Origin: Nocardiopsis sp. FR4
GTDB lineage: Bacteria > Actinomycetota > Actinomycetes > Streptosporangiales > Streptosporangiaceae
Length of the DNA stretch: 64,000 nt
Direction of reading: 5' to 3'
NCBI RefSeq assembly: GCF_009830945.1
Contig: NZ_VWVV01000010.1
Span: forward strand, 124,001 to 188,000
Every line of letters begins with the position of its first letter. Position 1 is the stretch's first letter. Both the position numbers and the translations under genes were made by a program. Of the stretch, positions 1 to 64,000 are shown in pieces. Under the pieces are notes generated by a model, which worked only from the letters and a program-made list of their open reading frames with translations, ran no database searches and was not told where the DNA came from.

Positions 1-1522
1 ACCTGTTGGAGACCCGGTCGGGGCTGGCCCAGCGGCCGTCGGACTCGGTGGTCCACGCCTTGGGGATCATCCGCAGCGCGAGGTAGGCGTCCACCACGCG
101 GATGGGGAAGAACAGCAGTCCGTAGACCAGGTAGGACGGCCTGCGGCGGATGGCCGCCATGAGGCAGGTGAGCATGTAGTCGGGGACGAACAGGCCGATG
201 GCGATGGCCAGCAGCGGCAGGAGGGCGGTCACCGCGGTGAAGGCACCGCCGATGTAGGGCAGGGCCAGCACGGGTTCACCGATGAGGGTGCCGGCCAGGA
301 CGAAGAGCCCGATCACCGAGGTGACCAGCAGCACCAGGGAGACCAGCACCACCTCCAGGATGTACAGCGCCAGGCACGCCCAGAACAGGCTGGGCCAGAA
401 CCTGTGGCGCCGGACGGTCTGCCAGAAGCCCAGCGTCCACCGGCTCACCTGCTTGTAGTAGTCCCGGAAGGTGAAGGGGTCCTGGCTGTAGGCCTTGGTG
501 TCGGGGTCCATCGAGACCCGGCCGAGGCGCTTGTGGTGCACCTCGAAGGTCATGTTGAAGTCCTCGATCACCAGCCCCTTGGGGTTGACCTCGATCTCCC
601 GCAGCGCCCGGGTGCGGTACACGCTGGCGAAGCCCGGCACGATGAAGGCCGTGTTGGCGTACCGCCAGGTCTGCCCGAAGCGCATGAGGTACTGGAGCAT
701 GAAGTACAGGCGGTCGCGGTAGGCGGAGATCGTGCGGCCCACGAAGGTGCGCTCGCGCGGCTTCCACTCCGAGACCACGAAGCCCGCGACGGCGGCCACC
801 GAGGGGTCGGCGAGCTGGCGCCGGGCACCGTCCACGTAGCCGGGGTCGAGTTCGGTGTCGGCGTCCAGGATGAGCACGCCGTCGTAGTTGTCGGTCAGCG
901 CGAACTCCTCGATGACCGCCTCGATCGCCCCGGCCTTGCCGCGGTTGGTGAGGAGTTCGAGGACGTTCACGCCGGTCTTGGCGGCGATCTCGGCGGTGGA
1001 GTCCCTTGAGGAGTCCGAGACCACGTAGACGTCCCACCGGGGGAACAGGCTCATCGCCGAGGCGATGGCCGCACCGATGACCGGCTCCTCGTTGTGCGCC
1101 GGGATGATGACGGCCAGGGAGATGTCCTCGGGGGAGGCCCGCTCCGCCGGGACCGCCGGGTCGGAGTCCTTCCCGGACGCGGCCCCGGCGGCCTCGCCCT
1201 CCCCCTCGGCCCGGACGGCCCCGCCCGCACCGACCAGGACGCGTTCGCGCGCCCTCCGGCGCACGGCGCGGGAGCGGCCCGCCGCGCGCGGTCGGACCAC
1301 CGCGCGGACCGAGTCGTCGGCCAGGCGCACGAGCCCGATGACGGTCCACAGCAGCAGGTTGGCGCCGAAGGCGAGCCACAGGAACGCGTAGCCGAGGGCG
1401 CCCAGGCCCGAAGCCGCGGCCATGTCCGTCGCGAAGCCGAACCAGTAGACAAAGAGTGTGACGGCCAGGGTCAGGGCGATCAGCCCCGTCAGCAGGCCGC
1501 CGAGGAAACGTGCGGTACGCAC
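1..1522 (-). CDS. GT2 family processive-type glycosyltransferase, membrane-bound (partial)
   Basis: Inverting family 2 glycosyltransferase, expected to polymerise or transfer a sugar from a nucleotide-sugar at the membrane. The frame from GTG 1522 stays open to the left edge, so the C-terminus is missing. Residues ~6-30 and ~40-65 are membrane segments, followed by a basic linker. The catalytic domain starts with AVIIPAHNEEPVIGAAI, then carries DAD in ILDADTELDPGY and the acceptor-site QVSRW. More membrane helices follow (LFWACLALYILEVVLVSLV and later). The layout resembles hyaluronan/cellulose-synthase-like enzymes. It is divergent from the WbqC, PIG-L and epimerase genes, so an exopolysaccharide or glycolipid role is likely. 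The product is unknown. Confidence 0.85.
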   Translation of the reverse strand, partial: MRTARFLGGLLTGLIALTLAVTLFVYWFGFATDMAAASGLGALGYAFLWLAFGANLLLWTVIGLVRLADDSVRAVVRPRAAGRSRAVRRRARERVLVGAGGAVRAEGEGEAAGAASGKDSDPAVPAERASPEDISLAVIIPAHNEEPVIGAAIASAMSLFPRWDVYVVSDSSRDSTAEIAAKTGVNVLELLTNRGKAGAIEAVIEEFALTDNYDGVLILDADTELDPGYVDGARRQLADPSVAAVAGFVVSEWKPRERTFVGRTISAYRDRLYFMLQYLMRFGQTWRYANTAFIVPGFASVYRTRALREIEVNPKGLVIEDFNMTFEVHHKRLGRVSMDPDTKAYSQDPFTFRDYYKQVSRWTLGFWQTVRRHRFWPSLFWACLALYILEVVLVSLVLLVTSVIGLFVLAGTLIGEPVLALPYIGGAFTAVTALLPLLAIAIGLFVPDYMLTCLMAAIRRRPSYLVYGLLFFPIRVVDAYLALRMIPKAWTTESDGRWASPDRVSNR

Positions 1523-1795
1523 AGCGCTGGTACCCCTCCGAGGTTCTCAGTTCCGGTCCGACATTAACCCGCAAAGTCGGTGTTAGATTGACGCCTTACG
1601 ACTCCGAGAGGTTCACCCGGATTCGCGTCCTATGTAGGCCACGCAAATCGTATACACGGGCTTGTCTGAGGTGGTACCCATAAGAAGATATTTGGGAGCG
1701 GGGCTCGCGGCACTGTCGGCGACCTCCTCCCAAAAGGTACAGGTCCTAGAAAAATCCGTGCAAAGTGACCTACGGAGAGAAGGAGAATCCTCGGC
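1523..1795. other. Divergent intergenic region of the glycan locus
   Basis: No gene is seen. The stretch is unusually A/T-rich for this window (for example 1676-1698 and 1746-1766) and must hold the promoters for the glycosyltransferase on the left and the WbqC gene on the right. AAGGAG at 1780-1785 is the ribosome binding site for the WbqC gene. No clear -35/-10 pair could be assigned. Confidence 0.5.
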
Positions 1796-2605
1796 GTGAT
1801 CGGCGTACCGTCATCCCCCTCTCCCGATCGTGCCGGTGTCCCGGGGGACACCGGGTCAGGGAGCCGCGCCGCCGCGGGGGGCGAGCGCCCTCCCGGGATC
1901 ACCGTGGCCCTCCACCAGCCGCACTACCTGCCGTGGCTGGGCCTTCTGGACAAGATCGACCGATGTGACCGCTTCGTCATCCTCGACAACGTTCAGTTCG
2001 AGCGACGGGGGTGGCAGAACCGAAACTACGTGTTAGGAGGGAAGAAACCCGTACTTCTCACCGTTCCGGTCACCCAGGGAAGCCGGGGCGACCGCATACG
2101 GGACAAGGTTGTTGACAACAGTCAGAAATGGAGGTCAAGGCACTACAAGGCACTTGCGGAACACTGTTACCGTAAGGCTCCCTACTGGAGGGACTACCGC
2201 GAGGAAATCGCCCACCTGTACGAACAGGAGTGGGAGAGCCTCACGGACCTGGCCGTCGCGACCACACGCATGCTGATGCGGGCGTTCGGAATCGACACCC
2301 CGCTGATGCTCGCCAGCGAGATCGGGGAGTTCCCCGGCCACAAGAGCGAACTCCTCGCACAGATCTGCGCCAAGGCGGGAGCCACCACCATGCTCTCCGG
2401 CGACGGAGCCAGGGACTACCTGGAGCCCGAGACCCTGCGCCGCTACGGGATCGACGTCGAGTGGCAGGAGTTCCGCCACCCCGTCTACCCGCAGCACTCG
2501 TGCGACCCGGCCGACTTCGTACCGCGCCTGTCCGCGATCGACCTTCTCCTGAATACCGGCCCGGAGGCGCTGAGCGTGCTCCGGGAGGCGAGAACCCGGA
2601 ACTGA
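1796..2605 (+). CDS. WbqC family protein
   Basis: 269-residue WbqC-like protein, a family found in O-antigen and surface-glycan clusters whose exact reaction is poorly defined. The family core begins near residue 37 with HQPHYLPWLGLLDKI, followed by DNVQFERRGWQNRN and later TMLSGDGARDYL. The first ~35 residues are a low-complexity extension rich in Gly, Ser and Pro. GTG 1796 is chosen because AAGGAG sits 10 nt upstream. A start nearer the core, around 1900, cannot be excluded. It is the first of three same-strand genes with the PIG-L deacetylase and the epimerase, which points to modification of a nucleotide sugar or glycan. Confidence 0.85.
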   Translation: MIGVPSSPSPDRAGVPGDTGSGSRAAAGGERPPGITVALHQPHYLPWLGLLDKIDRCDRFVILDNVQFERRGWQNRNYVLGGKKPVLLTVPVTQGSRGDRIRDKVVDNSQKWRSRHYKALAEHCYRKAPYWRDYREEIAHLYEQEWESLTDLAVATTRMLMRAFGIDTPLMLASEIGEFPGHKSELLAQICAKAGATTMLSGDGARDYLEPETLRRYGIDVEWQEFRHPVYPQHSCDPADFVPRLSAIDLLLNTGPEALSVLREARTRN

Positions 2606-2700
2606 TCCGCGCGGGTCCGCGATCTCCCCGTGCCACCGGGCACGGGGACGCTCCTCTCGGGAAAACCCGGTCACCCTCTAGTCAAAGGACGGAAAACGGT

Positions 2701-3414
2701 ATGACGACGGACTGGTCCCAGGAACGCATCCTGGTCTACGCGCCCCATCCCGACGACGAGACGCTCGGCTGCGGCGGTCTCATGAGCAAGGCCAAGGCCG
2801 CAGGCGCCGAGGTGTTCGTCCAGTTCCTCACCGTCGGGGACACCGCCGACCTGTCGCCCAAGGGCTTCTCCACCGCGGAGGAGCGCTACGCGGAGATCAA
2901 GAAGGTCGCCGACCACTTCCGCTGGGACGACTGGCACATGGCCTTCCCCGGCGACCACTACCACCTGAGGCTCGACTCCGTCGCCCGGGTGGACCTCACC
3001 CAGGTGATCGAACGCGAGAGCCCGCTGTCCGTCGAGCGGCTCCGCCCGACCGTGGTGCTCGTACCGCACCGCTCCAGCTACAACCAGGACCACCAGGCCA
3101 CGGCGGAGGCCGTGCACACCGCGCTGCGTCCGTCCAACACCGAGCTGCGCCACCACCCGGGGCTGGTGCTGGCCTACGAGGAGGCCGCCGACCACTGGCG
3201 CACCGACGCGCTGTGCCCGCCGAACCTCGTCGTGGAACTGGACGAGACGCACCTGGACGACAAGCTGCAGGGCATGCGGCTGTACGGCTCGCAGAGCCAC
3301 CAGCACCCGCACACGCGCTCCGACCTCACCCTGCGCAGCCTCGCCGTCCTGCGGGGCATGCAGGCCGGGGTCGCGCTCGGTGAGGGGTTCCACGTCCTGC
3401 GTCACCTGGCCTGA
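2701..3414 (+). CDS. PIG-L family deacetylase
   Basis: 237-residue zinc-dependent N-deacetylase of the PIG-L/LmbE family, which removes acetyl groups from GlcNAc-type substrates. The diagnostic motif YAPHPDDETLGCGG is at residues ~12-25 (His and two Asp for metal and catalysis), and the second metal-site region is SSYNQDHQATAEAV. AAGGACGG lies upstream of ATG 2701. The family includes MshB and teicoplanin-type deacetylases. Placed between a WbqC protein and a sugar epimerase, a role on a surface-glycan sugar is more likely than mycothiol synthesis. The true substrate cannot be read from sequence. Confidence 0.9.
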   Translation: MTTDWSQERILVYAPHPDDETLGCGGLMSKAKAAGAEVFVQFLTVGDTADLSPKGFSTAEERYAEIKKVADHFRWDDWHMAFPGDHYHLRLDSVARVDLTQVIERESPLSVERLRPTVVLVPHRSSYNQDHQATAEAVHTALRPSNTELRHHPGLVLAYEEAADHWRTDALCPPNLVVELDETHLDDKLQGMRLYGSQSHQHPHTRSDLTLRSLAVLRGMQAGVALGEGFHVLRHLA

Positions 3415-3538
3415 GTCCGGCCCGAACGCGCCGCCCGCGTCCGGCGCGCCGTCTTCCACCCCCACGCGGCCCTGTCGGCCGCGCACAAACCGCCCCCCGT
3501 GACAACAACAGAGGAACATCCGTAGTGGAGGGGAAACC

Positions 3539-4522
3539 ATGAAGGCAGTAGTCACCGGCGGAGCCGGTTTCATCGGCTCACACCTGTGCGACCACCTGGT
3601 CGCGCGGGGCGACCAGGTCACCGTGCTGGACGACCTGTCGACCGGCTCGCTGGCGAACCTGTCCTATGCCCGGAGGGCACCCGGATTCCGTTTCGTGGAA
3701 GGAGACATCCTCGACCGACAGCTCGTCGACTCCCTCGTGCGGGAGGCCGACGCCGTGTTCCACCTCGCCGCGGCGGTCGGCGTGTACAACATCGTCGACA
3801 ACCCGCTGCGCTCCCTGCGGACCAACCTGCACGGCACGGAGAACGTGGTGGAGGCGGCCGTGGCGTACGGCGTGCCCTACATGGTCGCCTCGACCAGCGA
3901 GGTCTACGGCAAGAACGACGCCGACGGCCTCCATGAGAACGCCGACCGCGTCTACGGTCCGGCCACCAAGAGCCGCTGGTCCTACGCCGCGGCCAAGGGC
4001 CTGGACGAACTCGTGGCCTACGTGCACGGCCTCGAGTCCGGCGTTCCGTGCGTCATCACCCGCTTCTTCAACGTGGTCGGCCCCCGCCAGACCGGCCGTT
4101 ACGGGATGGTCGTGCCCCGCTTCGTCGACCAGGCGCTGTCGGGCGAGCCCATCACGGTCTACGGCACGGGCACGCAGCGCCGCTGCTTCGGCTCGGTGTT
4201 CGACGTGGTCCCCGCCCTCCTCCGGCTGATGGACACCCCCGAGGCCTACAACCAGGCCGTCAACCTCGGCGGGCACGAGGAGGTGTCCATCAAGGGGCTC
4301 GCGGACCGGGTCGTGGAACTGACCGGTTCCAGGAGTCCGATCTCCTTCATCGACTACGAGGAGGCCTACGGCGAGGGCTACGAGGACATGCAGCGCCGCT
4401 ACCCGGACACGTCTTTGGCCGCGCGCCTGATCGGTTACCGCCCCGAGCGCGACCTCAACGACATCATCCGGTCGATCGTCGAGCACCGCGACGCGGCGGA
4501 CCCGCTCCCCCAACCGGTGTGA
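3539..4522 (+). CDS. NAD-dependent nucleotide-sugar epimerase/dehydratase (extended SDR)
   Basis: 327 residues. The N-terminal Rossmann motif TGGAGFIGSH (GxxGxxG), the serine region ASTSEVYG and the catalytic YxxxK in SYAAAKGLDE define an extended short-chain dehydrogenase acting on a nucleotide-sugar. Family members include UDP-glucose 4-epimerase and UDP-glucuronate decarboxylase. RFFNVVGPRQTGRYGMVVPRF is typical of both, so the product is not decided. Strong purine-rich GTGGAGGGG precedes ATG 3539. Last gene of the glycan set; a hairpin follows at 4527-4563. Confidence 0.9.
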   Translation: MKAVVTGGAGFIGSHLCDHLVARGDQVTVLDDLSTGSLANLSYARRAPGFRFVEGDILDRQLVDSLVREADAVFHLAAAVGVYNIVDNPLRSLRTNLHGTENVVEAAVAYGVPYMVASTSEVYGKNDADGLHENADRVYGPATKSRWSYAAAKGLDELVAYVHGLESGVPCVITRFFNVVGPRQTGRYGMVVPRFVDQALSGEPITVYGTGTQRRCFGSVFDVVPALLRLMDTPEAYNQAVNLGGHEEVSIKGLADRVVELTGSRSPISFIDYEEAYGEGYEDMQRRYPDTSLAARLIGYRPERDLNDIIRSIVEHRDAADPLPQPV

Positions 4523-4526
4523 TCTG

Positions 4527-4563
4527 AGCCGAGGTCCGGCCGGGCGCCCTCTCCGCCTCGGCT
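4527..4563 (+). terminator. Inverted repeat after the epimerase gene
   Basis: AGCCGAGG (4527-4534) and CCTCGGCT (4556-4563) form a perfect 8-bp stem starting 5 nt after the stop codon. No T-tract follows. It probably ends or stabilises the glycan operon transcript. The rest of the convergent gap to 4769 shows no gene. Confidence 0.5.
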
Positions 4564-4769
4564 GGCCACCGCGACCGGTGTACGGGTACAGGGTCCGGGC
4601 CCGGTCCCTCTCCGTCAGGGCGGTCGTGCGTCCCGCCCACCCGTCGCCCCGCCCGTCGAGGGCAGTCGCGCCGGGTCTCCCCCCAGCCCGAACAGGGCAT
4701 ACGATCCGATCTCCCGCCCCGGCGGAGCAGCGGGGCCGTCCCCCCGCCGCTCCGGACCCCCACGACGGT

Positions 4770-5144
4770 TCAGACCCCCACCAGCACCGTCACCACCAGA
4801 ACGCCACTGAGGGCCAGTACTCCCCCGCACAGGGCCGCCATCGCCCACGGGCGGGCCACGTACGAGGGCGGCCTCCCCGTCTCCGGCACCCGTGTTCCGT
4901 ATCCGGTGGCGCGCCACCTCAGCCACACGTGCAGCCCCAGCACCGACGCCAGGACCAGGAGCACCCCCATCACCGCCACACGCAGTGCGGGCGGTGCCTC
5001 CGGGACCACGCCGTCACCCGGCACCAGCGAACCGCGCAGGAACAGCAACCCCACCACGACCATCAGGGCGAGCGTGCGCTGCCAGGCCATGAGTGTGCGC
5101 TCGGGCTGCATCCCGGGGTCGTCGCGTTCGACGGGACTGGTCAC
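4770..5144 (-). CDS. DUF202 family membrane protein
   Basis: 124-residue small membrane protein. It starts MTSPVERDDPGMQPERTLMA and contains the DUF202 signature pattern ERTLMAWQRT, followed by three hydrophobic segments (ALMVVVGLLFL, AVMGVLLVLASVLGL, LCGGVLALSGVLVV). GTG 5144 overlaps the TGA of the upstream gene by 4 nt (GTGA), so the two are translated as a coupled pair and may form a heteromer. Function unknown. It converges on the glycan operon. Confidence 0.75.
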   Translation of the reverse strand: MTSPVERDDPGMQPERTLMAWQRTLALMVVVGLLFLRGSLVPGDGVVPEAPPALRVAVMGVLLVLASVLGLHVWLRWRATGYGTRVPETGRPPSYVARPWAMAALCGGVLALSGVLVVTVLVGV

Positions 5145-5503
5145 AGCAGGTGCCCCAGCAGTACCAGTGCACACACCAAACCCACCGCGAAGGTGGTGAC
5201 CAGCGGTAGCAGGCTGAGTTTCAGAACCCCGCCGCGGCTCATGATCCGCTGTACGCGATACCAGCGCAGCGGGGCGTAGACGGTGATGAACCCGGCCAGC
5301 CCCGCCAGCAGCAGGCCGACCAGGGTGCGCGGCGCGTCGGCCCAGCCGAGCGGGAGCAGGTGCAGGACCGCCACGGCACCGGCGAGGAGGGCCAGGGCGG
5401 TGCGGACCCAGGCCAGGAAGGTGCGCTCGTTGGCGAGGGTGAACCGGTAGTCGACGGGTCCGCCGCCGTCCCCCGCGTCCTCCCCGCGCGTCCGGGAAGA
5501 CAT
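5141..5503 (-). CDS. YidH/DUF202 family membrane protein
   Basis: 120 residues with the family motif DYRFTLANERTFLAWVRTAL at ~18-37 and three transmembrane segments (ALALLAGAVAVLHL, LVGLLLAGLAGFITVY, LVTTFAVGLVCALVLL). It resembles E. coli YidH; the molecular role of the family is unknown. ATG 5503 is chosen for its ribosome binding site GAGGGGG, 7 nt away. First gene of a two-gene DUF202 operon. Confidence 0.8.
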   Translation of the reverse strand: MSSRTRGEDAGDGGGPVDYRFTLANERTFLAWVRTALALLAGAVAVLHLLPLGWADAPRTLVGLLLAGLAGFITVYAPLRWYRVQRIMSRGGVLKLSLLPLVTTFAVGLVCALVLLGHLL

Positions 5504-5786
5504 CCAAGCACCCCCTCTAGCAGGAACTTCACCCGTTCGGCCACCAGGCGGAACGGGAACTACCATGCTGGTCCCGTGCCCTTCACGTCGACACTAGCCG
5601 TCGCCCGTCTTTCCTCCCAAACCGGTATGCACCACGTGTTTGACCGGAAAAGGTTCAGCTGGCGGCACGGCCGACCGCCCCCGGCGAGGCATACGGAACA
5701 AACGAACGGGCACGACCGCTGTAGCACTCAGAGATGGCGGTTGGCCGACGGTCGACACCAACCAACCAAGAGATACAGGAGACCAC

Positions 5787-6161
5787 GTGCCCACGGTCGA
5801 GCTCACCAAGGACAACTTCGCGGAGACGCTGAAGGACAACGACTTCGTCCTCATCGACTTCTGGGCGGACTGGTGCGGTCCCTGCCGGCAGTTCGCCCCG
5901 GTGTTCGAGTCCTCCTCGGAGAAGCACACCGACATCGTGCACGCCAAGGTGGACACCGAGGCGCAGCGCGAACTCGCCTTCGAGTTCAAGATCCAGTCCA
6001 TCCCGACCCTGATGATCGTCCGCGAGCGCACGGTCATCTACAACGAGCCCGGGGCACTGCCCTCCGAGGCTCTGGAGAGCCTGATCACCCAGGCCCGGGA
6101 ACTGGACATGAACGAGGTCCACCAGAAGGTCGCCGAGCAGAGCGGCGAGTCCCAGGAGTAG
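5787..6161 (+). CDS. trxA: Thioredoxin
   Basis: 124-residue thioredoxin with redox motif WCGPC in FWADWCGPCRQFAP at ~27-40 and the cis-proline loop SIPTLMI. GTG 5787 has AGGAGA 5-10 nt upstream and gives a normal N-terminus (PTVELTKDNFAE); the longer upstream reading is not thioredoxin-like. It acts as a cytoplasmic dithiol-disulfide oxidoreductase reduced by thioredoxin reductase. That reductase gene is not in this window. The C-terminal tail (ELDMNEVHQKVAEQSGESQE) is slightly longer than in classic TrxA. Confidence 0.92.
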   Translation: MPTVELTKDNFAETLKDNDFVLIDFWADWCGPCRQFAPVFESSSEKHTDIVHAKVDTEAQRELAFEFKIQSIPTLMIVRERTVIYNEPGALPSEALESLITQARELDMNEVHQKVAEQSGESQE

Positions 6162-6637
6162 CGGCTCCCCGCACACACGGACCACCGGCGCGCCCCGGAC
6201 GCCCCGCCAGCGGCGGCGGGCGCCCGGGACGCGCCGCCGCGCTCCCGCGCCCCGCGCTCAGGCCCGCGTGCGCCCGCGCGGCCCCGGGATCGCGTGCCCG
6301 GCCGCCGGGGGCCGCACCCCGGAGGGGCCGGAGTGCGGCTCCGGGCGGCCGGGGGGTAGACTCCCGGCGCACGGTCACGGTACGGCCCCCGACCACGGCG
6401 TGCCCCTCCACGGGAGGAGCTCCGGCGGGATACCGCCAGAGGCGGCGAAAGGTCACCAACGGGTTCGAACCCGGTCACCTTGCCCCGTTCCTCCGTGTAG
6501 CGCGGCGCACGGTCCGCCGAGCGGCTCCGGGCGCCCCGCGTCCCGGTGACGCAGGGCATGTCGGAGCCTTCCGACAGCTTTGAGTGACCGACGGGCAACG
6601 CCCAGCGTCCGCCAAGCCTCCCGAGTCCACCGCCCAC
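6162..6637. other. Gene-free GC-rich gap upstream of pstB
   Basis: No convincing coding frame. It holds GC-rich imperfect palindromes near 6205-6240 and a palindrome (GGGTTCGAACCC) between direct repeats of GGTCACC near 6452-6480. The last looked like a tRNA T-arm but does not fold as one. Confidence 0.5.
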
Positions 6638-6681
6638 GTTCACCTCCGTCATGGGGTTCGTTCACCCGTGCTTCACGTGGG
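6638..6681 (+). promoter_or_regulatory. PHO box upstream of pstB
   Basis: Four 11-nt units in register: GTTCACCTCCG (6638-6648), a degenerate unit (6649-6659), GTTCACCCGTG (6660-6670) and CTTCACGTGGG (6671-6681). The 11-nt direct repeats of GTTCACC type match the PhoP-binding PHO box known from Streptomyces. It lies 80 nt before pstB, so pstB should be induced by phosphate limitation independently of pstS. Confidence 0.75.
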
Positions 6682-6760
6682 CATATTTGTATGGGTTCGA
6701 CCGCGCTGTGCGGCTCCGGCCGCTCTCTGCGCATGCACAGTCCGACCCGGAAGTGGCCTC

Positions 6761-7633
6761 ATGTCTGTCAGCAACACCGCCTCCCCTCGCGGCACCGAGT
6801 CCGGTCGCGGCGTCGCCCCCGACACCGTCCGGTACAACCGTGAGGTTCCCGACCTGGGCGAGCCCGTCTTCGACGTCTCCGGCCTGTCCATCTACTACGG
6901 CAGCAACAAGGCCGTGCGCGACGTGGACATGAAGGTGGGGCCCCGCCAGATCACCGCGATGATCGGCCCCTCGGGCTGCGGCAAGAGCACCGTCCTGCGC
7001 ACCCTCAACCGGATGAACGACCTCATCCCCGGCGCCCGCATCGAGGGCAGGGTGACCTACCACGGCGAGGACCTGTACGCCGCCGAGGTCGACCCCATCG
7101 AGGTCCGCCGCCGGATCGGCATGGTCTTCCAGAAGCCGAACCCCTTCCCCAAGTCGATCTACGACAACGTGGCCTACGGCCCGCGGATCAACGGCGTGCG
7201 CGGCAACATGGACGACCTGGTCGAGGAGACCCTGACCAAGGCCGCGCTGTGGGACGAGGTCAAGGACAAGCTCAAGGAGAGCGCCTTCGCCCTCTCCGGC
7301 GGCCAGCAGCAGCGCCTGTGCATCGCCCGCACCATCGCGGTCAACCCCGAGGTGATCCTGATGGACGAGCCCTGCTCGGCGCTCGACCCCATCGCGACCC
7401 TCAAGATCGAGGACCTGATGTACGAGCTGGCCAGCGAGTACACCATCGTCATCGTCACCCACAACATGCAGCAGGCGGCCCGCGTCTCCGACCGCACGGC
7501 CTTCTTCACCGCCGGTGTGGACGAGGGGGGCGAGCGCTACGGCAGCCTCGTGGAGTTCGACGAGACCGCCAAGATCTTCAGCAAGCCCGCCGACCAGCGG
7601 ACCGAGGACTACATCAGCGGTCGCTTCGGCTAG
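6761..7633 (+). CDS. pstB: Phosphate ABC transporter ATP-binding protein PstB
   Basis: 290 residues. ATPase of the high-affinity phosphate importer. Walker [11 protein letters not shown]-loop [16 protein letters not shown] (PstB-typical), signature LSGGQQQR and Walker [14 protein letters not shown] are all present. ATG 6761 begins an ~38-residue N-terminal extension before the domain starts ([17 protein letters not shown]); longer upstream frames are non-coding in character. In most actinobacteria pstB closes a pstSCAB operon. Here it is upstream, separated from pstS by 1.4 kb and a regulator gene, with its own PHO box. Confidence 0.95.
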
Positions 7634-7855
7634 ACCGAACACCCGACCGCCCGGTCAGCCGCGAGGGGTGACGGGGGCGGTCTCCCAGGACAGGCAGCAC
7701 GTCTACTGGCTCGCTCCACTTCCCGGCGAGGCGCCCGAGTGGCCGCACCGGGCTCCGGCGGACGGGTCCCGCGGAAAACTCCGGGGGTCCCGACCGGCCG
7801 GAGGAGCGGCCCGGGACCCTCATCTCCCGTTCCTTCGACGAAGTGGACCCTCCCC

Positions 7856-8647
7856 ATGCCCGCGCTCACACCGTCCGCCGCCGTTCCGTTCCCGGGTGTC
7901 CCGGTCGAGGACGAGCCGGTGGAGCGCGCGGAGCGGCCGGAGGGCCCGCTGCGCGTACTGCTGGTGGAGCCGGAGTCGGAGCAGTCCCACCAGCTGGTGC
8001 TGTCGCTGAGCGGCCACGACGTGGACATCACCGTGTGCGTCGACGGCGCCGAGGCCCTGCTGCGGGTGGGCATGATGCGGCCGGACACCCTGGTGACCAG
8101 CGCGACCCCGCCCGAGGTGGATCTGGAGACGCTGGTGCGGGTGACCCGGCGGGCCACGGAGATCCCGATCCTCATCGGGGTGGGCCCCGGTGACTCCCAG
8201 CGGGCGATGCGCGCGCTGGCGGCCGGAGCCACCGCCTGTGTGAACCGCCCCTACCGGATCCCGGAGCTGGCGGCCCTGCTGCGCGGCTCCCTGCCGGGCG
8301 CGGACGGCGGCGGCCACGACGCGTCCGCCTCCCCGACCGCGCTGCGCTCGGGCGCGCTGGAACTGGACGCCCTGGGACACCGCCTGTTCGTGGACGGCAA
8401 CCCGGTCAACCTGGCGCTGCGGGAGTTCGGGATCATGGACTTCCTGCTCAGGCACAGCGGCAGGGTGGTGAGCCGCGAGGAGTTGTGGACCGAGGTCTGG
8501 CACAAGCCGCTGCCCCCGGTGAACAACACCATCGCCGTGCACATCCGCCGCCTGCGGCACAAGCTGGGCGACTCCGAGTCCCAGCCCAGGTTCATCCACA
8601 CCGTCCGCGGAATCGGCTACCGCCTGGACACAGCGAACAGCTCCTGA
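7856..8647 (+). CDS. OmpR-type winged-helix regulator with a degenerate receiver domain
   Basis: 263 residues. Residues ~36-145 fold like a response-regulator receiver (LRVLLVEPESE...), but the conserved residues are replaced. The acidic pair is EPE, the phosphoacceptor position reads TLVTSATPP instead of xxxLDxxLP, the Thr/Ser position is Gly (LIGVGPG), and the KPF lysine is Arg (NRPYR). The C-terminal winged helix (LALREFGIMDFLLRHSGRVV ... VHIRRLRHKLG ... VRGIGYRL) looks intact. So this is probably a phosphorylation-independent DNA-binding protein. ATG 7856 is the first start after the upstream proline-rich frame. Its position between pstB and pstS suggests a role in phosphate control, but it is not PhoP. 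Confidence 0.8.
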   Translation: MPALTPSAAVPFPGVPVEDEPVERAERPEGPLRVLLVEPESEQSHQLVLSLSGHDVDITVCVDGAEALLRVGMMRPDTLVTSATPPEVDLETLVRVTRRATEIPILIGVGPGDSQRAMRALAAGATACVNRPYRIPELAALLRGSLPGADGGGHDASASPTALRSGALELDALGHRLFVDGNPVNLALREFGIMDFLLRHSGRVVSREELWTEVWHKPLPPVNNTIAVHIRRLRHKLGDSESQPRFIHTVRGIGYRLDTANSS

Positions 8648-8913
8648 GCCCGGAGGAGAACGAGCCCGAAAAAGCACGAACCCCCCACAGGGTCCTCCGG
8701 TGAACACCGGAGTGGCCCGCTGTTCATGTTCGCGTCATTTGCCCCGCCAACGAACGCGAAGGTGAATCATCGGATAATCGACCCCGTCATCTTCGTTGCC
8801 GGAGGTCCACCGCGGAGTTCCCGTGGCCGTGATCATACCCGCAGGTCATCACGGTGCGTGGAAGAGACATGACAGCCCTGGTCAGAGCCGGGAACACGCG
8901 GCCGTTATCCAAT

Positions 8914-8952
8914 GGTTACCTCCATTCACCCTGCATTCACCCGGGTTCTACC
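8914..8952 (+). promoter_or_regulatory. PHO box upstream of pstS
   Basis: Units 11 nt apart: GGTTACCTCCA (8914-8924), TTCACCCTGCA (8925-8935), TTCACCCGGGT (8936-8946), then TCTACC. This is a PhoP-type direct-repeat array ~100 nt before pstS. The rest of the 403-nt gap (8648-9050) shows no gene. Confidence 0.75.
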
Positions 8953-9050
8953 AGTGCGCCTTCATTTCGATGTTGCCACGTCTTTCGCCACGCTTACTGT
9001 CGTTTCACGTCAGCCCCGACAGCGGTGATTTTCACGAGGAGAACTACGAC

Positions 9051-10181
9051 ATGCGCAACGGGCGTTCCAAGCTCGCCGTCCTGGCGGCCATCCCCCTGCT
9101 CGCGGCGGCGTGCAGCAGCGGCGGCGACGGCACCAACGACGCCGGTGACGGTTCCAACGGCGGGGGCGGCGACCTCAGCGCCTCTCTGACCGGAGCCGGG
9201 GCCAGCTTCCCCGACCCCCTCTTCCAGGACTGGATCTACACCTACTCCAACGACGTCCAGCCCGGCGTCAGCATCAACTACCAGAGCGTCGGCTCCGGTG
9301 CCGGTGTGGAGCAGTTCCTGGAGCAGACCGTCGACTTCGGCTCCTCCGAGGAGCCCCTGAGCGACGAGGACCTCGCCGCCGCCGCCGAGGCCCGCGGTTG
9401 CAAGGCCGTGCAGTTCCCCGTCGTCTTCGGCGCGGTCGTGATCGCCCTCAGCAACCCGGACCTGGACGGCCTCGTCCTGGACGCCGAGACCATCGCGGCC
9501 ATCTACGACCGCGAGATCACCACCTTCGACGACCCGGCCATCGCCGAGCTCAACCCGGACATGGACCTGCCCGACGACGAGATCGTCCCGGTCCACCGCT
9601 CCGACGGCTCCGGCACCACCTACGTGTTCTCGCACTACCTGAGCACCGAGGTGGAGTCCTGGGCCGACAAGTACGGCGAGGGCAAGGAGCTGGACTGGGC
9701 CGACGGCCTGGTCGGCGGCCAGCAGAACGACGGTGTCGCCCAGGGCATCACCCAGAACCCGGGCGGCCTGGGCTACGTGAACCAGTCCTTCGCCCAGGAG
9801 GCTGACCTGGCCGTCGCCCACATCGTCAACGAGGACGGCAACCCGATCGAGCCGACCCTGGACGCCACCATCGCCGCGTCCGAGGAGGCCGAGATCCCGG
9901 AGAACTTCCAGTTCTCCATCGACAACATCGGCGGCGAGGGCTACCCGATCGCCGGTTCGAACTGGATCTTCACCTACACCTGCGGTTACGACCAGGCCAA
10001 CGCCGACGCGATCATCGACTTCTGGACCTGGGCCCTGACCGACGAGTCCGCCCGTGAGCTGGCCGGCGAGCTGGGCTACGCCCCGCTGGGCGAGGGCCTG
10101 ACCGACCGCGTCGTGGCCGAGCTGGAGAAGACCAACTCCGAGAACGGCGGTGACGCCGGCGCCGAGGAGGGCGAGGAGTAA
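9051..10181 (+). CDS. pstS: Phosphate-binding lipoprotein PstS
   Basis: 376 residues. Signal peptide with lipobox LAAAC (Cys ~20), then an acidic Gly/Asp linker and the periplasmic-binding-protein fold: TGAGASFPDPLFQDWI, NYQSVGSGAGVEQFLEQTVD, HRSDGSGTTYVFSHYL and NPGGLGYVNQSF contribute to the phosphate cleft. ATG 9051 has GAGGAG 10 nt upstream; the longer in-frame start at 8796 would bury the signal peptide. The C-terminal tail is acidic. It is anchored outside the membrane and feeds PstC/PstA. Confidence 0.95.
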   Translation: MRNGRSKLAVLAAIPLLAAACSSGGDGTNDAGDGSNGGGGDLSASLTGAGASFPDPLFQDWIYTYSNDVQPGVSINYQSVGSGAGVEQFLEQTVDFGSSEEPLSDEDLAAAAEARGCKAVQFPVVFGAVVIALSNPDLDGLVLDAETIAAIYDREITTFDDPAIAELNPDMDLPDDEIVPVHRSDGSGTTYVFSHYLSTEVESWADKYGEGKELDWADGLVGGQQNDGVAQGITQNPGGLGYVNQSFAQEADLAVAHIVNEDGNPIEPTLDATIAASEEAEIPENFQFSIDNIGGEGYPIAGSNWIFTYTCGYDQANADAIIDFWTWALTDESARELAGELGYAPLGEGLTDRVVAELEKTNSENGGDAGAEEGEE

Positions 10182-10285
10182 GTCGCCCCGCGGGGCCGGG
10201 GGCGCCTCCCCGGCCCCGCACCCCGCACCGCCCCGGCGGTGCGTTCCGCTCTCCACTCCCCACGAAAGCCACAGAGGAGAAGCCC

Positions 10286-11293
10286 ATGTCCACCGAGGCC
10301 CGCGAGGCCCCCCAGGCCCCCGAGGACTCCCAGCGGGGGACACTCCACTCCGGCAGGGGGCGCTTTGCCGACCCGGTCTTCAAGTGGATCGTCGCGGTCT
10401 GCGGCACCACCGTCCTGATCATCCTGGCGCTGATGGTCATCCGGACCACCAGTGAGGCCTGGCCGGTCTTCGCCAAGGAGGGTTTCTTCGGCTTCCTCCT
10501 CGGGGAGAGCTGGAACCCGGGCGGCTCCCGTACCGAGATCACCGGAACCTACGGCGCCTGGCCCTTCATCTACGGCACCATGATCACCTCGGTGATCGCG
10601 ATCGCCATCGCCCTGCCGCTGTCGGTCATGGTCGCCGTCTACCTGACCCACCTGGCCCCGCGCCGCCTCGCCAAGCCGCTCTCCTACACGGTGGAGCTGC
10701 TCGCCGCGGTGCCCAGCGTCATCTTCGGCCTGTGGGGCCTGCACTGGTTCCTCCCGAACGTGCTGCGCCCCTTCTTCGACGGGCTCGAGGCCGTCCTCGG
10801 CTGGTTCTTCCTCTTCGAGGGCCCGGTGCGCGGCGTCGGCTACCTGCCCGCCGGCATCGTGCTGGGCATCATGATCCTGCCGATCATGACCGCGATCATC
10901 CGCGAGGTGGTCGCCGTCCAGCCAGTCGAGCAGCAGATGGCCGCCTACGCGCTGGGCTCCACCCGGTGGGAGGTCATCACCAAGGTGATCCTTCCCGCCA
11001 GCTTCTCCGGGATCGTGGCCGCCGCCATGCTGGGCCTGGGCCGCGCCCTGGGCGAGACCATCGCCGTGCTCATGCTGATCGGCGGCTCCCAGTCCTGGGG
11101 CGCCAGCCTGTTCGGCACCGGCAGCAGCATGGCCTCGCACATCGCCGCGACCTTCGGCGAGTCCTCGCCGGAGAGCCGTATCGCGCTGATGGCGATCGGC
11201 GTCGCGCTGTTCCTGGTCACGATGATCGTCAACATCCTGGCCCGCGTCATCGTCTGGCGCCTCGGGCAGATCACGGGAGACGCCGCCGTATGA
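10286..11293 (+). CDS. pstC: Phosphate ABC transporter permease PstC
   Basis: 335 residues with six membrane segments (first WIVAVCGTTVLIILALMVI). The permease signature with the EAA-loop glycine is ALGSTRWEVITKVILPASFSGIVAA. It pairs with PstA to form the channel. AGAGGAG precedes ATG 10286. Its stop overlaps the pstA start (ATGA), implying translational coupling. The N-terminal ~35 residues are hydrophilic. Confidence 0.95.
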   Translation: MSTEAREAPQAPEDSQRGTLHSGRGRFADPVFKWIVAVCGTTVLIILALMVIRTTSEAWPVFAKEGFFGFLLGESWNPGGSRTEITGTYGAWPFIYGTMITSVIAIAIALPLSVMVAVYLTHLAPRRLAKPLSYTVELLAAVPSVIFGLWGLHWFLPNVLRPFFDGLEAVLGWFFLFEGPVRGVGYLPAGIVLGIMILPIMTAIIREVVAVQPVEQQMAAYALGSTRWEVITKVILPASFSGIVAAAMLGLGRALGETIAVLMLIGGSQSWGASLFGTGSSMASHIAATFGESSPESRIALMAIGVALFLVTMIVNILARVIVWRLGQITGDAAV

Positions 11294-12201
11294 GCACCGC
11301 AACCACCACACCCCCGGCTTCCCGCCACACCCCGCTGAGCCAGCGCTCGCCCGGTTCCGGTGTGCGCAGGATCAAGGACCGCGCGGCCTCCGTGCTGCTG
11401 ACCGCCGCCATGGTCGTGGCGATGATCCCGCTGATCCTCATCATCTTCGAGGTCACCCGGCGCGGCATCGGCGTGGTCAACCTGGACTTCCTCACCCAGA
11501 CCGAACCTCCGCCCCGGCGCGAGGGCGGCGGGTACGCGGCCGGGTTCGTCGGCACGCTGTACATCATGGCCCTGGCGATCCTGATGTCGATCCCGTTCGG
11601 TATCGCCACCGCCGTCTACATCGTGGAGTACGGCCCCAACCGCCTGACGAGGGTGATCCGCTTCTTCACCGACGTGATGACGGGTATCCCCTCCATCTTC
11701 GTCGGCCTGTTCGTGTACGGCCTGCTGGTGATCGGCTGGGGCGGTCTGGGCTTCGGCACCTTCACGGGCGCGGTGGCCATCGCGGTGATGATGCTGCCGA
11801 TCGTGACCCGCTCGGCGGAGGAGATGCTGCGCCTGGTCCCCAACGAGATCCGCAACGCCAGCTACGGCCTGGGCGCGCGCAAGTGGCAGACCATCGTGCA
11901 CACGGTGCTGCCCGCGGCCGCCCCGGGTCTGACCACGGGTTCGATGCTGGCGGTCGCGCGCGGTATCGGTGAGACCGCCCCGCTGCTGATGACCGCCTTC
12001 GGCTCGGGTCTGATCGTGACCGCGTTCCAGGGCGAGGCCCAGGGCGCCGTGCCCATGCAGCTGTACCGGGGCGCCATGCAGCCCTTCGAGGCCGGTATCG
12101 ACCGCGCCTGGGGCGCCGCCCTGTGCCTGTTCCTGCTGGTCCTGCTGTTCACCGTGATCGCGCGGTGGATCGGCTCCCGGGCCTCGGTGGGCAACCGCTA
12201 G
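11290..12201 (+). CDS. pstA: Phosphate ABC transporter permease PstA
   Basis: 303 residues, six membrane segments. EAA-loop ASYGLGARKWQTIVHTVLPAA is diagnostic. ATG 11290 overlaps the pstC stop by 4 nt. It normally would be followed by pstB; here a strong terminator at 12225-12251 closes the operon instead. No phoU follows. Confidence 0.95.
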   Translation: MSTATTTPPASRHTPLSQRSPGSGVRRIKDRAASVLLTAAMVVAMIPLILIIFEVTRRGIGVVNLDFLTQTEPPPRREGGGYAAGFVGTLYIMALAILMSIPFGIATAVYIVEYGPNRLTRVIRFFTDVMTGIPSIFVGLFVYGLLVIGWGGLGFGTFTGAVAIAVMMLPIVTRSAEEMLRLVPNEIRNASYGLGARKWQTIVHTVLPAAAPGLTTGSMLAVARGIGETAPLLMTAFGSGLIVTAFQGEAQGAVPMQLYRGAMQPFEAGIDRAWGAALCLFLLVLLFTVIARWIGSRASVGNR

Positions 12202-12224
12202 GCCGGTACCTCCGCCTTCTCTCC

Positions 12225-12251
12225 GGGGCCGTGCGCCGAGCGCACGGCCCC
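12225..12251 (+). terminator. Terminator after pstSCA
   Basis: Perfect 11-bp stem GGGGCCGTGCG / CGCACGGCCCC with a 5-nt loop, followed by TGTCGTCTTCC. A GC-rich intrinsic-type terminator 23 nt after the pstA stop. Confidence 0.75.
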
Positions 12252-12365
12252 TGTCGTCTTCCCGGACCCGAGCCGTCCCACCGCTTCCACCAAGCACATC
12301 CGCACCGATAGCCTTGCGCCGAACCGCGCTCCCCGCGCCCCGAACCCCCTGGAGAGGGACACCAG

Positions 12366-12584
12366 ATGCCCGACACCAACGAGTACGCGGCGACCTTCGG
12401 GTTCGTCGACGCCGACAGCGACGGACGCATCTCCGCCCAGGAGTACGCCGACCTGATGCACCGTCTGGGCGACACCTGCACCGAGGCCCAGGCCGAGCGG
12501 GCCATCGAGGTGATGGACCAGGACGGCGACGGCCTGATCACCCTGGACGAGTTCACCGCCTACATGGCCCGTGCCGAGGGCTGA
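12366..12584 (+). CDS. Small two-EF-hand calcium-binding protein
   Basis: 72 residues with two canonical EF-hand loops: DADSDGRISAQE (~16-27) and DQDGDGLITLDE (~50-61), each with Asp at positions 1, 3 and 5 and Glu at 12. This is the size of one EF-hand pair, like the calcium sensors of Streptomyces. No signal peptide, so it is cytoplasmic. GGAGAGGGA lies upstream. Partner unknown. Confidence 0.85.
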   Translation: MPDTNEYAATFGFVDADSDGRISAQEYADLMHRLGDTCTEAQAERAIEVMDQDGDGLITLDEFTAYMARAEG

Positions 12585-12623
12585 GCGGCCTTCCCGGGCC
12601 GGCGCACGGGCGCGGGAGCTCCC

Positions 12624-13352
12624 TCAGCGGGGCTCGCGCGCCAGGTAGACCGTGTCGGGTACGCCCCGGGCGACGGGGACCTCGACGACCTCCACCGAGG
12701 CGAACCGCCGTCGCAGCGAGGCCTCGAAGACCGGCACGGCGTTGGCGCTCCAGAAGGCCAGTACGCCGCCCGGCGCGAGCAGGCGGGTGAGGCGGTCCAG
12801 GCCGGGGGCCTCGTAGAGGCGGTTGTTGGCCTCCACCACCGTCCAGTCGGGCCCGTTGTCGGTGTCCAGGCAGATCACGTCGTAGCGGGCGGGCCGCTCG
12901 GCGGAGGCGGCCGCCTCCAGCCAGGCCACGATGTCGGCGTTGACCACCCGGCAGCGCGGGTCCCGGTGCACGTACTCGGCCGCCTCCCCGAGCTCACCGT
13001 CGTGCCAGGCGATCACCTGGGGTTCGAGCTCCACGACCTCCACCAGGGACACCCTGGGGTGGTCCAGCGCCTCGCGCGCGGAGAAGCCCACGCCCAGCCC
13101 GCCGATGAGCACGCGCGAGCGCGAGCGCCCGGCGGGCAGCGCGGCCAGGCTGGCCCGCACCATCTCGCGCTCGGAGGTGCCGTCACGGGTGTCCATGAGG
13201 AACAGGCCGTTGGAGTAGATCTCGTAGTGCGCGCCCACCCGGCGCAGCACGAGGTCGCCGCCGGTCTCCCCGGTCACCCTGGCCAGCGTGACCGCCTCGC
13301 CCTCGGGGGCGTGGGGGCCGGTCGCGGGGGTGTCTGGAGTTCGCTGGTTCAT
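12624..13352 (-). CDS. Spermidine-synthase-like SAM-binding protein
   Basis: 242 residues of the polyamine aminopropyltransferase (SpeE-like) fold: SRVLIGGLGVGFSAREALDH is the nucleotide/SAM loop, VEVVELEPQVIAWH its acidic end, and YDVICLDTDNGPDW the active-site region. The protein lacks the N-terminal oligomerisation domain of true SpeE, so it may be a methyltransferase relative with another substrate. ATG 13352 is a plausible start but has only GTGGGG immediately before it; GTG 13358 is an alternative. Divergent from a MerR gene. Confidence 0.75.
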   Translation of the reverse strand: MNQRTPDTPATGPHAPEGEAVTLARVTGETGGDLVLRRVGAHYEIYSNGLFLMDTRDGTSEREMVRASLAALPAGRSRSRVLIGGLGVGFSAREALDHPRVSLVEVVELEPQVIAWHDGELGEAAEYVHRDPRCRVVNADIVAWLEAAASAERPARYDVICLDTDNGPDWTVVEANNRLYEAPGLDRLTRLLAPGGVLAFWSANAVPVFEASLRRRFASVEVVEVPVARGVPDTVYLAREPR

Positions 13353-13408
13353 CCCCACATTCTGCCCGGGCGGCCCCGGGCCGCGGCGCCCGTCGTCGGA
13401 GGGCGCGC

Positions 13409-13439
13409 TTGACCCTCCCCTCGGGGGAGGCCCCACAGT
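13409..13439 (+). promoter_or_regulatory. MerR-type promoter with 19-bp spacer and dyad
   Basis: TTGACC (-35, 13409-13414) and CACAGT (-10, 13434-13439) are separated by 19 bp that hold the dyad CCTCCCC-TCG-GGGGAGG. This over-long spacer with a central dyad is the hallmark of promoters untwisted by MerR activators. The ATG at 13446 is 6 nt after the -10, so the mRNA is probably leaderless and the gene self-regulated. Confidence 0.75.
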
Positions 13440-13445
13440 GGAACC

Positions 13446-14237
13446 ATGCTTCCCATCGGTGCCTTCAGTCAGCTCACCGGCCTGTCCGCCAAGACCCTTC
13501 GCCACTACCACGCGCACGGCGTCCTGGTGCCCGCGCGCGTGGACGGGGACACCGGATTCCGCTGGTACACCGTCGACCAGGTCGGGCGCGCCGAGCGGAT
13601 CGCCGCCCTGCGCCGCACGGGGCTGGGCCTGGACGACGTCCGCCGGGTGGTGGACGACCCGGGTCTGGCCCCGGAGGTGCTCCACCGGCACACCCGGGAT
13701 CTGGAGCGGCGCCGCCGGGAGGAGGACCGGGCGCTGGCGGCGGCGCCCGCCGTCCTGGCGTGGGAGCCGCGGGTGCGGGTCCGGCCCCGGGAGGCGTGCA
13801 CGGCGCTCACGGCGGTGGCCGGGGAGTACGGAGAGGAGTACGACACCGCCCGCGTGACCGCCGACGCCGCCGCGCTCGCGGACGCGCTCACCGGCCTGGC
13901 GGAGGAGCACGGCTGGGGCGTCCGGGGCCGGTGGTGGCGTGCACTGGAGCCGGTGGCCGGAAGCGGGGGCTCGCGGGCGGCGGTGCGGGTGTGCCTGCCG
14001 GTGGCCGCCGCGGGCGCCCCCGAGCCGCCTCCGGGCGTGGAGGTCGCGGAGTACGGGGAGGGGAGGGAGTCCTACCTGGCGCTGCCGGGACCGGAGACCC
14101 TCGGCGGCTACGCCCTGGCGCTGTCCCACCTGTTCCGACACGAGGTCGACGGCGTGTTCCCCGACATCGGCCTGCTGCGGCACACGGACGTCGACGGGGG
14201 CGTGGAGTTCGCCATGGGACTGCGCCCGCTGGAGTGA
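13446..14237 (+). CDS. MerR family regulator with GyrI-like effector domain
   Basis: 263 residues. The N-terminal MerR helix-turn-helix is IGAFSQLTGLSAKTLRHYHA, with wing TGFRWYTVDQV. A coiled-coil dimerisation helix rich in Arg/Glu follows at ~80-105. The C-terminal half (~115-263) resembles the GyrI/BmrR small-molecule-binding fold. BmrR-type members sense hydrophobic cations and activate efflux genes. No efflux gene is adjacent, so its target other than itself is unknown. Confidence 0.85.
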   Translation: MLPIGAFSQLTGLSAKTLRHYHAHGVLVPARVDGDTGFRWYTVDQVGRAERIAALRRTGLGLDDVRRVVDDPGLAPEVLHRHTRDLERRRREEDRALAAAPAVLAWEPRVRVRPREACTALTAVAGEYGEEYDTARVTADAAALADALTGLAEEHGWGVRGRWWRALEPVAGSGGSRAAVRVCLPVAAAGAPEPPPGVEVAEYGEGRESYLALPGPETLGGYALALSHLFRHEVDGVFPDIGLLRHTDVDGGVEFAMGLRPLE

Positions 14238-14273
14238 CCCGGGGCCCGCGGCCGAGAGGCCGCGGGCCCCGGG
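14238..14273. terminator. Bidirectional terminator between merR and hisG
   Basis: A perfect 16-bp inverted repeat (arms 14238-14253 and 14258-14273, loop GAGA) lies between two convergent genes and can end transcription from both sides. Confidence 0.8.
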
Positions 14274-14296
14274 TGCGCCCTGGGGCGTGTGCCCGC

Positions 14297-15151
14297 CTAC
14301 AGGCGGCAGGCGTAGATGTCGGTGACCAGGATGGCGCGGGCGCCGAGCTGCCACAGGTCGTCCATGATGCGCTGGGCGTCCCTGCGCGGCACCATCGACC
14401 GGACCGCGACCCAGCCCTCCCGGTGCAGCGGGGAGACCGTCGGCCCCTCCATGCCCGGGGTGAGCGCCACCGCCGACTCCAGCCGCTCGGCGTGCACGTC
14501 GTAGTCCATCATCACGTAGTCGCGGGCGACCAGGACGCCGCGCAGGCGGCGCAGCAGCGTGTCGAACCGGGGGTCCTCCTCGGCTTCGGTGGGCCGGATG
14601 ACCACCGCCTCCGAGACCAGGATCGGCTCACCGAAGGTCTCCATGCCCGCCTGGCGCAGGGTGGTGCCGGTGGAGACCACGTCGGCCACCGCGTCGGCGA
14701 CGCCGAGCTTGACGGAGCTCTCCACCGCGCCGTCCAGGTGGATGACCCGGGCGTCGACGCCCTGCTCCTCCAGGTAGGAGCGCAGCAGGCCGTCGAAGGA
14801 GGTGGCGATGCGCTTGCCGTCCAGGTCGGCGACCTTCATGCCCGCGCCGCCCGGGGCCGCGAAGCGGAAGGTGGAGCCGCCGAAGCCCAGCGGGAGGACC
14901 TCCCTGACCGGGGCCCCGGAGTCGAGCAGCATGTCGCGGCCGGTGATCCCGGCCTGGAGCATTCCCTCGCCGACGTAGACGGCGATGTCCTTGGGGCGCA
15001 GGAAGAAGAACTCGGTGTCGTTGTCGGGGTCGACCATGACCAGGTCGCGGCTGCTCTTGCGCTGCCGGTAACCGGCCTCGCGCAGCATCTCCACGGCCGG
15101 CTCGGAGAGCTGACCCTTGTTGGGCACGGCGATTCTCAGCATGTCGGGCAT
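14297..15151 (-). CDS. hisG: ATP phosphoribosyltransferase HisG
   Basis: 284 residues, the long (self-standing, regulated) HisG form. It catalyses the first step of histidine synthesis, joining ATP and PRPP. Seen: [31 protein letters not shown] and the PRPP loop [14 protein letters not shown]. The C-terminal ~75 residues form the histidine-binding allosteric domain. The start codon three residues before MLRIAVPN (ATG 15151) is chosen because an AAGAAAG sequence lies 8 nt upstream. Downstream of hisE on the same strand. Confidence 0.95.
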
Positions 15152-15219
15152 GTTCGTGCTTTCTTGGCTCGCGGGAACGGGGACGTCGGGGGCCGGAACG
15201 CGCGAGGGTGCGCGCCGAC

Positions 15220-15483
15220 CTACAGATGCTTGTAGACGTCCTCGAGGCGCAGGCCGCGGGCCAGCATCAGGACCTGGAGGTGGTAGAGGAGCTGGGAGAT
15301 CTCTTCGGCGGCCTGCTCGTCCGATTCGTACTCGGCGGCCATCCAGACCTCCGCGGCCTCCTCGACGACCTTCTTGCCGATGGCATGGACACCGGCGTCG
15401 AGTTGGGCGACGGTCCCGGACCCCTCGGGGCGGGAGCGCGCCTTCTCGGACAGCTCGGCGAACAGCTCTTCGAAGGTCTTCAT
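15220..15483 (-). CDS. hisE: Phosphoribosyl-ATP pyrophosphatase HisE
   Basis: 87 residues, full length for the family. MazG-like EExxE helices are seen: [15 protein letters not shown] and [20 protein letters not shown]. Removes pyrophosphate from phosphoribosyl-ATP, the second histidine step. It is followed by hisG after 68 nt, giving the common actinobacterial hisE-hisG pair. Confidence 0.95.
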
Positions 15484-15600
15484 GGCGTCTTTCGTCGACC
15501 GGCAGATGCCCTACCAGGGTAGGCGCTCCGGCGGTCCGATGCCGCAACGGAGCACCGGTGTCTCAGCATGTGGGCGGCGGGGTGCGCCACACCGGGGCGC

Positions 15601-16434
15601 TCAGTAGAACCTGCGGGCGGCGGCGCGGACGACCGGTTTGGGCAGGAAGCGCAGGATGCCCGTGGCGGCCTTGTACTGGGCGCCGGGGACGACGCTGGAG
15701 TGCCCGGCGGCCCAGGCGGCGAGGGACTCGCGCACGACCCGTTCCTTGGCGACGAACGCGAACGCCGGCATCCCGCTCTCCTGGACGCCCAGGGTCATGT
15801 CGGTGCGCACGAAGCCCGGCAGGACGGCGGTGACGTGCACGCCGTGCTCGCGGACCTCCGCGGCCACGCTCTCGCTCCACAGGGTGACGAACTTCTTGCC
15901 CGCGCCGTACACCGAGCCGCCGGGGTTGGAGGTGACCTCGCCCGCGACGGAGGAGACGTTGATGACGCCGAGCCTGGACCGGGTCCGGCCCGCCCCGCGC
16001 CGGGAGATCTGCACCGGCAGCACGGCGCGGGCGAGATGGAGGACGGCGCGCACGTTGAGGTCGAGCATGGCGTCGATCTCCGCCGGGCCCTGTTCGACGA
16101 AGGGGCCGCCGTCACCGCGCCCGGCGTTGTTGACGAGCAGGTCGATCGGGGCCTCGTCGCCGCTGCCGTCGGCTCTCAGGCGCTCGGCCACACGGGCCAG
16201 GCCCTCGTCGGTGCCCAGGTCGGCGGGCAGCGTCCGGGCGCCGATCCCGTAGCGGAGGGAGAGCTCCTCGGCCAGGGCTTCGAGCACCTCCGCCCGCCGG
16301 GCCACGAGGACCAGGGAGTAGCCGCGTTCGGCCAGCCTGCGGGCGTACTCCTCCCCGATCCCGCTGGAGGCGCCGGTGACCAGTGCGGTCCGGGGGTGGG
16401 CGGGGGTCTGGGGGATGCTGGCCGCTTCGTTCAT
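15601..16434 (-). CDS. SDR family oxidoreductase
   Basis: 277 residues of classical short-chain dehydrogenase: cofactor loop TGASSGIGEEYARRLAERGY, NNAG, catalytic Ser (NVSSVAG) and YxxxK (YGAGKKF). The adenine-side segment LVLVARRAEVLEALAEEL favours NADP(H). The C-terminal part (GAQYKAATGILRFLPKPVVR) resembles DltE/YqjQ-type reductases. Substrate unknown. It stands alone upstream of a short, promoter-sized gap. Confidence 0.88.
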   Translation of the reverse strand: MNEAASIPQTPAHPRTALVTGASSGIGEEYARRLAERGYSLVLVARRAEVLEALAEELSLRYGIGARTLPADLGTDEGLARVAERLRADGSGDEAPIDLLVNNAGRGDGGPFVEQGPAEIDAMLDLNVRAVLHLARAVLPVQISRRGAGRTRSRLGVINVSSVAGEVTSNPGGSVYGAGKKFVTLWSESVAAEVREHGVHVTAVLPGFVRTDMTLGVQESGMPAFAFVAKERVVRESLAAWAAGHSSVVPGAQYKAATGILRFLPKPVVRAAARRFY

Positions 16435-16686
16435 GTGTCCCAGGTTAGGCCGTCGGGTGAAGAACGGCCGGTGGTCGGACGGCGGGCGGGTGACGGCCGG
16501 AGCGGGGCCGGGGGCGGTCGGGCGGCGGGACCCGGTGACGGCCGGGGAAAGCCCCGGTCCGGGGGCCCGTCGCGCGGTCTCCGGGCCCTCCGGGGCCCGG
16601 GCCCGGAGGCGGGCCGGTCCGGTGTTTTACCGGAGCGTCGCCGCGCCGACTCCCGCGGAGAGGCCGCGAGGCGTTAGCGTTCGGGT

Positions 16687-17394
16687 ATGTCCGAGACACA
16701 CAGCCCCGCCGGACCCTTCTCCTCCCTGAGGTTGGACGAGCGCCTGCGTGACACCCGACTGTTCGTGGCCCAGGCGCTGCGCACCTTCCACGCCACCGGC
16801 TCCGTCGTCCCGAGCAGCGGCGCCCTGGCGCGCGCGATGGCCGAGTACGTGCGGCGCCGCCCCGACCCCGACCGACCTCTGCGCATCCTGGAGGCGGGCG
16901 CGGGCACGGGCGCGATCAGCCGCGGGATCGCCGCCGAGATGCTCCCCGGGGACACCCTGGACCTGGTGGAGGCCAACCCGGAGTTCGCCGCCCACGTCGA
17001 AGGCCTGCTGAAGACGGACGCGGTCCTGTCCCGGGTGGGCGACAGCGCGCGCGTGCACGCCAAGCTCGTCAACGACATGGGCACGGACCGTTCCTACGAC
17101 GTGATCGTGTCGGGTCTGCCGTTCGCCAACTTCACCGCCGACGCCGTCCGGGAGATCCTCGACTACTACTTCGAGGTCCTCGAACCGGGCGGCACCCTGT
17201 CCTTCTACGGCTACCTGTACACCAAGGAGGTCAAGGCGGTCATCGCCCGCCGCGAGGACTACCTGCGCCAGGTGCGCACGAGCTGGCTGGTGCAGGAGTG
17301 GATCGACCGCTACGGCATCGGCTCCGAGAGGGTGTTCGCCAACATCCCGCCCGCGTGGGTGCACCACCTGCGCAAGCCCGAGAAGACCTCCTGA
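16687..17394 (+). CDS. PmtA-like class I SAM-dependent methyltransferase
   Basis: 235 residues. SAM motif LRILEAGAGTGAISRGIA at ~62-79, acidic end LDLVEANPEF, and SGLPFANF as motif IV. The layout resembles phosphatidylethanolamine N-methyltransferases of the PmtA/rRNA-dimethylase-like group, so a lipid substrate is likely but not shown. A -10-like TAGCGT sits 6 nt before ATG 16687, so the mRNA may be leaderless. A strong terminator follows. Confidence 0.75.
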   Translation: MSETHSPAGPFSSLRLDERLRDTRLFVAQALRTFHATGSVVPSSGALARAMAEYVRRRPDPDRPLRILEAGAGTGAISRGIAAEMLPGDTLDLVEANPEFAAHVEGLLKTDAVLSRVGDSARVHAKLVNDMGTDRSYDVIVSGLPFANFTADAVREILDYYFEVLEPGGTLSFYGYLYTKEVKAVIARREDYLRQVRTSWLVQEWIDRYGIGSERVFANIPPAWVHHLRKPEKTS

Positions 17395-17412
17395 ACCCTT
17401 CCGACACCTTCC

Positions 17413-17438
17413 GGGCCCGTCACGACCGTGGCGGGCCC
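17413..17438 (+). terminator. Terminator after the methyltransferase gene
   Basis: GGGCCCG-T-CAC (17413-17423), loop GACC, GTG-G-CGGGCCC (17428-17438): an 11-bp stem with one T-G wobble, followed by TTCGTCGTT. Located 18 nt after the stop codon. Confidence 0.8.
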
Positions 17439-17932
17439 TTCGTCGTTCCGGCCGCAGGGGTCCGGACCGGGATCCGCCCACAGGCTGTGGACGACCTCCC
17501 CAGCCCCCGACGGCCCGGGTGTGCCCCACCCCACGCCCGGTGCCCGCGGAGGGCGCCGGGGCGCTCCTCCGCCGCGGATCGCCGCAACCGCACGTGATCG
17601 CGCGATCGCGCGGACGCGAACGTACGACCGCACTGTCCGTTTGCGATGGATTCGTGACCTCGATCACTGGAACTTGGTGTCGCAGGCACGGGCGGGGCGC
17701 GGGTAGTCTCGCGTTGACTTCGTGCGGACCGGTTCTTTACGTTCGGGCAGAACTCACTGCCCGCAGGCACGTGAAAAGTCCCCAGGGCTTCTCTTCACCC
17801 CCTGAAGCCCGCTCCGCGCCACAAGCACCGCGCACCTTTTCCACACCGCACCAGTGTGAACCACCACCGTGCGCGCGGAATCCTACAGATCATCGATTTC
17901 CCAGGTCAGTGTGGGCCGACGGAGGAGGCAAC
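17439..17932. other. Long leader/promoter region of the OtsB-GH15 gene
   Basis: No gene is seen. A possible promoter is TTGACT (from ~17714) with TTACGT 17 nt later, giving a 5' leader of ~190 nt. The region just before the start carries the ribosome binding site GGAGGAGG (17921-17928). Confidence 0.4.
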
Positions 17933-20290
17933 GTGACGCTCACCCAGGCTGTCGAGACGGTTCCGGGCATCCCGGGGGGCACCGCCCCCGCGGTCCTGCC
18001 CGTGGACGTCCGGCGACGCGTCTCCGCCCTGGCCCGGACGTCGCGGCTGCTGGTCGCCTGCGACTACGACGGCGCCCTCTCCCCCACGGGCCCGGCCAAC
18101 GGACGCCCGCTGCCGGAGGCCCTGCGCGCGCTGCGCGACCTGGCCGACCTGCCCGGCACCGTGTGCGCGGTCATCTCCGCCCGGCCGCTGCGCGACCTGG
18201 CCACGCTCTCCCGGCTGCCCGCCGAGGTGCGCCTGGTGGGCGCGCACGGCACCGAGTTCGACACCGACCTGACCATCGGCCGCCCCGGGCCCGACGCCGC
18301 ACCCTCGGACAAGGCCGCCGCCCTGGAGCTGCTGCGCGAGCAGGTGGAGGCCACCTCCACCCTCTACATCGGCGGCGGCGACGGCGAGGAGCCCGTCTTC
18401 ATGCGCCTGAGCGGCGCGGACGCGGGTGTGCGGGTCGGCGAGGAGCCCACCGTGGCCGCGCACCGCGTGGCCGACACCCCGACCGCTGCGGCGCTGCTGT
18501 CCTCGCTGGCCAACGAGCGCCGCTCCTGGGTGTTCGGCGAGCGCCCCACGCCCATCGAGCGCATGTCGATGCTGTCCAACCAGAACTCGGTGGCCCTGGT
18601 CGGCCCGGACGCGCGCCTGCTCTGGTTCTGCCACCCCCAGCCCGACTCCAACGCCCTGTTCGCCGAGGTCCTGGGCGGGCGGAGCGCGGGCGTGTTCGCC
18701 ATCGCCCCCGCGCACGGAGGCCTTCCGCTGGGCCAGCGCTACCTGCCCGGCACGATGACCGTGCGCACCCGCTGGTCGCGCATGGACGTCACCGACTACC
18801 TCGCGCACGGCACCCCGCAGGGCCGCACCGACCTGGTCCGGGTGATCAGCGGAGTCACCCCGGCCACCGTCGAGTTCGCCCCCCGCCCCGACTTCGGACG
18901 CGCGCCGGTGCGCATCAGCCGCCGGGAGAACGGTCTGCTCGTGGAGGGCGCCGATTTCCCGATGGCGCTGTACGCGCCCGGTGTGGAATGGGAGATCGGG
19001 CACGACGGTGTCGACGACGTCGCCCGCGCGGTCGTGCACCCGTCCTCGGAGCGGCCGGTCGTGCTGGAGCTGCGCTGCGGCACGGACTCCCTCGTGCCCG
19101 GCACCCTGCCCGAGCCCGAACTCCAGCGCGCGGCCGGGGAGCACTGGTCGTCCTGGCTCGACGGGCTCACCCTGCCGACGACAGCCCAGCAGCTGTCAGC
19201 GCGATCCGCCCTGACACTGCGCGGGCTGTGCACCCCCTCCGGCGGCGTGATGGCCGCCGCGACCACGTCGCTGCCCGAGGAGATCGGGGGCGTGCGCAAC
19301 TGGGACTACCGCTACTGCTGGTTGCGCGACGGCGCCCTGACCGTGCAGTCGCTGGTCTCCCTGGGTTCGACCGCCGAGGCGGAGGGGTTCCTGGACTGGG
19401 TGCACCGGGTGGTGGAGTCGTTGCCCGGCCCGGAGATGCTGCGCCCGCTGTACTCGCTGAGCGGTGGCGACCTGGGCCCGGAGGAGGTCGTCGAGTCGCT
19501 CTCGGGCTACGCGGGGTCGCGTCCGGTGCGGATCGGCAACCTCGCCGACCACCAGGTGCAGCTGGACGTGTTCGGCCCCGTCGTGGAGCTGATCGAGAAG
19601 CTGTCCGCCGTGCGCGGCACCCTCGCCGACCGCGACTGGGACCTGGTGCGCGCGATGGCCGAGGCCGTCGCCCGCCGCTGGCACGAGCCCGACCACGGTA
19701 TCTGGGAGGAGCGCGACGAGCCCCGCCAGCGCGTCTACTCCAAGGTGATGTGCTGGGTGACCCTGGACCGCGCCGTCTCGCTGGCCGAGCGCTACGGCCG
19801 CGACGTGGACCCCTCCTGGCCCGGTCTGCGCGACGACATCGCCGCCGAGGTGCTGGAGAAGGGCTGGAACGAGGACGCCCAGGCCTTCACGACCGCCTAC
19901 GACGGCACCGACCTGGACGCGGCCTCGCTGCACATCGGCCTGTCCGGGCTGATCGACCCCGCCGACGAGCGCTTCCAGGCCACCGTGACCGCCGTGGAGG
20001 CGGAGCTACGCAGCGGCCCGACCGTCTACCGGTACCACCGCGACGACGGCCTTCCCGGAGGTGAGGGCGGTTTCCACCTGTGCACCACCTGGCTGATCGA
20101 GGCCTACCTGCTGACCGGCCGCCGCGCGGAGGCCGAGGAGCTGTTCAAGCACCTGGTGGACTGCGCCGGGCCGACCGGTCTGATCCCCGAGGAGTACGAC
20201 CCGGTCACCGAGCGGGCGCTGGGCAACCACCCGCAGGCGTACTCGCACCTGGGCCTGATCCGCTGCGCCCAGCTGCTCGACCGCGCCTAG
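17933..20290 (+). CDS. Trehalose-phosphatase-like / GH15 glucoamylase-trehalase fusion protein
   Basis: 785 residues. The N-terminal third is a HAD domain like OtsB (LLVACDYDGALSPTGPANGR, VISARPLRDL, VGAHGTEF). The C-terminal two thirds are a glycoside hydrolase family 15 (alpha/alpha)6 barrel: GVRNWDYRYCWLRDGALTVQ, GNLADHQVQLDVFG, CTTWLIEAYLL and GLIPEEYDPVT with the catalytic glutamate region. Known GH15 members cleave starch-type glucans or trehalose. In the HAD part motif I reads DYDGA (usually DxDGT) and motif IV reads GGGDGEE instead of GDDxTDE, so phosphatase activity may be lost. GTG 17933 follows GGAGGAGG by 4 nt. Confidence 0.85.
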   Translation: MTLTQAVETVPGIPGGTAPAVLPVDVRRRVSALARTSRLLVACDYDGALSPTGPANGRPLPEALRALRDLADLPGTVCAVISARPLRDLATLSRLPAEVRLVGAHGTEFDTDLTIGRPGPDAAPSDKAAALELLREQVEATSTLYIGGGDGEEPVFMRLSGADAGVRVGEEPTVAAHRVADTPTAAALLSSLANERRSWVFGERPTPIERMSMLSNQNSVALVGPDARLLWFCHPQPDSNALFAEVLGGRSAGVFAIAPAHGGLPLGQRYLPGTMTVRTRWSRMDVTDYLAHGTPQGRTDLVRVISGVTPATVEFAPRPDFGRAPVRISRRENGLLVEGADFPMALYAPGVEWEIGHDGVDDVARAVVHPSSERPVVLELRCGTDSLVPGTLPEPELQRAAGEHWSSWLDGLTLPTTAQQLSARSALTLRGLCTPSGGVMAAATTSLPEEIGGVRNWDYRYCWLRDGALTVQSLVSLGSTAEAEGFLDWVHRVVESLPGPEMLRPLYSLSGGDLGPEEVVESLSGYAGSRPVRIGNLADHQVQLDVFGPVVELIEKLSAVRGTLADRDWDLVRAMAEAVARRWHEPDHGIWEERDEPRQRVYSKVMCWVTLDRAVSLAERYGRDVDPSWPGLRDDIAAEVLEKGWNEDAQAFTTAYDGTDLDAASLHIGLSGLIDPADERFQATVTAVEAELRSGPTVYRYHRDDGLPGGEGGFHLCTTWLIEAYLLTGRRAEAEELFKHLVDCAGPTGLIPEEYDPVTERALGNHPQAYSHLGLIRCAQLLDRA

Positions 20291-20360
20291 GGGGCCGGGG
20301 GCCCGGTCCGCCCTCCGCGGCCCCGGACACCCCGACCGCCTCCTATCGCACCGCCCCCTT

Positions 20361-20376
20361 CCCTCCCTTGGGAGGG
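20361..20376 (+). terminator. Hairpin after the GH15 fusion gene
   Basis: CCCTCCC-TT-GGGAGGG, 70 nt after the stop codon. A second stem-loop (CAGAC ... GTCTG with CCTGT/ACAGG inside, 20487-20511) lies further on. Either may end the transcript. Confidence 0.45.
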
Positions 20377-20526
20377 TGCGGCCCCGGCCAGGGCACCGGG
20401 GACCGCACCCGACACCGGGGGGCGGTGTTGGAATGCGCACTGCCCGTAACCTCCGCGCCCAATCATCCCCGTGCGGGGGAAACCTCCAGACCCCCTGTCC
20501 CACAGGGTCTGCGGAACGGAAAAAAC

Positions 20527-20655
20527 CTGGCTGACCAGGTGAGGGAGTACTCCGGAAACTTCGCTCCCGCCCCTCGAGAGGATCGGGAGCGGAGCACGGT
20601 GGGCCGACGGGGGGAATCCGCTCAGTAACGGCCCAAGGTCCGTCCGATCACGCGC
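20527..20655 (+). ncRNA. Candidate structured RNA, c-di-AMP (ydaO-yuaA)-like, possibly truncated
   Basis: This stretch is not coding but is rich in nested stems: CCTGG-CTGA-CCAGG (20527-20540); CGCTCCCG/CGGGAGCG (20563-20570 with 20585-20592) with an inner CCTC/GAGG; and GGGCCG/CGGCCC (20602-20607 with 20630-20635). The last encloses GGGGGGAATCCGC...AGTAACGG, which resembles the GGGGUGAAUCC...GGUA core of ydaO-type riboswitches. The usual 3' part (CGTCAGCTAAC-like) is not seen, and no gene follows on this strand; a VOC pseudogene lies antisense instead. Similarity judged by eye only. Confidence 0.3.
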
Positions 20656-20883
20656 GCACCCCCTCCATGCTCTCGGCCAGCGCGGGGGCAAGGCCGTGCG
20701 GGAGCACGTCGTGGACCCACACGATGCGGCAGCTCCCCTCCCCCTCGGGGTCGGCGAGCACGGTTTACCCGACCTTCCCCGGCTGGTGCTCCGGCACCGT
20801 CGCGCCCAGCTCCAGCAGCTCCTCCACCGCCCGGTCGACGTCGGGCACGGCGAAGTCCAGGTGCACGCGCGCGGGTCCGTCCG
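20648..20883 (-). pseudogene. VOC/glyoxalase-family protein remnant
   Basis: The minus-strand frame reads RVHLDFAVPDVDRAVEELLE, then LGATVPEHQPGKVG, a TAA stop, then TVLADPEGEGSCRIVW and a TGA at 20650-20648. This is the C-terminal half of a VOC protein (DPEG motif), broken by an in-frame stop at 20768-20766. The N-terminal half is absent. It lies directly downstream of HxlR on the same strand. Confidence 0.7.
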
Positions 20884-20939
20884 GCCGAGTCAGCCCCCGC
20901 TCCCGCCCCCGCGCGTCAGAGGCCCCGGAGGAGAGCGGG

Positions 20940-21308
20940 TCACGCCTCCTCCTCGTCGAACCGCGCGCGGGCGCGCTGGACCGCGGGCATGTTCGCGGTG
21001 CTCCAGCGCAGGAGCGCGTCGATGAGGTCCTGGAGCGTCTTGCCGAGCGGAGCGATGCGGTACTCCACGGCGAGGGGGCGGGTGCCCACGACGGTGCGTT
21101 CGACCATTCCGTTGCGTTCCAGGCGCCGCAGCGCCGTCGTGAGCGACTTCTGGGTGACGAGGGGAATGGCCCGGCGCAGTTCGTTGAAGCGCAGCGGCTG
21201 TTCGCACAGTTCCTCCAGCACCTGGAGCGACCACTTGTCGAGCACCTGGTCGAGCAGTTCGCGGTGGAGTGGGCTGATCCGGGGCTGCTGGGGTTCGGTA
21301 TCCGGCAT
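20940..21308 (-). CDS. HxlR family transcriptional regulator
   Basis: 122-residue winged-helix regulator. The HxlR pattern is seen in LDKWSLQVLEELCEQPLRFNELRRAIPLVTQKSLTTALRRLERNGMVERT (residues ~23-72). The N-terminal cysteine used by redox-sensing HxlR members is missing (the position reads LDKW). ATG 21308 is the likely start, although the ribosome binding site is poor. Divergent from the RidA gene across an 81-nt gap that holds a dyad, so it probably controls itself and RidA. Confidence 0.85.
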   Translation of the reverse strand: MPDTEPQQPRISPLHRELLDQVLDKWSLQVLEELCEQPLRFNELRRAIPLVTQKSLTTALRRLERNGMVERTVVGTRPLAVEYRIAPLGKTLQDLIDALLRWSTANMPAVQRARARFDEEEA

Positions 21309-21336
21309 GAAACCTGGTTTCGTTGAAGTTCCTTTC

Positions 21337-21360
21337 GTATACCAAGTATTAGTTGGATAC
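21337..21360. promoter_or_regulatory. Putative HxlR operator
   Basis: GTATACCAA (21337-21345) and TTGGATAC (21353-21360) form an interrupted inverted repeat in the short gap between hxlR and ridA. HxlR proteins typically bind such GTA...TAC dyads between divergent genes. Confidence 0.6.
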
Positions 21361-21389
21361 CTTCTTGCCGCCAAACGTGAGGACCTTCC

Positions 21390-21800
21390 ATGACCGTGCG
21401 CCTGCTCACCCCCGAGGGCATGTTCCAGCCCGTGCCCTACCACCACGTCGCGATCGGTACGGGCACCCGTCAGGTGCACGTGGCCGGGCAGATCGCGCGC
21501 GACGCGGAGGGCAACCCCGTCGCGACGGGCGACCTCACCGGCCAGGTGGCCCACGCCCTGCGCAACACCGCGCGCGGCCTGGCCGGCGCCGGGGCCGACT
21601 TCTCCGACGTCGTGCGCCTCAGGTTCTTCGTCACCGACTGGCGCCCCGAGAAGGCGGACGACTTCATGGCGGGCCTCGAGGGCGTCATCGACGAGCTGGG
21701 GATTCCGCGTCCGCTGCCGCCCCTGTCTCTCATCGGCGTGGACTACCTGTTCGAGCCCGACGTTCTCGTCGAGGTCGAGGCGTTCGCGGTCCTCGACTGA
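21390..21800 (+). CDS. Rid family (YjgF/RidA-like) protein
   Basis: 136 residues of the Rid trimer fold: VHVAGQIARDAEGNPVATGD, QVAHALRNTARGL, DVVRLRFFVTDWRPEKADDF. RidA hydrolyses reactive enamines or imines made by PLP enzymes. The C-terminal motif is LIGVDYLFEPDVLVEVEA; the arginine of the archetype motif (R105 of RidA) is replaced, which puts it in a non-RidA Rid subgroup of uncertain function. Controlled, most likely, by the divergent HxlR protein. Confidence 0.85.
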   Translation: MTVRLLTPEGMFQPVPYHHVAIGTGTRQVHVAGQIARDAEGNPVATGDLTGQVAHALRNTARGLAGAGADFSDVVRLRFFVTDWRPEKADDFMAGLEGVIDELGIPRPLPPLSLIGVDYLFEPDVLVEVEAFAVLD

Positions 21801-22000
21801 CCGGGGACGGGAGAGGGCCCCGCGTCCGCCGGAACGCGGACCGGGGCCGGAGGCCGGCGGGGGCTTCAGCCGAAGGGGGACTCGGGGCGGTCGGCCCCGG
21901 CGGCCTTCCGGACCCGGCCCTCCGGCTCCTTCCGAGCGGCCTCCCGGAGGCCGACCGGTACGTCGTCACGGCTGGCCAGAGAACGGCCAGCCGTCGTGTG

Positions 22001-22597
22001 TCACCGGAAGCGCGGACCCTCCTCCAGGAACTCGCGCACACCCGGCCACTCCGAGCGCAGCACCGAGTAGTAGACCACGTCCCGGCGGCGCCCTCCCGGC
22101 ATGACGTCGTAGCTGCGCAGGACGCCCTCCTCCGTGGCGCCGATGGCGCGCAGGCCCCGGCGGGCGCGCTCGTTGAGCACGTCGGTCTTGAACTCGACCC
22201 GTTCGGCGCCCATCACCTCGAAGGCGTGCCGCATCGTGAGGTACTTCGACCAGTGGTTGATCCCGCGCCCCCAGAACTCGCTCCCCAGCCAGGAGTTGCC
22301 GACCTCCAGGCGCAGGTCGGGCTCGGACATGTTTCCGTAGCTCGTGCTGCCCGCCACGCGCCCGCTCGACTTGTCGGTGATGGTGAAGGTGGTCTGCTCA
22401 CCGCTGTCGCTGGCGGAGAGGCAGGAGTAGAAGAACCGGACGAAGCTGGCCTGGTCCTCCACACGGGTCACGAAGTGGGTCCAGATGTCGGGATCCATGA
22501 CCTGCTCCCGCCATCCCTCGCGATCGGACTCGGTCAGCGGAGTGAGCAGCACGTGCTCGTTCTCCAACCGGACACGCGACTGCTCGGACCACGACAT
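22001..22597 (-). CDS. GNAT family N-acetyltransferase (RimJ/RimL type)
   Basis: 198 residues. N-terminal VRLENEHVLLTPLTESDREG, central RVAGSTSYGNM, and the acetyl-CoA region LEVGNSWLGSEFWGRGINHW mark a RimJ/RimL-like acetyltransferase, with ERVEFKTDVLNERARRGLRA as the conserved C-terminal helix. GGAGGAG precedes ATG 22597. The acceptor is unknown. Confidence 0.88.
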   Translation of the reverse strand: MSWSEQSRVRLENEHVLLTPLTESDREGWREQVMDPDIWTHFVTRVEDQASFVRFFYSCLSASDSGEQTTFTITDKSSGRVAGSTSYGNMSEPDLRLEVGNSWLGSEFWGRGINHWSKYLTMRHAFEVMGAERVEFKTDVLNERARRGLRAIGATEEGVLRSYDVMPGGRRRDVVYYSVLRSEWPGVREFLEEGPRFR

Positions 22598-22759
22598 GGG
22601 AACTCCTCCGGATATACGTCGGTACGTCCGGGGCGGAGTTTAGTTACGGCCGTCACGTACCTCCACGGAGGGGACCCCCGCACGGGCCGCGGTACCGCGC
22701 CGACCGTCGTACCCGGCCGATACGGTGTCCTCTCCACCAGAACGCGGAGGAACCGAGCG

Positions 22760-23875
22760 ATGGCCGCCACCGACACCGTCATCTCCCCGCGCGCGCTGAA
22801 CCGCGCCACCCTGGCCCGCCAGTTCCTGCTGGAGCGCGTGGACCGGCCGGTCACCGAGGTGGTCACCCGCCTCGTCGGCCTGCAGGCACAGACCACGCAC
22901 ACCTGGTACGTGGGCCTGCAGAACCGGATCGAGGGCGTCCGCCCCGAGGAGGTCGGGCGCCAGCTCACCGACGGCGAACTCGTCCGCGCCACGCTGATGC
23001 GCGGCACCCTGCACCTGGTCACCCCCGCGGACCTGCGCTCGCTGCGCCCCACCCTGGACGCCGTCATGGAGCGGGGACTGGCGCACGGCAACCACGGCAG
23101 GGCCCTCGCCGGGGTCGACCTCACGGCCGTGGTGGAGGCCGGGCGCGCCCTCTTGGAGAAGGGGCCGCTCACCCCCGGCGAGCTGGGGCCGCTACTGGCC
23201 GAGCGGTGGCCGGACGTTCCCTCCGGCGACCTGTCCCACGCGGTCCGCTCCCTGCTCCCCGTCGTCCACGTGCCCCCGCGCGGGGTGTGGGGCGCCTCCG
23301 GCCCGCCCCGACTCGCCCCCGCCGACACCTGGACCGGACTACCCATGGACGCCGCACCGGACCCCGGCGGCCTCGTGCTGCGCTACCTGGCCGCGTTCGG
23401 CCCGGCCACCGTCCGGGACGTGCAGGCGTGGTCGGGGCTGACCCGGCTGCGGAGCGTGGTGGAGGGCCTGCGCGAGCGGCTCACGGTGCTGCGCGGCGAG
23501 GACGGCGCCGAGCTGTTCGACCTGCCCGACGCCCCGCGCCCCGGGGGCGGGGTGCCCGCCCCCGTGCGCTTCCTCTACGACTTCGACAACCTGCTGCGCG
23601 GCCACGCCGACCGCGGCCGGGTGATCGACCCCGAGGACCTGCGCCGCCTCGCCTCCCGGAACGGGATGCCGCCCGCCACCGTGCTGGTCGACGGCCGGGT
23701 GCGGGGCTCGTGGAAGGTGGTGCGGAGCGGGGGGACCGCGACCGTGGAGGTGACCCCGTTCCGGCCGCTCGGGGGCGCCGACCGCGAGGAGGCCGAAGCG
23801 GAGGGGCTGCGCCTGCTGGGCTTCTGGGCCCGCGACAGCGACCGGCACGAGGTCCGCTTCGCCGCTCCCGCCTGA
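22760..23875 (+). CDS. AlkZ-like winged-helix DNA glycosylase family protein
   Basis: 371 residues of the HTH_42/AlkZ family. These are winged-helix DNA glycosylases; characterised members excise alkylated or crosslinked bases and protect producers from azinomycin. The catalytic QxQ motif is present in LVGLQAQTTHTWYVGL (~34-49). Later family features are TLMRGTLHLVTPADL and VRFLYDFDNLLRGHADR. GGAGG lies 9 nt before ATG 22760. Monocistronic; no biosynthetic cluster is next to it. Confidence 0.85.
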   Translation: MAATDTVISPRALNRATLARQFLLERVDRPVTEVVTRLVGLQAQTTHTWYVGLQNRIEGVRPEEVGRQLTDGELVRATLMRGTLHLVTPADLRSLRPTLDAVMERGLAHGNHGRALAGVDLTAVVEAGRALLEKGPLTPGELGPLLAERWPDVPSGDLSHAVRSLLPVVHVPPRGVWGASGPPRLAPADTWTGLPMDAAPDPGGLVLRYLAAFGPATVRDVQAWSGLTRLRSVVEGLRERLTVLRGEDGAELFDLPDAPRPGGGVPAPVRFLYDFDNLLRGHADRGRVIDPEDLRRLASRNGMPPATVLVDGRVRGSWKVVRSGGTATVEVTPFRPLGGADREEAEAEGLRLLGFWARDSDRHEVRFAAPA

Positions 23876-24014
23876 ACGGCGCCTCGGCTTCCGTACTCCG
23901 TGGCACCCGGCGCAAAGTCGGAATCACCCGTTTCACACCGAGAATTACGGTGTCCACTGTGGAGGCATGTATCCGGACCTCGGACTCTACGTGTGGATAT
24001 GGAAGGATTCACGG

Positions 24015-25817
24015 GTGACCGAAGAGTTCCGCGCCGCGTTCCAACGCGTGCTCGACACCGCAGCCAACCAGGCACCCGACTTCCCGGGAGCCGTGCACGA
24101 CGTGTTCCGGCTGTCCTCCCAGGTGCCCGTGGACGAACTCGCCATCGCCATGGAGGCGCTGGCCCCGGTCCTGAGCGACGCCGAGCCGACCGCGGGGATC
24201 GCGGCCGACCTCGCCGTCCTGGCCGGCGCCCTGGTGGAGTCCGGTGCCCCGGCGGGACAGGTGGGGTTGGAGGTGCTGCGCCAGCTCGGCAGTTACGGTC
24301 AGGCCGCGGTGGCGTTCATGCACGCCTGGGACAAGACCGGCGGCGGCGCGCCCCCCGCGCCCCCCGAGGTGTCCGAGGCCGAGGAGGCCCGGGTCGAGGA
24401 GGTCCTCGGCGAGAACGCCCCCCTGGCCACCGTGGGCTGGTGGACGTCGCTGCGCTACGGTCTGGCCGCCAAGGCCATGCTGGGCGACGCCCGGGTGCGC
24501 GCGGCCGTGCGCTCCGACCCCAGCGCGCTGGAGGGGCTCACCCAGATCGTGCACGCCCTGTCCACGCAGCTCAGTGAGTTCGTCGAGGTGAACGAACTGC
24601 TGCGGATGGCGGAGGCGGACACCGCCCTGGTGCTGGACCGGGCCTCGTGGCGGGGCTTCCGGGTGCGCTTCGACGGGATCGGCGACAACTTCCAGCTGCA
24701 CACGCTGCTCGCGGACGCGCTGATCGGCAAGGAGGGCCGGCGGGTACCGGGCACCCGGCCCGACCCCCGGTGGACGGCCGCCTGCCTGGACGCCCCGGCG
24801 GACCCGCTGGCGGACGTGGTGCGCGGCGAGTGGGACCTGGTCGGCGGGGACGGCACGTGGGTGGGCAACGAGGCGTGCCCCGGGGACATCCCGGTCCTGG
24901 AGGGGGAGCGCGTACTCGTCCTGGAACCGCAGACGCTGACCCACTCCTGGCGGGCCGGGCGCCGGCACCCGCACATCCCGGGGTCCCTGGAGGTGGTGGA
25001 GGAGATCCCCTCCAGCGAGGCGGCGGCCTGGTGGTCGCGGATCCACCCGGCCGGCGCGGTCCGCCACCCGCTGGCCCCGCCCCTGGAGCACGACGAGACC
25101 GGGACCCACCGGGCGCCCCGGCACTTCGGCGTGGCCGCGCACTTCGCCGAGGTGGACTCGGGACCGATGTCGGCGACGTTCCGCGCGCTGGAGCCCGAGG
25201 AGGACGGGGCTCCCCGTCCGGGGGCCTGGAGGTCTCCCGGGGAGTACGACGACGCCTCCGCGGCTCCCGGGTCCCGGGAGCCGCGGAGCGCTTCCGCCGG
25301 ACCGGACGCGCCCGCCGCCCCCCAGGACCCGTGGGGAGCGCCCGCCGACGCGGGCGGGACCGACCAGGACCTCACGGCCGTACCGCACGCCTGGAACGCC
25401 CCCGGCTACCGGGACGAACTCAGCGAGGACCGCGCCCCCCTGCCGCACGCGTGGGACGACCCGCCCGCCGCGGACGGCCCCGCACAGCCGGTGTGGGGCA
25501 GGCCCGTGGAACACCGGGTCGCCCCCGCCCCGGACGGACCGGCCGAACCGCACCCGTGGGAGGCGTTCACCGGACACGGGGACGAGCAGACCGAACCGGG
25601 GGAGCCGCCGCGGACGGCGCCCGCGGAGCGGTCGAACGGGGCCGCCCCGGCGCAGGGGCCCGACCCCGACCCCCGGGCCGACGCGCCCGCCTCCCCGGCC
25701 GCCGACGAGCGGCCCTCGGGGGCGCACCAGCTCCCGCCCATGCCTCCGGGGGTCTCCGACAGCTGGTCGTGGGCGCCCCGGTGGAAGTGGCCCGCGCCGC
25801 CGGAACCCCCGCGCTGA
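24015..25817 (+). CDS. Uncharacterised protein with a proline/tryptophan-rich disordered tail
   Basis: 600 residues; family not recognised. Residues ~1-370 are helical and conserved-looking ([55 protein letters not shown]). The tail (~390-600) is low-complexity Pro/Asp/Ala with repeated PHAW and HPWEAF-type motifs. No signal peptide or membrane segment. GTG 24015 is preferred because GGAAGG lies 8 nt upstream; ATG 23967 has its purines only 1 nt away. It precedes lpd on the same strand with a 205-nt gap. Confidence 0.7.
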
Positions 25818-26022
25818 CCGGAGCCGCCCCGCGGCCCCGGCGACCGGTCGCACCCGGGCCGTCTCGCCGACGACCAGCGCCGACCCCGGAAAGTGGTACC
25901 AAGAAAGCGGCTGGTCACCCACGCGTGGCGGGTACGCGACTAGGCTGGCGTTCGGCAATCCGACAACCCGGGCAAGCCGACTGCGCTGGGTGCGTCACAA
26001 ACACACTCAAGGAGATCCCGTC

Positions 26023-27426
<1,404 letters not shown>

Positions 27427-27438
27427 CGAGCCGCGTCC

Positions 27439-27459
27439 GGGGGCGGGTGCCGCGCCCCC
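27439..27459 (+). terminator. Terminator after lpdA
   Basis: GGGGGCG (27439-27445), 7-nt loop, CGCCCCC (27453-27459), 13 nt after the stop. Confidence 0.6.
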
Positions 27460-27552
27460 GCGCCGGGGGCACCGGGGACTTGCTAAGTTTCCCTGTGTCC
27501 CCCGCCGGAGCCCCCTCCCGCCGCCCGGCGCTCCCCGAACCGAAAGCCACCC

Positions 27553-28248
27553 ATGCGACTGATCCCGTCCACCCCCCTGTCGTGCCTGGGCACGGCCGTC
27601 GCCGTCGCCGTCGTCGGCGGAGTCGCCCTCGTCGGCTTCGGCGTGGTCGACGTCGACGAGTTCGACCTGAACCTCGGTCTGCCCTCCTGGGGCGGCGAGG
27701 AGTCCCCGGACGAGGAGCCCAGCGCCGACCCGAGCCCCGAGGCGGAGCCAGAGGAGCAGGAGGCGTCGGGCTACGCGCTGCCCGAGTCCTGCGAGGCCGC
27801 CGGCGCCGCCGAGGTCGTCGGCGACCTGGCCCCCGGCCCGGTCCTGACCGAGGAGTCCGGCGAGGTGGCGGGTATCGACGACGCCGAGCAGGTGGTGTGC
27901 TCCTTCAGCGACGGGAGCACCGAGCCGGGCGCGCCCTCGTTCACCCTCGTGTTCACCCTGAACGCCGACCCCAGCGCCAGCCCCGACGTGGTGCGGGTGC
28001 CCGGCGCCGAGGCGGAGATGAACTGGGAGGTGGACATCGACGTGGACGTGGACACCTACCACACCGAGGAGGCCGACTCCCTGGGCGGCGACCTGGAGTA
28101 CGTGGGCACCGTGGACGGATCCAGCCGCCACCTGTACCTGTCGCTGCCCGGCGACCTGTACGTCACGGCGATCGCCTACGGCGACGAGGTGCCGCGCGAG
28201 GACCTGGAGCGGGTGGTCATGGAGGCCGCCGAGCGCGTCCGCGGCTGA
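27553..28248 (+). CDS. Membrane-anchored acidic extracytoplasmic protein, unknown function
   Basis: 231 residues. One N-terminal membrane segment (LGTAVAVAVVGGVALVGFGVV, ~12-32), a strongly acidic Glu/Pro linker (~50-75), and a ~150-residue domain with two cysteines (PESCEAAG and QVVCSFSD) that could pair. The arrangement resembles actinobacterial surface proteins of unknown role. It converges on the OmpA-domain lipoprotein gene across a shared terminator. Confidence 0.7.
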   Translation: MRLIPSTPLSCLGTAVAVAVVGGVALVGFGVVDVDEFDLNLGLPSWGGEESPDEEPSADPSPEAEPEEQEASGYALPESCEAAGAAEVVGDLAPGPVLTEESGEVAGIDDAEQVVCSFSDGSTEPGAPSFTLVFTLNADPSASPDVVRVPGAEAEMNWEVDIDVDVDTYHTEEADSLGGDLEYVGTVDGSSRHLYLSLPGDLYVTAIAYGDEVPREDLERVVMEAAERVRG

Positions 28249-28269
28249 GCGGGCACCGGGAGCGAACGG

Positions 28270-28293
28270 AGGGGGCCGCCCGGGCGGCCCCCT
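28270..28293. terminator. Bidirectional terminator
   Basis: A 24-nt perfect palindrome (two 12-nt GC-rich halves, GGGGGCCGCC and its complement) sits between two convergent genes. Confidence 0.7.
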
Positions 28294-28308
28294 CCCCGCG
28301 TCCCGGGC

Positions 28309-29913
28309 TCAGTACTCCACCGGGATCTCCTCGAACTCCCCGAAGGGGCCCGCCCGCAGGGTCAGCTCCTCCACGTCCACCGGCGGGGCGGGGAAGACCG
28401 CCACCAGGTTGTAGGTGTTGCCGGGCTGGAGCATGTGCACCTCCTCGGCGAAGCTGCTGTAGCGGCCCTCGCCGAAGGACATCTGAGCCACGTACCGCAC
28501 CAGGCCGCTCTCCGGCTCCAGCAGCTGGAAGCCGCCGAGCGTGCCCTTGTTGAACTGCTCCGGGCCGCCGGCCTGGATCGCCTCCTGGCCGCCCATGTCG
28601 GGGATGGTCGGCTCGTCGGTGGTGTTGGTCAGGGACACGGTGCCGATGACGTAGGCGCCGTCGCGGCGCAGCGGGTAGACCTCCAGGCGCACGCCGTCCA
28701 GCTCGCCCTCGGCCACCACCGAGCCCGGGTCGTCGTCGTAGGGGGCGGGCCAGGTGACGTTGCGCTGGGCGACGCCGAGGCCGTCGTCGTCGTACTCCTC
28801 CTCGTCGGTGGCCTCGCGGGTCTCGTTGAAGACGTACGAGAACTCCACGCGCCGGTTGCGGGCGCGGGCCTGTTCGTCGTCGGGGCCGCCCTCGCGGGCG
28901 ACCGGTTCGCGCTTGCCGCGGCCCTCGACCTCCAGGTCGTAGCCGGGTCCGAGCTCCTCGGCGAGCAGGTCGCGCACGGTCTCGGCCCGCCTGACCGACA
29001 GCGGGTCGTTGTAGGAGTCGTCGCCGATGCCGTCGGTGTGGCCGATGACCGTGATGACGGGCTCGTCGGGGTCGACGTTCTGGGCCAGGGTGGTGGCCGC
29101 GCGGCGCACGACGTCCTCGGCCTCGGAGGTCAGGTCCGAGCGGTCGAACTCGAACATCACGTCCGAGTGCAGGGAGATGATCTCGCGGTCGCCGTCCCGG
29201 GTGGTGGAGGCGATCTCGGAGTCGACGAAGCTCTGCACCCAGCCCTCGTCGGCCAGCGCGTCCCCGTCGGGGCGGCGGTTGGCGAAGGTGAGGTTCTCCC
29301 CGCGCGCGGGCGGGTTGTCCAGGCTCAGGTGGTCGGGGCCGTTGGGGTCCTCCGGGTCGGGCCGCTCCTCCTCCACGTCCTGGATCGGGATCCCGGTCAT
29401 CGCGCCGAGGCCGCTGCCGACGAAGGTGACCTGCTCGACCTCGTCGGGGATGCGGGGGAAGTAGCGCACGTACTCGTTGGTGACGCCGTCGTGGACCGGG
29501 TACAGGCCGTCCCGGTTGGGGCTCTCGGAACCGTACTTGAGGCCATCACCGTCGAGGAACTGCCGGTAGACGCGGCCGGTGAGCGGGTCGACGAGGGTGT
29601 GCGCCATGCTCAGGTTCCGGTTGGGTCCGGAGAAGTCGTCGAGGTAGGTGACCTCGTAGTACATGACGGTGTAGTCGTCGGTGCGCTCCAGTCCCGTGAC
29701 GGCGAAGCGCATCTCGGCGTCCTGACCGGTGTCCTGGAAGATGCGGCCCTCGCGGACGTAGGGGAACTCCTCCCGGACGGCCGGCGGGCCCGACGCGTCT
29801 CCGAACGTCTCCGACCACCAGTCGGATATGTCCGCGGTGACCGAGCAGCCGCTGAGGAGGAGGCTGCCCGAGACCACCAGCGCGACCGCGGTGAGGGGCG
29901 TCTTGCGCGCCAT
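28309..29913 (-). CDS. OmpA-domain lipoprotein
   Basis: 534 residues. Signal peptide with lipobox LLSGC (Cys ~24). A large N-terminal region of unknown fold precedes an OmpA/MotB-like peptidoglycan-binding domain at ~265-390 (SDVMFEFDRSDLTSEA, VIGHTDGIGDDSYNDPLSVRRAETV, RARNRRVEF). A further ~145-residue domain (~395-534) resembles no family I know. OmpA domains bind diaminopimelate-type peptidoglycan, so this protein would tether the membrane surface to the wall. GGAG precedes ATG 29913. Confidence 0.85.
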   Translation of the reverse strand: MARKTPLTAVALVVSGSLLLSGCSVTADISDWWSETFGDASGPPAVREEFPYVREGRIFQDTGQDAEMRFAVTGLERTDDYTVMYYEVTYLDDFSGPNRNLSMAHTLVDPLTGRVYRQFLDGDGLKYGSESPNRDGLYPVHDGVTNEYVRYFPRIPDEVEQVTFVGSGLGAMTGIPIQDVEEERPDPEDPNGPDHLSLDNPPARGENLTFANRRPDGDALADEGWVQSFVDSEIASTTRDGDREIISLHSDVMFEFDRSDLTSEAEDVVRRAATTLAQNVDPDEPVITVIGHTDGIGDDSYNDPLSVRRAETVRDLLAEELGPGYDLEVEGRGKREPVAREGGPDDEQARARNRRVEFSYVFNETREATDEEEYDDDGLGVAQRNVTWPAPYDDDPGSVVAEGELDGVRLEVYPLRRDGAYVIGTVSLTNTTDEPTIPDMGGQEAIQAGGPEQFNKGTLGGFQLLEPESGLVRYVAQMSFGEGRYSSFAEEVHMLQPGNTYNLVAVFPAPPVDVEELTLRAGPFGEFEEIPVEY

Positions 29914-30103
29914 GTGGGGGAACTCCGATCGTTGAGGAGACGTACGGCCAATATCCTCCTGCACTCGCGGGGCCGGGCCGACCGTCCCGTCCCCCCTTGA
30001 CGGGATACGCCCGCCCTGAGGGAGTTCCGGCCGGGTGCGGGAGGGGCGGCGGGGGCCGGGAGGGCCCTTTCCGGAGACGGCCGAAAAAACTCCGCTCCGG
30101 CAC

Positions 30104-30130
30104 CCATCCGCTCCCGCCCCGGCGCCGAAT
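30104..30130 (+). promoter_or_regulatory. SigK-type promoter
   Basis: CCATCC (30104-30109) and CCGAAT (30125-30130) are 15 nt apart and match the element pair reported for SigK promoters in mycobacteria. The GTG of the sulfite-oxidase-like gene is 7 nt after the -10, so the transcript should be leaderless. No other copy with this spacing was noticed in the cluster. Confidence 0.6.
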
Positions 30131-30137
30131 CCCCCAC

Positions 30138-31754
30138 GTGACCACCGAGACACGCGGGACCGCCCCGCCACGCGACAGGCGACGGGCCGTCGTCGGACCG
30201 GTCGTGGGCCTGCTCACCGTGGTCGCCGCACTGGGCGTCGCGGAGCTGGCCGCAGGACTCCTGCGCACCGTGTCACCGGTGTTCGCCGTCGGCGACACGG
30301 TCGTCGACATCACACCGCCCGCCCTCGTGGAGGTGGCGATCGATCTGCTGGGCAGCGCCGACAAGGTCGTGCTGGTCTCGGGGATCGCCGTCGTCCTCCT
30401 GGGTGTCGGGGCCGTACTCGGCGTGGTGGCGCTGCGGCGTCCGCGCGTCGGGTACGCGGGGCTGGCGGTGTTCACGGCGGTCGGGCTGGCCGCCGTGCTC
30501 CCCCACCGCGCCGCTGACCCGGTCACTCCGGTGCCAGTGATCACCGGCGCGGTGGCGGGGGCCGTCGCACTGGCGCTCCTGCTGCGGAGCGCGAACGCGA
30601 GCCTTCTGCCACAGGGGACGGGGAGTTCGACGGCACCGGCGGACGCGGAGGAGGTTCCCCGGTCCTCCACGACCGGAACGTCCGGCAGGGGCCCGGGCAG
30701 GCGCGGTTTCGTGCTCACCGCGGCCGGGGTCCTGGCCGTGTCCGGATCCGCCGGTGTCCTCGGACGCCGGCTGCCCGCGCTGGGCGGCGGCGCGGGTTCC
30801 CGCTCCTCCCTCGCCCTGCCCAACGCCGCGGACCCCCTGCCTCCGCTGCCCGCCGCCGACCTGGGGATTCCGGGGCTGACCCCCTTCACCACGTCCAACC
30901 AGGACTTCTACCGCATCGACACCGCGCTCACCCTTCCCCGGCTGGACGCCGACAGGTGGACCCTGCGGGTGCGCGGGATGGTGGACGAGCCGCTCGAGAT
31001 CGACATGGACGAACTGCTCGGCATGGAGCTGGTGGAGGCCGACATCACCCTGACCTGCGTGTCCAACCAGGTCGGCGGCGACCTGGCGGGCAACACGCGC
31101 TGGCTGGGCCTCCCGCTGGCCGACCCGCTGCGCCGGGCGGGCGTCCGGTCCGGCGCCGACCAGATCCTGAGCACCTCCGACGACGGCTGGACCTGCGGCA
31201 CTCCGACCGAGGTCGTCATGGACGGCCGTGACGCCCTGCTCGCGGTGGGGATGGGCGGCGAGCCGCTGCCCCACGCGCACGGGTACCCGGCCCGCATGGT
31301 CGTCCCGGGCCTGTACGGGTTCGTGAGCGCGACCAGGTGGGTCACCGACATCAAGCTCACCCGCTTCGCGGACGAGCAGGCCTACTGGGCGCAGCGCGGC
31401 TGGGCCGTGCGGGCGCCGATCAAGACCATGTCCCGCGTGGACGTGCCCGCGCCCCCGTCCCGCGTCGCCACCGGCGACGTCGTCCTGGCCGGGGTGGCCT
31501 GGGCGCAGCACCGCGGTGTCGACGCCGTGGAGGTGCGCGTGGACGACGGCGGGTGGCAGGTCGCCGAGCTGGCCGAGGTCTCCGGCATCGACACCTGGGT
31601 CCAGTGGGTCGCCGAGACCAGCGTCGAACCCGGACAGCACTCCGTGGAGGCCCGGGCCACCGACACCACCGGGTTCACCCAGCCCTCCGAACGGGTCGAC
31701 CCCGCCCCCGACGGCGCGACCGGCTGGCACAGAGTCCAGTTCACCGGCGAGTAG
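30138..31754 (+). CDS. Membrane-anchored sulfite-oxidase-like molybdopterin oxidoreductase
   Basis: 538 residues. Residues ~1-165 hold four to five membrane segments and a low-complexity linker, then a further hydrophobic stretch. From ~260 the sulfite-oxidase fold begins (NQDFYRIDTALTLPRLDADR), with the molybdenum-ligating cysteine in DITLTCVSNQVGGDLAGN, then HAHGYPARMVVPGLYGFVSA and the C-terminal dimerisation Ig-like domain (WAQHRGVDAVEVRVDDGGW). No ribosome binding site is seen before GTG 30138, consistent with the leaderless SigK-type promoter. It heads the fasciclin-sigK-rskA set. Confidence 0.88.
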   Translation: MTTETRGTAPPRDRRRAVVGPVVGLLTVVAALGVAELAAGLLRTVSPVFAVGDTVVDITPPALVEVAIDLLGSADKVVLVSGIAVVLLGVGAVLGVVALRRPRVGYAGLAVFTAVGLAAVLPHRAADPVTPVPVITGAVAGAVALALLLRSANASLLPQGTGSSTAPADAEEVPRSSTTGTSGRGPGRRGFVLTAAGVLAVSGSAGVLGRRLPALGGGAGSRSSLALPNAADPLPPLPAADLGIPGLTPFTTSNQDFYRIDTALTLPRLDADRWTLRVRGMVDEPLEIDMDELLGMELVEADITLTCVSNQVGGDLAGNTRWLGLPLADPLRRAGVRSGADQILSTSDDGWTCGTPTEVVMDGRDALLAVGMGGEPLPHAHGYPARMVVPGLYGFVSATRWVTDIKLTRFADEQAYWAQRGWAVRAPIKTMSRVDVPAPPSRVATGDVVLAGVAWAQHRGVDAVEVRVDDGGWQVAELAEVSGIDTWVQWVAETSVEPGQHSVEARATDTTGFTQPSERVDPAPDGATGWHRVQFTGE

Positions 31755-31770
31755 GGGTCCCCCATCCGTC

Positions 31771-31790
31771 ACCGCTCCCAGGAGCGGTGA
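31771..31790. terminator. Perfect hairpin between the oxidoreductase and fasciclin genes
   Basis: CACCGCTCC-CA-GGAGCGGTG. An attenuator, mRNA-processing site or operator is possible. Confidence 0.45.
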
Positions 31791-31830
31791 AGCGAAACAA
31801 CCGAAGTTCAGCAAGTTGAAGGAGAGCATG

Positions 31831-32483
31831 ATGATTCGCAAGTCCGCCCTCACCGTCTCCGCCTCCGCAGCCGCCCTCGCCTTCGGTCCCACCGCCTGTG
31901 GCGGCGGCATGGAAGGCAGCGCCGGCTCCGCGGAGGAGACCCCGACCAGCAGCGAGACCGAAGGCAGTGCGGGCATGGACAACGGGAAGGGGCCACGGCC
32001 CAGACCGCGGGCGAGAACTTCGGCCCCGGCTGCGCCGCGGTGCCCGAGGACGGCGCCGGCAGCTTCGAGGGCATGGCCCGGGACCCGGCCGCCACGGCGG
32101 CCTCCAACAACCCGGCGCTGTCCACGCTCGTGACGGCCGTGCAGGAGGCCGACCTGGTCGACACCCTGAACTCGGCCGAGGACATCACCGTCTTCGCACC
32201 GACCGACGACGCGTTCGCCGAGATCCCCGAGGAGGACCTCAACGCGCTGCTCGCCGACAAGGAGCAGCTGACCGAGGTACTGACCTACCACGTGGTGGAG
32301 GGCCGCCAGGACCCGTCCGCCCTGGAGGACGGCGCGTTCACCTCGCTCCAGGGCGGGGACGTCACCACCGCGGGCTCCGGCGAGGACTTCACGGTCAACG
32401 GCGACTCCGAGGTCGTCTGCGGCGACGCGCAGACCGCCAACGCCACCGTCTACATCGTCGACACCGTGCTGACGCCCCAGTAA
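31831..32483 (+). pseudogene. Fasciclin-domain lipoprotein (MPT70/MPT83-like), frameshifted
   Basis: The N-terminal frame from ATG 31831 gives a secretion signal ending TACGGG and an acidic Ser/Glu linker up to MDNGKG. Then the frame shifts by one base at the G-run 31987-31992 (AAGGGG). The continuation is in the next frame: TAQTAGENFGPGCAAVPEDG and a complete fasciclin domain (ALSTLVTAVQEADLVDTLN, ITVFAPTDDAFAEIP, LTYHVVEG, VYIVDTVLTPQ). One extra G would restore a ~218-residue protein. The gene is either a fresh pseudogene, phase-variable, or affected by a sequencing error. Fasciclin lipoproteins are classic SigK targets. Confidence 0.8.
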
Positions 32484-32620
32484 GAGTAAGGTCCGAGGAC
32501 GGTATGACCCCCGGGCGGCCTGAGCGTTGACGCCGGGCCGTCCGGGCCCCTGCCCGCACCCCGGGCACACGGCACTCCATCAACCGCAGAGCAGCACAGG
32601 AACACCAGGAAGAGGAGCGG

Positions 32621-33232
32621 ATGGACGAGCAAGCCGCGATACCCCGGGGTCCCCGTGGGGTGGGAGCCGAACCCCGGGTTCCGCCCTCCCAGCGGCTCAC
32701 GGAGCTGCTCCGCCAGGTGGCGCGCGGCGACGAAAGCGCGTTCGGGGAGGTGTACGACCTGGTCAGCCCGTCGGTGTACGGCCTGGTCCGTCGTGTGCTG
32801 CGCGATCCCGCCCAGTCGGAGGAGGTCGCGCAGGAGGTGATGGTGGAGGTCTGGCGCACCGCCTGTCGGTACGACGAGCGGCGGGGCAGCCCGCAGGCGT
32901 GGGTGATGACCCTGGCTCACCGCAGGGCGGTGGACCGGGTGCGCTCCGAGCAGGCCGCCACCGACCGCGAGGCGCGGGCGGCGGCCGCGGACGCGCAGAG
33001 ACCCTACGACGAGGTGGCCGAGGAGGCCACCGACCGGCTGGAACGCGAACGGGTGCGGCGCTGCCTGGACACCCTGACCGAACTCCAGAGCCAGTCCGTA
33101 CGTCTGGCCTACTACGGCGGTTACACCTATCGTGAGGTGGCCCGCCTTCTTTCGACGCCGTTGGGCACCGTGAAGACGCGGATGCGCGACGGCCTGATCC
33201 GTCTACGCGACTGCCTGGGGGTGGAGTGGTGA
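32621..33232 (+). CDS. sigK: ECF RNA polymerase sigma factor SigK
   Basis: 203 residues. Sigma2 (FGEVYDLVSPSVYGLVRRVL, QSEEVAQEVMVEVWRTACRYD) and sigma4 (LTELQSQSVRLAYYGGYTYR, LLSTPLGTVKTRMRDGLIRL). Cysteines 148 and 198 are 50 residues apart, the same spacing as the redox pair Cys133/Cys183 of M. tuberculosis SigK, so a disulfide switch is likely. AGAGGAG is 3 nt before ATG 32621. Its stop overlaps the rskA start. Confidence 0.9.
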   Translation: MDEQAAIPRGPRGVGAEPRVPPSQRLTELLRQVARGDESAFGEVYDLVSPSVYGLVRRVLRDPAQSEEVAQEVMVEVWRTACRYDERRGSPQAWVMTLAHRRAVDRVRSEQAATDREARAAAADAQRPYDEVAEEATDRLERERVRRCLDTLTELQSQSVRLAYYGGYTYREVARLLSTPLGTVKTRMRDGLIRLRDCLGVEW

Positions 33233-33969
33233 GGAGGAGACTGGGCCAGGACCCGCACATCCTCTCGGGAGCCTACGCCCTGGGTGCGCTGTCGCCGGGT
33301 GAGAGCGTGCGCTTCGAGGACCACCTGGCCGACTGCGACTCCTGCGTACAGGAGGTCCGCGGCTTCGCCGAGACCACCGCCCTGCTCGGCTCCGCCGCCG
33401 CGAGCACGCCCCCCGCCCAGCTGCGCGAGCGGGTGATGGAGGAGGTTGCCCGGACACGGCAGCTCGCCCCTCCGCCCCAGCGCGTCCCCGACCCGCGCCG
33501 CGGCGGGTGGACGCGGGGTCTGGGGCTCGTGCTGGCCGCCTGCCTGGCCGCCGTGATCGCCCTGGGCGTGGTCGCCTTCGACCAGGTCCGACAGATCCGG
33601 GAGCTGCGGGAGAACGAGCAGCTCATCGCGGCGGTGCTGGCCGACCCCAACGCCTCCTACACCAGCGCGGAGCCCATGGAGGGCGTGTCCGTGACCGTGG
33701 TGCGCTCCGAGCGCACCGGGCGGCTGGTGTTCAGCGCGCACGGCCTGGACCGGCTGCACGACGAGGACTACCAGCTCTGGCTGACCCGCGACGACGGCAC
33801 CGTGTACTCGGCCGGGGTGCTGACCGTGGACGAGTCCGGTTTCGTGAGCCCGGTCCTGGCCGCCCCGCAGGGTCCGGCCACCGAGGGCGTGGCCGTGACC
33901 ATCGAGCCCGAGGGCGGCTCCGAGCAGCCCACCTCCGACCCGGTGATGGCGCTGCCGATCGACGGCTGA
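33229..33969 (+). CDS. rskA: Anti-sigma-K factor RskA
   Basis: 246 residues. The N-terminal zinc-type anti-sigma domain has HxxxCxxC in DHLADCDSCVQEV (~31-43). One membrane segment (GLGLVLAACLAAVIALGVVAF, ~98-118) follows, then an extracytoplasmic RskA domain (EDYQLWLTRDDGTVYSAGVL). It holds SigK at the membrane until regulated proteolysis. GTG 33229 overlaps the sigK stop by 4 nt; GTG 33226 is an alternative. Confidence 0.9.
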   Translation: MRRRLGQDPHILSGAYALGALSPGESVRFEDHLADCDSCVQEVRGFAETTALLGSAAASTPPAQLRERVMEEVARTRQLAPPPQRVPDPRRGGWTRGLGLVLAACLAAVIALGVVAFDQVRQIRELRENEQLIAAVLADPNASYTSAEPMEGVSVTVVRSERTGRLVFSAHGLDRLHDEDYQLWLTRDDGTVYSAGVLTVDESGFVSPVLAAPQGPATEGVAVTIEPEGGSEQPTSDPVMALPIDG

Positions 33970-34107
33970 CCCCGGGCGGCCGTGGCCCGGTCCCCGGTGA
34001 CCGGCACGGCGGTCCCCGGTTCGGAGTTCCCGGACGCCGCCCGCTACGGCGACTGGTCCGATGATCGGACCGCTCGCCGACGGCCGGCGCGTCCGGACCC
34101 GCCGGGG

Positions 34108-35400
34108 TCAGGCCACGGAGACCTCCTCGGGCCGGGGCAGGTCGCGCATCACCGGCGAGAGGCTGAACAGCGCGGCGAGCGCGGACACCAGGGCCATCGT
34201 CAGGAACACCCAGGTGGGTCCGGCCAGGTCGAAGATCACCCCGGTGCCGAGGATGCCGATCGGCTGGGAGACCAGGGCCATGAACGTGACCGCGCCCAGG
34301 ACCCGGCCCTGGTGGCCGTCGGTGACCGAGGCCGAGACGTAGGCGTGGAAGACCGCGTTCACGCACGGCACGATGGCGAACACGCAGCCCACCAGCATCC
34401 CGAGCGACAGCACGGTGGGGGCGACCACCAGCGCGAGCGCGCACACCGGGGCGCTCCAGGCCGCGGCGAGGAAGGTGGCCGAGGGACGCACCCACCTGAC
34501 CACCACCCCGGCGAGCAGGGCGCCGACCAGGCCCCCGGTTCCGGCCAGGGAGACGGTGAGCCCGATCTGGAAGTGGCTGGCGCCCTGGCCCTCGGCGGTC
34601 GCGATGAGGGCCAGAAAGGCGCCCGTCTGGGTGAAGGTCAGGTTGAAGCCGACGATCCACAGCATCATCGGGCGCAGTATCGGGTGCCTGGCCAGCACGG
34701 TGAACCCGGTGACCGTGTCGCGCAGCGTCCACCGTTCGGGCTCGTCGAGCCGGTGGGCCTGCATCGGGCGTCGGATGAGGGCCACGAGCACCGCGGAGGC
34801 CAGGTAGCTCAGCGCCTCGGCGGCGAAGGGGAAGGCACGGCCGAGGCTGAAGAGGGACCCGGCGACCGGTGCGCCCAGTGCGGTGGTGGTGAAGAAGCGG
34901 ATCTGGTTCTGGGCGGAGGCCTCGGCCACCTGTGCCGGGGGCACCAACTGCTTGATGGAGGCCATCGCGACGGGGTTGGAGACGCCCATCATGGCCGCGG
35001 AGCCGACCGCGACGCCCACGATGACGGGAAGCGTGGCGTGCTCGGTGAACAGGAGGACGGCGAAGAGGCCGAGCAGTGCCAGGCGACCGAGGTCGCAGCA
35101 CAGCAGGATCGTCCTGCGGTTGGACCGGTCGGCGAGCGAGCCGCCGATGACCGCGGCGACCATGGTGGCGACGACCTGGGCGGCTCCGATGACGCCCGCC
35201 TGCGTCGCCGACCCCACGAGGAGGAGGGCGAGCAGGGGGTAGGCGACCTCGCCGCTCTCCTTGCCGAGCCCGGCGAGGAAGCGGCTGGTCCACAGGATCT
35301 GGAAGTCGCGGTTGCGGATGAGCGGGAGGTTCTGTTCCGCGCTGTCGGCGGGGGGCCTCGCCCCGGTCGACACGGAGGGGCGGTGCTGCCGCTCTGTCAT
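34108..35400 (-). CDS. MFS transporter (EntS/MFS_3 type)
   Basis: 430 residues with about 12 membrane segments. MFS loop GGSLADRSNRRTILL after helix 2 and RNRDFQILWTSRFLAGLG at the N-terminus place it with MFS_3 exporters for siderophores or macrolides. No ribosome binding site precedes ATG 35400; instead its start overlaps the stop of a 21-codon leader ORF (ATGA), so translation is probably coupled to it. A drug-export role is inferred only. Confidence 0.88.
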   Translation of the reverse strand: MTERQHRPSVSTGARPPADSAEQNLPLIRNRDFQILWTSRFLAGLGKESGEVAYPLLALLLVGSATQAGVIGAAQVVATMVAAVIGGSLADRSNRRTILLCCDLGRLALLGLFAVLLFTEHATLPVIVGVAVGSAAMMGVSNPVAMASIKQLVPPAQVAEASAQNQIRFFTTTALGAPVAGSLFSLGRAFPFAAEALSYLASAVLVALIRRPMQAHRLDEPERWTLRDTVTGFTVLARHPILRPMMLWIVGFNLTFTQTGAFLALIATAEGQGASHFQIGLTVSLAGTGGLVGALLAGVVVRWVRPSATFLAAAWSAPVCALALVVAPTVLSLGMLVGCVFAIVPCVNAVFHAYVSASVTDGHQGRVLGAVTFMALVSQPIGILGTGVIFDLAGPTWVFLTMALVSALAALFSLSPVMRDLPRPEEVSVA

Positions 35401-35462
35401 CGCAATCGACTGACCCGTCCGCAGACCCCGAACGGGGGCCTGACGAGGGGGGTGGTTCTCAT
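35397..35462 (-). CDS. 21-residue leader peptide overlapping the MFS gene start
   Basis: Short ORF that reads MRTTPLVRPPF then GVCGRVSRLR and ends at TGA 35399-35397, overlapping the MFS ATG by 4 nt. CATAAT (35474-35469 on this strand) is 6 nt before its ATG, a good -10 for a leaderless mRNA; a weak TTCGCC lies at -35. Arg-rich with one cysteine. It resembles translational leader peptides that sense ribosome stalling or an amino acid. Inference from layout; no homolog search was possible. Confidence 0.5.
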   Translation of the reverse strand: MRTTPLVRPPFGVCGRVSRLR

Positions 35463-35474
35463 GCCGTCATTATG

Positions 35475-35842
35475 CGCGCATTGCCCTCTTTGGCGAACTT
35501 TGATGTTTCTGTCCTGAGCACGGTAGGGATCGGCGGGAAAATCCGCTCCGGACGTGGTGTAGGGACCCGCCCCGGAGAACGCGCGCGCCGGTGTCGGGGG
35601 CCGGGAGCGTGCCGAGTGAACAGGAGGAACCACGGAGCGCACACGGAACCGGGGCCGCGAACGCCCCGGAGCCCCCGGTCCGGCTGCGCCGGGCCCCGGG
35701 CAAGCGCCGGGGCCCGGCTGCCAGGAACGACGGCGGAGGGTCCGCGGGAGGCCCGAACGGCGGTCGCGGCGAAAATGGCCGGGTTCGGCCATCCGTCCCG
35801 CCGACCGGTGTCCACGGCCGTCGGCCGACCGCGGAACCACCG
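35475..35842. other. Gene-free gap between the two MFS genes
   Basis: No coding frame of normal character. The left part carries the leader promoter. The rest is GC-rich and featureless by eye. Confidence 0.5.
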
Positions 35843-37201
35843 TCAGACCGGGCGGCCCGCGGCCGCGGCCTCGACACCGCGCGGGGTGCGCTCGGCGTGG
35901 GCCACCACGAGGGCGGCCACCAGAGAGCCCCCGGCCACCAGCGCGTACGAGGCGGTCCACCCCCCGGTCAGTTCGCCGAGCAGGCCGAACAGCAGCGGGC
36001 CGCCCAGGGCCATGCCGCTGCCCGCGCCCTGCACGAACCCGGACAGGGCCGCCGCGCCCTGCGGGGTGGTGCTGCGGGCGTTGATCATCGTCATGGTCAC
36101 CACGAACAGGCTGGTGCCCAGACCCAGGGCGAGCACCCACAGCGGGGCCAGCCCGGAGGCCAGGGCGATGCCCGCGTAACCGACCGCGTAACCGGCCAGG
36201 CCGAGCGCCACGACCGGGAAGGTGTTGGAGGCGCGCAGCGTGACCGTGGGTGCCACCAGGCCGAACAGCAGGCTGGTGCCGACCATCAGGGACACCATGC
36301 TCCCGGCCATGGCCGGGGTGTGACCGGCGTCGGTGAGGAGGGTGGGCAGCCAGGTGAACAGGGTGAAGACGTTCCACGTGACCATGCCGAAGAGGAGGGC
36401 CATCCGCCAGGCCATACCGACCCGCCAGATCGGCCGGGCCAGCGCGGGGCCCGCGGTCGTCGGCGCGGCGGCGGCCGCCGGGTGCGGTCGGCCGCGCTGG
36501 AGCGCCCACAGCAGGGCGGCGACCAGGGCGAGCACCGACCAGGACCCCAGGGCGAAGCGCCAGCCCACCACCTCGGCGAGAGGGACGGCGACCAGGGGCG
36601 GGACGAGGGCGCCCACGTGGATGGCGACCATCTGGACGGTGCTCAGGGCGGCCAGGCGGTCGGGGAAGTACTGCTTGATCAGCGGCGGGATCACGACGTT
36701 GCCGAGCGCCGCACCGGTGAGGGCGACCCCGGTGAGCACCAGCAGGGTTCCGGTGCCGGGGGCGAAGGCGCGCAGGGCCTGGCCGACACCGGTCAGCAGC
36801 ATGCTGAGCACGGCGGTGGACTCCGGCCCCAGGCGGCGCATGACCGCGGGCGTGACCAGGCCGAAGACGGCGAAGGCGACCAGCGGCAGGGTGCCGAGGA
36901 GGCCGACCACCGCGGCGCCGAAGCCGAGTTCCCCGCCGACGGTGGTCAGCAGGGGTGACAGGGAGGTGACCACCAGGCGCAGGTTCAGGGCGGCGCAGAC
37001 GACGGCGGCCAGGGCCAGGGCGCGGCCACGGGTACGGCTCGGGTCGCGGTGCCGGCCGCGGACGGGACCGCGGCGCTGACCGCGGTCGCGGGTCTGGCGG
37101 CGGAGCGAAGCCGGATCGGGGGTGTGGGCCCGGCTTCGTCCCCGCTCGTGCGGGCGTACCGACGGTCGGTCGGTGGTGCCCGCGACGGAGGAAGGTCTCA
37201 C
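35843..37201 (-). CDS. MFS transporter (CynX/NimT family)
   Basis: 452 residues, 12 membrane segments, beginning ALALAAVVCAALNLRLVVTSLSPLL after a ~55-residue Arg-rich hydrophilic N-terminus. ALGNVVIPPLIKQYFPDR and the overall pattern match CynX-type cyanate/nitroimidazole-like permeases. GTG 37201 is chosen with AAGGGA 10 nt upstream. Divergent from the Lrp regulator, which probably controls it. Substrate unknown. Confidence 0.85.
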   Translation of the reverse strand: MRPSSVAGTTDRPSVRPHERGRSRAHTPDPASLRRQTRDRGQRRGPVRGRHRDPSRTRGRALALAAVVCAALNLRLVVTSLSPLLTTVGGELGFGAAVVGLLGTLPLVAFAVFGLVTPAVMRRLGPESTAVLSMLLTGVGQALRAFAPGTGTLLVLTGVALTGAALGNVVIPPLIKQYFPDRLAALSTVQMVAIHVGALVPPLVAVPLAEVVGWRFALGSWSVLALVAALLWALQRGRPHPAAAAAPTTAGPALARPIWRVGMAWRMALLFGMVTWNVFTLFTWLPTLLTDAGHTPAMAGSMVSLMVGTSLLFGLVAPTVTLRASNTFPVVALGLAGYAVGYAGIALASGLAPLWVLALGLGTSLFVVTMTMINARSTTPQGAAALSGFVQGAGSGMALGGPLLFGLLGELTGGWTASYALVAGGSLVAALVVAHAERTPRGVEAAAAGRPV

Positions 37202-37360
37202 GGTACGGACGTCCCTTGTGTTCTGCGGTGGTGCCTCATCGCACCGGGTCGGGGCCGAACGGCGGGGCGACACTGCCTGCCCGGAAGGATCGCTTCCTGG
37301 CGAGCCAAATACGACCTTTTCTCCCAAATGTTAGACACAGAGCGGACGGGTAGACAAGAT

Positions 37361-37383
37361 TCCGTACTTTCTACGGATATACT
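37361..37383 (+). promoter_or_regulatory. Lrp operator dyad and -10 element
   Basis: TCCGTA (37361-37366), CTTTC, TACGGA (37372-37377) is a perfect 17-bp dyad. It directly abuts TATACT (37378-37383), a -10 that is 6 nt before the Lrp ATG, implying a leaderless, self-repressed gene. Confidence 0.65.
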
Positions 37384-37389
37384 GGCCGC

Positions 37390-37875
37390 ATGGCTGATCT
37401 TGACGAACTTGATACGGCGATCCTGGCCGAACTCCAGTCAGACGCGCGGAAAACCAACCGGGATGTGGCCGCCGCGGTCGGCGCTTCGCCCACGACGACC
37501 CTCGATCGGACCCGTGCGCTGCGAGAAAGGGGTGTGATTCGGGGCTCACTGCTGGACGTGGACCTGGAGAGGATCGGCCGTCCGGTGCAGGCGCTCATCA
37601 CCGTGAGCGTGGTCAAGCCCTCGCGCCACAACATCGAGGCCTTCCGCGACTGGGTGAGCTCGCTGCCCGACACCTTGTCGGTGTTCGTGACCTCGGGCAG
37701 CGAGGACTTCCTCATCCACGTGGCGCTGCCCGACAACAACAGCCTGTACGCGTTCGTCATCGACAAGCTGACCGAGCGCCCCGAGGTCGCCGACGTGCGC
37801 GCGTCGATCGTCTACGAGCACCTGCGCAACCACCGCATCGCCCCGACCAACGCCCGCGCCCGACGCCGGGTCTGA
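37390..37875 (+). CDS. Lrp/AsnC family transcriptional regulator
   Basis: 161 residues: N-terminal HTH (LDTAILAELQSDARKTNRDV, VGASPTTTLDRTRAL) and a C-terminal RAM ligand domain (ITVSVVKPSRHNIEAFRDWV). Divergent from the CynX-type permease, the common layout for amino-acid-type exporters under Lrp control. Ligand unknown. Confidence 0.9.
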   Translation: MADLDELDTAILAELQSDARKTNRDVAAAVGASPTTTLDRTRALRERGVIRGSLLDVDLERIGRPVQALITVSVVKPSRHNIEAFRDWVSSLPDTLSVFVTSGSEDFLIHVALPDNNSLYAFVIDKLTERPEVADVRASIVYEHLRNHRIAPTNARARRRV

Positions 37876-38005
37876 AGCCCGCACGCCGCCGAACCCGTGA
37901 CCCGCGCCGCACCGACACGTAGGGTGTCCGCTGTGACGCGGATCTCCCCCGTGGACGAGCCCGCCGCCGCCCCTGTCCCGCAGACGCAGAAAGGCACCAC
38001 GGCAC

Positions 38006-39577
38006 ATGGAACTCGCCCTGACCCCCCTGGAGTTCGCCCGCCGCACGCGTAGGCTGCACCCCGCGCGCGAGGCGGTCGTCGACCGGGACCTGCGGCTGAC
38101 CTACGAGGAGTTCTTCGACCGCTGCGACCGCTGGTCGTCGGTCCTGCAGGGCATGGGGGTGGCCAAGGGCGACCGCGTCGCCTACATCGCGCCCAACACC
38201 CACGCCCAGCTGGAGTCCTTCTACGCGGTACCGCAGCTGGGCGCGGTGCTGGTTCCGGTCAACTTCCGGCTCTCGGCGGACGACTTCGCCTACATCGTCA
38301 ACCACTCCGGAGCCCGGGTGCTGTGCGTGCACGCCGACCAGCTCGACGCCGTGGACGGGGTCCGCGACCGGATGCCGGGCGTGGAGCGCTTCGTCGCCCT
38401 GGAGGGCGCGCGGCCCGGATGGGAGGACTACGAGGAGCTCGTGGCCGGGGCCGAACCGGAGTTCACCCGCCCCGAGATCGCCGAGGGGGACCTCCTCAGC
38501 CTCAACTACACCAGCGGCACCACGGCCCGACCCAAGGGGGTGATGATCACCCACCGCAACGCCTACATGAACTCCGTGGGTACCCTGCTCCACCTGCGGA
38601 TCGACGTCGGCGAGCGGTACCTGTGGACGCTGCCGATGTTCCACGCCAACGGGTGGACCTACACCTGGACGGTCACGGCCGCCGGGGCCACCCACGTGTG
38701 CCTGCCCGCGATGACCCCGGCCAACGTGTACGAGCTGATCCGCGCCGAGGACGTCCGCTGGCTGTGCGCGGCACCGACCGTGCTGATCATGCTGGCCAAC
38801 GCACCCGAGGAGGTCCGCGGCGAGGTGCCGCCCGGCGTACACGTGGTCACCGCCGGGGCCTCACCCGCCGCCGCCACGATCGAACGCCTGGAGGACGGTT
38901 TCGGCTGGACCGTCACCCATGTCTACGGCCTGACCGAGACCGCGCCGTTCATCACCGTGTGCGAACCGCGCGCGGAGCACGCCGCCCTGTCCCCGCGCGA
39001 GCGCGCCGCCGTCAAGGCCCGCCAGGGGGTCGAGCTGATCACCTCCGGCGAACTGCGCGTGGTGGACGCCGACGGCGCGGAGGTGCCCTGGGACGGCACG
39101 ACCGTCGGCGAGATCACCGTGCGCGGCAACGTGGTGATGAAGGGCTACTACAACGACCCCGAGGCCACCGAGCGGGCCATGGGCGACGGCTGGTTCCACA
39201 CGGGCGACGCCGCGGTGGTCCACCCCGACGGGTACGTGGAGATCCAGGACCGGATCAAGGACGTCATCATCTCCGGCGGCGAGAACATCTCCTCCGTCGA
39301 GGTGGAGGGGGTCCTGCTGCGGCACCCGGCGGTGCTGGAGGCGGCCGTGGTCGGCGTACCGCACGAGCGCTGGGGCGAGACGCCCCGGGCCTCCGTGGTC
39401 CTGCGCGACGGCGCCTCGGTCACCGAGGCGGAGGTCATCGCCTTCGCGCGGGAGAACCTGGCCCACTTCAAGGCGCCCACGAGCGTGGAGTTCGTGGACC
39501 GGCTCCCCAAGACGGCCACCGGCAAGATCCAGAAGTTCGTGCTGCGCGGCGGCGCCTCCGCCGTCTCCCGGCAGTAG
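38006..39577 (+). CDS. Acyl-CoA synthetase (AMP-binding, fatty-acid--CoA ligase type)
   Basis: 523 residues of the ANL family: P-loop LNYTSGTTARPKGVMITHRN (~170-189), A5 YGLTETAP, A7 GWFHTGDAAVVHPDGYVEI, A8 RIKDVIISGGENIS and the A10 lysine in KTATGKIQKFVLR. Activates a carboxylic acid, probably medium- or long-chain fatty acid, as acyl-AMP then acyl-CoA. AAAGGC-type ribosome binding site upstream of ATG 38006. Stands alone. Confidence 0.9.
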   Translation: MELALTPLEFARRTRRLHPAREAVVDRDLRLTYEEFFDRCDRWSSVLQGMGVAKGDRVAYIAPNTHAQLESFYAVPQLGAVLVPVNFRLSADDFAYIVNHSGARVLCVHADQLDAVDGVRDRMPGVERFVALEGARPGWEDYEELVAGAEPEFTRPEIAEGDLLSLNYTSGTTARPKGVMITHRNAYMNSVGTLLHLRIDVGERYLWTLPMFHANGWTYTWTVTAAGATHVCLPAMTPANVYELIRAEDVRWLCAAPTVLIMLANAPEEVRGEVPPGVHVVTAGASPAAATIERLEDGFGWTVTHVYGLTETAPFITVCEPRAEHAALSPRERAAVKARQGVELITSGELRVVDADGAEVPWDGTTVGEITVRGNVVMKGYYNDPEATERAMGDGWFHTGDAAVVHPDGYVEIQDRIKDVIISGGENISSVEVEGVLLRHPAVLEAAVVGVPHERWGETPRASVVLRDGASVTEAEVIAFARENLAHFKAPTSVEFVDRLPKTATGKIQKFVLRGGASAVSRQ

Positions 39578-39611
39578 ACGGCCCCTGCCGGCGCGATCGC
39601 GCGGGCCCGTG

Positions 39612-40406
39612 TCAGTCCGGAGAGGGCTGGAGCAGCACGAACCCCGCCTGGAAGGGGTCCGAGCACACGGCGAGGCGGCCGACGCCCGGCGTGTGCTCGG
39701 GGCCCATGTACACCTCGCCCCCCGCGGTCCGCACCCGTTCGGCCGCGAGGTCGCAGTCGACGACCGCGAACACCGGGTGCCACTCCGCGGAACCGCCGTT
39801 GTCGGACAGGTGTGCGGGGTCGACCGCCATGAGGCCGCCGTGCGCGCGCTCCCGCCCCGCGCCGGGGGGCGTGAGGACCGTGTACGTCCCGGCCTCGCCC
39901 GGCAGTTCGAAGTCGCTGACGCCCCACTTGAACAGGCGCGTGTAGAACTCGCGCGAACCCTCGCCGTCGGGTGTCCACAGCTCGACCCAGCACAGGCTTC
40001 CCGGCCGGTCGGTGACCTCGATCCCGGGGACCCTCTCGGCCTGCCACAGGCCGAAGGAGGCGCCCTGAGGGTCGAAGAACTGGGCTGTGCGACCGAAGTT
40101 CCACACGTCGAACGGCTCCACCAGCAAAGTGCCGCCGAGGCGTTCCACGGTGATGATGGTGTCGTCCACGTCGGGGTCGGCGAAGTAGATCGTCCAGGTC
40201 GGGCGCTCACTCTCGGTCCAGCGGGGGTGGAGGCCGCCGACCACCGCCCCGTCCAGGCGCAGGAGCACATAGCCGCCGCTCTCGGGCGCGGGCGGAGCGG
40301 CCTCCCAGCCGAACACCTCGCGGTAGAAGGCGCCCGAGACGTCCACGTCGGGTGAGGACACCTCGATCCAGCACGGTGAGCCGGGCATGAAGTCGGTGGT
40401 GATCAT
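39612..40406 (-). CDS. Two-domain VOC family protein
   Basis: 264 residues with two tandem vicinal-oxygen-chelate modules: first CWIEVSSPDVDVSGAFYREVFGW ... FFDPQGASFGLWQ, second CWVELWTPDGEGSREFYTRLFKW ... VCSDPFQAGFVLLQ. Similar two-domain proteins are annotated as hydroxylases or glyoxalase-like in Streptomyces; activity unproven. GAGAGGGG is upstream of ATG 40406. Converges on the acyl-CoA synthetase gene with only 34 nt between. Confidence 0.85.
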   Translation of the reverse strand: MITTDFMPGSPCWIEVSSPDVDVSGAFYREVFGWEAAPPAPESGGYVLLRLDGAVVGGLHPRWTESERPTWTIYFADPDVDDTIITVERLGGTLLVEPFDVWNFGRTAQFFDPQGASFGLWQAERVPGIEVTDRPGSLCWVELWTPDGEGSREFYTRLFKWGVSDFELPGEAGTYTVLTPPGAGRERAHGGLMAVDPAHLSDNGGSAEWHPVFAVVDCDLAAERVRTAGGEVYMGPEHTPGVGRLAVCSDPFQAGFVLLQPSPD

Positions 40407-40756
40407 CGCCGCCCCTCTCGGTAGTGCGCACACCTCACCCGACTCCTTCCCCGGTCGGCGGCCTCCCGGGATTCGGGGCGGCAAAGTCTCGCTCAACTCG
40501 GCGTTGCCCGGTGGCACCCGGACAGCTCCGCGGACGGGCGCAGGTGGACCAGGCCGGCCACCGCGTCGGCGTGCCCGGCGCGGCCGGAGGAGCAGGCGTT
40601 CGGTCCGGATCCGCTTGCGCCGTTCACCCGTACGGCCGAGCACGGCACGGCCATCGGTGGATCCACGCGTTCCCGTCCGCCCGCGCCAGGACTCCTTGTC
40701 GGCCCCCCGCGCCCGCCCTAGCATTCCGGCAACACCGAGCTACCCAGAGGTACTCC
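40407..40756. other. Intergenic region with a possible GNAT remnant
   Basis: No intact gene. On the minus strand near 40620-40555 the frame reads KRIRTERLLLRPRRA, which looks like the N-terminus of a GNAT acetyltransferase, then decays. The right end carries AGAGG for the next gene. Confidence 0.25.
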
Positions 40757-42148
40757 ATGCGGACGAGCACCCCCCTGCGCCTGGGCGCGGTCGCCACCGG
40801 ACTGGCCGTTCTCCCCGGCCTGCTCGGCACGGTACCGGCCCTCGCCGAACCCGCCGACGTCCCCGCCGCCACCGTGTCCGGGCCCGTCCCCGTCACCGAC
40901 GACTCCTACCCCTTCATGTCCGCCGACGGCCCCGAGGCCCCCCCGATCGAGGCGGGCGTGCCCATCGAGGTCGACCTCGGCGCGCACGGCTACGTCGAGG
41001 AGGAGTTCCTCCTGGAGGGCACCGCCGAGCACCGCGACCCCGCCACCGGCGAGGTCACCGGCTCCTCCCCCTACACCACCCGGATGGTGGTGCGGAGGCC
41101 CGCCCGCACCCGCGACTTCAGCGGCACGGCCTTCCTGGAGTGGAACAACGTCAGCTTCGGCCAGGACATCGAGATCGACTGGTTCCTGTCCCACGACTAC
41201 CTCATGCGCGAGGGCCACGTCTGGGTCGGCCTCTCCGCCCAGCGGGTCGGGGTCGACGCGCTGCGCGCCTGGGACCCCGAGCGCTACGGCGGGCTGACCG
41301 TCGGCGGCCGCGAGCTGGCCGACGCCCCGGCGTTCGACATCTACTCCCAGACCGCCCGCGCCCTGCGCTCGCCCGAGGGCGTCGACCCGCTGCCCGGCCT
41401 CGACGTCGACACGGTCATCGCCACCGGCCACTCCCAGTCGGCCCGGTACCTGTCCGCCTACCACAACACCGTCCACCCCCACCACGGGGTCGTCGACGGC
41501 TTCGTGATCCACGGCGCCCCCACCGCGCTGGAGGAGGGCACCACGCCCGTCATGCGGGTCCTGGCGGAGACCGACGTGCGCCTGCGCTCCCAGAGCCAGG
41601 AGCCGGACTCGGCGTACTTCCGCCGCTGGGAGGTGGCCGGGACCGCGCACGTCGGCTACACCGAGTACCTCACCTTCGCCCCGCTCATCGCCCGGGAGAA
41701 CCCGGGCACCCGGCCGCAGCGGTGCGACCGGCCGCCGTTCAGCCGCATCCCGTTCCACCACGTCCTGAACGCGGCCTACGAGCACATGGTGGACTGGGTC
41801 GAGGACGGCACCGCGCCGCCGCGGGCGCCGCGGCTGGCGTGGGAGGACGCCGCGACGGCGCGCCGCGACGAGCACGGCAACCGACTGGGCGGGATCCGCC
41901 TGCCCGAGCACGAGGTCGCCACGGCGCTCAACCACGGCGACAACACCGGCGACCCGTTCTGCGTCCTCCAGGGCACCCACGTCCCCTTCGACGAGGAGAC
42001 CCTCCAGGAGCTGTACCCGCGGCGCGGCGGGTACGTCTGGCAGGTGAACCGGGCCGTCAACCGGGCCCGGCACGACGGCTACCTCCTGGCCGAGGACGCC
42101 CGGGACTCGCGCAAGGACGCCCTGCGCACGTCCTACCCCTGGTGGTAG
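40757..42148 (+). CDS. Secreted alpha/beta-hydrolase-domain protein
   Basis: 463 residues. Sec signal peptide (LGAVATGLAVLPGLLGTVPALAE split by the cleavage site near residue 30). The nucleophile elbow is GHSQS in VIATGHSQSARYLSAYH (~215-230), followed later by the His region ALNHGDNTGDPFCVLQG. The layout fits the 'alpha/beta hydrolase domain' family of unknown esterase-like enzymes. AGAGG precedes ATG 40757. Extracytoplasmic; substrate unknown. Confidence 0.8.
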   Translation: MRTSTPLRLGAVATGLAVLPGLLGTVPALAEPADVPAATVSGPVPVTDDSYPFMSADGPEAPPIEAGVPIEVDLGAHGYVEEEFLLEGTAEHRDPATGEVTGSSPYTTRMVVRRPARTRDFSGTAFLEWNNVSFGQDIEIDWFLSHDYLMREGHVWVGLSAQRVGVDALRAWDPERYGGLTVGGRELADAPAFDIYSQTARALRSPEGVDPLPGLDVDTVIATGHSQSARYLSAYHNTVHPHHGVVDGFVIHGAPTALEEGTTPVMRVLAETDVRLRSQSQEPDSAYFRRWEVAGTAHVGYTEYLTFAPLIARENPGTRPQRCDRPPFSRIPFHHVLNAAYEHMVDWVEDGTAPPRAPRLAWEDAATARRDEHGNRLGGIRLPEHEVATALNHGDNTGDPFCVLQGTHVPFDEETLQELYPRRGGYVWQVNRAVNRARHDGYLLAEDARDSRKDALRTSYPWW

Positions 42149-42360
42149 ACCGTGGTGTGGGGCCCGGGAGGGGCCGGGCCCCCACCGCGACCAGGTGCGC
42201 GTCGTCAGTACCGATCGCGTCCGGATAGGCGGCGCCGCGGCCCTGGGCATCGCCGCCCTGCTCCTGCCGCCGCTGCGCGCCGTGACCGAGCGCCGGACTG
42301 CACCCGGCCGATGCTCTGCCGCACCAACGCGCCTCCCGCCGGGCCCGACCGCTTCCTGAT
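42149..42360. other. Short region with a possible decayed coding remnant
   Basis: A plus-strand frame from ~42196 reads VRIGGAAALGIAALLLPPLR, a hydrophobic segment, then becomes non-coding in character. Perhaps the end of a lost membrane-protein gene. Not assigned. Confidence 0.25.
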
Positions 42361-42420
42361 CAGCGCTTGAAGTGCACGAAGAGGCGGCCAGGATACTTGC
42401 CCGAGTTCACTTCCGAGCCG
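42361..42420. repeat. ~60-bp direct repeat, copy 1
   Basis: Begins CAGCGCTTGAAGTGCACGAA. The first 40 bp match copy 2 (42923) at 34/40 and copy 3 (43477) at 33/40. On the minus strand it reads KYPGRLFVHFKR-stop. See copies 2 and 3; the three starts are 562 and 554 bp apart. Confidence 0.7.
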
Positions 42421-42476
42421 CGCGCATCCGCGGAAATCGACTCGCCCTCCCGGGCCGCGTACGCGAGTATCGCGGC

Positions 42477-42908
42477 ATGGACACGTGTGCACAGTGCGGA
42501 GCGGTGAGCGAAACTCCCTGCGAGGAGTTGTTCCAGCAACTGTTGGCGCTGGACCACTCCCGCCAGGAGCCGTGGGGGCCACTGCACGGCGTCGCCGTCG
42601 CGTGCTACCGCCTCCAGCACCCGGCATCCCTCACCGAGGGCTCGCACGTCTTTCCGCTGGAGCTGCTGCGGGCCTACGTCGAGGGCGGGCCCGAAGCGGC
42701 GCGCAGGATGACCGAACACGCCCGCCGCGCCAACTCCCACAGGGCCCGCCGACCGGAACACACGGTCACCGCTCCCCGCTCGGAGGCACCCACCGGGTTC
42801 GCGTTCACCATCGCCGAGGTCGCCGTGGACGGCGGCTTCCCCGCTGACGGCTACCCCGGGCGTGTCCGCTCCTGGGCGGAGGCGACCCTGGCCGGATGGC
42901 GGGGCTGA
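42477..42908 (+). CDS. DUF5946 family protein
   Basis: 143 residues. N-terminal CAQCGAVSETPCEELFQQLL and the family core VAVACYRLQHPASLTE match DUF5946, small actinobacterial proteins with conserved cysteines that may bind a metal. Function unknown. It fills the space between repeat copies 1 and 2 and ends 14 bp before copy 2, so it looks like a one-gene cassette. Confidence 0.75.
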   Translation: MDTCAQCGAVSETPCEELFQQLLALDHSRQEPWGPLHGVAVACYRLQHPASLTEGSHVFPLELLRAYVEGGPEAARRMTEHARRANSHRARRPEHTVTAPRSEAPTGFAFTIAEVAVDGGFPADGYPGRVRSWAEATLAGWRG

Positions 42909-42922
42909 CCGATCCGCCGGCT

Positions 42923-42982
42923 CAGTGCCTGAAGTGGATGAACAGGCGGCCAGGATACTTACGAAGCCGCACTTCGCAACCT
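42923..42982. repeat. ~60-bp direct repeat, copy 2
   Basis: Begins CAGTGCCTGAAGTGGATGAA; minus-strand reading KYPGRLFIHFRH-stop. Differences from copies 1 and 3 fall largely at synonymous positions, suggesting that the repeat derives from the coding 3' end of a duplicated gene. Confidence 0.7.
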
Positions 42983-42991
42983 CGGAGGCGC

Positions 42992-43440
42992 TCAGGCCTG
43001 GCCGGGGAGGGTGACATGGACGCGGTGCGGACCGTTGTAGTGGTGACCCTCGCCTACGGGAAGGCAGCCCAGTCGGGCGGCCAGGCGCAGGCTGGGCGCG
43101 TTGTCGATGTGGATGAGCGCCCAGACCGAGTGCAGGCGAGAGGGTCAAGGCCGTGGCGGACAGCCAGGTACCAGCCGATCTCCGGCAGCCCGCCGGGCAG
43201 TCCCCCCGAGGGGCGCAGATGGGCGAGGCCGACCAGAGCGCCGTCGAGCAGCACGGCCCCGTGCCCCGGTTCCGGCGGCCCGTCGTAGGCCAGCCGGTTG
43301 TCGACCATCCGTCGGGCCAGGGCCGGGTCGGAGAGATCCGCCCCCAACAGGGAGCTCATGGCCGGGTCGGCGAACAGGTCCACCGCGTCATCGGCGTGCC
43401 GTTCCGCAAGGGGTTCCAGGACCAGCCGGTCGCTGGACAA
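42992..43440 (-). pseudogene. GNAT acetyltransferase remnant
   Basis: Reads SSDRLVLEPLAERHADDAVD ... PEIGWYLAVRHGL, then an internal deletion and frame change removes the acetyl-CoA loop. The C-terminus (LHSVWALIHIDNAPSLRLAA, HHYNGPHRVHVTLPGQA) continues in another frame to TGA at 42994. Bounded by repeat copies 2 and 3. Confidence 0.75.
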
Positions 43441-43453
43441 GCACTTCTGCCGC

Positions 43454-43735
43454 TCACCCGTCGGACCGCCGGGAGTCAGTGTTTGAAATGCACGTATAGA
43501 CGGCCAAGATACTTGCAACGACCGCACTTCGGTGCTTCACGGCCATCCGGGCGGCAAGGGCGCCGGGCAGCGCGCGACGGGAGTTGACCCCGAACTTCGT
43601 GTACACCTTCCGCAGGTGCCACTCGACGGTGTGCGGGCTGGTGAAGAGCTCCGTGCCGGTCTTCGCCTTCGTCATGCCGGCGGCGGCGAGCACGGCGACC
43701 TGGGGCTCCTGGGGGGGTGAGTGCGCTCGTCGTCG
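43454..43735 (-). pseudogene. LuxR-type HTH C-terminal fragment
   Basis: Reads PQEPQVAVLAAAGMTKAKTG then SPHTVEWHLRKVYTKFGVNS, the helix-turn-helix end of a LuxR-family regulator. The N-terminal part is missing; the sequence joins the DUF427 remnant directly. The 3' end overlaps repeat copy 3. Confidence 0.7.
43477..43538. repeat. ~60-bp direct repeat, copy 3
   Basis: Begins CAGTGTTTGAAATGCACGTA; minus-strand reading KYLGRLYVHFKH-stop. One base longer than copies 1 and 2 near its far end, which also contains GCAC-CGAA-GTGC (43524-43535 on the minus strand). Confidence 0.65.
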
Positions 43736-43739
43736 CCGT

Positions 43740-44354
43740 CGGAGGACCAGTAGCTGCTCGTCGTCCCCTTGTAGGGGCATCGGGTCACCGTGTCCGAGTG
43801 CCGCAGCCGCGTCCCGTCGATGTTCGCGCGATCGAGGTAGTAACGGGTCGGCAGGCCGGTCTCGAACAACGTCACGCAGTCGGCCGTTTCCGCCAGCACG
43901 GCGCCGTCCAGCTCCACTCGGACCGAGCTGCTGGAACGCAGAGCGTCCACGCGGGAGTACGGGCTGCGCGGATGAAGAAGATCGGCTCGTCCTCCTCGAA
44001 CCAGGAGTCCAGCGCCCCCACTCGAAACGCACGGTGTCGCGCAGGGCTCGCGGGGCGCCTTCCCCAGATCCACGCCTCCCCCGTGCGGACTTCCGGACCG
44101 ACGTGCAGGGGGTGACGGTGTGCGGGTCCGGCGCCGAGCTGCTCGGTGTGCTCGTCGTCGTGGAGCACACCCTCCACCAGGTCCTCGATCGGGATGCTGA
44201 ACTGCGGATGTGCCCGCCATTCCCAGACGTACAGCGCGTGGCGGGTGTCGAAGGCGACCCGGCTGCCGATCATTCCGCGGATCCGGCGGGGAACGGGTTC
44301 GACGTGGCCGATCGGGACGGTGAGACTCGGGTGCAGGGCACCTTTGGATGCCAT
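43740..44354 (-). pseudogene. DUF427 family protein, frameshifted and truncated
   Basis: From ATG 44354 the frame gives IGSRVAFDTRHALYVWEWRA, the DUF427 fold start, then crosses two frame changes near 44050-43960 (one at a G-run) with family pieces in other frames (ALDSWFEEDEPIFF; VDALRSSSSVRVELDGAVLA). It ends TLFETGLPTRYYLDRANI...CPYKGTTSSYWS and runs into the LuxR fragment. Broken gene. Confidence 0.75.
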
Positions 44355-44533
44355 GGTGTTTACCTTGTGTTCGGAGGTGCGGCACTCGCCGCACCCGGTG
44401 TCCGTGGGCGCGGAAGGAAGGCGCCGGCTCGGGCCGACGGGCCCTGATCTACTCCTTCGATGGCATCGACACCCGACAGCGTCGCCGAAAGCGGGACACG
44501 GTGCGCAATCGCACGGTGTGGTGAGCGAGGTGT

Positions 44534-44560
44534 TGTCACAAAACGCGAGGGCTCGCGGTC
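44534..44560 (+). promoter_or_regulatory. ECF41-type promoter, CMD/AhpD-like gene
   Basis: TGTCACA (44534-44540), 16 nt, GGTC (44557-44560). 37 nt before the GTG start. Confidence 0.75.
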
Positions 44561-44597
44561 AATGGGCTGTCAGTGTTCCCACTTGAGGAGATACACC

Positions 44598-45068
44598 GTG
44601 GACGCTCGCGTCAACTACTTCGGCAACGCCCTCGCCGGAAAGGTCATGAAGCACCTCAACTCGGCCGGAGCGGCAGTGCATGCGGCCATCCCGGTCACCA
44701 CTCAGGAGCTGGTGAAGATCCGTGCCAGCCAGATCAACGGCTGCGGCTTCTGCACCGACATGCACACCAAGGACGCCGCCGCGGCGGGTGAGGACCAGCA
44801 GCGTCTGAACCTGGTGGCCGTGTGGCGCGAGGCCACGGTCTTCTCGGACGCCGAGCGCGCCGCGCTGGAGCTGACCGAGCAGGGCACGCGCATCGCGGAC
44901 GCCTCGGGCGGTGTGTCGGACGAGGCGTGGGCGAACGCCGCGAAGCACTACGACGAGGACCAGCTCGCCGCACTGATCTCGCTGATCGCCGTCATCAACG
45001 CCTACAACCGCATCAACGTCATCAACCAGCAGCCGGCCGGCGGCTACAAGCCCGGCATGTTCGGCTGA
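44598..45068 (+). CDS. Carboxymuconolactone decarboxylase family (AhpD-like) protein
   Basis: 156 residues. CMD domain with redox CxxC: QELVKIRASQINGCGFCTDMHTKDA split as CGFC followed by xxH (~50-57). Such AhpD-like proteins act as alkylhydroperoxidase-type thiol peroxidase partners. GAGGAG is 7 nt before GTG 44598. Preceded by an ECF41-type promoter. CMD proteins are the most common ECF41-linked genes, so this is the archetypal target here. Confidence 0.9.
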   Translation: MDARVNYFGNALAGKVMKHLNSAGAAVHAAIPVTTQELVKIRASQINGCGFCTDMHTKDAAAAGEDQQRLNLVAVWREATVFSDAERAALELTEQGTRIADASGGVSDEAWANAAKHYDEDQLAALISLIAVINAYNRINVINQQPAGGYKPGMFG

Positions 45069-45223
45069 GTCAGCCGCTCCGGCCCGGCCGGACACGAACC
45101 GTCCGTCGCCTGGTCACTCCGACCACCGACCAGGCGACGGGCCGAGCCCGCCCCAGCCGGTCGACGGATGCCAGCCCGGCGGGCCGTGCCATCCGCCGCG
45201 GGCCACGGATCCCAAGGACCCTC

Positions 45224-45421
45224 ATGTCAGAACGCCACGCACTCGCCTCCCCGCGAGGGGTCGGCACGGACGTCTTGGAAGTCGCCTGCTACGGGACGGG
45301 TTCAACGGTCGAGGACACCGTGCTGCCGCTACACGGTTTCCCCTACGGCATCCACGGCTGCCTGGGTGTGGAGCGCGCCTACCTCGCCGGGGACGACCGG
45401 GGCGGGCGCACGGGTGGCTGA
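45224..45421 (+). pseudogene. Alpha/beta hydrolase N-terminal remnant
   Basis: Reads VLEVACYGTGS...VLPLHGFPYGIHGCLGVERA, the first strand and oxyanion HGFP motif of an alpha/beta hydrolase, then ends at a stop with the catalytic part missing. A stray frame (PLASRFIRRQAVE-stop) follows. The 45069-45540 region otherwise has no intact gene. Confidence 0.5.
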
Positions 45422-45540
45422 TGGAGCCGCCGTTGGCGTCCCGCTTCATCCGCCGCCAAGCCGTCGAATGACACGACCGGAGCCTCGGCGGTCCGAGTCG
45501 GCGCGTCACAGCGCACCGGCCGCGGAAAAGGAACCAGACA

Positions 45541-45997
45541 TGTCGTACCCGTACCCGGAACAGAAGTACTGGGGAGAGGACGGTGAGGTCGGCGCCGTCT
45601 TCCGGCCGGTCACCACACCGCCGGACATCGGTGAGAGCGGTACCGGCAAGGACGCCCTCCACTATTTGGCGACCACCGGCACCACGCAGGGTGAGTTCGG
45701 TCTGTACCGGGTGGAGATGCGGCCCAGGGCGGGCGGCCCCAAGAGCCACTACCACAAGCGAATCTCGGAGTCGTTCTTCATCCTCGACGGCACGGTGCGG
45801 GTGGTCAACGGTGCGCAGTGGGTCGACGCCCGCAGGGGGACTTCCTGCACGTGCCCCAGGGCGGGCCGCACGCCTTCCGCAACGACTCCGACGCCCCGCG
45901 CGAGGAGTACTTCGAGCAGGTCTCCCAACTGGTGCGCACCTCCGAGGAGGAGCGTGCAGCGTTCTTCGACAGGCACGACTCGTACTTCGTGGAATAG
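45541..45997 (+). pseudogene. Cupin-domain protein, frameshifted
   Basis: MSYPYPEQKYWGEDGEVG ... SHYHKRISESFFILDGTVRV is the first half of a cupin. The frame breaks at the G-run near 45835-45839 (CAGGGGGAC); the rest continues in another frame: GDFLHVPQGGPHAFRNDSDA, REEYFEQVSQLVRTSEEERA, ending TAG 45997. One added G restores ~152 residues. A degenerate ECF41-like site (AATGACA-N16-GGTC, 45467-45493) lies upstream. Confidence 0.75.
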
Positions 45998-46017
45998 GAG
46001 CGGCAGCCACCAACGGA

Positions 46018-46073
46018 AGGGCCCCGTATCCCTGACATTCCGGCGACGACCGGTGTCACGGGTACGGGGCCCT
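46018..46073. terminator. Bidirectional terminator between convergent cupin genes
   Basis: AGGGCCCCGTA (46018-46028) and TACGGGGCCCT (46063-46073) form a perfect 11-bp stem. Confidence 0.65.
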
Positions 46074-46092
46074 GTGAGCGTCCGACCACGAG

Positions 46093-46539
46093 TCAGGCGG
46101 TGGCCCGCGGAGCGCGCAGGTGGGCGCGCTCCCTCAGCTCCTCCTCGTCGACCAATTCGAGCATGGGCCTGCCGGGAGCGCACATCATGGTGACAACGAA
46201 CTCCGTCGTCTCGTCGTCGAGGGCGTTGCCGTCCTGGTAGTGGATGGCGTCGCCGCCCGGCTCCCAGAAGGTTCCGCCGGCCTCGACGATGCGCTCGGGC
46301 TCACCCTCGAGTTCGAAGCGAACGGCACCCTTGATGACGTACCCGAAGGCCGGGCCGGAGTGACGGTGCGGCGGGGTGCCGGGGTCACCAGGCTCCCACT
46401 GGATGTGGATGGTCATCGCCGAGGCGCCCTCGGGAACGGTGATCGGCGAGGCGTCCTGGAGCATCTTCGCCGCGCGGGTCCAGCTGGGGCCGTCCGCGTC
46501 GCCGTGGCCGTGGTGGTCGTGCTGTGAGTTCTCCGACAC
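46093..46539 (-). CDS. Cupin-domain protein
   Basis: 148 residues, intact. His-rich N-terminus (HDHHGHGD), then cupin motif 1 PPHRHSGPAFGYVIKGAVRF (~57-76) with metal ligands, and motif 2 GGTFWEPGGDAIHYQD. A small metal-binding sensor or isomerase-type cupin. Its promoter is an ECF41-type site on the minus strand at 46658-46632. Confidence 0.88.
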   Translation of the reverse strand: MSENSQHDHHGHGDADGPSWTRAAKMLQDASPITVPEGASAMTIHIQWEPGDPGTPPHRHSGPAFGYVIKGAVRFELEGEPERIVEAGGTFWEPGGDAIHYQDGNALDDETTEFVVTMMCAPGRPMLELVDEEELRERAHLRAPRATA

Positions 46540-46631
46540 TGGGTCTCACCTTCCGTGGTTCCATCGTGCGCTGGCGACGCATCGTCCGCCGGCACGGTTC
46601 ATGTCCGGTCGTAAAGCCGCTTGATCCTTCT

Positions 46632-46658
46632 GACCAGGTGTCGGCCGGATCTGTGACA
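46632..46658 (-). promoter_or_regulatory. ECF41-type promoter, cupin gene
   Basis: On the minus strand TGTCACA (46658-46652), 16 nt, GGTC (46635-46632). About 90 nt before the cupin start. Confidence 0.75.
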
Positions 46659-46696
46659 AGGGATGGCAGGCCATCGCGTCCGGAGCCGGGGCGCGG

Positions 46697-46723
46697 TGTC
46701 ACAGGAACCGAACGCGTGCCGTC
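46697..46723 (+). promoter_or_regulatory. ECF41-type promoter, NmrA remnant
   Basis: TGTCACA (46697-46703), 16 nt, CGTC (46720-46723): the exact published consensus -10. It now precedes only a gene remnant. Confidence 0.75.
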
Positions 46724-46805
46724 CAGGTCCGATGAGCACGGTGGCATGGCAACGTCCGCCACCGACATCCGGCGGATCCACGCGCCCCTGACGGAAGAGA
46801 TCCAG

Positions 46806-46995
46806 ATGAGTCGTCGTCGCAGGTGCCGCCGGCCTGATCGGTTCCCGGACCGTCGCCGGGCTCTGGGACCACAGGGTGGAGGTCGTGCCGATCTCACACG
46901 GCGAAGGAGTCGACGTCGGCACCGGGAAAGGTATCGCCCCGGAGCTGCGGACGGCCGAGGTACTCGTGGACGTCACCGACGCCCCTCCCGAGACC
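46806..46995 (+). pseudogene. NmrA/SDR-type N-terminal remnant
   Basis: Near ATG 46806 the frame is disturbed, then reads GAAGLIGSRTVAGLWDHRVE and PELRTAEVLVDVTDAP. This is clearly related to the intact SDR at 52031 (GGTGLIGSKLVAKL ... ASAVVDVSNSP). It stops being homologous at ~46990, where an acyl-ligase-like C-terminus is joined. Confidence 0.65.
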
Positions 46996-47227
46996 AAACG
47001 TGCTCCTGTCGGTCGTCGACGCTGCCGCCGGGGAACGCGTCAAGGTGGGTGAGCGCGGCCAGGTGATCGTCAGTCACGTCAGCAAGTCCATGCTCATCCC
47101 CAACAACGCGGAACGCGACACGGCGGTCCGTGTGCGGCCGACCGGAGACCACGCAGGCGACGCCGTCGCGGACGTGGCGCCCGTGGCCGCGGTGAAAGGC
47201 GAGACCGTGATCGAGGGCGTGTACTGA
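46996..47227 (+). pseudogene. Acyl-AMP ligase-like C-terminal fragment
   Basis: The frame NVLLSVVDAAAGERVKVGER ... HVSKSMLIPNNAERDTA ... AAVKGETVIEGVY-stop resembles the C-terminus of the ligases that partner LuxC-type reductases, such as the phenazine-modifying EhpF group. The N-terminal ~350 residues are gone. The stop overlaps the next ATG by one base, as in an operon. Confidence 0.45.
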
Positions 47228-48290
47228 TGACGGTCGTGAAGGCCGACGGGCCGACGTACCTGGACGCGCTGGGCCCCAGCGGTCCTTGTCGGACGCTCGT
47301 ACCGAGCAGCGCGACGGACGTGTCCGGTACCGAGGTGACGCGACTGAGCCTGGTACCGCCGGTCTACGTCGACCGGGCCCTGGCCGTGCTGCGCAAGGCC
47401 GGGGCCGTACCGACGGCCGGCATGGACGCCCTCTTGGAAGCGGCCGCCGAGGAGTTCGCCAACGGCACCATCGGCGGTCTGGGAGTACGCGAGTACGAGC
47501 ACCTGGTGAGCCGCACCTCCGGCCCCCTGGCAGTGGTGCGCACCGCGACACGGGACACCGCGAGATTCGTCAGCCTGGCCCGTGCCTCGGCCGGCCGGGG
47601 CAGGCCGCGCGGGGCGGCGCGGGACCGTTGGGATCCGGCCCCCGGGTCCGGGCCTGCCGTATGGACCCGCCGGGGCGAGGTGTTCGCCGTCAATGCCTCC
47701 GGCAACCACCCCGGTGTCCACCGGTTGTGGCTGGAGGCACTGACGCTGGGCTACCGCGTCGCCGTACGTCCGTCCCGACGGGAGCCGTTCACTCCGCACC
47801 GCCTGGTCGGAGCCCTGCATCGGGCGGGCGTCCGGGAGGACCAGCTCGTGCTGCCGCCCACGGACCACCAGGCCGTCGGGGCGCTGATCCGCGGTGCGGA
47901 CCGCGCGGTGGTGTACGGCGGAGACGACATGGTCGCCCGGTACGCGAACGATGCCCGCGTGCTGCCGCAGGGACCCGGCCGGACCAAGATCCTCGTCACC
48001 GCGGACACGGACTGGCAGGAGTACCTCGATATCATCGTCGGTTCCGTCGCAGACGAGGGCGGCACCGCGTGCGTCAACGCTACCGCCGTCCTCGTCGAGG
48101 GCGATCCGGCGCCGCTCGCCGAGGCCGTCGCGGACCGCCTGTCCCGGCCGCCCGGTCCGCCGCCCAGGACACCCGGGCGGTACTCCCGGTGTGCCCGCTG
48201 AACCGGGCCCGCGCCCTCGACTCCTATCTACGGAAGGTGGCGGCGGGGACCCGCGCCTGGCTCGGCGGTGACGGCACCGTAGACGACCTC
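47227..48290 (+). pseudogene. LuxC/EhpG-like acyl-CoA (acyl) reductase, frameshifted and truncated
   Basis: From ATG 47227 the protein reads VFAVNASGNHPGVHRLWLEA, YRVAVRPSRREPFTPHRLVG and DEGGTACVNATAVLVEGDPA with the catalytic Cys, the pattern of aldehyde-dehydrogenase-superfamily acyl reductases. The main frame runs into a stop at 48201; the homologous end (VLPVCPLNRARALDSYLRKV, AGTRAWLGGDGTVDDLGDGS) is in another frame and then breaks off at ~48290. Non-functional as written. Confidence 0.6.
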
Positions 48291-48615
48291 GGGGACGGAA
48301 GTGCCCGCACGGGTCCGCCGCGGTGTGGTGGGCCATCGGAACACCTCCGGCTGGGGTGTCGTGGGCGGGGGGCGGCCCCACCGTGGGGCGTCCGCGTTGT
48401 GGAGTGCGGGCGTCTTGCCCGACACCGGGTACGCCTCCTGGTCCATGGCGGTTCTCGGTCCTGACCAGGTGCGCGACCGATCCGCGACGGCGGTTGTCGG
48501 AGAGTGGCCGGGTGACATGGTGTGCCAACGTGATGGCGGTGGAACGACCATCCGCCACAGCGTCCGTCCCCGGCCGCTTGTAGCATGGGGTGCACGAGGC
48601 CAGAAGGGATGACCC
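48291..48615. other. Gap upstream of the ECF41 sigma gene
   Basis: No coding frame of normal character and no (T/C)GTCACA-N16-(G/C)GTC element directed at the sigma gene. GAAGGGATG-type purines lie before ATG 48616. Confidence 0.5.
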
Positions 48616-49512
48616 ATGCACCCTGGCGCCCGACCCGGCACTCTGGACCAAGCGACGAGGGACTTCCTTTCGGCGCGCTCACGGCTTTTCGGCATCGCGT
48701 ACCGAATCCTGGGCAGTGCGGTGGAGGCCGAAGACATCGTGCAGGAGACCTGGCTTCGATGGCAGAAGACCGACCGTGCGAAGGTCAATGAGCCGCTCGC
48801 CTTCCTGACCACGGTCGCCACGAGGCTGGCGATCAACCTGGCCCAGTCCGCGCGGGTACGCCGGGAGTCCTACGTCGGACCCTGGCTTCCGGAGCCCGTC
48901 GACACCGCGCAGGATCCGCAGTTGGGCGCGGAGCGGGCCGAAGCCCTGGAAATGGCGGTGCTGCTCCTACTGGAGAGGCTGAATCCCCTGGAGCGAACCG
49001 CCTACGTGCTCCGGGAGGCGTTCGACTACCCCTACGGACGGGTCGCCGAGATCCTGGAGATCACCGAGGCCAACGCCCGTCAACTCGTGAGCCGCGGGCG
49101 CAGGCGCCTGGCCGCCGAGCGCAAGGAGCGCGTCACTCCGGCGGCCCATCGGCGGCTGCTGGAGGTCTTCCTCTCCGCCGCGCGAACGGGCGACCTGTCG
49201 GCGCTGGAGGACGTGCTCACCGCCGATGTCGTCAGCTACTCGGACGGAAACGGAATCCGCGGCGCATCCAAGATCCCGGTCGTCGGGCGGGCCCATGTCT
49301 CGCGGTACCTCGTGGCCCTCGCTCCGCGTTTCTGGCTGCAGTCCGAGATCCGGTGGGTCGAGGCGAACGGCCGGTCGGCCGTGCTGGTCTCGTCCGGCGG
49401 GGAGGCGGTCGCCCTGCTGACCGCCGGCATCTCGGCGGACGGCATCGAGCAGATCATGTGGGTGATGAACCCGGACAAGCTGAAGCCGTTCGTGGCCTCA
49501 CTGCGGGACTGA
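48616..49512 (+). CDS. ECF41-type RNA polymerase sigma factor (SigJ-like) with SnoaL-like extension
   Basis: 298 residues. Sigma2 (ARSRLFGIAYRILGSAVEAE, DIVQETWLRWQ), a linker with the ECF41 signature WLPEP (YVGPWLPEPV), sigma4 (LNPLERTAYVLREAFDYPYG, ITEANARQLVSRGRRRL), then a ~120-residue SnoaL_2-like C-terminal domain with DGNGIRG (the DGGG-type motif) and the ECF41 signature NPDKL at ~287-291. In this group the fused domain replaces an anti-sigma factor. It sits in the middle of at least seven matching promoters. Confidence 0.93.
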   Translation: MHPGARPGTLDQATRDFLSARSRLFGIAYRILGSAVEAEDIVQETWLRWQKTDRAKVNEPLAFLTTVATRLAINLAQSARVRRESYVGPWLPEPVDTAQDPQLGAERAEALEMAVLLLLERLNPLERTAYVLREAFDYPYGRVAEILEITEANARQLVSRGRRRLAAERKERVTPAAHRRLLEVFLSAARTGDLSALEDVLTADVVSYSDGNGIRGASKIPVVGRAHVSRYLVALAPRFWLQSEIRWVEANGRSAVLVSSGGEAVALLTAGISADGIEQIMWVMNPDKLKPFVASLRD

Positions 49513-49544
49513 CCGCGCCGCGGTCGGGGCTTCGAGGGACCGTC

Positions 49545-49571
49545 CGTCACATTTCCGGCTGCTCGGCGGTC
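49545..49571 (+). promoter_or_regulatory. ECF41-type promoter, OsmC/Ohr gene
   Basis: CGTCACA (49545-49551), 16 nt, GGTC (49568-49571). 60 nt before the GTG start. Confidence 0.7.
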
Positions 49572-49630
49572 ATTCAGCGGTCCCGGACCTCTGCCGGGAA
49601 CGCGCACTTCGACGACAACGGAGTCATGCC

Positions 49631-50109
49631 GTGACGGAGCGGATCCAGTTGTCCACCCTGCCGACCGAGAAGGACTACGACGGGGAGGAGTTCTCGCCCA
49701 TCTACACGACCACCGTGACCGTCCACGGCGGTGTGGCCTCACATGAACGGGCCTCCGGCCGGGCCCGCTCGTCCGACGGCGCCCTCGACCTCGACCTGCG
49801 GATGCCCGCCGAGCTGGGCGGTGACGGCCGGGGAACCAACCCCGAGCAGCTCTTCGCGGCGGGTTTCGCGGCGCGCTGAGCCTGCTGGCACGTCAGGAGG
49901 GCCTCGATCCGGCGGCGATCTCGATCGAGGCGACCGTCGCCTTCGGGCGGGACCCGGAGGACGGCGGCTATCTGCTGCATGTCGATCTGGTGGTGCGGTG
50001 GCCCGGAGCCGCTGCCGAGACGGTCGACGACCTGATCGAGAAGGCCGACGCGTTGTGTCCGTACGCGCGCATGGCCTGGCGGGGAACGCCGACCACCATC
50101 ACGTTGTGA
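49631..50109 (+). pseudogene. Ohr/OsmC-type peroxide reductase, internal deletion
   Basis: The first part reads YTTTVTVHGGVASHERASGR ... NPEQLFAAGFAA, then the frame ends at 49879. The second part (LSLLARQEGLDPAAISIEAT, ADALCPYARMAWRGTPTTITL split over the family C-terminus) is in another frame to TGA 50109. A deletion of about 13 nt removed the segment that should hold the first peroxidatic Cys (AAC-FHGAL). The resolving Cys (LCPYAR) remains. So this ECF41 target has lost function. Confidence 0.8.
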
Positions 50110-50124
50110 CACGTGTTCTGCCGC

Positions 50125-50151
50125 TGTCACAAACCGCCGCCTGACCCGGTC
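50125..50151 (+). promoter_or_regulatory. ECF41-type promoter, flavoprotein gene
   Basis: TGTCACA (50125-50131), 16 nt, GGTC (50148-50151). 35 nt before the GTG start. Confidence 0.75.
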
Positions 50152-50186
50152 CTACTCAGTGACCACCCATTGCGACTGGAGCAATC

Positions 50187-51917
50187 GTGCCTATCACCGA
50201 ACGACAAATTTCCACCACGGTGCTGGTGATCGGTACCGGAGGTTCCGGCCTTCGGGCCGCGATCGAACTGGCCGAGGCCGGTGTCGACGTCGTCTCCGTC
50301 GGCAAGCGCCCCAAAGGGGACACCCACACGTCCCTGGCCGCCGGGGGCATCAACGCGGCGCTGGCCACGATGGACCCCGAGGACTCCTGGCAGCAGCACG
50401 CCGCGGACACGCTCAAGGAGAGTTACCTCCTCGGCGACCCCCGTACGGCCGAGATCGTCACCCGGGGGGCGGCCCTGGGCATCGACGACCTGGAGCGTTA
50501 CGGCATGGAATTCGCCCGCGAAGGGGACGGCCGTATCTCCCAGCGCTTCTTCGGCGCCCACACGTTCCGCCGCACCGCCTTCGCCGGTGACTACACCGGT
50601 CTGGAGATCCAGCGCGCCCTCGTCCGGCGTGCGAGTCAGCTCGACATACCCGTGCTCGATACCGTGTACATCACACGGCTGCTGGTCCACGAAGGTGCCG
50701 TCTTCGGGGCCTACGGCTTCGACCTGAACAACGGCACCGGCTACCTCGTCCACGCGGACGCGGTCATCCTCGCGGCCGGCGGGCACACGCGCATCTGGCG
50801 CCGTACCTCCTCCCGGCGGGACGAGAACACCGGCGACTCCTTCCGTCTGGCGGTCGAGGCCGGGGCCCGCCTGCGCGACCCCGAGCTGGTGCAGTTCCAC
50901 CCGTCCGGGATCATCGAACCGGAGAACGCCGCTGGCACTCTGGTCAGCGAGGCCGCCCGCGGCGAGGGCGGCATCCTGCGCAACGCCCTCGGCGAGCGGT
51001 ACATGAACCGCTACGACCCCGAGCGCATGGAACTGTCCACCCGCGACCGCGTGGCCCTCGCCTCCTACACCGAGATCAAGGAAGGCCGCGGCACCCCCAA
51101 CGGCGGGGTCTGGCTGGACGTTTCCCATCTGCCCCGTCAGACGATCATGAACCGGCTGCCCCGGGTCTACCAGACACTCCTCGAACTGCAGATGCTCGAC
51201 ATCACCCGTGAACCCATCGAGGTCGCCCCCACGGCGCACTATTCGATGGGGGGCATCTGGGTCCGTCCCGAGGACCACGGCACCGACGTGCGCGGCCTGT
51301 ACGCCATCGGCGAGGCGTCCAGCGGACTGCACGGCGCCAACCGGCTGGGAGGCAACAGCCTGATCGAACTCCTCGTCTACGGCCGTATCACCGGTCAGGC
51401 TGCCGCCGCCTACTCGGAGTCGCTCACCGCGCAGCCCCGGTCCGCGACCGCCGTGGCCCAGGCGCGCGCCGACGTCGAGGAACTGCTCGCCGCCGACGGA
51501 CCCGAGAACGTCCGCGCGCTCCAGCGCGCGATCCGCAACACGATGACCGAGCACGCCGGCGTCGTCCGTAACGAAGAGGGCCTGCGCACCGGGCTGGCGG
51601 AACTGGACGCCATCGAGAAACGCATGCAGAACGTAGGGGTGCACCCCGACATCGCCGGCTTCCAGGACCTCGCCCACGCCTTCGACCTGAAGTCGGCCGC
51701 CCTCGCGGCCCGCGCCACTCTCGAAGCGGCGCTGGAACGCCGGGAGACCCGCGGGTGTCACAACCGCAGTGACTTCCCCGACATGGATCCCGCCCTCCGC
51801 GTGAACCTCGTCTGGTCCCCGACAACGGGAATCACCCGCGAGAGCATCCCAGCCATTCCGGACGAGATCGCGTCCCTCATGGCGGAAGTCTCCACCGACG
51901 GAAAGCTCGTCGAATAG
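50187..51917 (+). CDS. Solitary fumarate reductase/succinate dehydrogenase-type flavoprotein
   Basis: 576 residues. FAD loop VIGTGGSGLRAAIELAEAG, active-site HTSLAAGGINAAL, QFHPSGIIEPENAAGTLVSE, AHYSMGGIWV and GLHGANRLGGNSL are all conserved, as is the C-terminal Arg-rich domain (RETRGCHNRSDFPD). It belongs with FrdA/SdhA/NadB. The iron-sulfur and membrane subunits are absent, so it may be an L-aspartate-oxidase-like or soluble reductase. GTG 50187. Driven by an ECF41-type promoter. Confidence 0.85.
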   Translation: MPITERQISTTVLVIGTGGSGLRAAIELAEAGVDVVSVGKRPKGDTHTSLAAGGINAALATMDPEDSWQQHAADTLKESYLLGDPRTAEIVTRGAALGIDDLERYGMEFAREGDGRISQRFFGAHTFRRTAFAGDYTGLEIQRALVRRASQLDIPVLDTVYITRLLVHEGAVFGAYGFDLNNGTGYLVHADAVILAAGGHTRIWRRTSSRRDENTGDSFRLAVEAGARLRDPELVQFHPSGIIEPENAAGTLVSEAARGEGGILRNALGERYMNRYDPERMELSTRDRVALASYTEIKEGRGTPNGGVWLDVSHLPRQTIMNRLPRVYQTLLELQMLDITREPIEVAPTAHYSMGGIWVRPEDHGTDVRGLYAIGEASSGLHGANRLGGNSLIELLVYGRITGQAAAAYSESLTAQPRSATAVAQARADVEELLAADGPENVRALQRAIRNTMTEHAGVVRNEEGLRTGLAELDAIEKRMQNVGVHPDIAGFQDLAHAFDLKSAALAARATLEAALERRETRGCHNRSDFPDMDPALRVNLVWSPTTGITRESIPAIPDEIASLMAEVSTDGKLVE

Positions 51918-51958
51918 CGGCCCTCCGGCCGAGAGGACCGCTTCACGCACAGCTCCCG

Positions 51959-51985
51959 TGTCACAGAAGACGTTCGTACTCGGTC
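51959..51985 (+). promoter_or_regulatory. ECF41-type promoter, NmrA-type SDR gene
   Basis: TGTCACA (51959-51965), 16 nt, GGTC (51982-51985). 45 nt before the start. Confidence 0.75.
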
Positions 51986-52030
51986 TTCCCCAGTGTGAAC
52001 GACACCGTACATCTCGAAAGGATCGTCACC

Positions 52031-52777
52031 ATGAAGGTCGTAGTCATCGGCGGTACCGGACTGATCGGCTCGAAGCTGGTGGCCAAGCTCAATGAGCACG
52101 GGCACGATGCGGTACCGGCCGCCCCGAACACCGGCGTCAACACGATCACGGGCGAGGGGCTGGCCGAGGTCCTGACCGGTGCGTCGGCCGTGGTCGACGT
52201 GTCCAACTCGCCGTCCTTCGAGGACGACGCCGTGATGGAGTTCTTCCGGACCTCGACCACCAATCTCCTCAAGGCGGAGGCGGACGCGGGTGTGACCCAC
52301 CACGTGGCGCTCTCCGTGGTCGGCACGGAGCGGCTGCAGGAAAGCGGCTACTTCCGCGCCAAGCAGGCGCAGGAGACCCTGATCAAGGAGTCCGGCATCC
52401 CGTACTCCATCGTTCACGCCACGCAGTTCTTCGAGTTCATGAAGGGCATCGCCGAGGCGGCGACCGAGGGTGACACCGTCCGGCTGGCCCCGGTCAAGAT
52501 CCGTCCCGTCTCCTCCCACGACGTGGCCGCCGCGGTCGGCCGCACCGCGGTCGGTGGCCCCGTCAACGGGGTCGTGGAGATCGCCGGTCCCGACGAGTTC
52601 CAGCTCGACGAGCTGATCCGCAGGGGCCTGGCCGCCAAGAAGGACCCGCGCAAGGTCGTGACCGACGTGCACGCCCCGTACTTCGGTGCGGAGTTGAAGG
52701 AGACCACGCTGCTCCCCGGTCCGGACGCGAACATCGGCGCGACCCGGTTCGCCGACTGGCTCGCCCAGCAGAGCTGA
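52031..52777 (+). CDS. NmrA-like NAD(P)-binding SDR family protein
   Basis: 248 residues, atypical SDR: Rossmann loop VVIGGTGLIGSKLVAKLNEH at the N-terminus, later HHVALSVVGTERLQESGYFR and YSIVHATQFFEFMKG. No classical YxxxK site. These proteins can be quinone reductases or redox sensors and are the 'epimerase/oxidoreductase' partners of ECF41 genes. ATG 52031 has GAAAGGA 9 nt upstream. A decayed relative is at 46.8 kb. Confidence 0.9.
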   Translation: MKVVVIGGTGLIGSKLVAKLNEHGHDAVPAAPNTGVNTITGEGLAEVLTGASAVVDVSNSPSFEDDAVMEFFRTSTTNLLKAEADAGVTHHVALSVVGTERLQESGYFRAKQAQETLIKESGIPYSIVHATQFFEFMKGIAEAATEGDTVRLAPVKIRPVSSHDVAAAVGRTAVGGPVNGVVEIAGPDEFQLDELIRRGLAAKKDPRKVVTDVHAPYFGAELKETTLLPGPDANIGATRFADWLAQQS

Positions 52778-52786
52778 GTCGGCGTG

Positions 52787-52810
52787 CGGCGGGCCCTCGA
52801 GGGCCCGCCG
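52787..52810 (+). terminator. Terminator after the SDR gene
   Basis: A 24-nt perfect palindrome centred on CTCGAG, 10 nt after the stop. A second stem (CCTGCCG/CGGCAGG, 52825-52848) follows. Together they insulate the SDR from the convergent NADH dehydrogenase gene. Confidence 0.75.
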
Positions 52811-52917
52811 ACAGACGGATGGGGCCTGCCGCACCGCGGCACGGCAGGTCCCTCTTCACCTCCGGCACAGACGGCAGAGTCCCGGCGGTCACCGGCGGTA
52901 CCCGGCGGCGGACACGC

Positions 52918-54249
52918 TCAGTGTGACTCCTGCCGCCGAGGCTCACCGCTGGAGACGAAGGCGTCCCTCGGGTGCTGGACCGAGGCGAGAGAGACGATGT
53001 CGCGGCCGTAGAGGGCGGCGGTCGCCCACACGGCGAACACCCTCGCTTTGCGTTCCCAGCTCGGCACGGCCAGGACGTGGTAGCCGCGGTGCATCAGCCA
53101 GGCCGGAAAACCCTTGACGACCAGGCGTCGGTACTGGAAGATGCCACGGCCCAAGCCGAGCGTGGCCACCACCCCCAGGCTCTGGTGCACGTAGTTCCTG
53201 GTCGGCCAACCACGCAGGGACGCCAGGATGTTCTTCGCAAGGCGCTTGCCCTGACGCACCGCGTGCTGGGCGTTGGGCACCGTGCGGGCGTCCGGTCGGC
53301 CCGCAGCGAGATCGGGCACCGAGGCGTCGTCACCGGCCGCCCAGACGTCCGGCACGGCCTCGGTCTCCGTGCCCACCCGGAGATCCGCGCGCACCCTCAG
53401 CAGGCCGCGCTCGTCGACCGGGAGGTCGGTGTGATTATGCACGATCGGGTTGGAGGCGTTGCCCGCCGTCCACACGAGCAGACCCGAGTCGTACTCCGTT
53501 CCGTCGGACAGCACGACTCGTCCGCTCTCGGTGGAGAGAAGCCGAGTGTTCAGATGGACGCGCGCACCTCGCTTCTCCAGGGAGCGGACCACCCACTCAC
53601 CGGGCCGGTCGGTGACCTCGGGCAGTATGCGGCCCCGCGCCTCGACCAGGTGGAAGGCGAGTTCCTCCGCCTTGATCTCCGGATAGTGCTTGAGCAGCGC
53701 GGACGCCAGGCCCAGCAGTTCGCCGAAGCCCTCCACCCCGGAGAAGCCGCCGCCGACGACGGTGACGGTGAGCAGCCTGCGCCGTTCCGGCCCGTCCGGC
53801 AGCGTCGCCGCGCGGTCGAACGACGTGAGCAGCCGGTCGCGGATCGCCACGGCCTCCTCGACGTGTTTGAGTCCGTACGCCTGCTCGCGCAGCCCCGGGA
53901 TCGGGAAGGTGCGGGTGACGGCTCCCGCCGTCACCACCAGCGTGTCGTAATGCAGATCGAACTCCGGCCCGGATTGCGGCCGGATCGTCACGGTGTGCGC
54001 GGCGTTGCGGATCTCCGTCACCGCGCCCGCGATCAGACTGGTCCGGTGCAGATGCCGCCGGAGCGACACCGCGGCGTGACGCGCCTCCACCGACCCCGCG
54101 ACCACCTCGGGCAGGAAGGGCTGATACGTCATGTAGGGGCGCGGGTCGACCACGGTGACCCGTGCCTCGTCGCGTCGCAGCTTCTTCTCAAGACCCCACG
54201 CGGTGTAGAAACCCGCATAGCCGCCGCCCACGATCAAGATCTCACGCAT
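52918..54249 (-). CDS. ndh: Type II NADH dehydrogenase (NDH-2)
   Basis: 443 residues. FAD loop ILIVGGGYAGFYTAWGLEKK, NAD loop VTVVGGGFSGVEGFGELLGL, VWAAGDDASVPD and NAQHAVRQGKRLAKNI are typical of single-subunit, non-proton-pumping NADH:quinone oxidoreductases attached to the inner membrane. The C-terminal amphipathic part (FPAWLMHRGYHVLAVPSWER) is the membrane-binding side. ECF41-type promoter at 54380-54354, about 100 nt upstream. Confidence 0.9.
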   Translation of the reverse strand: MREILIVGGGYAGFYTAWGLEKKLRRDEARVTVVDPRPYMTYQPFLPEVVAGSVEARHAAVSLRRHLHRTSLIAGAVTEIRNAAHTVTIRPQSGPEFDLHYDTLVVTAGAVTRTFPIPGLREQAYGLKHVEEAVAIRDRLLTSFDRAATLPDGPERRRLLTVTVVGGGFSGVEGFGELLGLASALLKHYPEIKAEELAFHLVEARGRILPEVTDRPGEWVVRSLEKRGARVHLNTRLLSTESGRVVLSDGTEYDSGLLVWTAGNASNPIVHNHTDLPVDERGLLRVRADLRVGTETEAVPDVWAAGDDASVPDLAAGRPDARTVPNAQHAVRQGKRLAKNILASLRGWPTRNYVHQSLGVVATLGLGRGIFQYRRLVVKGFPAWLMHRGYHVLAVPSWERKARVFAVWATAALYGRDIVSLASVQHPRDAFVSSGEPRRQESH

Positions 54250-54353
54250 GGTGTCCTACCTTCTCGCTCGGGTCTGAACTGGCGTTCGTGAAATCGGTGA
54301 GCCCGGGGGCCCTGGGTATGGCCGTCCTCTGTTCTCCTCGACTTCGACTCTTA

Positions 54354-54380
54354 GACCGGTCATCGCCGTCCCGTGTGACA
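54354..54380 (-). promoter_or_regulatory. ECF41-type promoter, ndh gene
   Basis: On the minus strand TGTCACA (54380-54374), 16 nt, GGTC (54357-54354). The -35 overlaps the outer bases of a large hairpin. Confidence 0.75.
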
Positions 54381-54429
54381 GAAGCGGCACCGGGCCGGGC
54401 CCATACGCGGTCGCCGGTGCCGCTTCTGT
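54378..54429. terminator. Large hairpin at the edge of the IS3 remnant
   Basis: A 16-bp perfect stem, arms 54378-54393 (ACAGAAGCGGCACCGG) and 54414-54429, with a 20-nt loop. It can act as a terminator or may be an element-end structure. Confidence 0.6.
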
Positions 54430-54480
54430 GTCTCGTTCCGGGTGTGATGGAGGCTCTCAAACCTGGGAAGGACGAGAGTC

Positions 54481-54870
54481 ATGGCGGCACCGAGGAAGTA
54501 CCCCGATGGGCTGCGCGGACGCGCCACCCGCATGGTGGTGGAAGCCCGACAGAACGCGGCCGCACGCCCCGGAGCGATCGCACGTGTCAGCGACCAACTG
54601 GGCATCAACCGCGAAACGCTGCGCAACCGGGTGGGCCGGGGTCGGCTCCGGCCACCGGCCCGGTACCACCACCGGCCAGGCCCGGCGCCTGGCCGAGCTC
54701 GAGGGCCCACACACCAGGTAGTGGCCTACGTCGACGTCCACCGACAGGAGTTCGGGGGCGAGCCGATCTGCAGGGTGCTGCACATCGCCCCGTCCACCTA
54801 TTTACGCGGTCAAGAGCAGGGCCCCGTCGCTGCGCTCGCGCACCGATGAGGCCACCACCGCCCAGATCCG
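54481..54870 (+). mobile_element. IS3-family transposase remnant
   Basis: The first half is OrfA-like (PRKYPDGLRGRATRMVVEAR, DQLGINRETLRNRVGRGRLR, an HTH_Tnp_1 domain). It runs straight into an OrfB-like piece (VAYVDVHRQEFGGEPICRVL, IAPSTYLRGQEQ) with loss of the rest, including the DDE catalytic core. Dead insertion-sequence fragment at the right border of the ECF41 region. No inverted terminal repeats or target duplication were identified. Confidence 0.75.
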
Positions 54871-54946
54871 CACAGCGCCTCCTCCGCCTCCGGTAGCCGG
54901 ATCGTACGCGGTGAGGGGGAGGGCGCCCCGGGAGGCGGGCCGCCCC

Positions 54947-55411
54947 TCACTCCGCCAGGGACAGCGTGAAGACCATCCGGTCCGCCCCCGGGCCCTCGTA
55001 GTCGGTGTGCGGGCCGGTCACCCTGAAACCCAGGGCGCGGTGGAAGGCGATCGACCGCTCGTTGGCCGGCGACGTGATCGCCCGGACCACGGTGCGCCCC
55101 TCGGCCCGGGCCGCCTCGGTGAAGCGGCGGTACAGGCGGCTGGCGAGTCCCGTCCTGCGCTGTGCCGGGGCGACCCCCGCGAAGTGGACGTACGCCTCCT
55201 CGGGCGCGGACGGCGAGTGGAAGCCGACGAGGAACCCCGCCAGTTCCCCGTCGGACTCCGCCACGAGACTGGTGGTGTGGAAGTGGTCCAGGAAGAGCCG
55301 GGGAAGGATGTGCGACACGGGGCGCTCCCACCAGGCGTCGCAGACCGCCACGATGCGCGCGTGGTCACCGGGGAGGGCGGCGCGGACGCGTACGTCGGTG
55401 GTGTCCTCCAT
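54947..55411 (-). CDS. GNAT family N-acetyltransferase
   Basis: 154 residues. Acetyl-CoA loop VAPAQRRTGLASRLYRRFTE (~82-101; QRRTGLA) and C-terminal NERSIAFHRALGFRVTG are classic GNAT features. Substrate unknown. GGAAGGAGACGGC precedes ATG 55411. Same strand as the membrane protein upstream at 55439. Confidence 0.9.
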   Translation of the reverse strand: MEDTTDVRVRAALPGDHARIVAVCDAWWERPVSHILPRLFLDHFHTTSLVAESDGELAGFLVGFHSPSAPEEAYVHFAGVAPAQRRTGLASRLYRRFTEAARAEGRTVVRAITSPANERSIAFHRALGFRVTGPHTDYEGPGADRMVFTLSLAE

Positions 55412-55438
55412 GCCGTCTCCTTCCGGGCGGTGGGGCGG

Positions 55439-56443
55439 TCAGCCCGGGAGTGTAGCGCGTTCCGGGATGTCCGTCCCCCGGGGCCGCCCGCGCCGCGAGG
55501 CCCACCACAGCCCCAGGGCGGTGGCCGCCACCAGCGCACCGGCCACGACCAGGGTGAGGGCGTCGGGGCGCGCGACCGACTGGCCGCGCAGCGCCTGCCA
55601 GGTGGTCAGGGCCACCAGGCCGGAGTAGGAGGCGCCGACCACGGCGACCACCCGGAGCCGCAGGAGGTCCGAGGCCAGTCGCGGGTGCCGCCTCCGCAGG
55701 TACAGCAGGACCAGGGCGAGCAGGATCATCGCCTGGAGTCCGTGCAGACCGACGAAGTGCGGCACGCGCAGATCGCCCGCCACGCTGCTCCAGCCCACGA
55801 ACGGCAGCCCGGGGCCGCCGTCGGGGAGGCCGACGGTGTGCGCGCCGAGGACGCCGGCCTCGCCGCCCTCCCCCAGGGTGGCCATCTGTTGCGCGGTGGG
55901 AAAGGTCATCAGGAAGGCCAGGGCCATCCCGACGAGGGAGATCGCGGTACCGATCCGGATGGCCCAGGTCGTGGCGCGGTCACCGAGGCGCTGGGCGAGC
56001 ACGATGGCGCCGACACCGAGGTTGGCCGTCCACACCGTGACGATCATGACGGCCATGGCGTAGTAGACGGCCGTGTCGAACGGGGTCGTGTAGTTGAAGT
56101 GGCTCGGTTCGCCGCGGACCGCCTGGAGCACGATGGCGAGGAGCTCCCCGGCGACCATGGCGGCGGCGATGGTACCGAGCCACCAACCGGTACGCCGCCA
56201 CCGGGTGAGCAGGGACAGCAGCCAGGCGAGCGTGACGTTGTAGACCGCGATGGACAGGGCGAACTTGGCGGGCTTGAGCCAGACCGGCTCCCCGGTCACG
56301 AGGCGGTCGTCCAGGGTGAGCCCGGCCAGGGAGAGGCCCAGGACGACGGCGCAGAGGAGGGTGACGGCCACGAGGGGTCGGTGCCAGTCCGGAACGGACC
56401 GCACGGGGATGCGGGGGTCGGGGCTCGGGCGGGGAACGGCCAT
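55439..56443 (-). CDS. Multi-pass membrane protein of unknown function
   Basis: 334 residues with about eight hydrophobic segments (LVAVTLLCAVVLGLSLAGL, LSIAVYNVTLAWLLSLL, AAAMVAGELLAIVLQAV, AVYYAMAVMIVTVWTANLG, ISLVGMALAFLMTF, LHGLQAMILLALVLLYL and two more). No transporter or enzyme motif recognised. GAGG lies 8 nt before ATG 56443. It is divergent from a MerR regulator across a gap full of GGATAC half-sites, so it is probably the regulator's main target. Confidence 0.75.
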   Translation of the reverse strand: MAVPRPSPDPRIPVRSVPDWHRPLVAVTLLCAVVLGLSLAGLTLDDRLVTGEPVWLKPAKFALSIAVYNVTLAWLLSLLTRWRRTGWWLGTIAAAMVAGELLAIVLQAVRGEPSHFNYTTPFDTAVYYAMAVMIVTVWTANLGVGAIVLAQRLGDRATTWAIRIGTAISLVGMALAFLMTFPTAQQMATLGEGGEAGVLGAHTVGLPDGGPGLPFVGWSSVAGDLRVPHFVGLHGLQAMILLALVLLYLRRRHPRLASDLLRLRVVAVVGASYSGLVALTTWQALRGQSVARPDALTLVVAGALVAATALGLWWASRRGRPRGTDIPERATLPG

Positions 56444-56458
56444 GGCAGACCTCTTTAT

Positions 56459-56497
56459 GGATACCTACACTATCTAATATGGATACTAGTAGTATCC
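56459..56497. promoter_or_regulatory. MerR operator with GGATAC half-sites
   Basis: GGATAC at 56459-56464 and again at 56481-56486, the second paired with GTATCC (56492-56497) in the dyad GGATACTAGTAGTATCC. On the minus strand TTGGAT (56499-56494) and TAGATA (from ~56476) make a plausible promoter for the membrane protein gene with the dyad at its -35. Confidence 0.6.
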
Positions 56498-56550
56498 AAA
56501 AGAGCGGTGTTCCGCAAGGGAGACGAAGGTCCGGAAGGGGGAACGGCCCC

Positions 56551-57189
56551 GTGCGCATGGCCGAGCTGAGTGAGCGCTCCGGGATCCCGGTACCGACGAT
56601 CAAGTACTACCTGCGGGAGGGGGTGCTCCCGCGGGGCGAGCGCACCGGCCGCAGCCAGGCCAGATACGGCGTGGAGCACCTGCGGCGGCTGCGCCTGGTG
56701 CGGGCCCTGACCGACGTGGGCGGCCTTTCCATCGCCGCCGTCCGCGAGATCCTGGCCAGCGTGGACTCCCCCGAGCCGACCGCCCACGAACTCCTCGGGC
56801 GGACCCTCGAGGACGTCACGCCCCTCACGAGGCGGTTCGGTGACGCTGACGAGAGCGACGCGGAGCGCGCGGCGGAGCTGGTGGGGCGGCGGGCCTGGTG
56901 CGTCCCCAACGAGCAGCGCGCCCTCACCGACCTGGCCGAGGTGCTCTCCGCCTTCCGGCGCGTGGGACACCCCGTGGACGAGGCGATGCTCGACGGCTAC
57001 GCCGCGGCGGTGGAGCGGATCGCCCGGGTGGACCTCGACTTCGTCGGGGGCGTCACGGAGACGGACGAGATCCTGGAGAGGGCCGTGGTGGGCACCGTTC
57101 TGGGAGACGCCCTCCTGGCCGTCCTGCGCAGGCTGGCGCAGACCGGCGAGTCCGCCCGCCGGTCCGGTGCCTCCGCCGACGGCCGCTGA
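56551..57189 (+). CDS. MerR family transcriptional regulator
   Basis: 212 residues. HTH RMAELSERSGIPVPTIKYYL at the N-terminus, wing RTGRSQARYGVEHLRRLRLV, then a helical effector region with one cysteine (RRAWCVPNEQ). The C-terminal domain resembles those of MerR-family regulators without a known ligand. GTG 56551 (or ATG 56557) is preferred with GGAAGGGGG upstream; ATG 56479 would begin inside the operator dyad. Confidence 0.85.
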   Translation: MRMAELSERSGIPVPTIKYYLREGVLPRGERTGRSQARYGVEHLRRLRLVRALTDVGGLSIAAVREILASVDSPEPTAHELLGRTLEDVTPLTRRFGDADESDAERAAELVGRRAWCVPNEQRALTDLAEVLSAFRRVGHPVDEAMLDGYAAAVERIARVDLDFVGGVTETDEILERAVVGTVLGDALLAVLRRLAQTGESARRSGASADGR

Positions 57190-57252
57190 CCGGCACGGGT
57201 CTGGGCCGGAAACCGCTGGTGCGCCGGGGCGCGGGGCGGAATCATCGCACGC

Positions 57253-57804
57253 ATGAACCAGAGGGAACTCGTACGCGCCTCCAAGTTCCTGGCGCGCGTG
57301 CTCCGCCACGACCCCGGGCGGGCGGGCCTCCGGCTCGACCCGCAGGGGTGGGTCGACGTGGACGACCTCCTGGCGGGCTGCCAGCGGGCCGGGGTGCGCC
57401 TGGACCGGGCCGCCCTGGAGGAGGTCGTCGCGGCCAACGACAAGAGGCGCTTCGCGCTCAGCCCGGACGGCGTCCGCGTCCGCGCCCAGCAGGGGCACTC
57501 CGTGCGGGTCGACCTGGCACTGGAGCCGCGCACGCCCCCGGACCTGCTCTACCACGGAACGGTGGGCCGCTTCCTGCCCGCCATCACCGCCGGGGGCCTG
57601 CGTCCGATGCGGCGCCACGACGTCCACCTGTCACCGGACCCCGGGACCGCCCGCGAGGTGGGCGCCCGCCGCGGGACGCCGGTGGTGCTCACCGTCGCCG
57701 CGGGACGCATGCACGGGGACGGCCACGTGTTCCGGGCGAGCGGGAACGGGGTGTGGCTGGTGGCGGCCGTACCCCCGGAGTACCTCGGGGGACCCGTCGC
57801 CTGA
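57253..57804 (+). CDS. kptA: RNA 2'-phosphotransferase (Tpt1/KptA)
   Basis: 183 residues. KptA removes an internal 2'-phosphate from RNA using NAD+. The Arg-His-Arg-Arg active site can be traced: SKFLARVLRHDP (~11-22), RVRAQQGHSVRVDL, LYHGT and the NAD-binding RPMRRHDVHLSPD. Bacterial KptA has no known splicing partner in most hosts; roles in RNA or NAD-capped-RNA repair are suggested. Monocistronic. Confidence 0.93.
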   Translation: MNQRELVRASKFLARVLRHDPGRAGLRLDPQGWVDVDDLLAGCQRAGVRLDRAALEEVVAANDKRRFALSPDGVRVRAQQGHSVRVDLALEPRTPPDLLYHGTVGRFLPAITAGGLRPMRRHDVHLSPDPGTAREVGARRGTPVVLTVAAGRMHGDGHVFRASGNGVWLVAAVPPEYLGGPVA

Positions 57805-57815
57805 GCGGGCTCCGC

Positions 57816-58664
57816 TCAGCCGCCGTCCGCGGGCTCCGCGGGCCGGTCGGCCGAGAAGATCGCGGTGCCCGGGATCATCCGCCCGCGCACCGGACCCCAG
57901 CCGCCCCACACCCGGTCCAGGCCCTCGGGCCACTCGGGTTCGACCATGTCCCGCAGCACAAGACCGGCACGGGCGATCCCGCGCACCCAGTCGCCGACCG
58001 TGTGGTGGTGCTCGACGTAGACCGCGTTGCCGTCGTCGTCCTCCTCCACGTAGGCGCGGCGGTCGAAGTAGGACTGGCGCACGGTGAACCCGTGTTCGCC
58101 GGGGTCGTCCGGGAAGCTCCACCGGATCGGGTGCGTCACCGAGAACACCAGCCGCCCGCCCGGCCTCAGGACCCGCGCGGCCTCGGCCAGCGCCTCCTCG
58201 GCGGAGGGCACGAAGGGGAAGGCGCCGAAGGAGGAGAACACCGCGTCGAAGGAGGCGTCGAGGAAGGGCAGGTGCTGCGCGTCGGCCTGCACGGTGGGCA
58301 GCGCGTGCCCCGTCTCGGCGTCGAGGCGGCGCGAGTGCCGCAACTGGCGCGCGGACAGGTCGAAGCCCGCCACCTCGCGCACCCCCTGGGCGCGCAGCCA
58401 GCGGCCGCACTGACCCGCACCGCAGCCGACCTCCAGGATCCGGGAGCCGCGCAGCCGTTCGGGATCGCCCAGCAGCCGGGCCCGCGCCTCGGTCAGCCCC
58501 TCGGGGCACCACACGAACTCGGCGTCGCCGAGGAAGTCCCCGTGTTCGGCCTGGTAGGCGTCGGCCGCGCCGTCCCACCACAGGCGCCCGGCTCGGGCGC
58601 TCTCGCGGGCGTCCACCGCGCGGCGCTCCACGCGTCCGGGCGGCGGGTAACCGTCCTCGTCCAT
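57816..58664 (-). CDS. Class I SAM-dependent methyltransferase
   Basis: 282 residues. SAM loop ILEVGCGAGQCGRWLRAQGV (~77-96), QADAQHLPFLDASFDAVFSS as motifs II-IV, and GRLVFSVTHPIRWSFPDD. N-terminal RLWWDGAADAYQAEHGDFLG is typical of actinobacterial small-molecule methyltransferases. TAGGGT lies 8 nt before ATG 58664, so the mRNA may be leaderless. Converges on kptA with an 11-nt gap. Confidence 0.88.
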   Translation of the reverse strand: MDEDGYPPPGRVERRAVDARESARAGRLWWDGAADAYQAEHGDFLGDAEFVWCPEGLTEARARLLGDPERLRGSRILEVGCGAGQCGRWLRAQGVREVAGFDLSARQLRHSRRLDAETGHALPTVQADAQHLPFLDASFDAVFSSFGAFPFVPSAEEALAEAARVLRPGGRLVFSVTHPIRWSFPDDPGEHGFTVRQSYFDRRAYVEEDDDGNAVYVEHHHTVGDWVRGIARAGLVLRDMVEPEWPEGLDRVWGGWGPVRGRMIPGTAIFSADRPAEPADGG

Positions 58665-58674
58665 GGACGCCACC

Positions 58675-59511
58675 CTAGACGCCCTGACCGGTGTTCTCCG
58701 AGCGGTGCCCGGCCGGGACGTCCGCCCGGGGAGCGCCGCCGCCCTCCCCGGGAGGCTCCGCCGAGGCGGCCTCGCGGGCGTCCCCGATCTCGCGCCGCAC
58801 CAGGAACACCCATCCGACGACGGCCACGACGGTGAACACCCACCACTGCACGGCGTAGGACAGGCTCATCCCCGAGTCCAGCTCGTGCAGCGCCACCCGC
58901 TCGGGTGCGGGGTCCGGGGCCGGGTCCTGCCGGGTGAGCTCCACGTACCCGCCGTAGACCGGGTAGGGCAGCTCCTCCGCGATCATGGGCACGTCCACCA
59001 TCATGAGCTGCCCCTCGGGCAGGTCGTCGCGGTTCCTGAGCCCGGTGTTCTCCTCGGTCTCGGAGTAGTGCAGGCGTCCGGCGACCTCGACGGTGCCCTC
59101 GGGCGCGGGCGGCACCTCGGGCCGGTCGAGCGCGGTCTCACCGCGCTGGACCCAGCCCCGGTTGACGAGGACGGCCGGGCCCCCCTCGGTGACCAGCGGC
59201 GTCAGCACGTGGAAGCCCACGCCCTGGGACCCGTCGCGGTTGCGCAGCAGGATCTCGTGTTCGGTGTCCCAGGTCCCGGTGGCCTCCACGGTGCGCCAGC
59301 GGTCGGCGGGGTCGACATCCCGGCCGACGCCGGTCAGCTCGTCGACCGGCACGGGGTCGGCGGCGAGGTTGTCCTGCTGGAGCCGGACCGACGCGCTGCG
59401 CTGCTCCCAGCGGTCGAGCTGCCAGAAGCCCAGCCAGATGAAGCTGGGCACGATCACCAGCACCAGCGCGTGGAAGGCCAGCATGCGTCGTGAGAACAGG
59501 ACTTTGAGCAC
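58675..59511 (-). CDS. SURF1 family cytochrome c oxidase assembly protein
   Basis: 278 residues with the SURF1 layout: N-terminal membrane segment (LAFHALVLVIVPSFIWLGFW, GFWQLDRW motif), a large outer loop (VLVNRGWVQRGETALDRPEV) and a C-terminal membrane segment (AVQWWVFTVVAVVGWVFLV). SURF1 helps insert heme into oxidase subunit I. GTG 59511 is chosen; the preceding GC-rich extension is not family-like. A charged Pro/Gly tail follows the last helix. Confidence 0.9.
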   Translation of the reverse strand: MLKVLFSRRMLAFHALVLVIVPSFIWLGFWQLDRWEQRSASVRLQQDNLAADPVPVDELTGVGRDVDPADRWRTVEATGTWDTEHEILLRNRDGSQGVGFHVLTPLVTEGGPAVLVNRGWVQRGETALDRPEVPPAPEGTVEVAGRLHYSETEENTGLRNRDDLPEGQLMMVDVPMIAEELPYPVYGGYVELTRQDPAPDPAPERVALHELDSGMSLSYAVQWWVFTVVAVVGWVFLVRREIGDAREAASAEPPGEGGGAPRADVPAGHRSENTGQGV

Positions 59512-59581
59512 GTCTTCGAGGTTATGAGACGTCTCAGGCCGCCCCGCACCGGCCCTCACCCGCCCGGGCCCGAACGCGGGC

Positions 59582-59606
59582 GGGGCCGCCGGCGGACGGC
59601 GGCCCC
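59582..59606 (-). terminator. Terminator after the chaplin gene
   Basis: GGGGCCGCC/GGCGGCCCC, 9-bp stem with a 7-nt loop, ~40 nt past the chaplin stop on the minus strand. Confidence 0.65.
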
Positions 59607-59644
59607 GCGGGGGAGCCTCGGGACGTGGACGGGGCCGCGGCGGC

Positions 59645-60715
59645 CTACTCCTCGGTGGCCTCGGGGGCCGCGGCGGCGGTCCTGCGCTTGCGGGCGAAGT
59701 ACAGGCCCGCGCCGCCCGCGCCGACCGCGGCGACACCGGCGGCGACCAGACCGGCCAGGGCGCCACCGGTCACCGCGAGCTGCTCGTCGGCCCTCTGCTC
59801 GGGGGCGGGCTTGTCGTCACCGGTGCCCGACGCACCCTCCTCCTGGTCCCCGCCCTCGTTCTTGTCGTCCTCGCGGGGGCCCTCGGAGTCGTCCCCGTCG
59901 GAGCCGCCCGGCTTCTCCTCCTCGGAGTCGGTGCCCTCGTTCTCGTCGTCCTCACGGGGGCCCTCGGAGCCGCCCGGCTTCTCCTCCTCGGAGATGAGCT
60001 CCAGGCAGGAGGCCTCGGCCAGGCCGAGCACCGACACGGCGTTGCCGCAGATGTTGACGGCCGCGTCGACGGGGACGACGACCTGGTTGCCGCTGCCGAT
60101 ACCGCCGGAACCGCTGGTGGAGGTACCGCCGCCCTCGTTCTCCGGGGAGGCCTGGATGATGTTGATGATGGTGGTGCACTTGGCGCTGGAGGCGCCCAGG
60201 ACGGCGATCGAGTTGCCGCAGATGTTGATGGCGGCGTCCACCGGGACGACGATCTGGTTGCCGCTGGCCACGCCGCCGGAGCCGTCGGTCGTGGTCCTGG
60301 GCCCGTCGGCGCTCTCCTCCTCCAGGGCCTCGACCACCTCGACGCACTCCGCCTCGGAGACGCCTCCGACGGAGGCCGAGTTGCCGCAGGCGTCGATGGC
60401 GGCGTCCACCGGGACGACGATCTGGTTGCCGCTGGCCACGCCGCCGGAGCCGTCGGTCGTGGTGCCGCCGCCCTTGCCGCTGGCCTCGTAGAGGACCTCC
60501 GAGACCTGCGTGCAGGTGGCCTTGGAGATGCCCAGGACGGCGATCGAGTTGCCGCACAGGTCGGCCTCGACGTCCACCGGGACGACGATCTGGTTGCCGC
60601 TGCCGATGCCGCCGGAACCGCTGGTGGAGGTGTCGGCGAAGGACGCGGCCACGGGAGCGACGACCAGACCGGCGGTCATAACGGTGGCGAAGGAGTAACG
60701 GAGAGTGTTGCGCAT
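59645..60715 (-). CDS. Long chaplin with four chaplin domains and a wall-sorting signal
   Basis: 356 residues. Signal peptide (SFATVMTAGLVVAPVAASFA), then four chaplin domains, each GSGNQ(I/V)VVPVDxxxxxCGNxxxVxG followed by a second Cys 10-15 residues on (starting near 38, 92, 152 and 213). Between them lie short Ser/Gly/Asp linkers. A long acidic Pro/Lys-rich wall-spanning region follows (~245-320). The end is LAVTG, a hydrophobic segment and ARKRR, an LAxTG-type sortase signal. Chaplins form amyloid-like surface films on aerial hyphae. Wall-anchored chaplins of Streptomyces usually have two domains; four is unusual. Confidence 0.9.
   Translation of the reverse strand: MRNTLRYSFATVMTAGLVVAPVAASFADTSTSGSGGIGSGNQIVVPVDVEADLCGNSIAVLGISKATCTQVSEVLYEASGKGGGTTTDGSGGVASGNQIVVPVDAAIDACGNSASVGGVSEAECVEVVEALEEESADGPRTTTDGSGGVASGNQIVVPVDAAINICGNSIAVLGASSAKCTTIINIIQASPENEGGGTSTSGSGGIGSGNQVVVPVDAAVNICGNAVSVLGLAEASCLELISEEEKPGGSEGPREDDENEGTDSEEEKPGGSDGDDSEGPREDDKNEGGDQEEGASGTGDDKPAPEQRADEQLAVTGGALAGLVAAGVAAVGAGGAGLYFARKRRTAAAAPEATEE
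60227..60463. repeat. Exact 69-bp duplication within the chaplin gene
   Basis: 60227-60295 and 60395-60463 are identical over 69 nt (168 bp apart) and encode the same parts of chaplin domains 2 and 3. Points to recent domain duplication by recombination. Confidence 0.85.
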
Positions 60716-61272
60716 ATGCGGAGGTGACCTTTCACGGATGCAGCCTGGGGATCGCGCCGGTTGTGGCGCTCGTACCGCGGGGACCGGCGCCCGCGCTGTC
60801 GCGCGGTACCGCGGACTCGGTCCCGCGGACCGCGTCGGGGCGGATTCGCCACCGGGGAAAACGGTGTGACGGCGGGGCGGCCCGCCCGCGTACACGTCGC
60901 GGCCCGGTTCGGAGTTCGCCCCGCGGTGCCGCCAACGGACCGCAACGTTAGCAAGCCGCGGGGGGCTCGCAGGCGTTTTCGGAAAATACTCTTCCCCAGT
61001 CTAAATACTCCAAGTGAGTGCTTGGCCACGAAGCGGAGTAGATGCAGGTCACAGAATCATCCTCAGACACCCTGTGCTCAGGGACACATGCCCTCCGCTG
61101 TCAACGCAAAAGAAATTTTTCCGGGTAAACCCGCGAATCACATCAACGAACCTACTTAGTAGATCCGTTGCCGGAAGCCCGGGAAGCGCCTTAAACCCTG
61201 CGCCCGGACTTTACTGGGATTAGTCAATTATCCTTGATGTGAGCATTTAACCAAATGCCCGAAATAAGAAGA
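60716..61272. other. Long AT-richer leader/promoter region of the chaplin gene
   Basis: No gene seen. From ~60970 the base composition becomes much richer in A/T than its surroundings. A minus-strand promoter is possible near 61008-60980 (TTGGAG, 17 nt, AGTATT), which would give a ~260-nt 5' leader. CTACTTAGTAG (61148-61158) is a small palindrome. Confidence 0.4.
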
Positions 61273-61302
61273 CCCCGGCCGGATCCGAGGATCCGGCCGG
61301 GG
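61273..61302 (-). terminator. Terminator after katA
   Basis: Perfect 14-bp stem (arms 61273-61286 and 61289-61302, CCCCGGCCGGATCC and complement), followed on the minus strand by TCTTCTTATTTC. A classic intrinsic terminator. Confidence 0.85.
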
Positions 61303-61368
61303 CACGGGTTCCGGGGGCGGGCCCCCGGCACCCTCATGGTGCGGGTGTTGTAGGTACCGCCGGTGGTG

Positions 61369-62817
61369 CTAGCCCTGGACCCCCAGGCCCTTGGCGACGC
61401 CGCCGCCCAGGTCCGGGTGGATGTTGGTCCAGTACTCGACGACGCGCTTCTTCATGTCCGCGGTCACCTCGGGAGCCGACGCGTGGCCCACGATGTTGGA
61501 GACCATGTTGGCGCGCTCGCCCTCGGACAGGACCTTCTCCCACAGGGCGCGGGCCTGACCGAAGTCGTCGTCCTCCTTGTGGAGCTCGTAGGCCGAGCGC
61601 ACGATCTCACCGGCGACCTCGTAGCTGGAACCGCTGTACAGCGCCTCGTCGGCGACGGGACCGCCGACGGTGTTGGGCGCGTAGACCGGGTCGCCGCCGT
61701 TGTAGAAGGCCATGGCGCCGTCGCGGTTGTAGCTGTTGACCGGCGACACCGGGCGGTTGACCGGCAGCTGGAGGTAGTTGGCGCCGATGCGGTAGCGGTG
61801 GGTGTCCGGGTAGGAGAACAGGCGGCCCTGGAGCATCTTGTCCGGGCTCATCGCGATACCGGGAACCAGGTTCGAGGGCTCGAAGGCGGCCTGCTCCAGC
61901 TCCGCGAAGTAGTTCTGCGGGTTCCGGTTGAGGACGAACCGGCCGATGGTGATCTCCGGGTAGTCCTCGTGCGGCCACACCTTGGTGAGGTCGAACGGGT
62001 TGAACCGGTAGTCGGCGGCGTCCTCGAACGGCATGATCTGGACGTTGACCGTCCAGCTCGGGTACTCCCCGCGCTCGATGGCCTGCCACAGGTCGCGTCG
62101 GTGCGCGTCCGGGTCCTCGGCCTCCAGGGCCTTGGCCTCGCCCGCGGTCAGGGTCTCGATGCCCTGGTCGGTCTTGAAGTGGTACTTGACCCAGAACTTC
62201 TCACCGGCGGCGTTGTACCACATGAAGGTGTGGCTGCCGAAGCCGTGCACGTGGCGCCAGCTCTTCGGGGTGCCGCGGTCGGTCATCAGGAAGGAGACCT
62301 GGTGCGCCGACTCGGGGTTGAGGGTCCAGAAGTCCCACTGCATGTTGTTGTCGCGCAGCTGGTTGTCGGCGCGGCGCTTCTGCGAGTGGATGAAGTCGGA
62401 GAACTTCGAGGGGTCGCGGATGAAGAAGATCGGCGTGTTGTTGCCGACGATGTCGTAGTTGCCCTGCTCGGTGTAGAACTTCAGGGCGAAACCGCGGGGG
62501 TCGCGAGCGCTGTCGGCACTGCCCAGCTCACCGGCGACGGTGGAGAAGCGCAGCAGCAGAGGGGTCTTCTTGCCCTTCTGGAACAGGTCTGCCTTGGTGT
62601 ACTGGCTGACGTCCTCGGTGATCTCCAGCTCACCGAAGGCGCCGCCGCCCTTGGCGTGCACGACGCGCTCGGGGACGCGCTCGCGGTTGAAGTGCGCCAT
62701 CTTCTGGAGCAGGAAGTGGTCCTGCAGGAGCAGCGGGCCATTGGGGCCCACCGACTGCGAGAGACCGTCGTGCGGCATCGGGATGCCGGCGTCGTCCGTG
62801 CTGTAAGGAACGCTCAC
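61369..62817 (-). CDS. katA: Catalase KatA (monofunctional heme catalase)
   Basis: 482 residues, small-subunit clade. Catalytic His in RVVHAKGGGAFGELEIT, distal Asn in NNTPIFFIRDPSKF, proximal heme Tyr in GRLFSYPDTHRYRIGANYLQ split around YPDTHRYR. Breaks down hydrogen peroxide in the cytoplasm. GTG 62817 has AGAAGG 9 nt upstream. It lies 126 nt downstream of catR on the same strand and is expected to be co-regulated by it. Confidence 0.95.
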   Translation of the reverse strand: MSVPYSTDDAGIPMPHDGLSQSVGPNGPLLLQDHFLLQKMAHFNRERVPERVVHAKGGGAFGELEITEDVSQYTKADLFQKGKKTPLLLRFSTVAGELGSADSARDPRGFALKFYTEQGNYDIVGNNTPIFFIRDPSKFSDFIHSQKRRADNQLRDNNMQWDFWTLNPESAHQVSFLMTDRGTPKSWRHVHGFGSHTFMWYNAAGEKFWVKYHFKTDQGIETLTAGEAKALEAEDPDAHRRDLWQAIERGEYPSWTVNVQIMPFEDAADYRFNPFDLTKVWPHEDYPEITIGRFVLNRNPQNYFAELEQAAFEPSNLVPGIAMSPDKMLQGRLFSYPDTHRYRIGANYLQLPVNRPVSPVNSYNRDGAMAFYNGGDPVYAPNTVGGPVADEALYSGSSYEVAGEIVRSAYELHKEDDDFGQARALWEKVLSEGERANMVSNIVGHASAPEVTADMKKRVVEYWTNIHPDLGGGVAKGLGVQG

Positions 62818-62943
62818 TACTCGCACCTTCTCAAGTGGTAACGGGAATACGGGAATGACGGGAAGTGCTGCGCGGCCTCATCGCGGCACCGGACCGGGAC
62901 CCCGGAACCGGGTTCCGCGGGGCCTCGTGGCGTGTGGACCGGC

Positions 62944-63414
62944 TCAGTCCGCGGCCGTCCTGTGCGCTCGGTCGGACGCGCCCAGGGGCCCGGAGACCGC
63001 GGTGGCCTCCTCCTGGCACCTCGGGCACGTGCCCCAGAAGACCACCTCGGCCTCGTCGATGACGTAGCCGTGCGCGTCGGAGGGCTGCAGGCAGGGGGCT
63101 CGACCGACCGTGCAGTCGACGTCCCTCACCTCTCCGCAGGCGCGGCAGACCAGGTGGTGGTGGTTGTCGCCGACCCGGACCTCGTACCGGGCGGGCGAAC
63201 CGGCGGGTTCGATCCGGCGGAGCAGACCCGCCCCGGTGAGGGCGTGCAACGCGTCGTAGACACCCTGCGTGGAGACGTGCCCGACCTTCTCGCGCACGCC
63301 TTCGGCGATGTGCTCGGCGTCGAGGTGGTTGCCGGAGCGCACCGTGGAGAGGATGGCCAGCCGCGCCGCGGTGACCCGCAGCCCGACCGCGCGGAGATCG
63401 GTGGCGTCGTCCAT
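62944..63414 (-). CDS. catR: Fur-family peroxide regulator CatR/FurA
   Basis: 156 residues. N-terminal winged helix (GLRVTAARLAILSTVRSGNH, VSTQGVYDALHALTGAGLL) and a metal-binding C-terminus with NHHHLVCRACGEVRDVDC and CPRC. The two CxxC pairs are the structural zinc and redox sites of PerR/CatR-type repressors. It represses itself and katA until peroxide oxidises it. ATG 63414 is at the predicted transcription start. Confidence 0.92.
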   Translation of the reverse strand: MDDATDLRAVGLRVTAARLAILSTVRSGNHLDAEHIAEGVREKVGHVSTQGVYDALHALTGAGLLRRIEPAGSPARYEVRVGDNHHHLVCRACGEVRDVDCTVGRAPCLQPSDAHGYVIDEAEVVFWGTCPRCQEEATAVSGPLGASDRAHRTAAD

Positions 63415-63421
63415 GAGGCAC

Positions 63422-63452
63422 AGCATAGGACACAAACTGGAATAGTTCAAGA
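63422..63452 (-). promoter_or_regulatory. catR promoter with embedded Fur-type operator
   Basis: On the minus strand TTGAAC (63450-63445), 17 nt, TATGCT (63427-63422); the ATG follows by 7 nt, so the mRNA is leaderless. The A/T-rich TCTTGAACTATTCCAG (63452-63437) covers the -35 and resembles the FurA operators of mycobacteria and Streptomyces. Confidence 0.75.
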
Positions 63453-63753
63453 AAACGATCATATCCATGTTTGTCTGCCGGCCGAACGTTCGGAAACCTC
63501 GACCACCGCAGGGGTTTGTGGTTTCACGCACGCCCCGGATCACACCAAGAGCAGCAAAAGCTCTGGTCATGCGCGCGTACCCTGGGGCGACGGACCGGTG
63601 GGAGCCGTCGGCGCCGCCCGACGCTCCGCACACCGGTGTACGCCCGTCCGGCACCCGTCCGGCCACGAGGAACGGAAAGGCCAACCGGAAGCGTGCGGGG
63701 TGCGTCCTACTCCAGGACATGCCCTTCGTTTCCCCCGTCCCACTGGAGCATGC
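63453..63753. other. Divergent gap between catR and capA-like gene
   Basis: No gene seen. TGGAG at 63744-63748 serves the lipoprotein start. Confidence 0.4.
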
Positions 63754-64000
63754 ATGCACCCCGTATCCCCGCGCCCCCACACGCGCACGGCACTCTCGAC
63801 CGGTGCTGCGAGCCTGGCCCTCCTCCTCGCCGTCGGCTGCTCCGCGGGCGACGGCTCCCCGGTGGAGCCGGAGCGGAGCGAGGAGGCGGCGGCACCCCTC
63901 GACGAGGGCACCGGCGCCCCCTCCCCCAGCACGGAACCCGCGGCGGCCGGCGAGCCCTTCACCGTCGCCTTCGGCGGCGACGTGATGTTCGACGGCATCC
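63754..64000 (+). CDS. CapA-family lipoprotein (partial)
   Basis: The first 82 residues of a lipoprotein cut off by the right edge. Signal peptide with lipobox LAVGC (Cys ~29), an acidic low-complexity linker, then TVAFGGDVMFDGI, the start of a CapA/PgsA-like metallophosphatase-fold domain (GDVM motif). CapA proteins take part in poly-gamma-glutamate or capsule handling. ATG 63754 is preferred for its TGGAG spacing. Confidence 0.7.
   Translation, partial: MHPVSPRPHTRTALSTGAASLALLLAVGCSAGDGSPVEPERSEEAAAPLDEGTGAPSPSTEPAAAGEPFTVAFGGDVMFDGI

Follow-up and report, generated by a model that had tools for sequence, protein, structure and literature searches.

Direct repeats and gene remnants at the locus

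The window, a 64,000-nucleotide stretch of Nocardiopsis sp. FR4 (contig NZ_VWVV01000010.1), contains three direct repeats with one small gene or gene remnant in each of the two intervals. The repeats form a 44-nt family (at 42355, 42917 and 43471) in which copies 2 and 3 are 84% and 73% identical to copy 1, respectively, with spacings of 562 and 554 according to the repeat finder. The first-pass annotation had recognized these repeats but placed their starts one base too high (the exact starts are 42360, 42922 and 43476). The site also extends past the 40 bp it had compared, an 18-nt left arm (e.g. GAAGTG...AAG) bringing it to about 54 bp. Its minus-strand reading, K-Y-(P/L)-G-R-L-x-x-H-F-(K/R)-(R/H)-stop, holds for all three copies. 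The two genes it had placed between them are equally real: a DUF5946 gene with a strong Pfam match, and a GNAT remnant with a score of 25.3 bits, the cut-off being 25.4.

A site model was used to search the 6.1-Mb genome, where the three copies in the window are the only strong sites (E values of 1.6e-13, 3.5e-13 and 1.6e-11, these copies being part of the training set). A DNA search with one copy, which is independent of the site model, gave matches in relatives with E values down to 9e-12. A 36-nt matrix of the tails had no match in shuffled loci. The Rfam search returned nothing credible, a degenerate DNA pattern had no match in the genome contigs, and no att site was found in plasmid and phage records at E 0.1.

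In genomes of the same genus an intact gene of 83 aa, MRLKLDLHDIFN...GRLFIHFRH-stop, ends in the matching sequence; it codes for an Smr-domain protein (Pfam E 3.6e-13). Of 40 genus genomes, 34 carry this gene, smr, in intact form, and the present genome gave no match to it. The repeat peptide, previously suspected to be the tail of one lost gene, is the C-terminus of smr, and the full gene ending in this peptide that remained to be sought is found in relatives. The features of the locus, with loci of related genomes denoted by L numbers, are as follows.

38006..39577, plus strand: AMP-binding ligase, 92% to L047; conserved flank downstream of the smr array of relatives.
39624..40406, minus strand: VOC-family gene, 76% to L047; conserved flank downstream of the smr array of relatives.
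42183..42242, minus strand: vapC C-terminal remnant (GRGAAYPDAIGTDDAHLVAV), 70% over 20 aa, E 0.002.
42360..42413, minus strand: att copy 1, smr 3′ end (KYPGRLFVHFKR-stop) and left arm GAAGTGAACTCGGGCAAG; closes the DUF5946 cassette.
42477..42908, plus strand: DUF5946 gene (PF19371, E 2.5e-33); cargo of a cassette of about 562 bp, from att 1 to att 2.
42922..42975, minus strand: att copy 2, smr 3′ end (KYPGRLFIHFRH-stop) and left arm GAAGTGCGGCTTCGTAAG; closes the GNAT cassette.
43054..43440, minus strand: GNAT acetyltransferase remnant; cargo of a cassette of about 554 bp, from att 2 to att 3.
43476..43529, minus strand: att copy 3, smr 3′ end (KYLGRLYVHFKH-stop) and left arm AAGTGCGGTCGTTGCAAG.
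43517..43720, minus strand: LuxR-type HTH fragment (GerE E 1.2e-7), with a weak vapC match (E 0.2).
54950..55396, minus strand: GNAT gene, 81%; directly before smr in L047 and L062, marking the expected place of smr.
57819..58661, minus strand: methyltransferase gene, 87%; upstream of smr in relatives.
58777..59511, minus strand: SURF1-like gene, 84%; upstream of smr in relatives.

In the window, the neighbours that smr has in relatives are all present and keep their order. The window is therefore the smr locus, from which smr itself has been lost. About 11 kb (43540-54950) lie in the place of smr and include the LuxR fragment, a carboxymuconolactone decarboxylase, a sigma factor and other genes. 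On the other side, an esterase-like gene (40424-42148) separates the array from its conserved VOC neighbour.

The copies in the window are best read as recombined attachment sites and not as decayed whole genes, each combining a cassette-specific left arm with an smr 3′ end. An arm near-identical to that of copy 1 follows DUF5946 in L047, L051 and L077, and the arm type of copy 3 is found after vapBC cassettes in relatives. The vapC remnant, located about 120 bp beyond att 1, is the trace of another, truncated vapBC cassette. At the other end, the LuxR-type fragment continues into AVKHRSAVV, identical to residues within the vapC of relatives; it is probably the scar of two events, the loss of an upstream vapBC cassette and the deletion of smr. 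We read the array in the window as a decayed two-cassette remnant (GNAT, DUF5946) accompanied by vapC scraps, with smr and the upstream end gone. The DUF5946 protein had no PADLOC or NCBIfam match, and its structure model (pLDDT 69) gave no convincing PDB match.

Cassette arrays behind smr in related genomes

The smr region was taken from 56 genomes besides this one, many of them draft assemblies, and the sequence after smr was mapped with the tail matrix and protein queries; 57 oriented loci served for the analysis of cassette order. In many genomes smr is followed by discrete cassettes 0.56-1.8 kb long, with a tail closing each of them; most hold type II toxin-antitoxin pairs. Six cassette families recur (vapBC, phd-parE, yefM-yoeB, a second PIN pair, DUF5946 and GNAT), and a PemK/MazF pair represents a further type. 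The vapBC-like cassettes combine an RHH antitoxin with a PIN toxin, their Pfam matches being below cut-off. By ORF listing and Pfam, the cassettes encode toxins, antitoxins, DUF5946 and GNAT proteins, a nucleotidyltransferase-like ORF and one IS transposase. An IS4/5-family transposase gene lies within a MazF-type cassette of one array (L081:7481-9300, genome G057).

Cassette order is shuffled between species. The orders read vapBC-DUF5946 in L047, phd/parE-GNAT in L049, phd/parE-vapBC in L050, phd/parE-DUF5946-yoeB in L051, yoeB-vapBC in L073, DUF5946-phd/parE in L077 and yoeB-PIN2-vapBC-phd/parE-DUF5946 in L085. The orientation of the cargo is fixed within each family. Tail-adjacent genes are all in forward orientation for vapC (17/17), parE (14/14) and GNAT (8/8), and all reversed for DUF5946 (9/9), yoeB (8/8) and PIN2 (3/3). 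The window agrees with these orientations: its GNAT remnant points in the direction of smr and its DUF5946 gene in the opposite one. Two exceptions to the general layout were seen among the loci, an inverted vapC end with a tail beside smr (L059:7687-7722) and a second partial smr at the end of an array (L089:9725-9862).

In the 40 genus genomes all site-model matches with E below 0.005 sit at smr. In the wider family, too, the matches fetched lie at smr, and several other genera have arrays. Outside Nocardiopsis and the related genera in its family no arrays were found; the Smr genes fetched from Micrococcales (Brevibacterium, Nesterenkonia) and from Micromonospora had none. The Smr proteins of Brevibacterium and Nesterenkonia (L144, L146, L149, L152) are 84-89% identical to the Nocardiopsis query. 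These genera belong to another order, yet their Smr is closer to the query than that of many members of its own family, which may reflect either horizontal transfer of smr or strong conservation.

Comparison of related loci showed that a filled site differs from an empty one by exactly one cassette and one extra tail. The alignment of L056, which carries phd-parE, with the empty L062 runs from -729 to 252 and resumes at 897, equivalent to 214 in L062. This corresponds to a 683-bp insertion with 39 bp of the smr end duplicated and 94% identity on both sides. The equivalent differences amount to 986 bp between L054 and L066 and 969 bp between L052 and L067. The smr reading frame is intact in filled loci. 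Moreover, the similarity of cassettes does not follow that of their hosts: the hosts of L047 and L048 are 93% identical and their DUF5946 proteins 63%, whereas the hosts of L075 and L101 are 56% identical and their YoeB proteins 88%. Cassettes thus move independently of their hosts.

The idea that the repeats served as recombination or insertion target in a cassette-like layout had been advanced from the window alone, with a lack of further copies or of variation in cassette content named as grounds against it. Further copies are present in relatives, the tails bound cassettes whose content and order vary by species, and exact pairs of empty and filled sites exist; neither ground against the idea applies, and it is supported.

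Relatives of vapC were also found away from smr in four genomes. In Ca. Nocardiopsis merdipullorum (L223:5271-6870, G017:C468), vapBC lies directly behind a NUDIX hydrolase gene; vapC is followed by CTTCCGTAAGTGCATGCA and then by 150 bp that repeat the NUDIX 3′ end at 97%. This repeat begins at TCGG after CAAGAAC, as at smr, and the arm motif is the same; CAAGAAC(T)TCGG is common to both targets. The NUDIX gene would be a second attachment gene for this kind of cassette, and finding such a layout at a gene unrelated to smr speaks for a general mechanism. The related vapBC genes away from smr in G027 and G002 have no repeats, the vapBC in L224 and L225 stands behind a gene end with no repeat there, and the vapC relative in L226 is a remnant.

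Proposed attachment site and models of cassette gain

Downstream copies of the site read approximately AAGTG-CATCG-NNNN-AAG-TACTTCGGCCGCCTGTTCGTCCACTTCAGGCACTGA. The left arm (AAGTG...AAG) is typical of the preceding cassette, and AAGTG is found at -17 in 21 of 38 array copies as against 0 of 56 smr ends. To its right the site consists of smr coding sequence: 32 of the 38 array copies end with a stop in the smr frame, and variation among the tails falls mostly at third codon positions (entropy 0.44/0.42/0.99). Both features are expected if each tail was once the end of a living smr. A W-type smr end (GRLWIHFRH, with AT-richer codons) occurs only with a cassette behind it (10/39 versus 0/17, p 0.02, host relatedness not being fully removed from this test or from the permutation tests). 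Therefore incoming cassettes seem to bring their own tail. Among neighbouring copies within a genome, excess identity peaks at positions 6-14, GGCCGCCTG (z 5.6, with 2.4 and 2.5 for the flanks), from which we infer that the crossover would take place within this segment.

The repeats are, in our judgement, probably the attachment sites of a site-specific cassette array that has its anchor at the smr 3′ end. A circular cassette would be joined to smr within GGCCGCCTG by a site-specific recombinase supplied in trans. The incoming cassette would donate the new last codons of smr, leaving the gene intact, and the old tail would be shifted downstream, there closing the cassette. Repeated insertion could build the array, the toxin-antitoxin cargo may resist its loss, and in the present genome the array has decayed. 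A broader proposal, which we make tentatively, is a non-integron type of cassette capture. The recombinase would recognize a short CAAGAAC-TCGG motif near gene 3′ ends, mainly that of smr, and each cassette would supply the host gene with replacement codons; the attachment site would then stay functional through selection on an ordinary gene.

Some observations do not follow from a site-specific array. The smr end and the next tail are alike over much of the tail in L054, L055, L056, L058 and L080, which simple exchange without homogenization of tails does not predict. The vapBC genes without repeats in G027 and G002, the partial smr of L089, the inverted remnant of L059 and the decayed state of the array in the window also stand against it. 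Tails identical to the smr end in several loci, together with the L089 and L059 cases, indicate that homologous exchange and decay also act on these loci.

No recombinase is present among the cassette ORFs listed. PF00589 (tyrosine recombinase) had no match on the array contigs of five genomes (G000, G008, G020, G024, G049), and PF00239 (serine recombinase) had none in the whole array-bearing genomes G020 and G024 at E <= 1e-6. Integrases shared next to tRNA genes were judged to be ordinary elements at these genes and were set aside. In several genomes (L218, L220, L221; G000:C4:296248 and orthologous places) no more than about 10 kb separate the genus dif from two different tyrosine recombinase genes that form a pair. 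The pair may supply the missing recombinase or belong to another dif-linked element; no att site was found near it.

Target-site duplication, with cassettes placed at the smr 3′ end by a transposase or a Cas1-like integrase and about 35 bp of that end doubled as in CRISPR arrays or casposons, is an unlikely source of the tails. The near-identity of adjacent tails in L056, L058 and L080 and the 150-bp repeat of the NUDIX case would fit such a process. An identical repeat on both sides of the insert is nearly true in about five loci and false in most others. Against such a process, the excess identity of neighbouring copies is concentrated at positions 6-14 and is not tail-wide, W-type ends accompany cassettes, and left arms are cassette-specific. 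We regard it as quite unlikely that homologous recombination acts alone, swapping segments of rare, old arrays through smr and flank homology with no active recombinase. Fixed orientation, cassette-specific arms, shuffled orders and single-cassette differences between empty and filled sites all speak against it, as does the recurrence of the arm motif at the NUDIX gene, even if smr and the first cassette are shared over longer stretches in L047/L055 and L049/L051 and L089 holds a second partial smr. L089 is also the only locus with upstream smr sequence before a downstream tail; in the other copies the break occurs at about the same point. Tandem smr duplication with genes inserted between the remnants, to which L089 alone lends colour, is thus extremely improbable.

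The remaining alternatives assign the array to a known system. As a special case of the site-specific array, the recombinase could be the housekeeping XerC/XerD pair, as for the dif modules of Acinetobacter. XerC/XerD-like recombinases are present in 5/5 genomes checked, and dif modules also bear toxin-antitoxin pairs (PMC6449649). The dif/pdif site is a 28-bp XerC/XerD site of 11+6+11 (PMC6449649). Between the genus dif (CCGATAATNCACATTATGTCAA) and att, 11 of 28 positions agree, no more than the shuffled mean of 12.2, which makes this case distinctly improbable; membership of the dif/pdif class was dropped because att is unlike the 28-bp dif.

The core of attC has the consensus R''/R' RYYYAAC...GTTRRRY, and chromosomal integrons carry toxin-antitoxin cassettes. 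An integron relic (CALIN) whose repeats are attC sites and whose integrase has been lost would account for this type of content, and for an array layout and small cassettes like those of chromosomal integrons (PMC8618304). Such a relic is nevertheless exceedingly unlikely. The core pair is found in 0/38 copies (it is also absent from random windows), hairpin potential is lacking (mean folding z -0.25 for the top and -0.23 for the bottom strand, 38 copies), and the TIGR02249 integrase is found in 0/40 genus genomes (E <= 1e-20, none over cut-off). Membership of the integrons was accordingly dropped, there being no IntI, no attC core pair and no hairpin.

Comparison with known systems

A search of the literature, covering openly licensed papers, found no description of arrays at smr. 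Growth of the smr array resembles that of a CRISPR array in that each addition at a fixed end brings one more repeat copy. Unlike CRISPR, the smr loci have no spacer-size inserts and the identity between neighbours is local, not repeat-wide; no cas genes were noticed in the smr loci read in detail.

Integration in a conserved protein gene is shared with SCC at rlmH (PMC10581047) and with SGI1 at the trmE 3′ end (PMC8409611). Islands of this type also have repeats at their ends and may form composite arrays, and the smr array keeps the reading frame of its host gene. However, SCC and SGI1 are large and typically encode a ccr or integrase of their own, whereas smr cassettes measure 0.56-1.8 kb and have no recombinase gene. 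The dif modules of Acinetobacter (PMC6449649), like the smr cassettes, are discrete modules of one gene or one toxin-antitoxin pair with short recombination sites and no inner recombinase, and are presumably driven in trans. The smr array differs in being chromosomal and confined to one gene, with co-directed copies of a site of about 54 bp that is unlike dif.

Integrons are the textbook route by which bacteria stockpile cassettes. If the present reading is confirmed, the smr array would be another route for gene-cassette capture and would explain how single chromosomal toxin-antitoxin pairs can spread in actinomycetes; the short site, along with strains whose site is empty or filled, would then allow a direct hunt for the recombinase. 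With chromosomal integrons and CALINs the smr arrays share tandem small cassettes with one site each, a site-specific anchor, shuffled order and toxin-antitoxin content. They differ in their anchor, which is the coding 3′ end of smr and not attI, in having neither attC core nor hairpin, with no IntI in the 40 genus genomes, and in the orientation of the cargo, which is fixed per family in either direction. The locus is an integron-like shuffled array in actinobacteria, without IntI or attC, that sits on the coding end of an ordinary gene.
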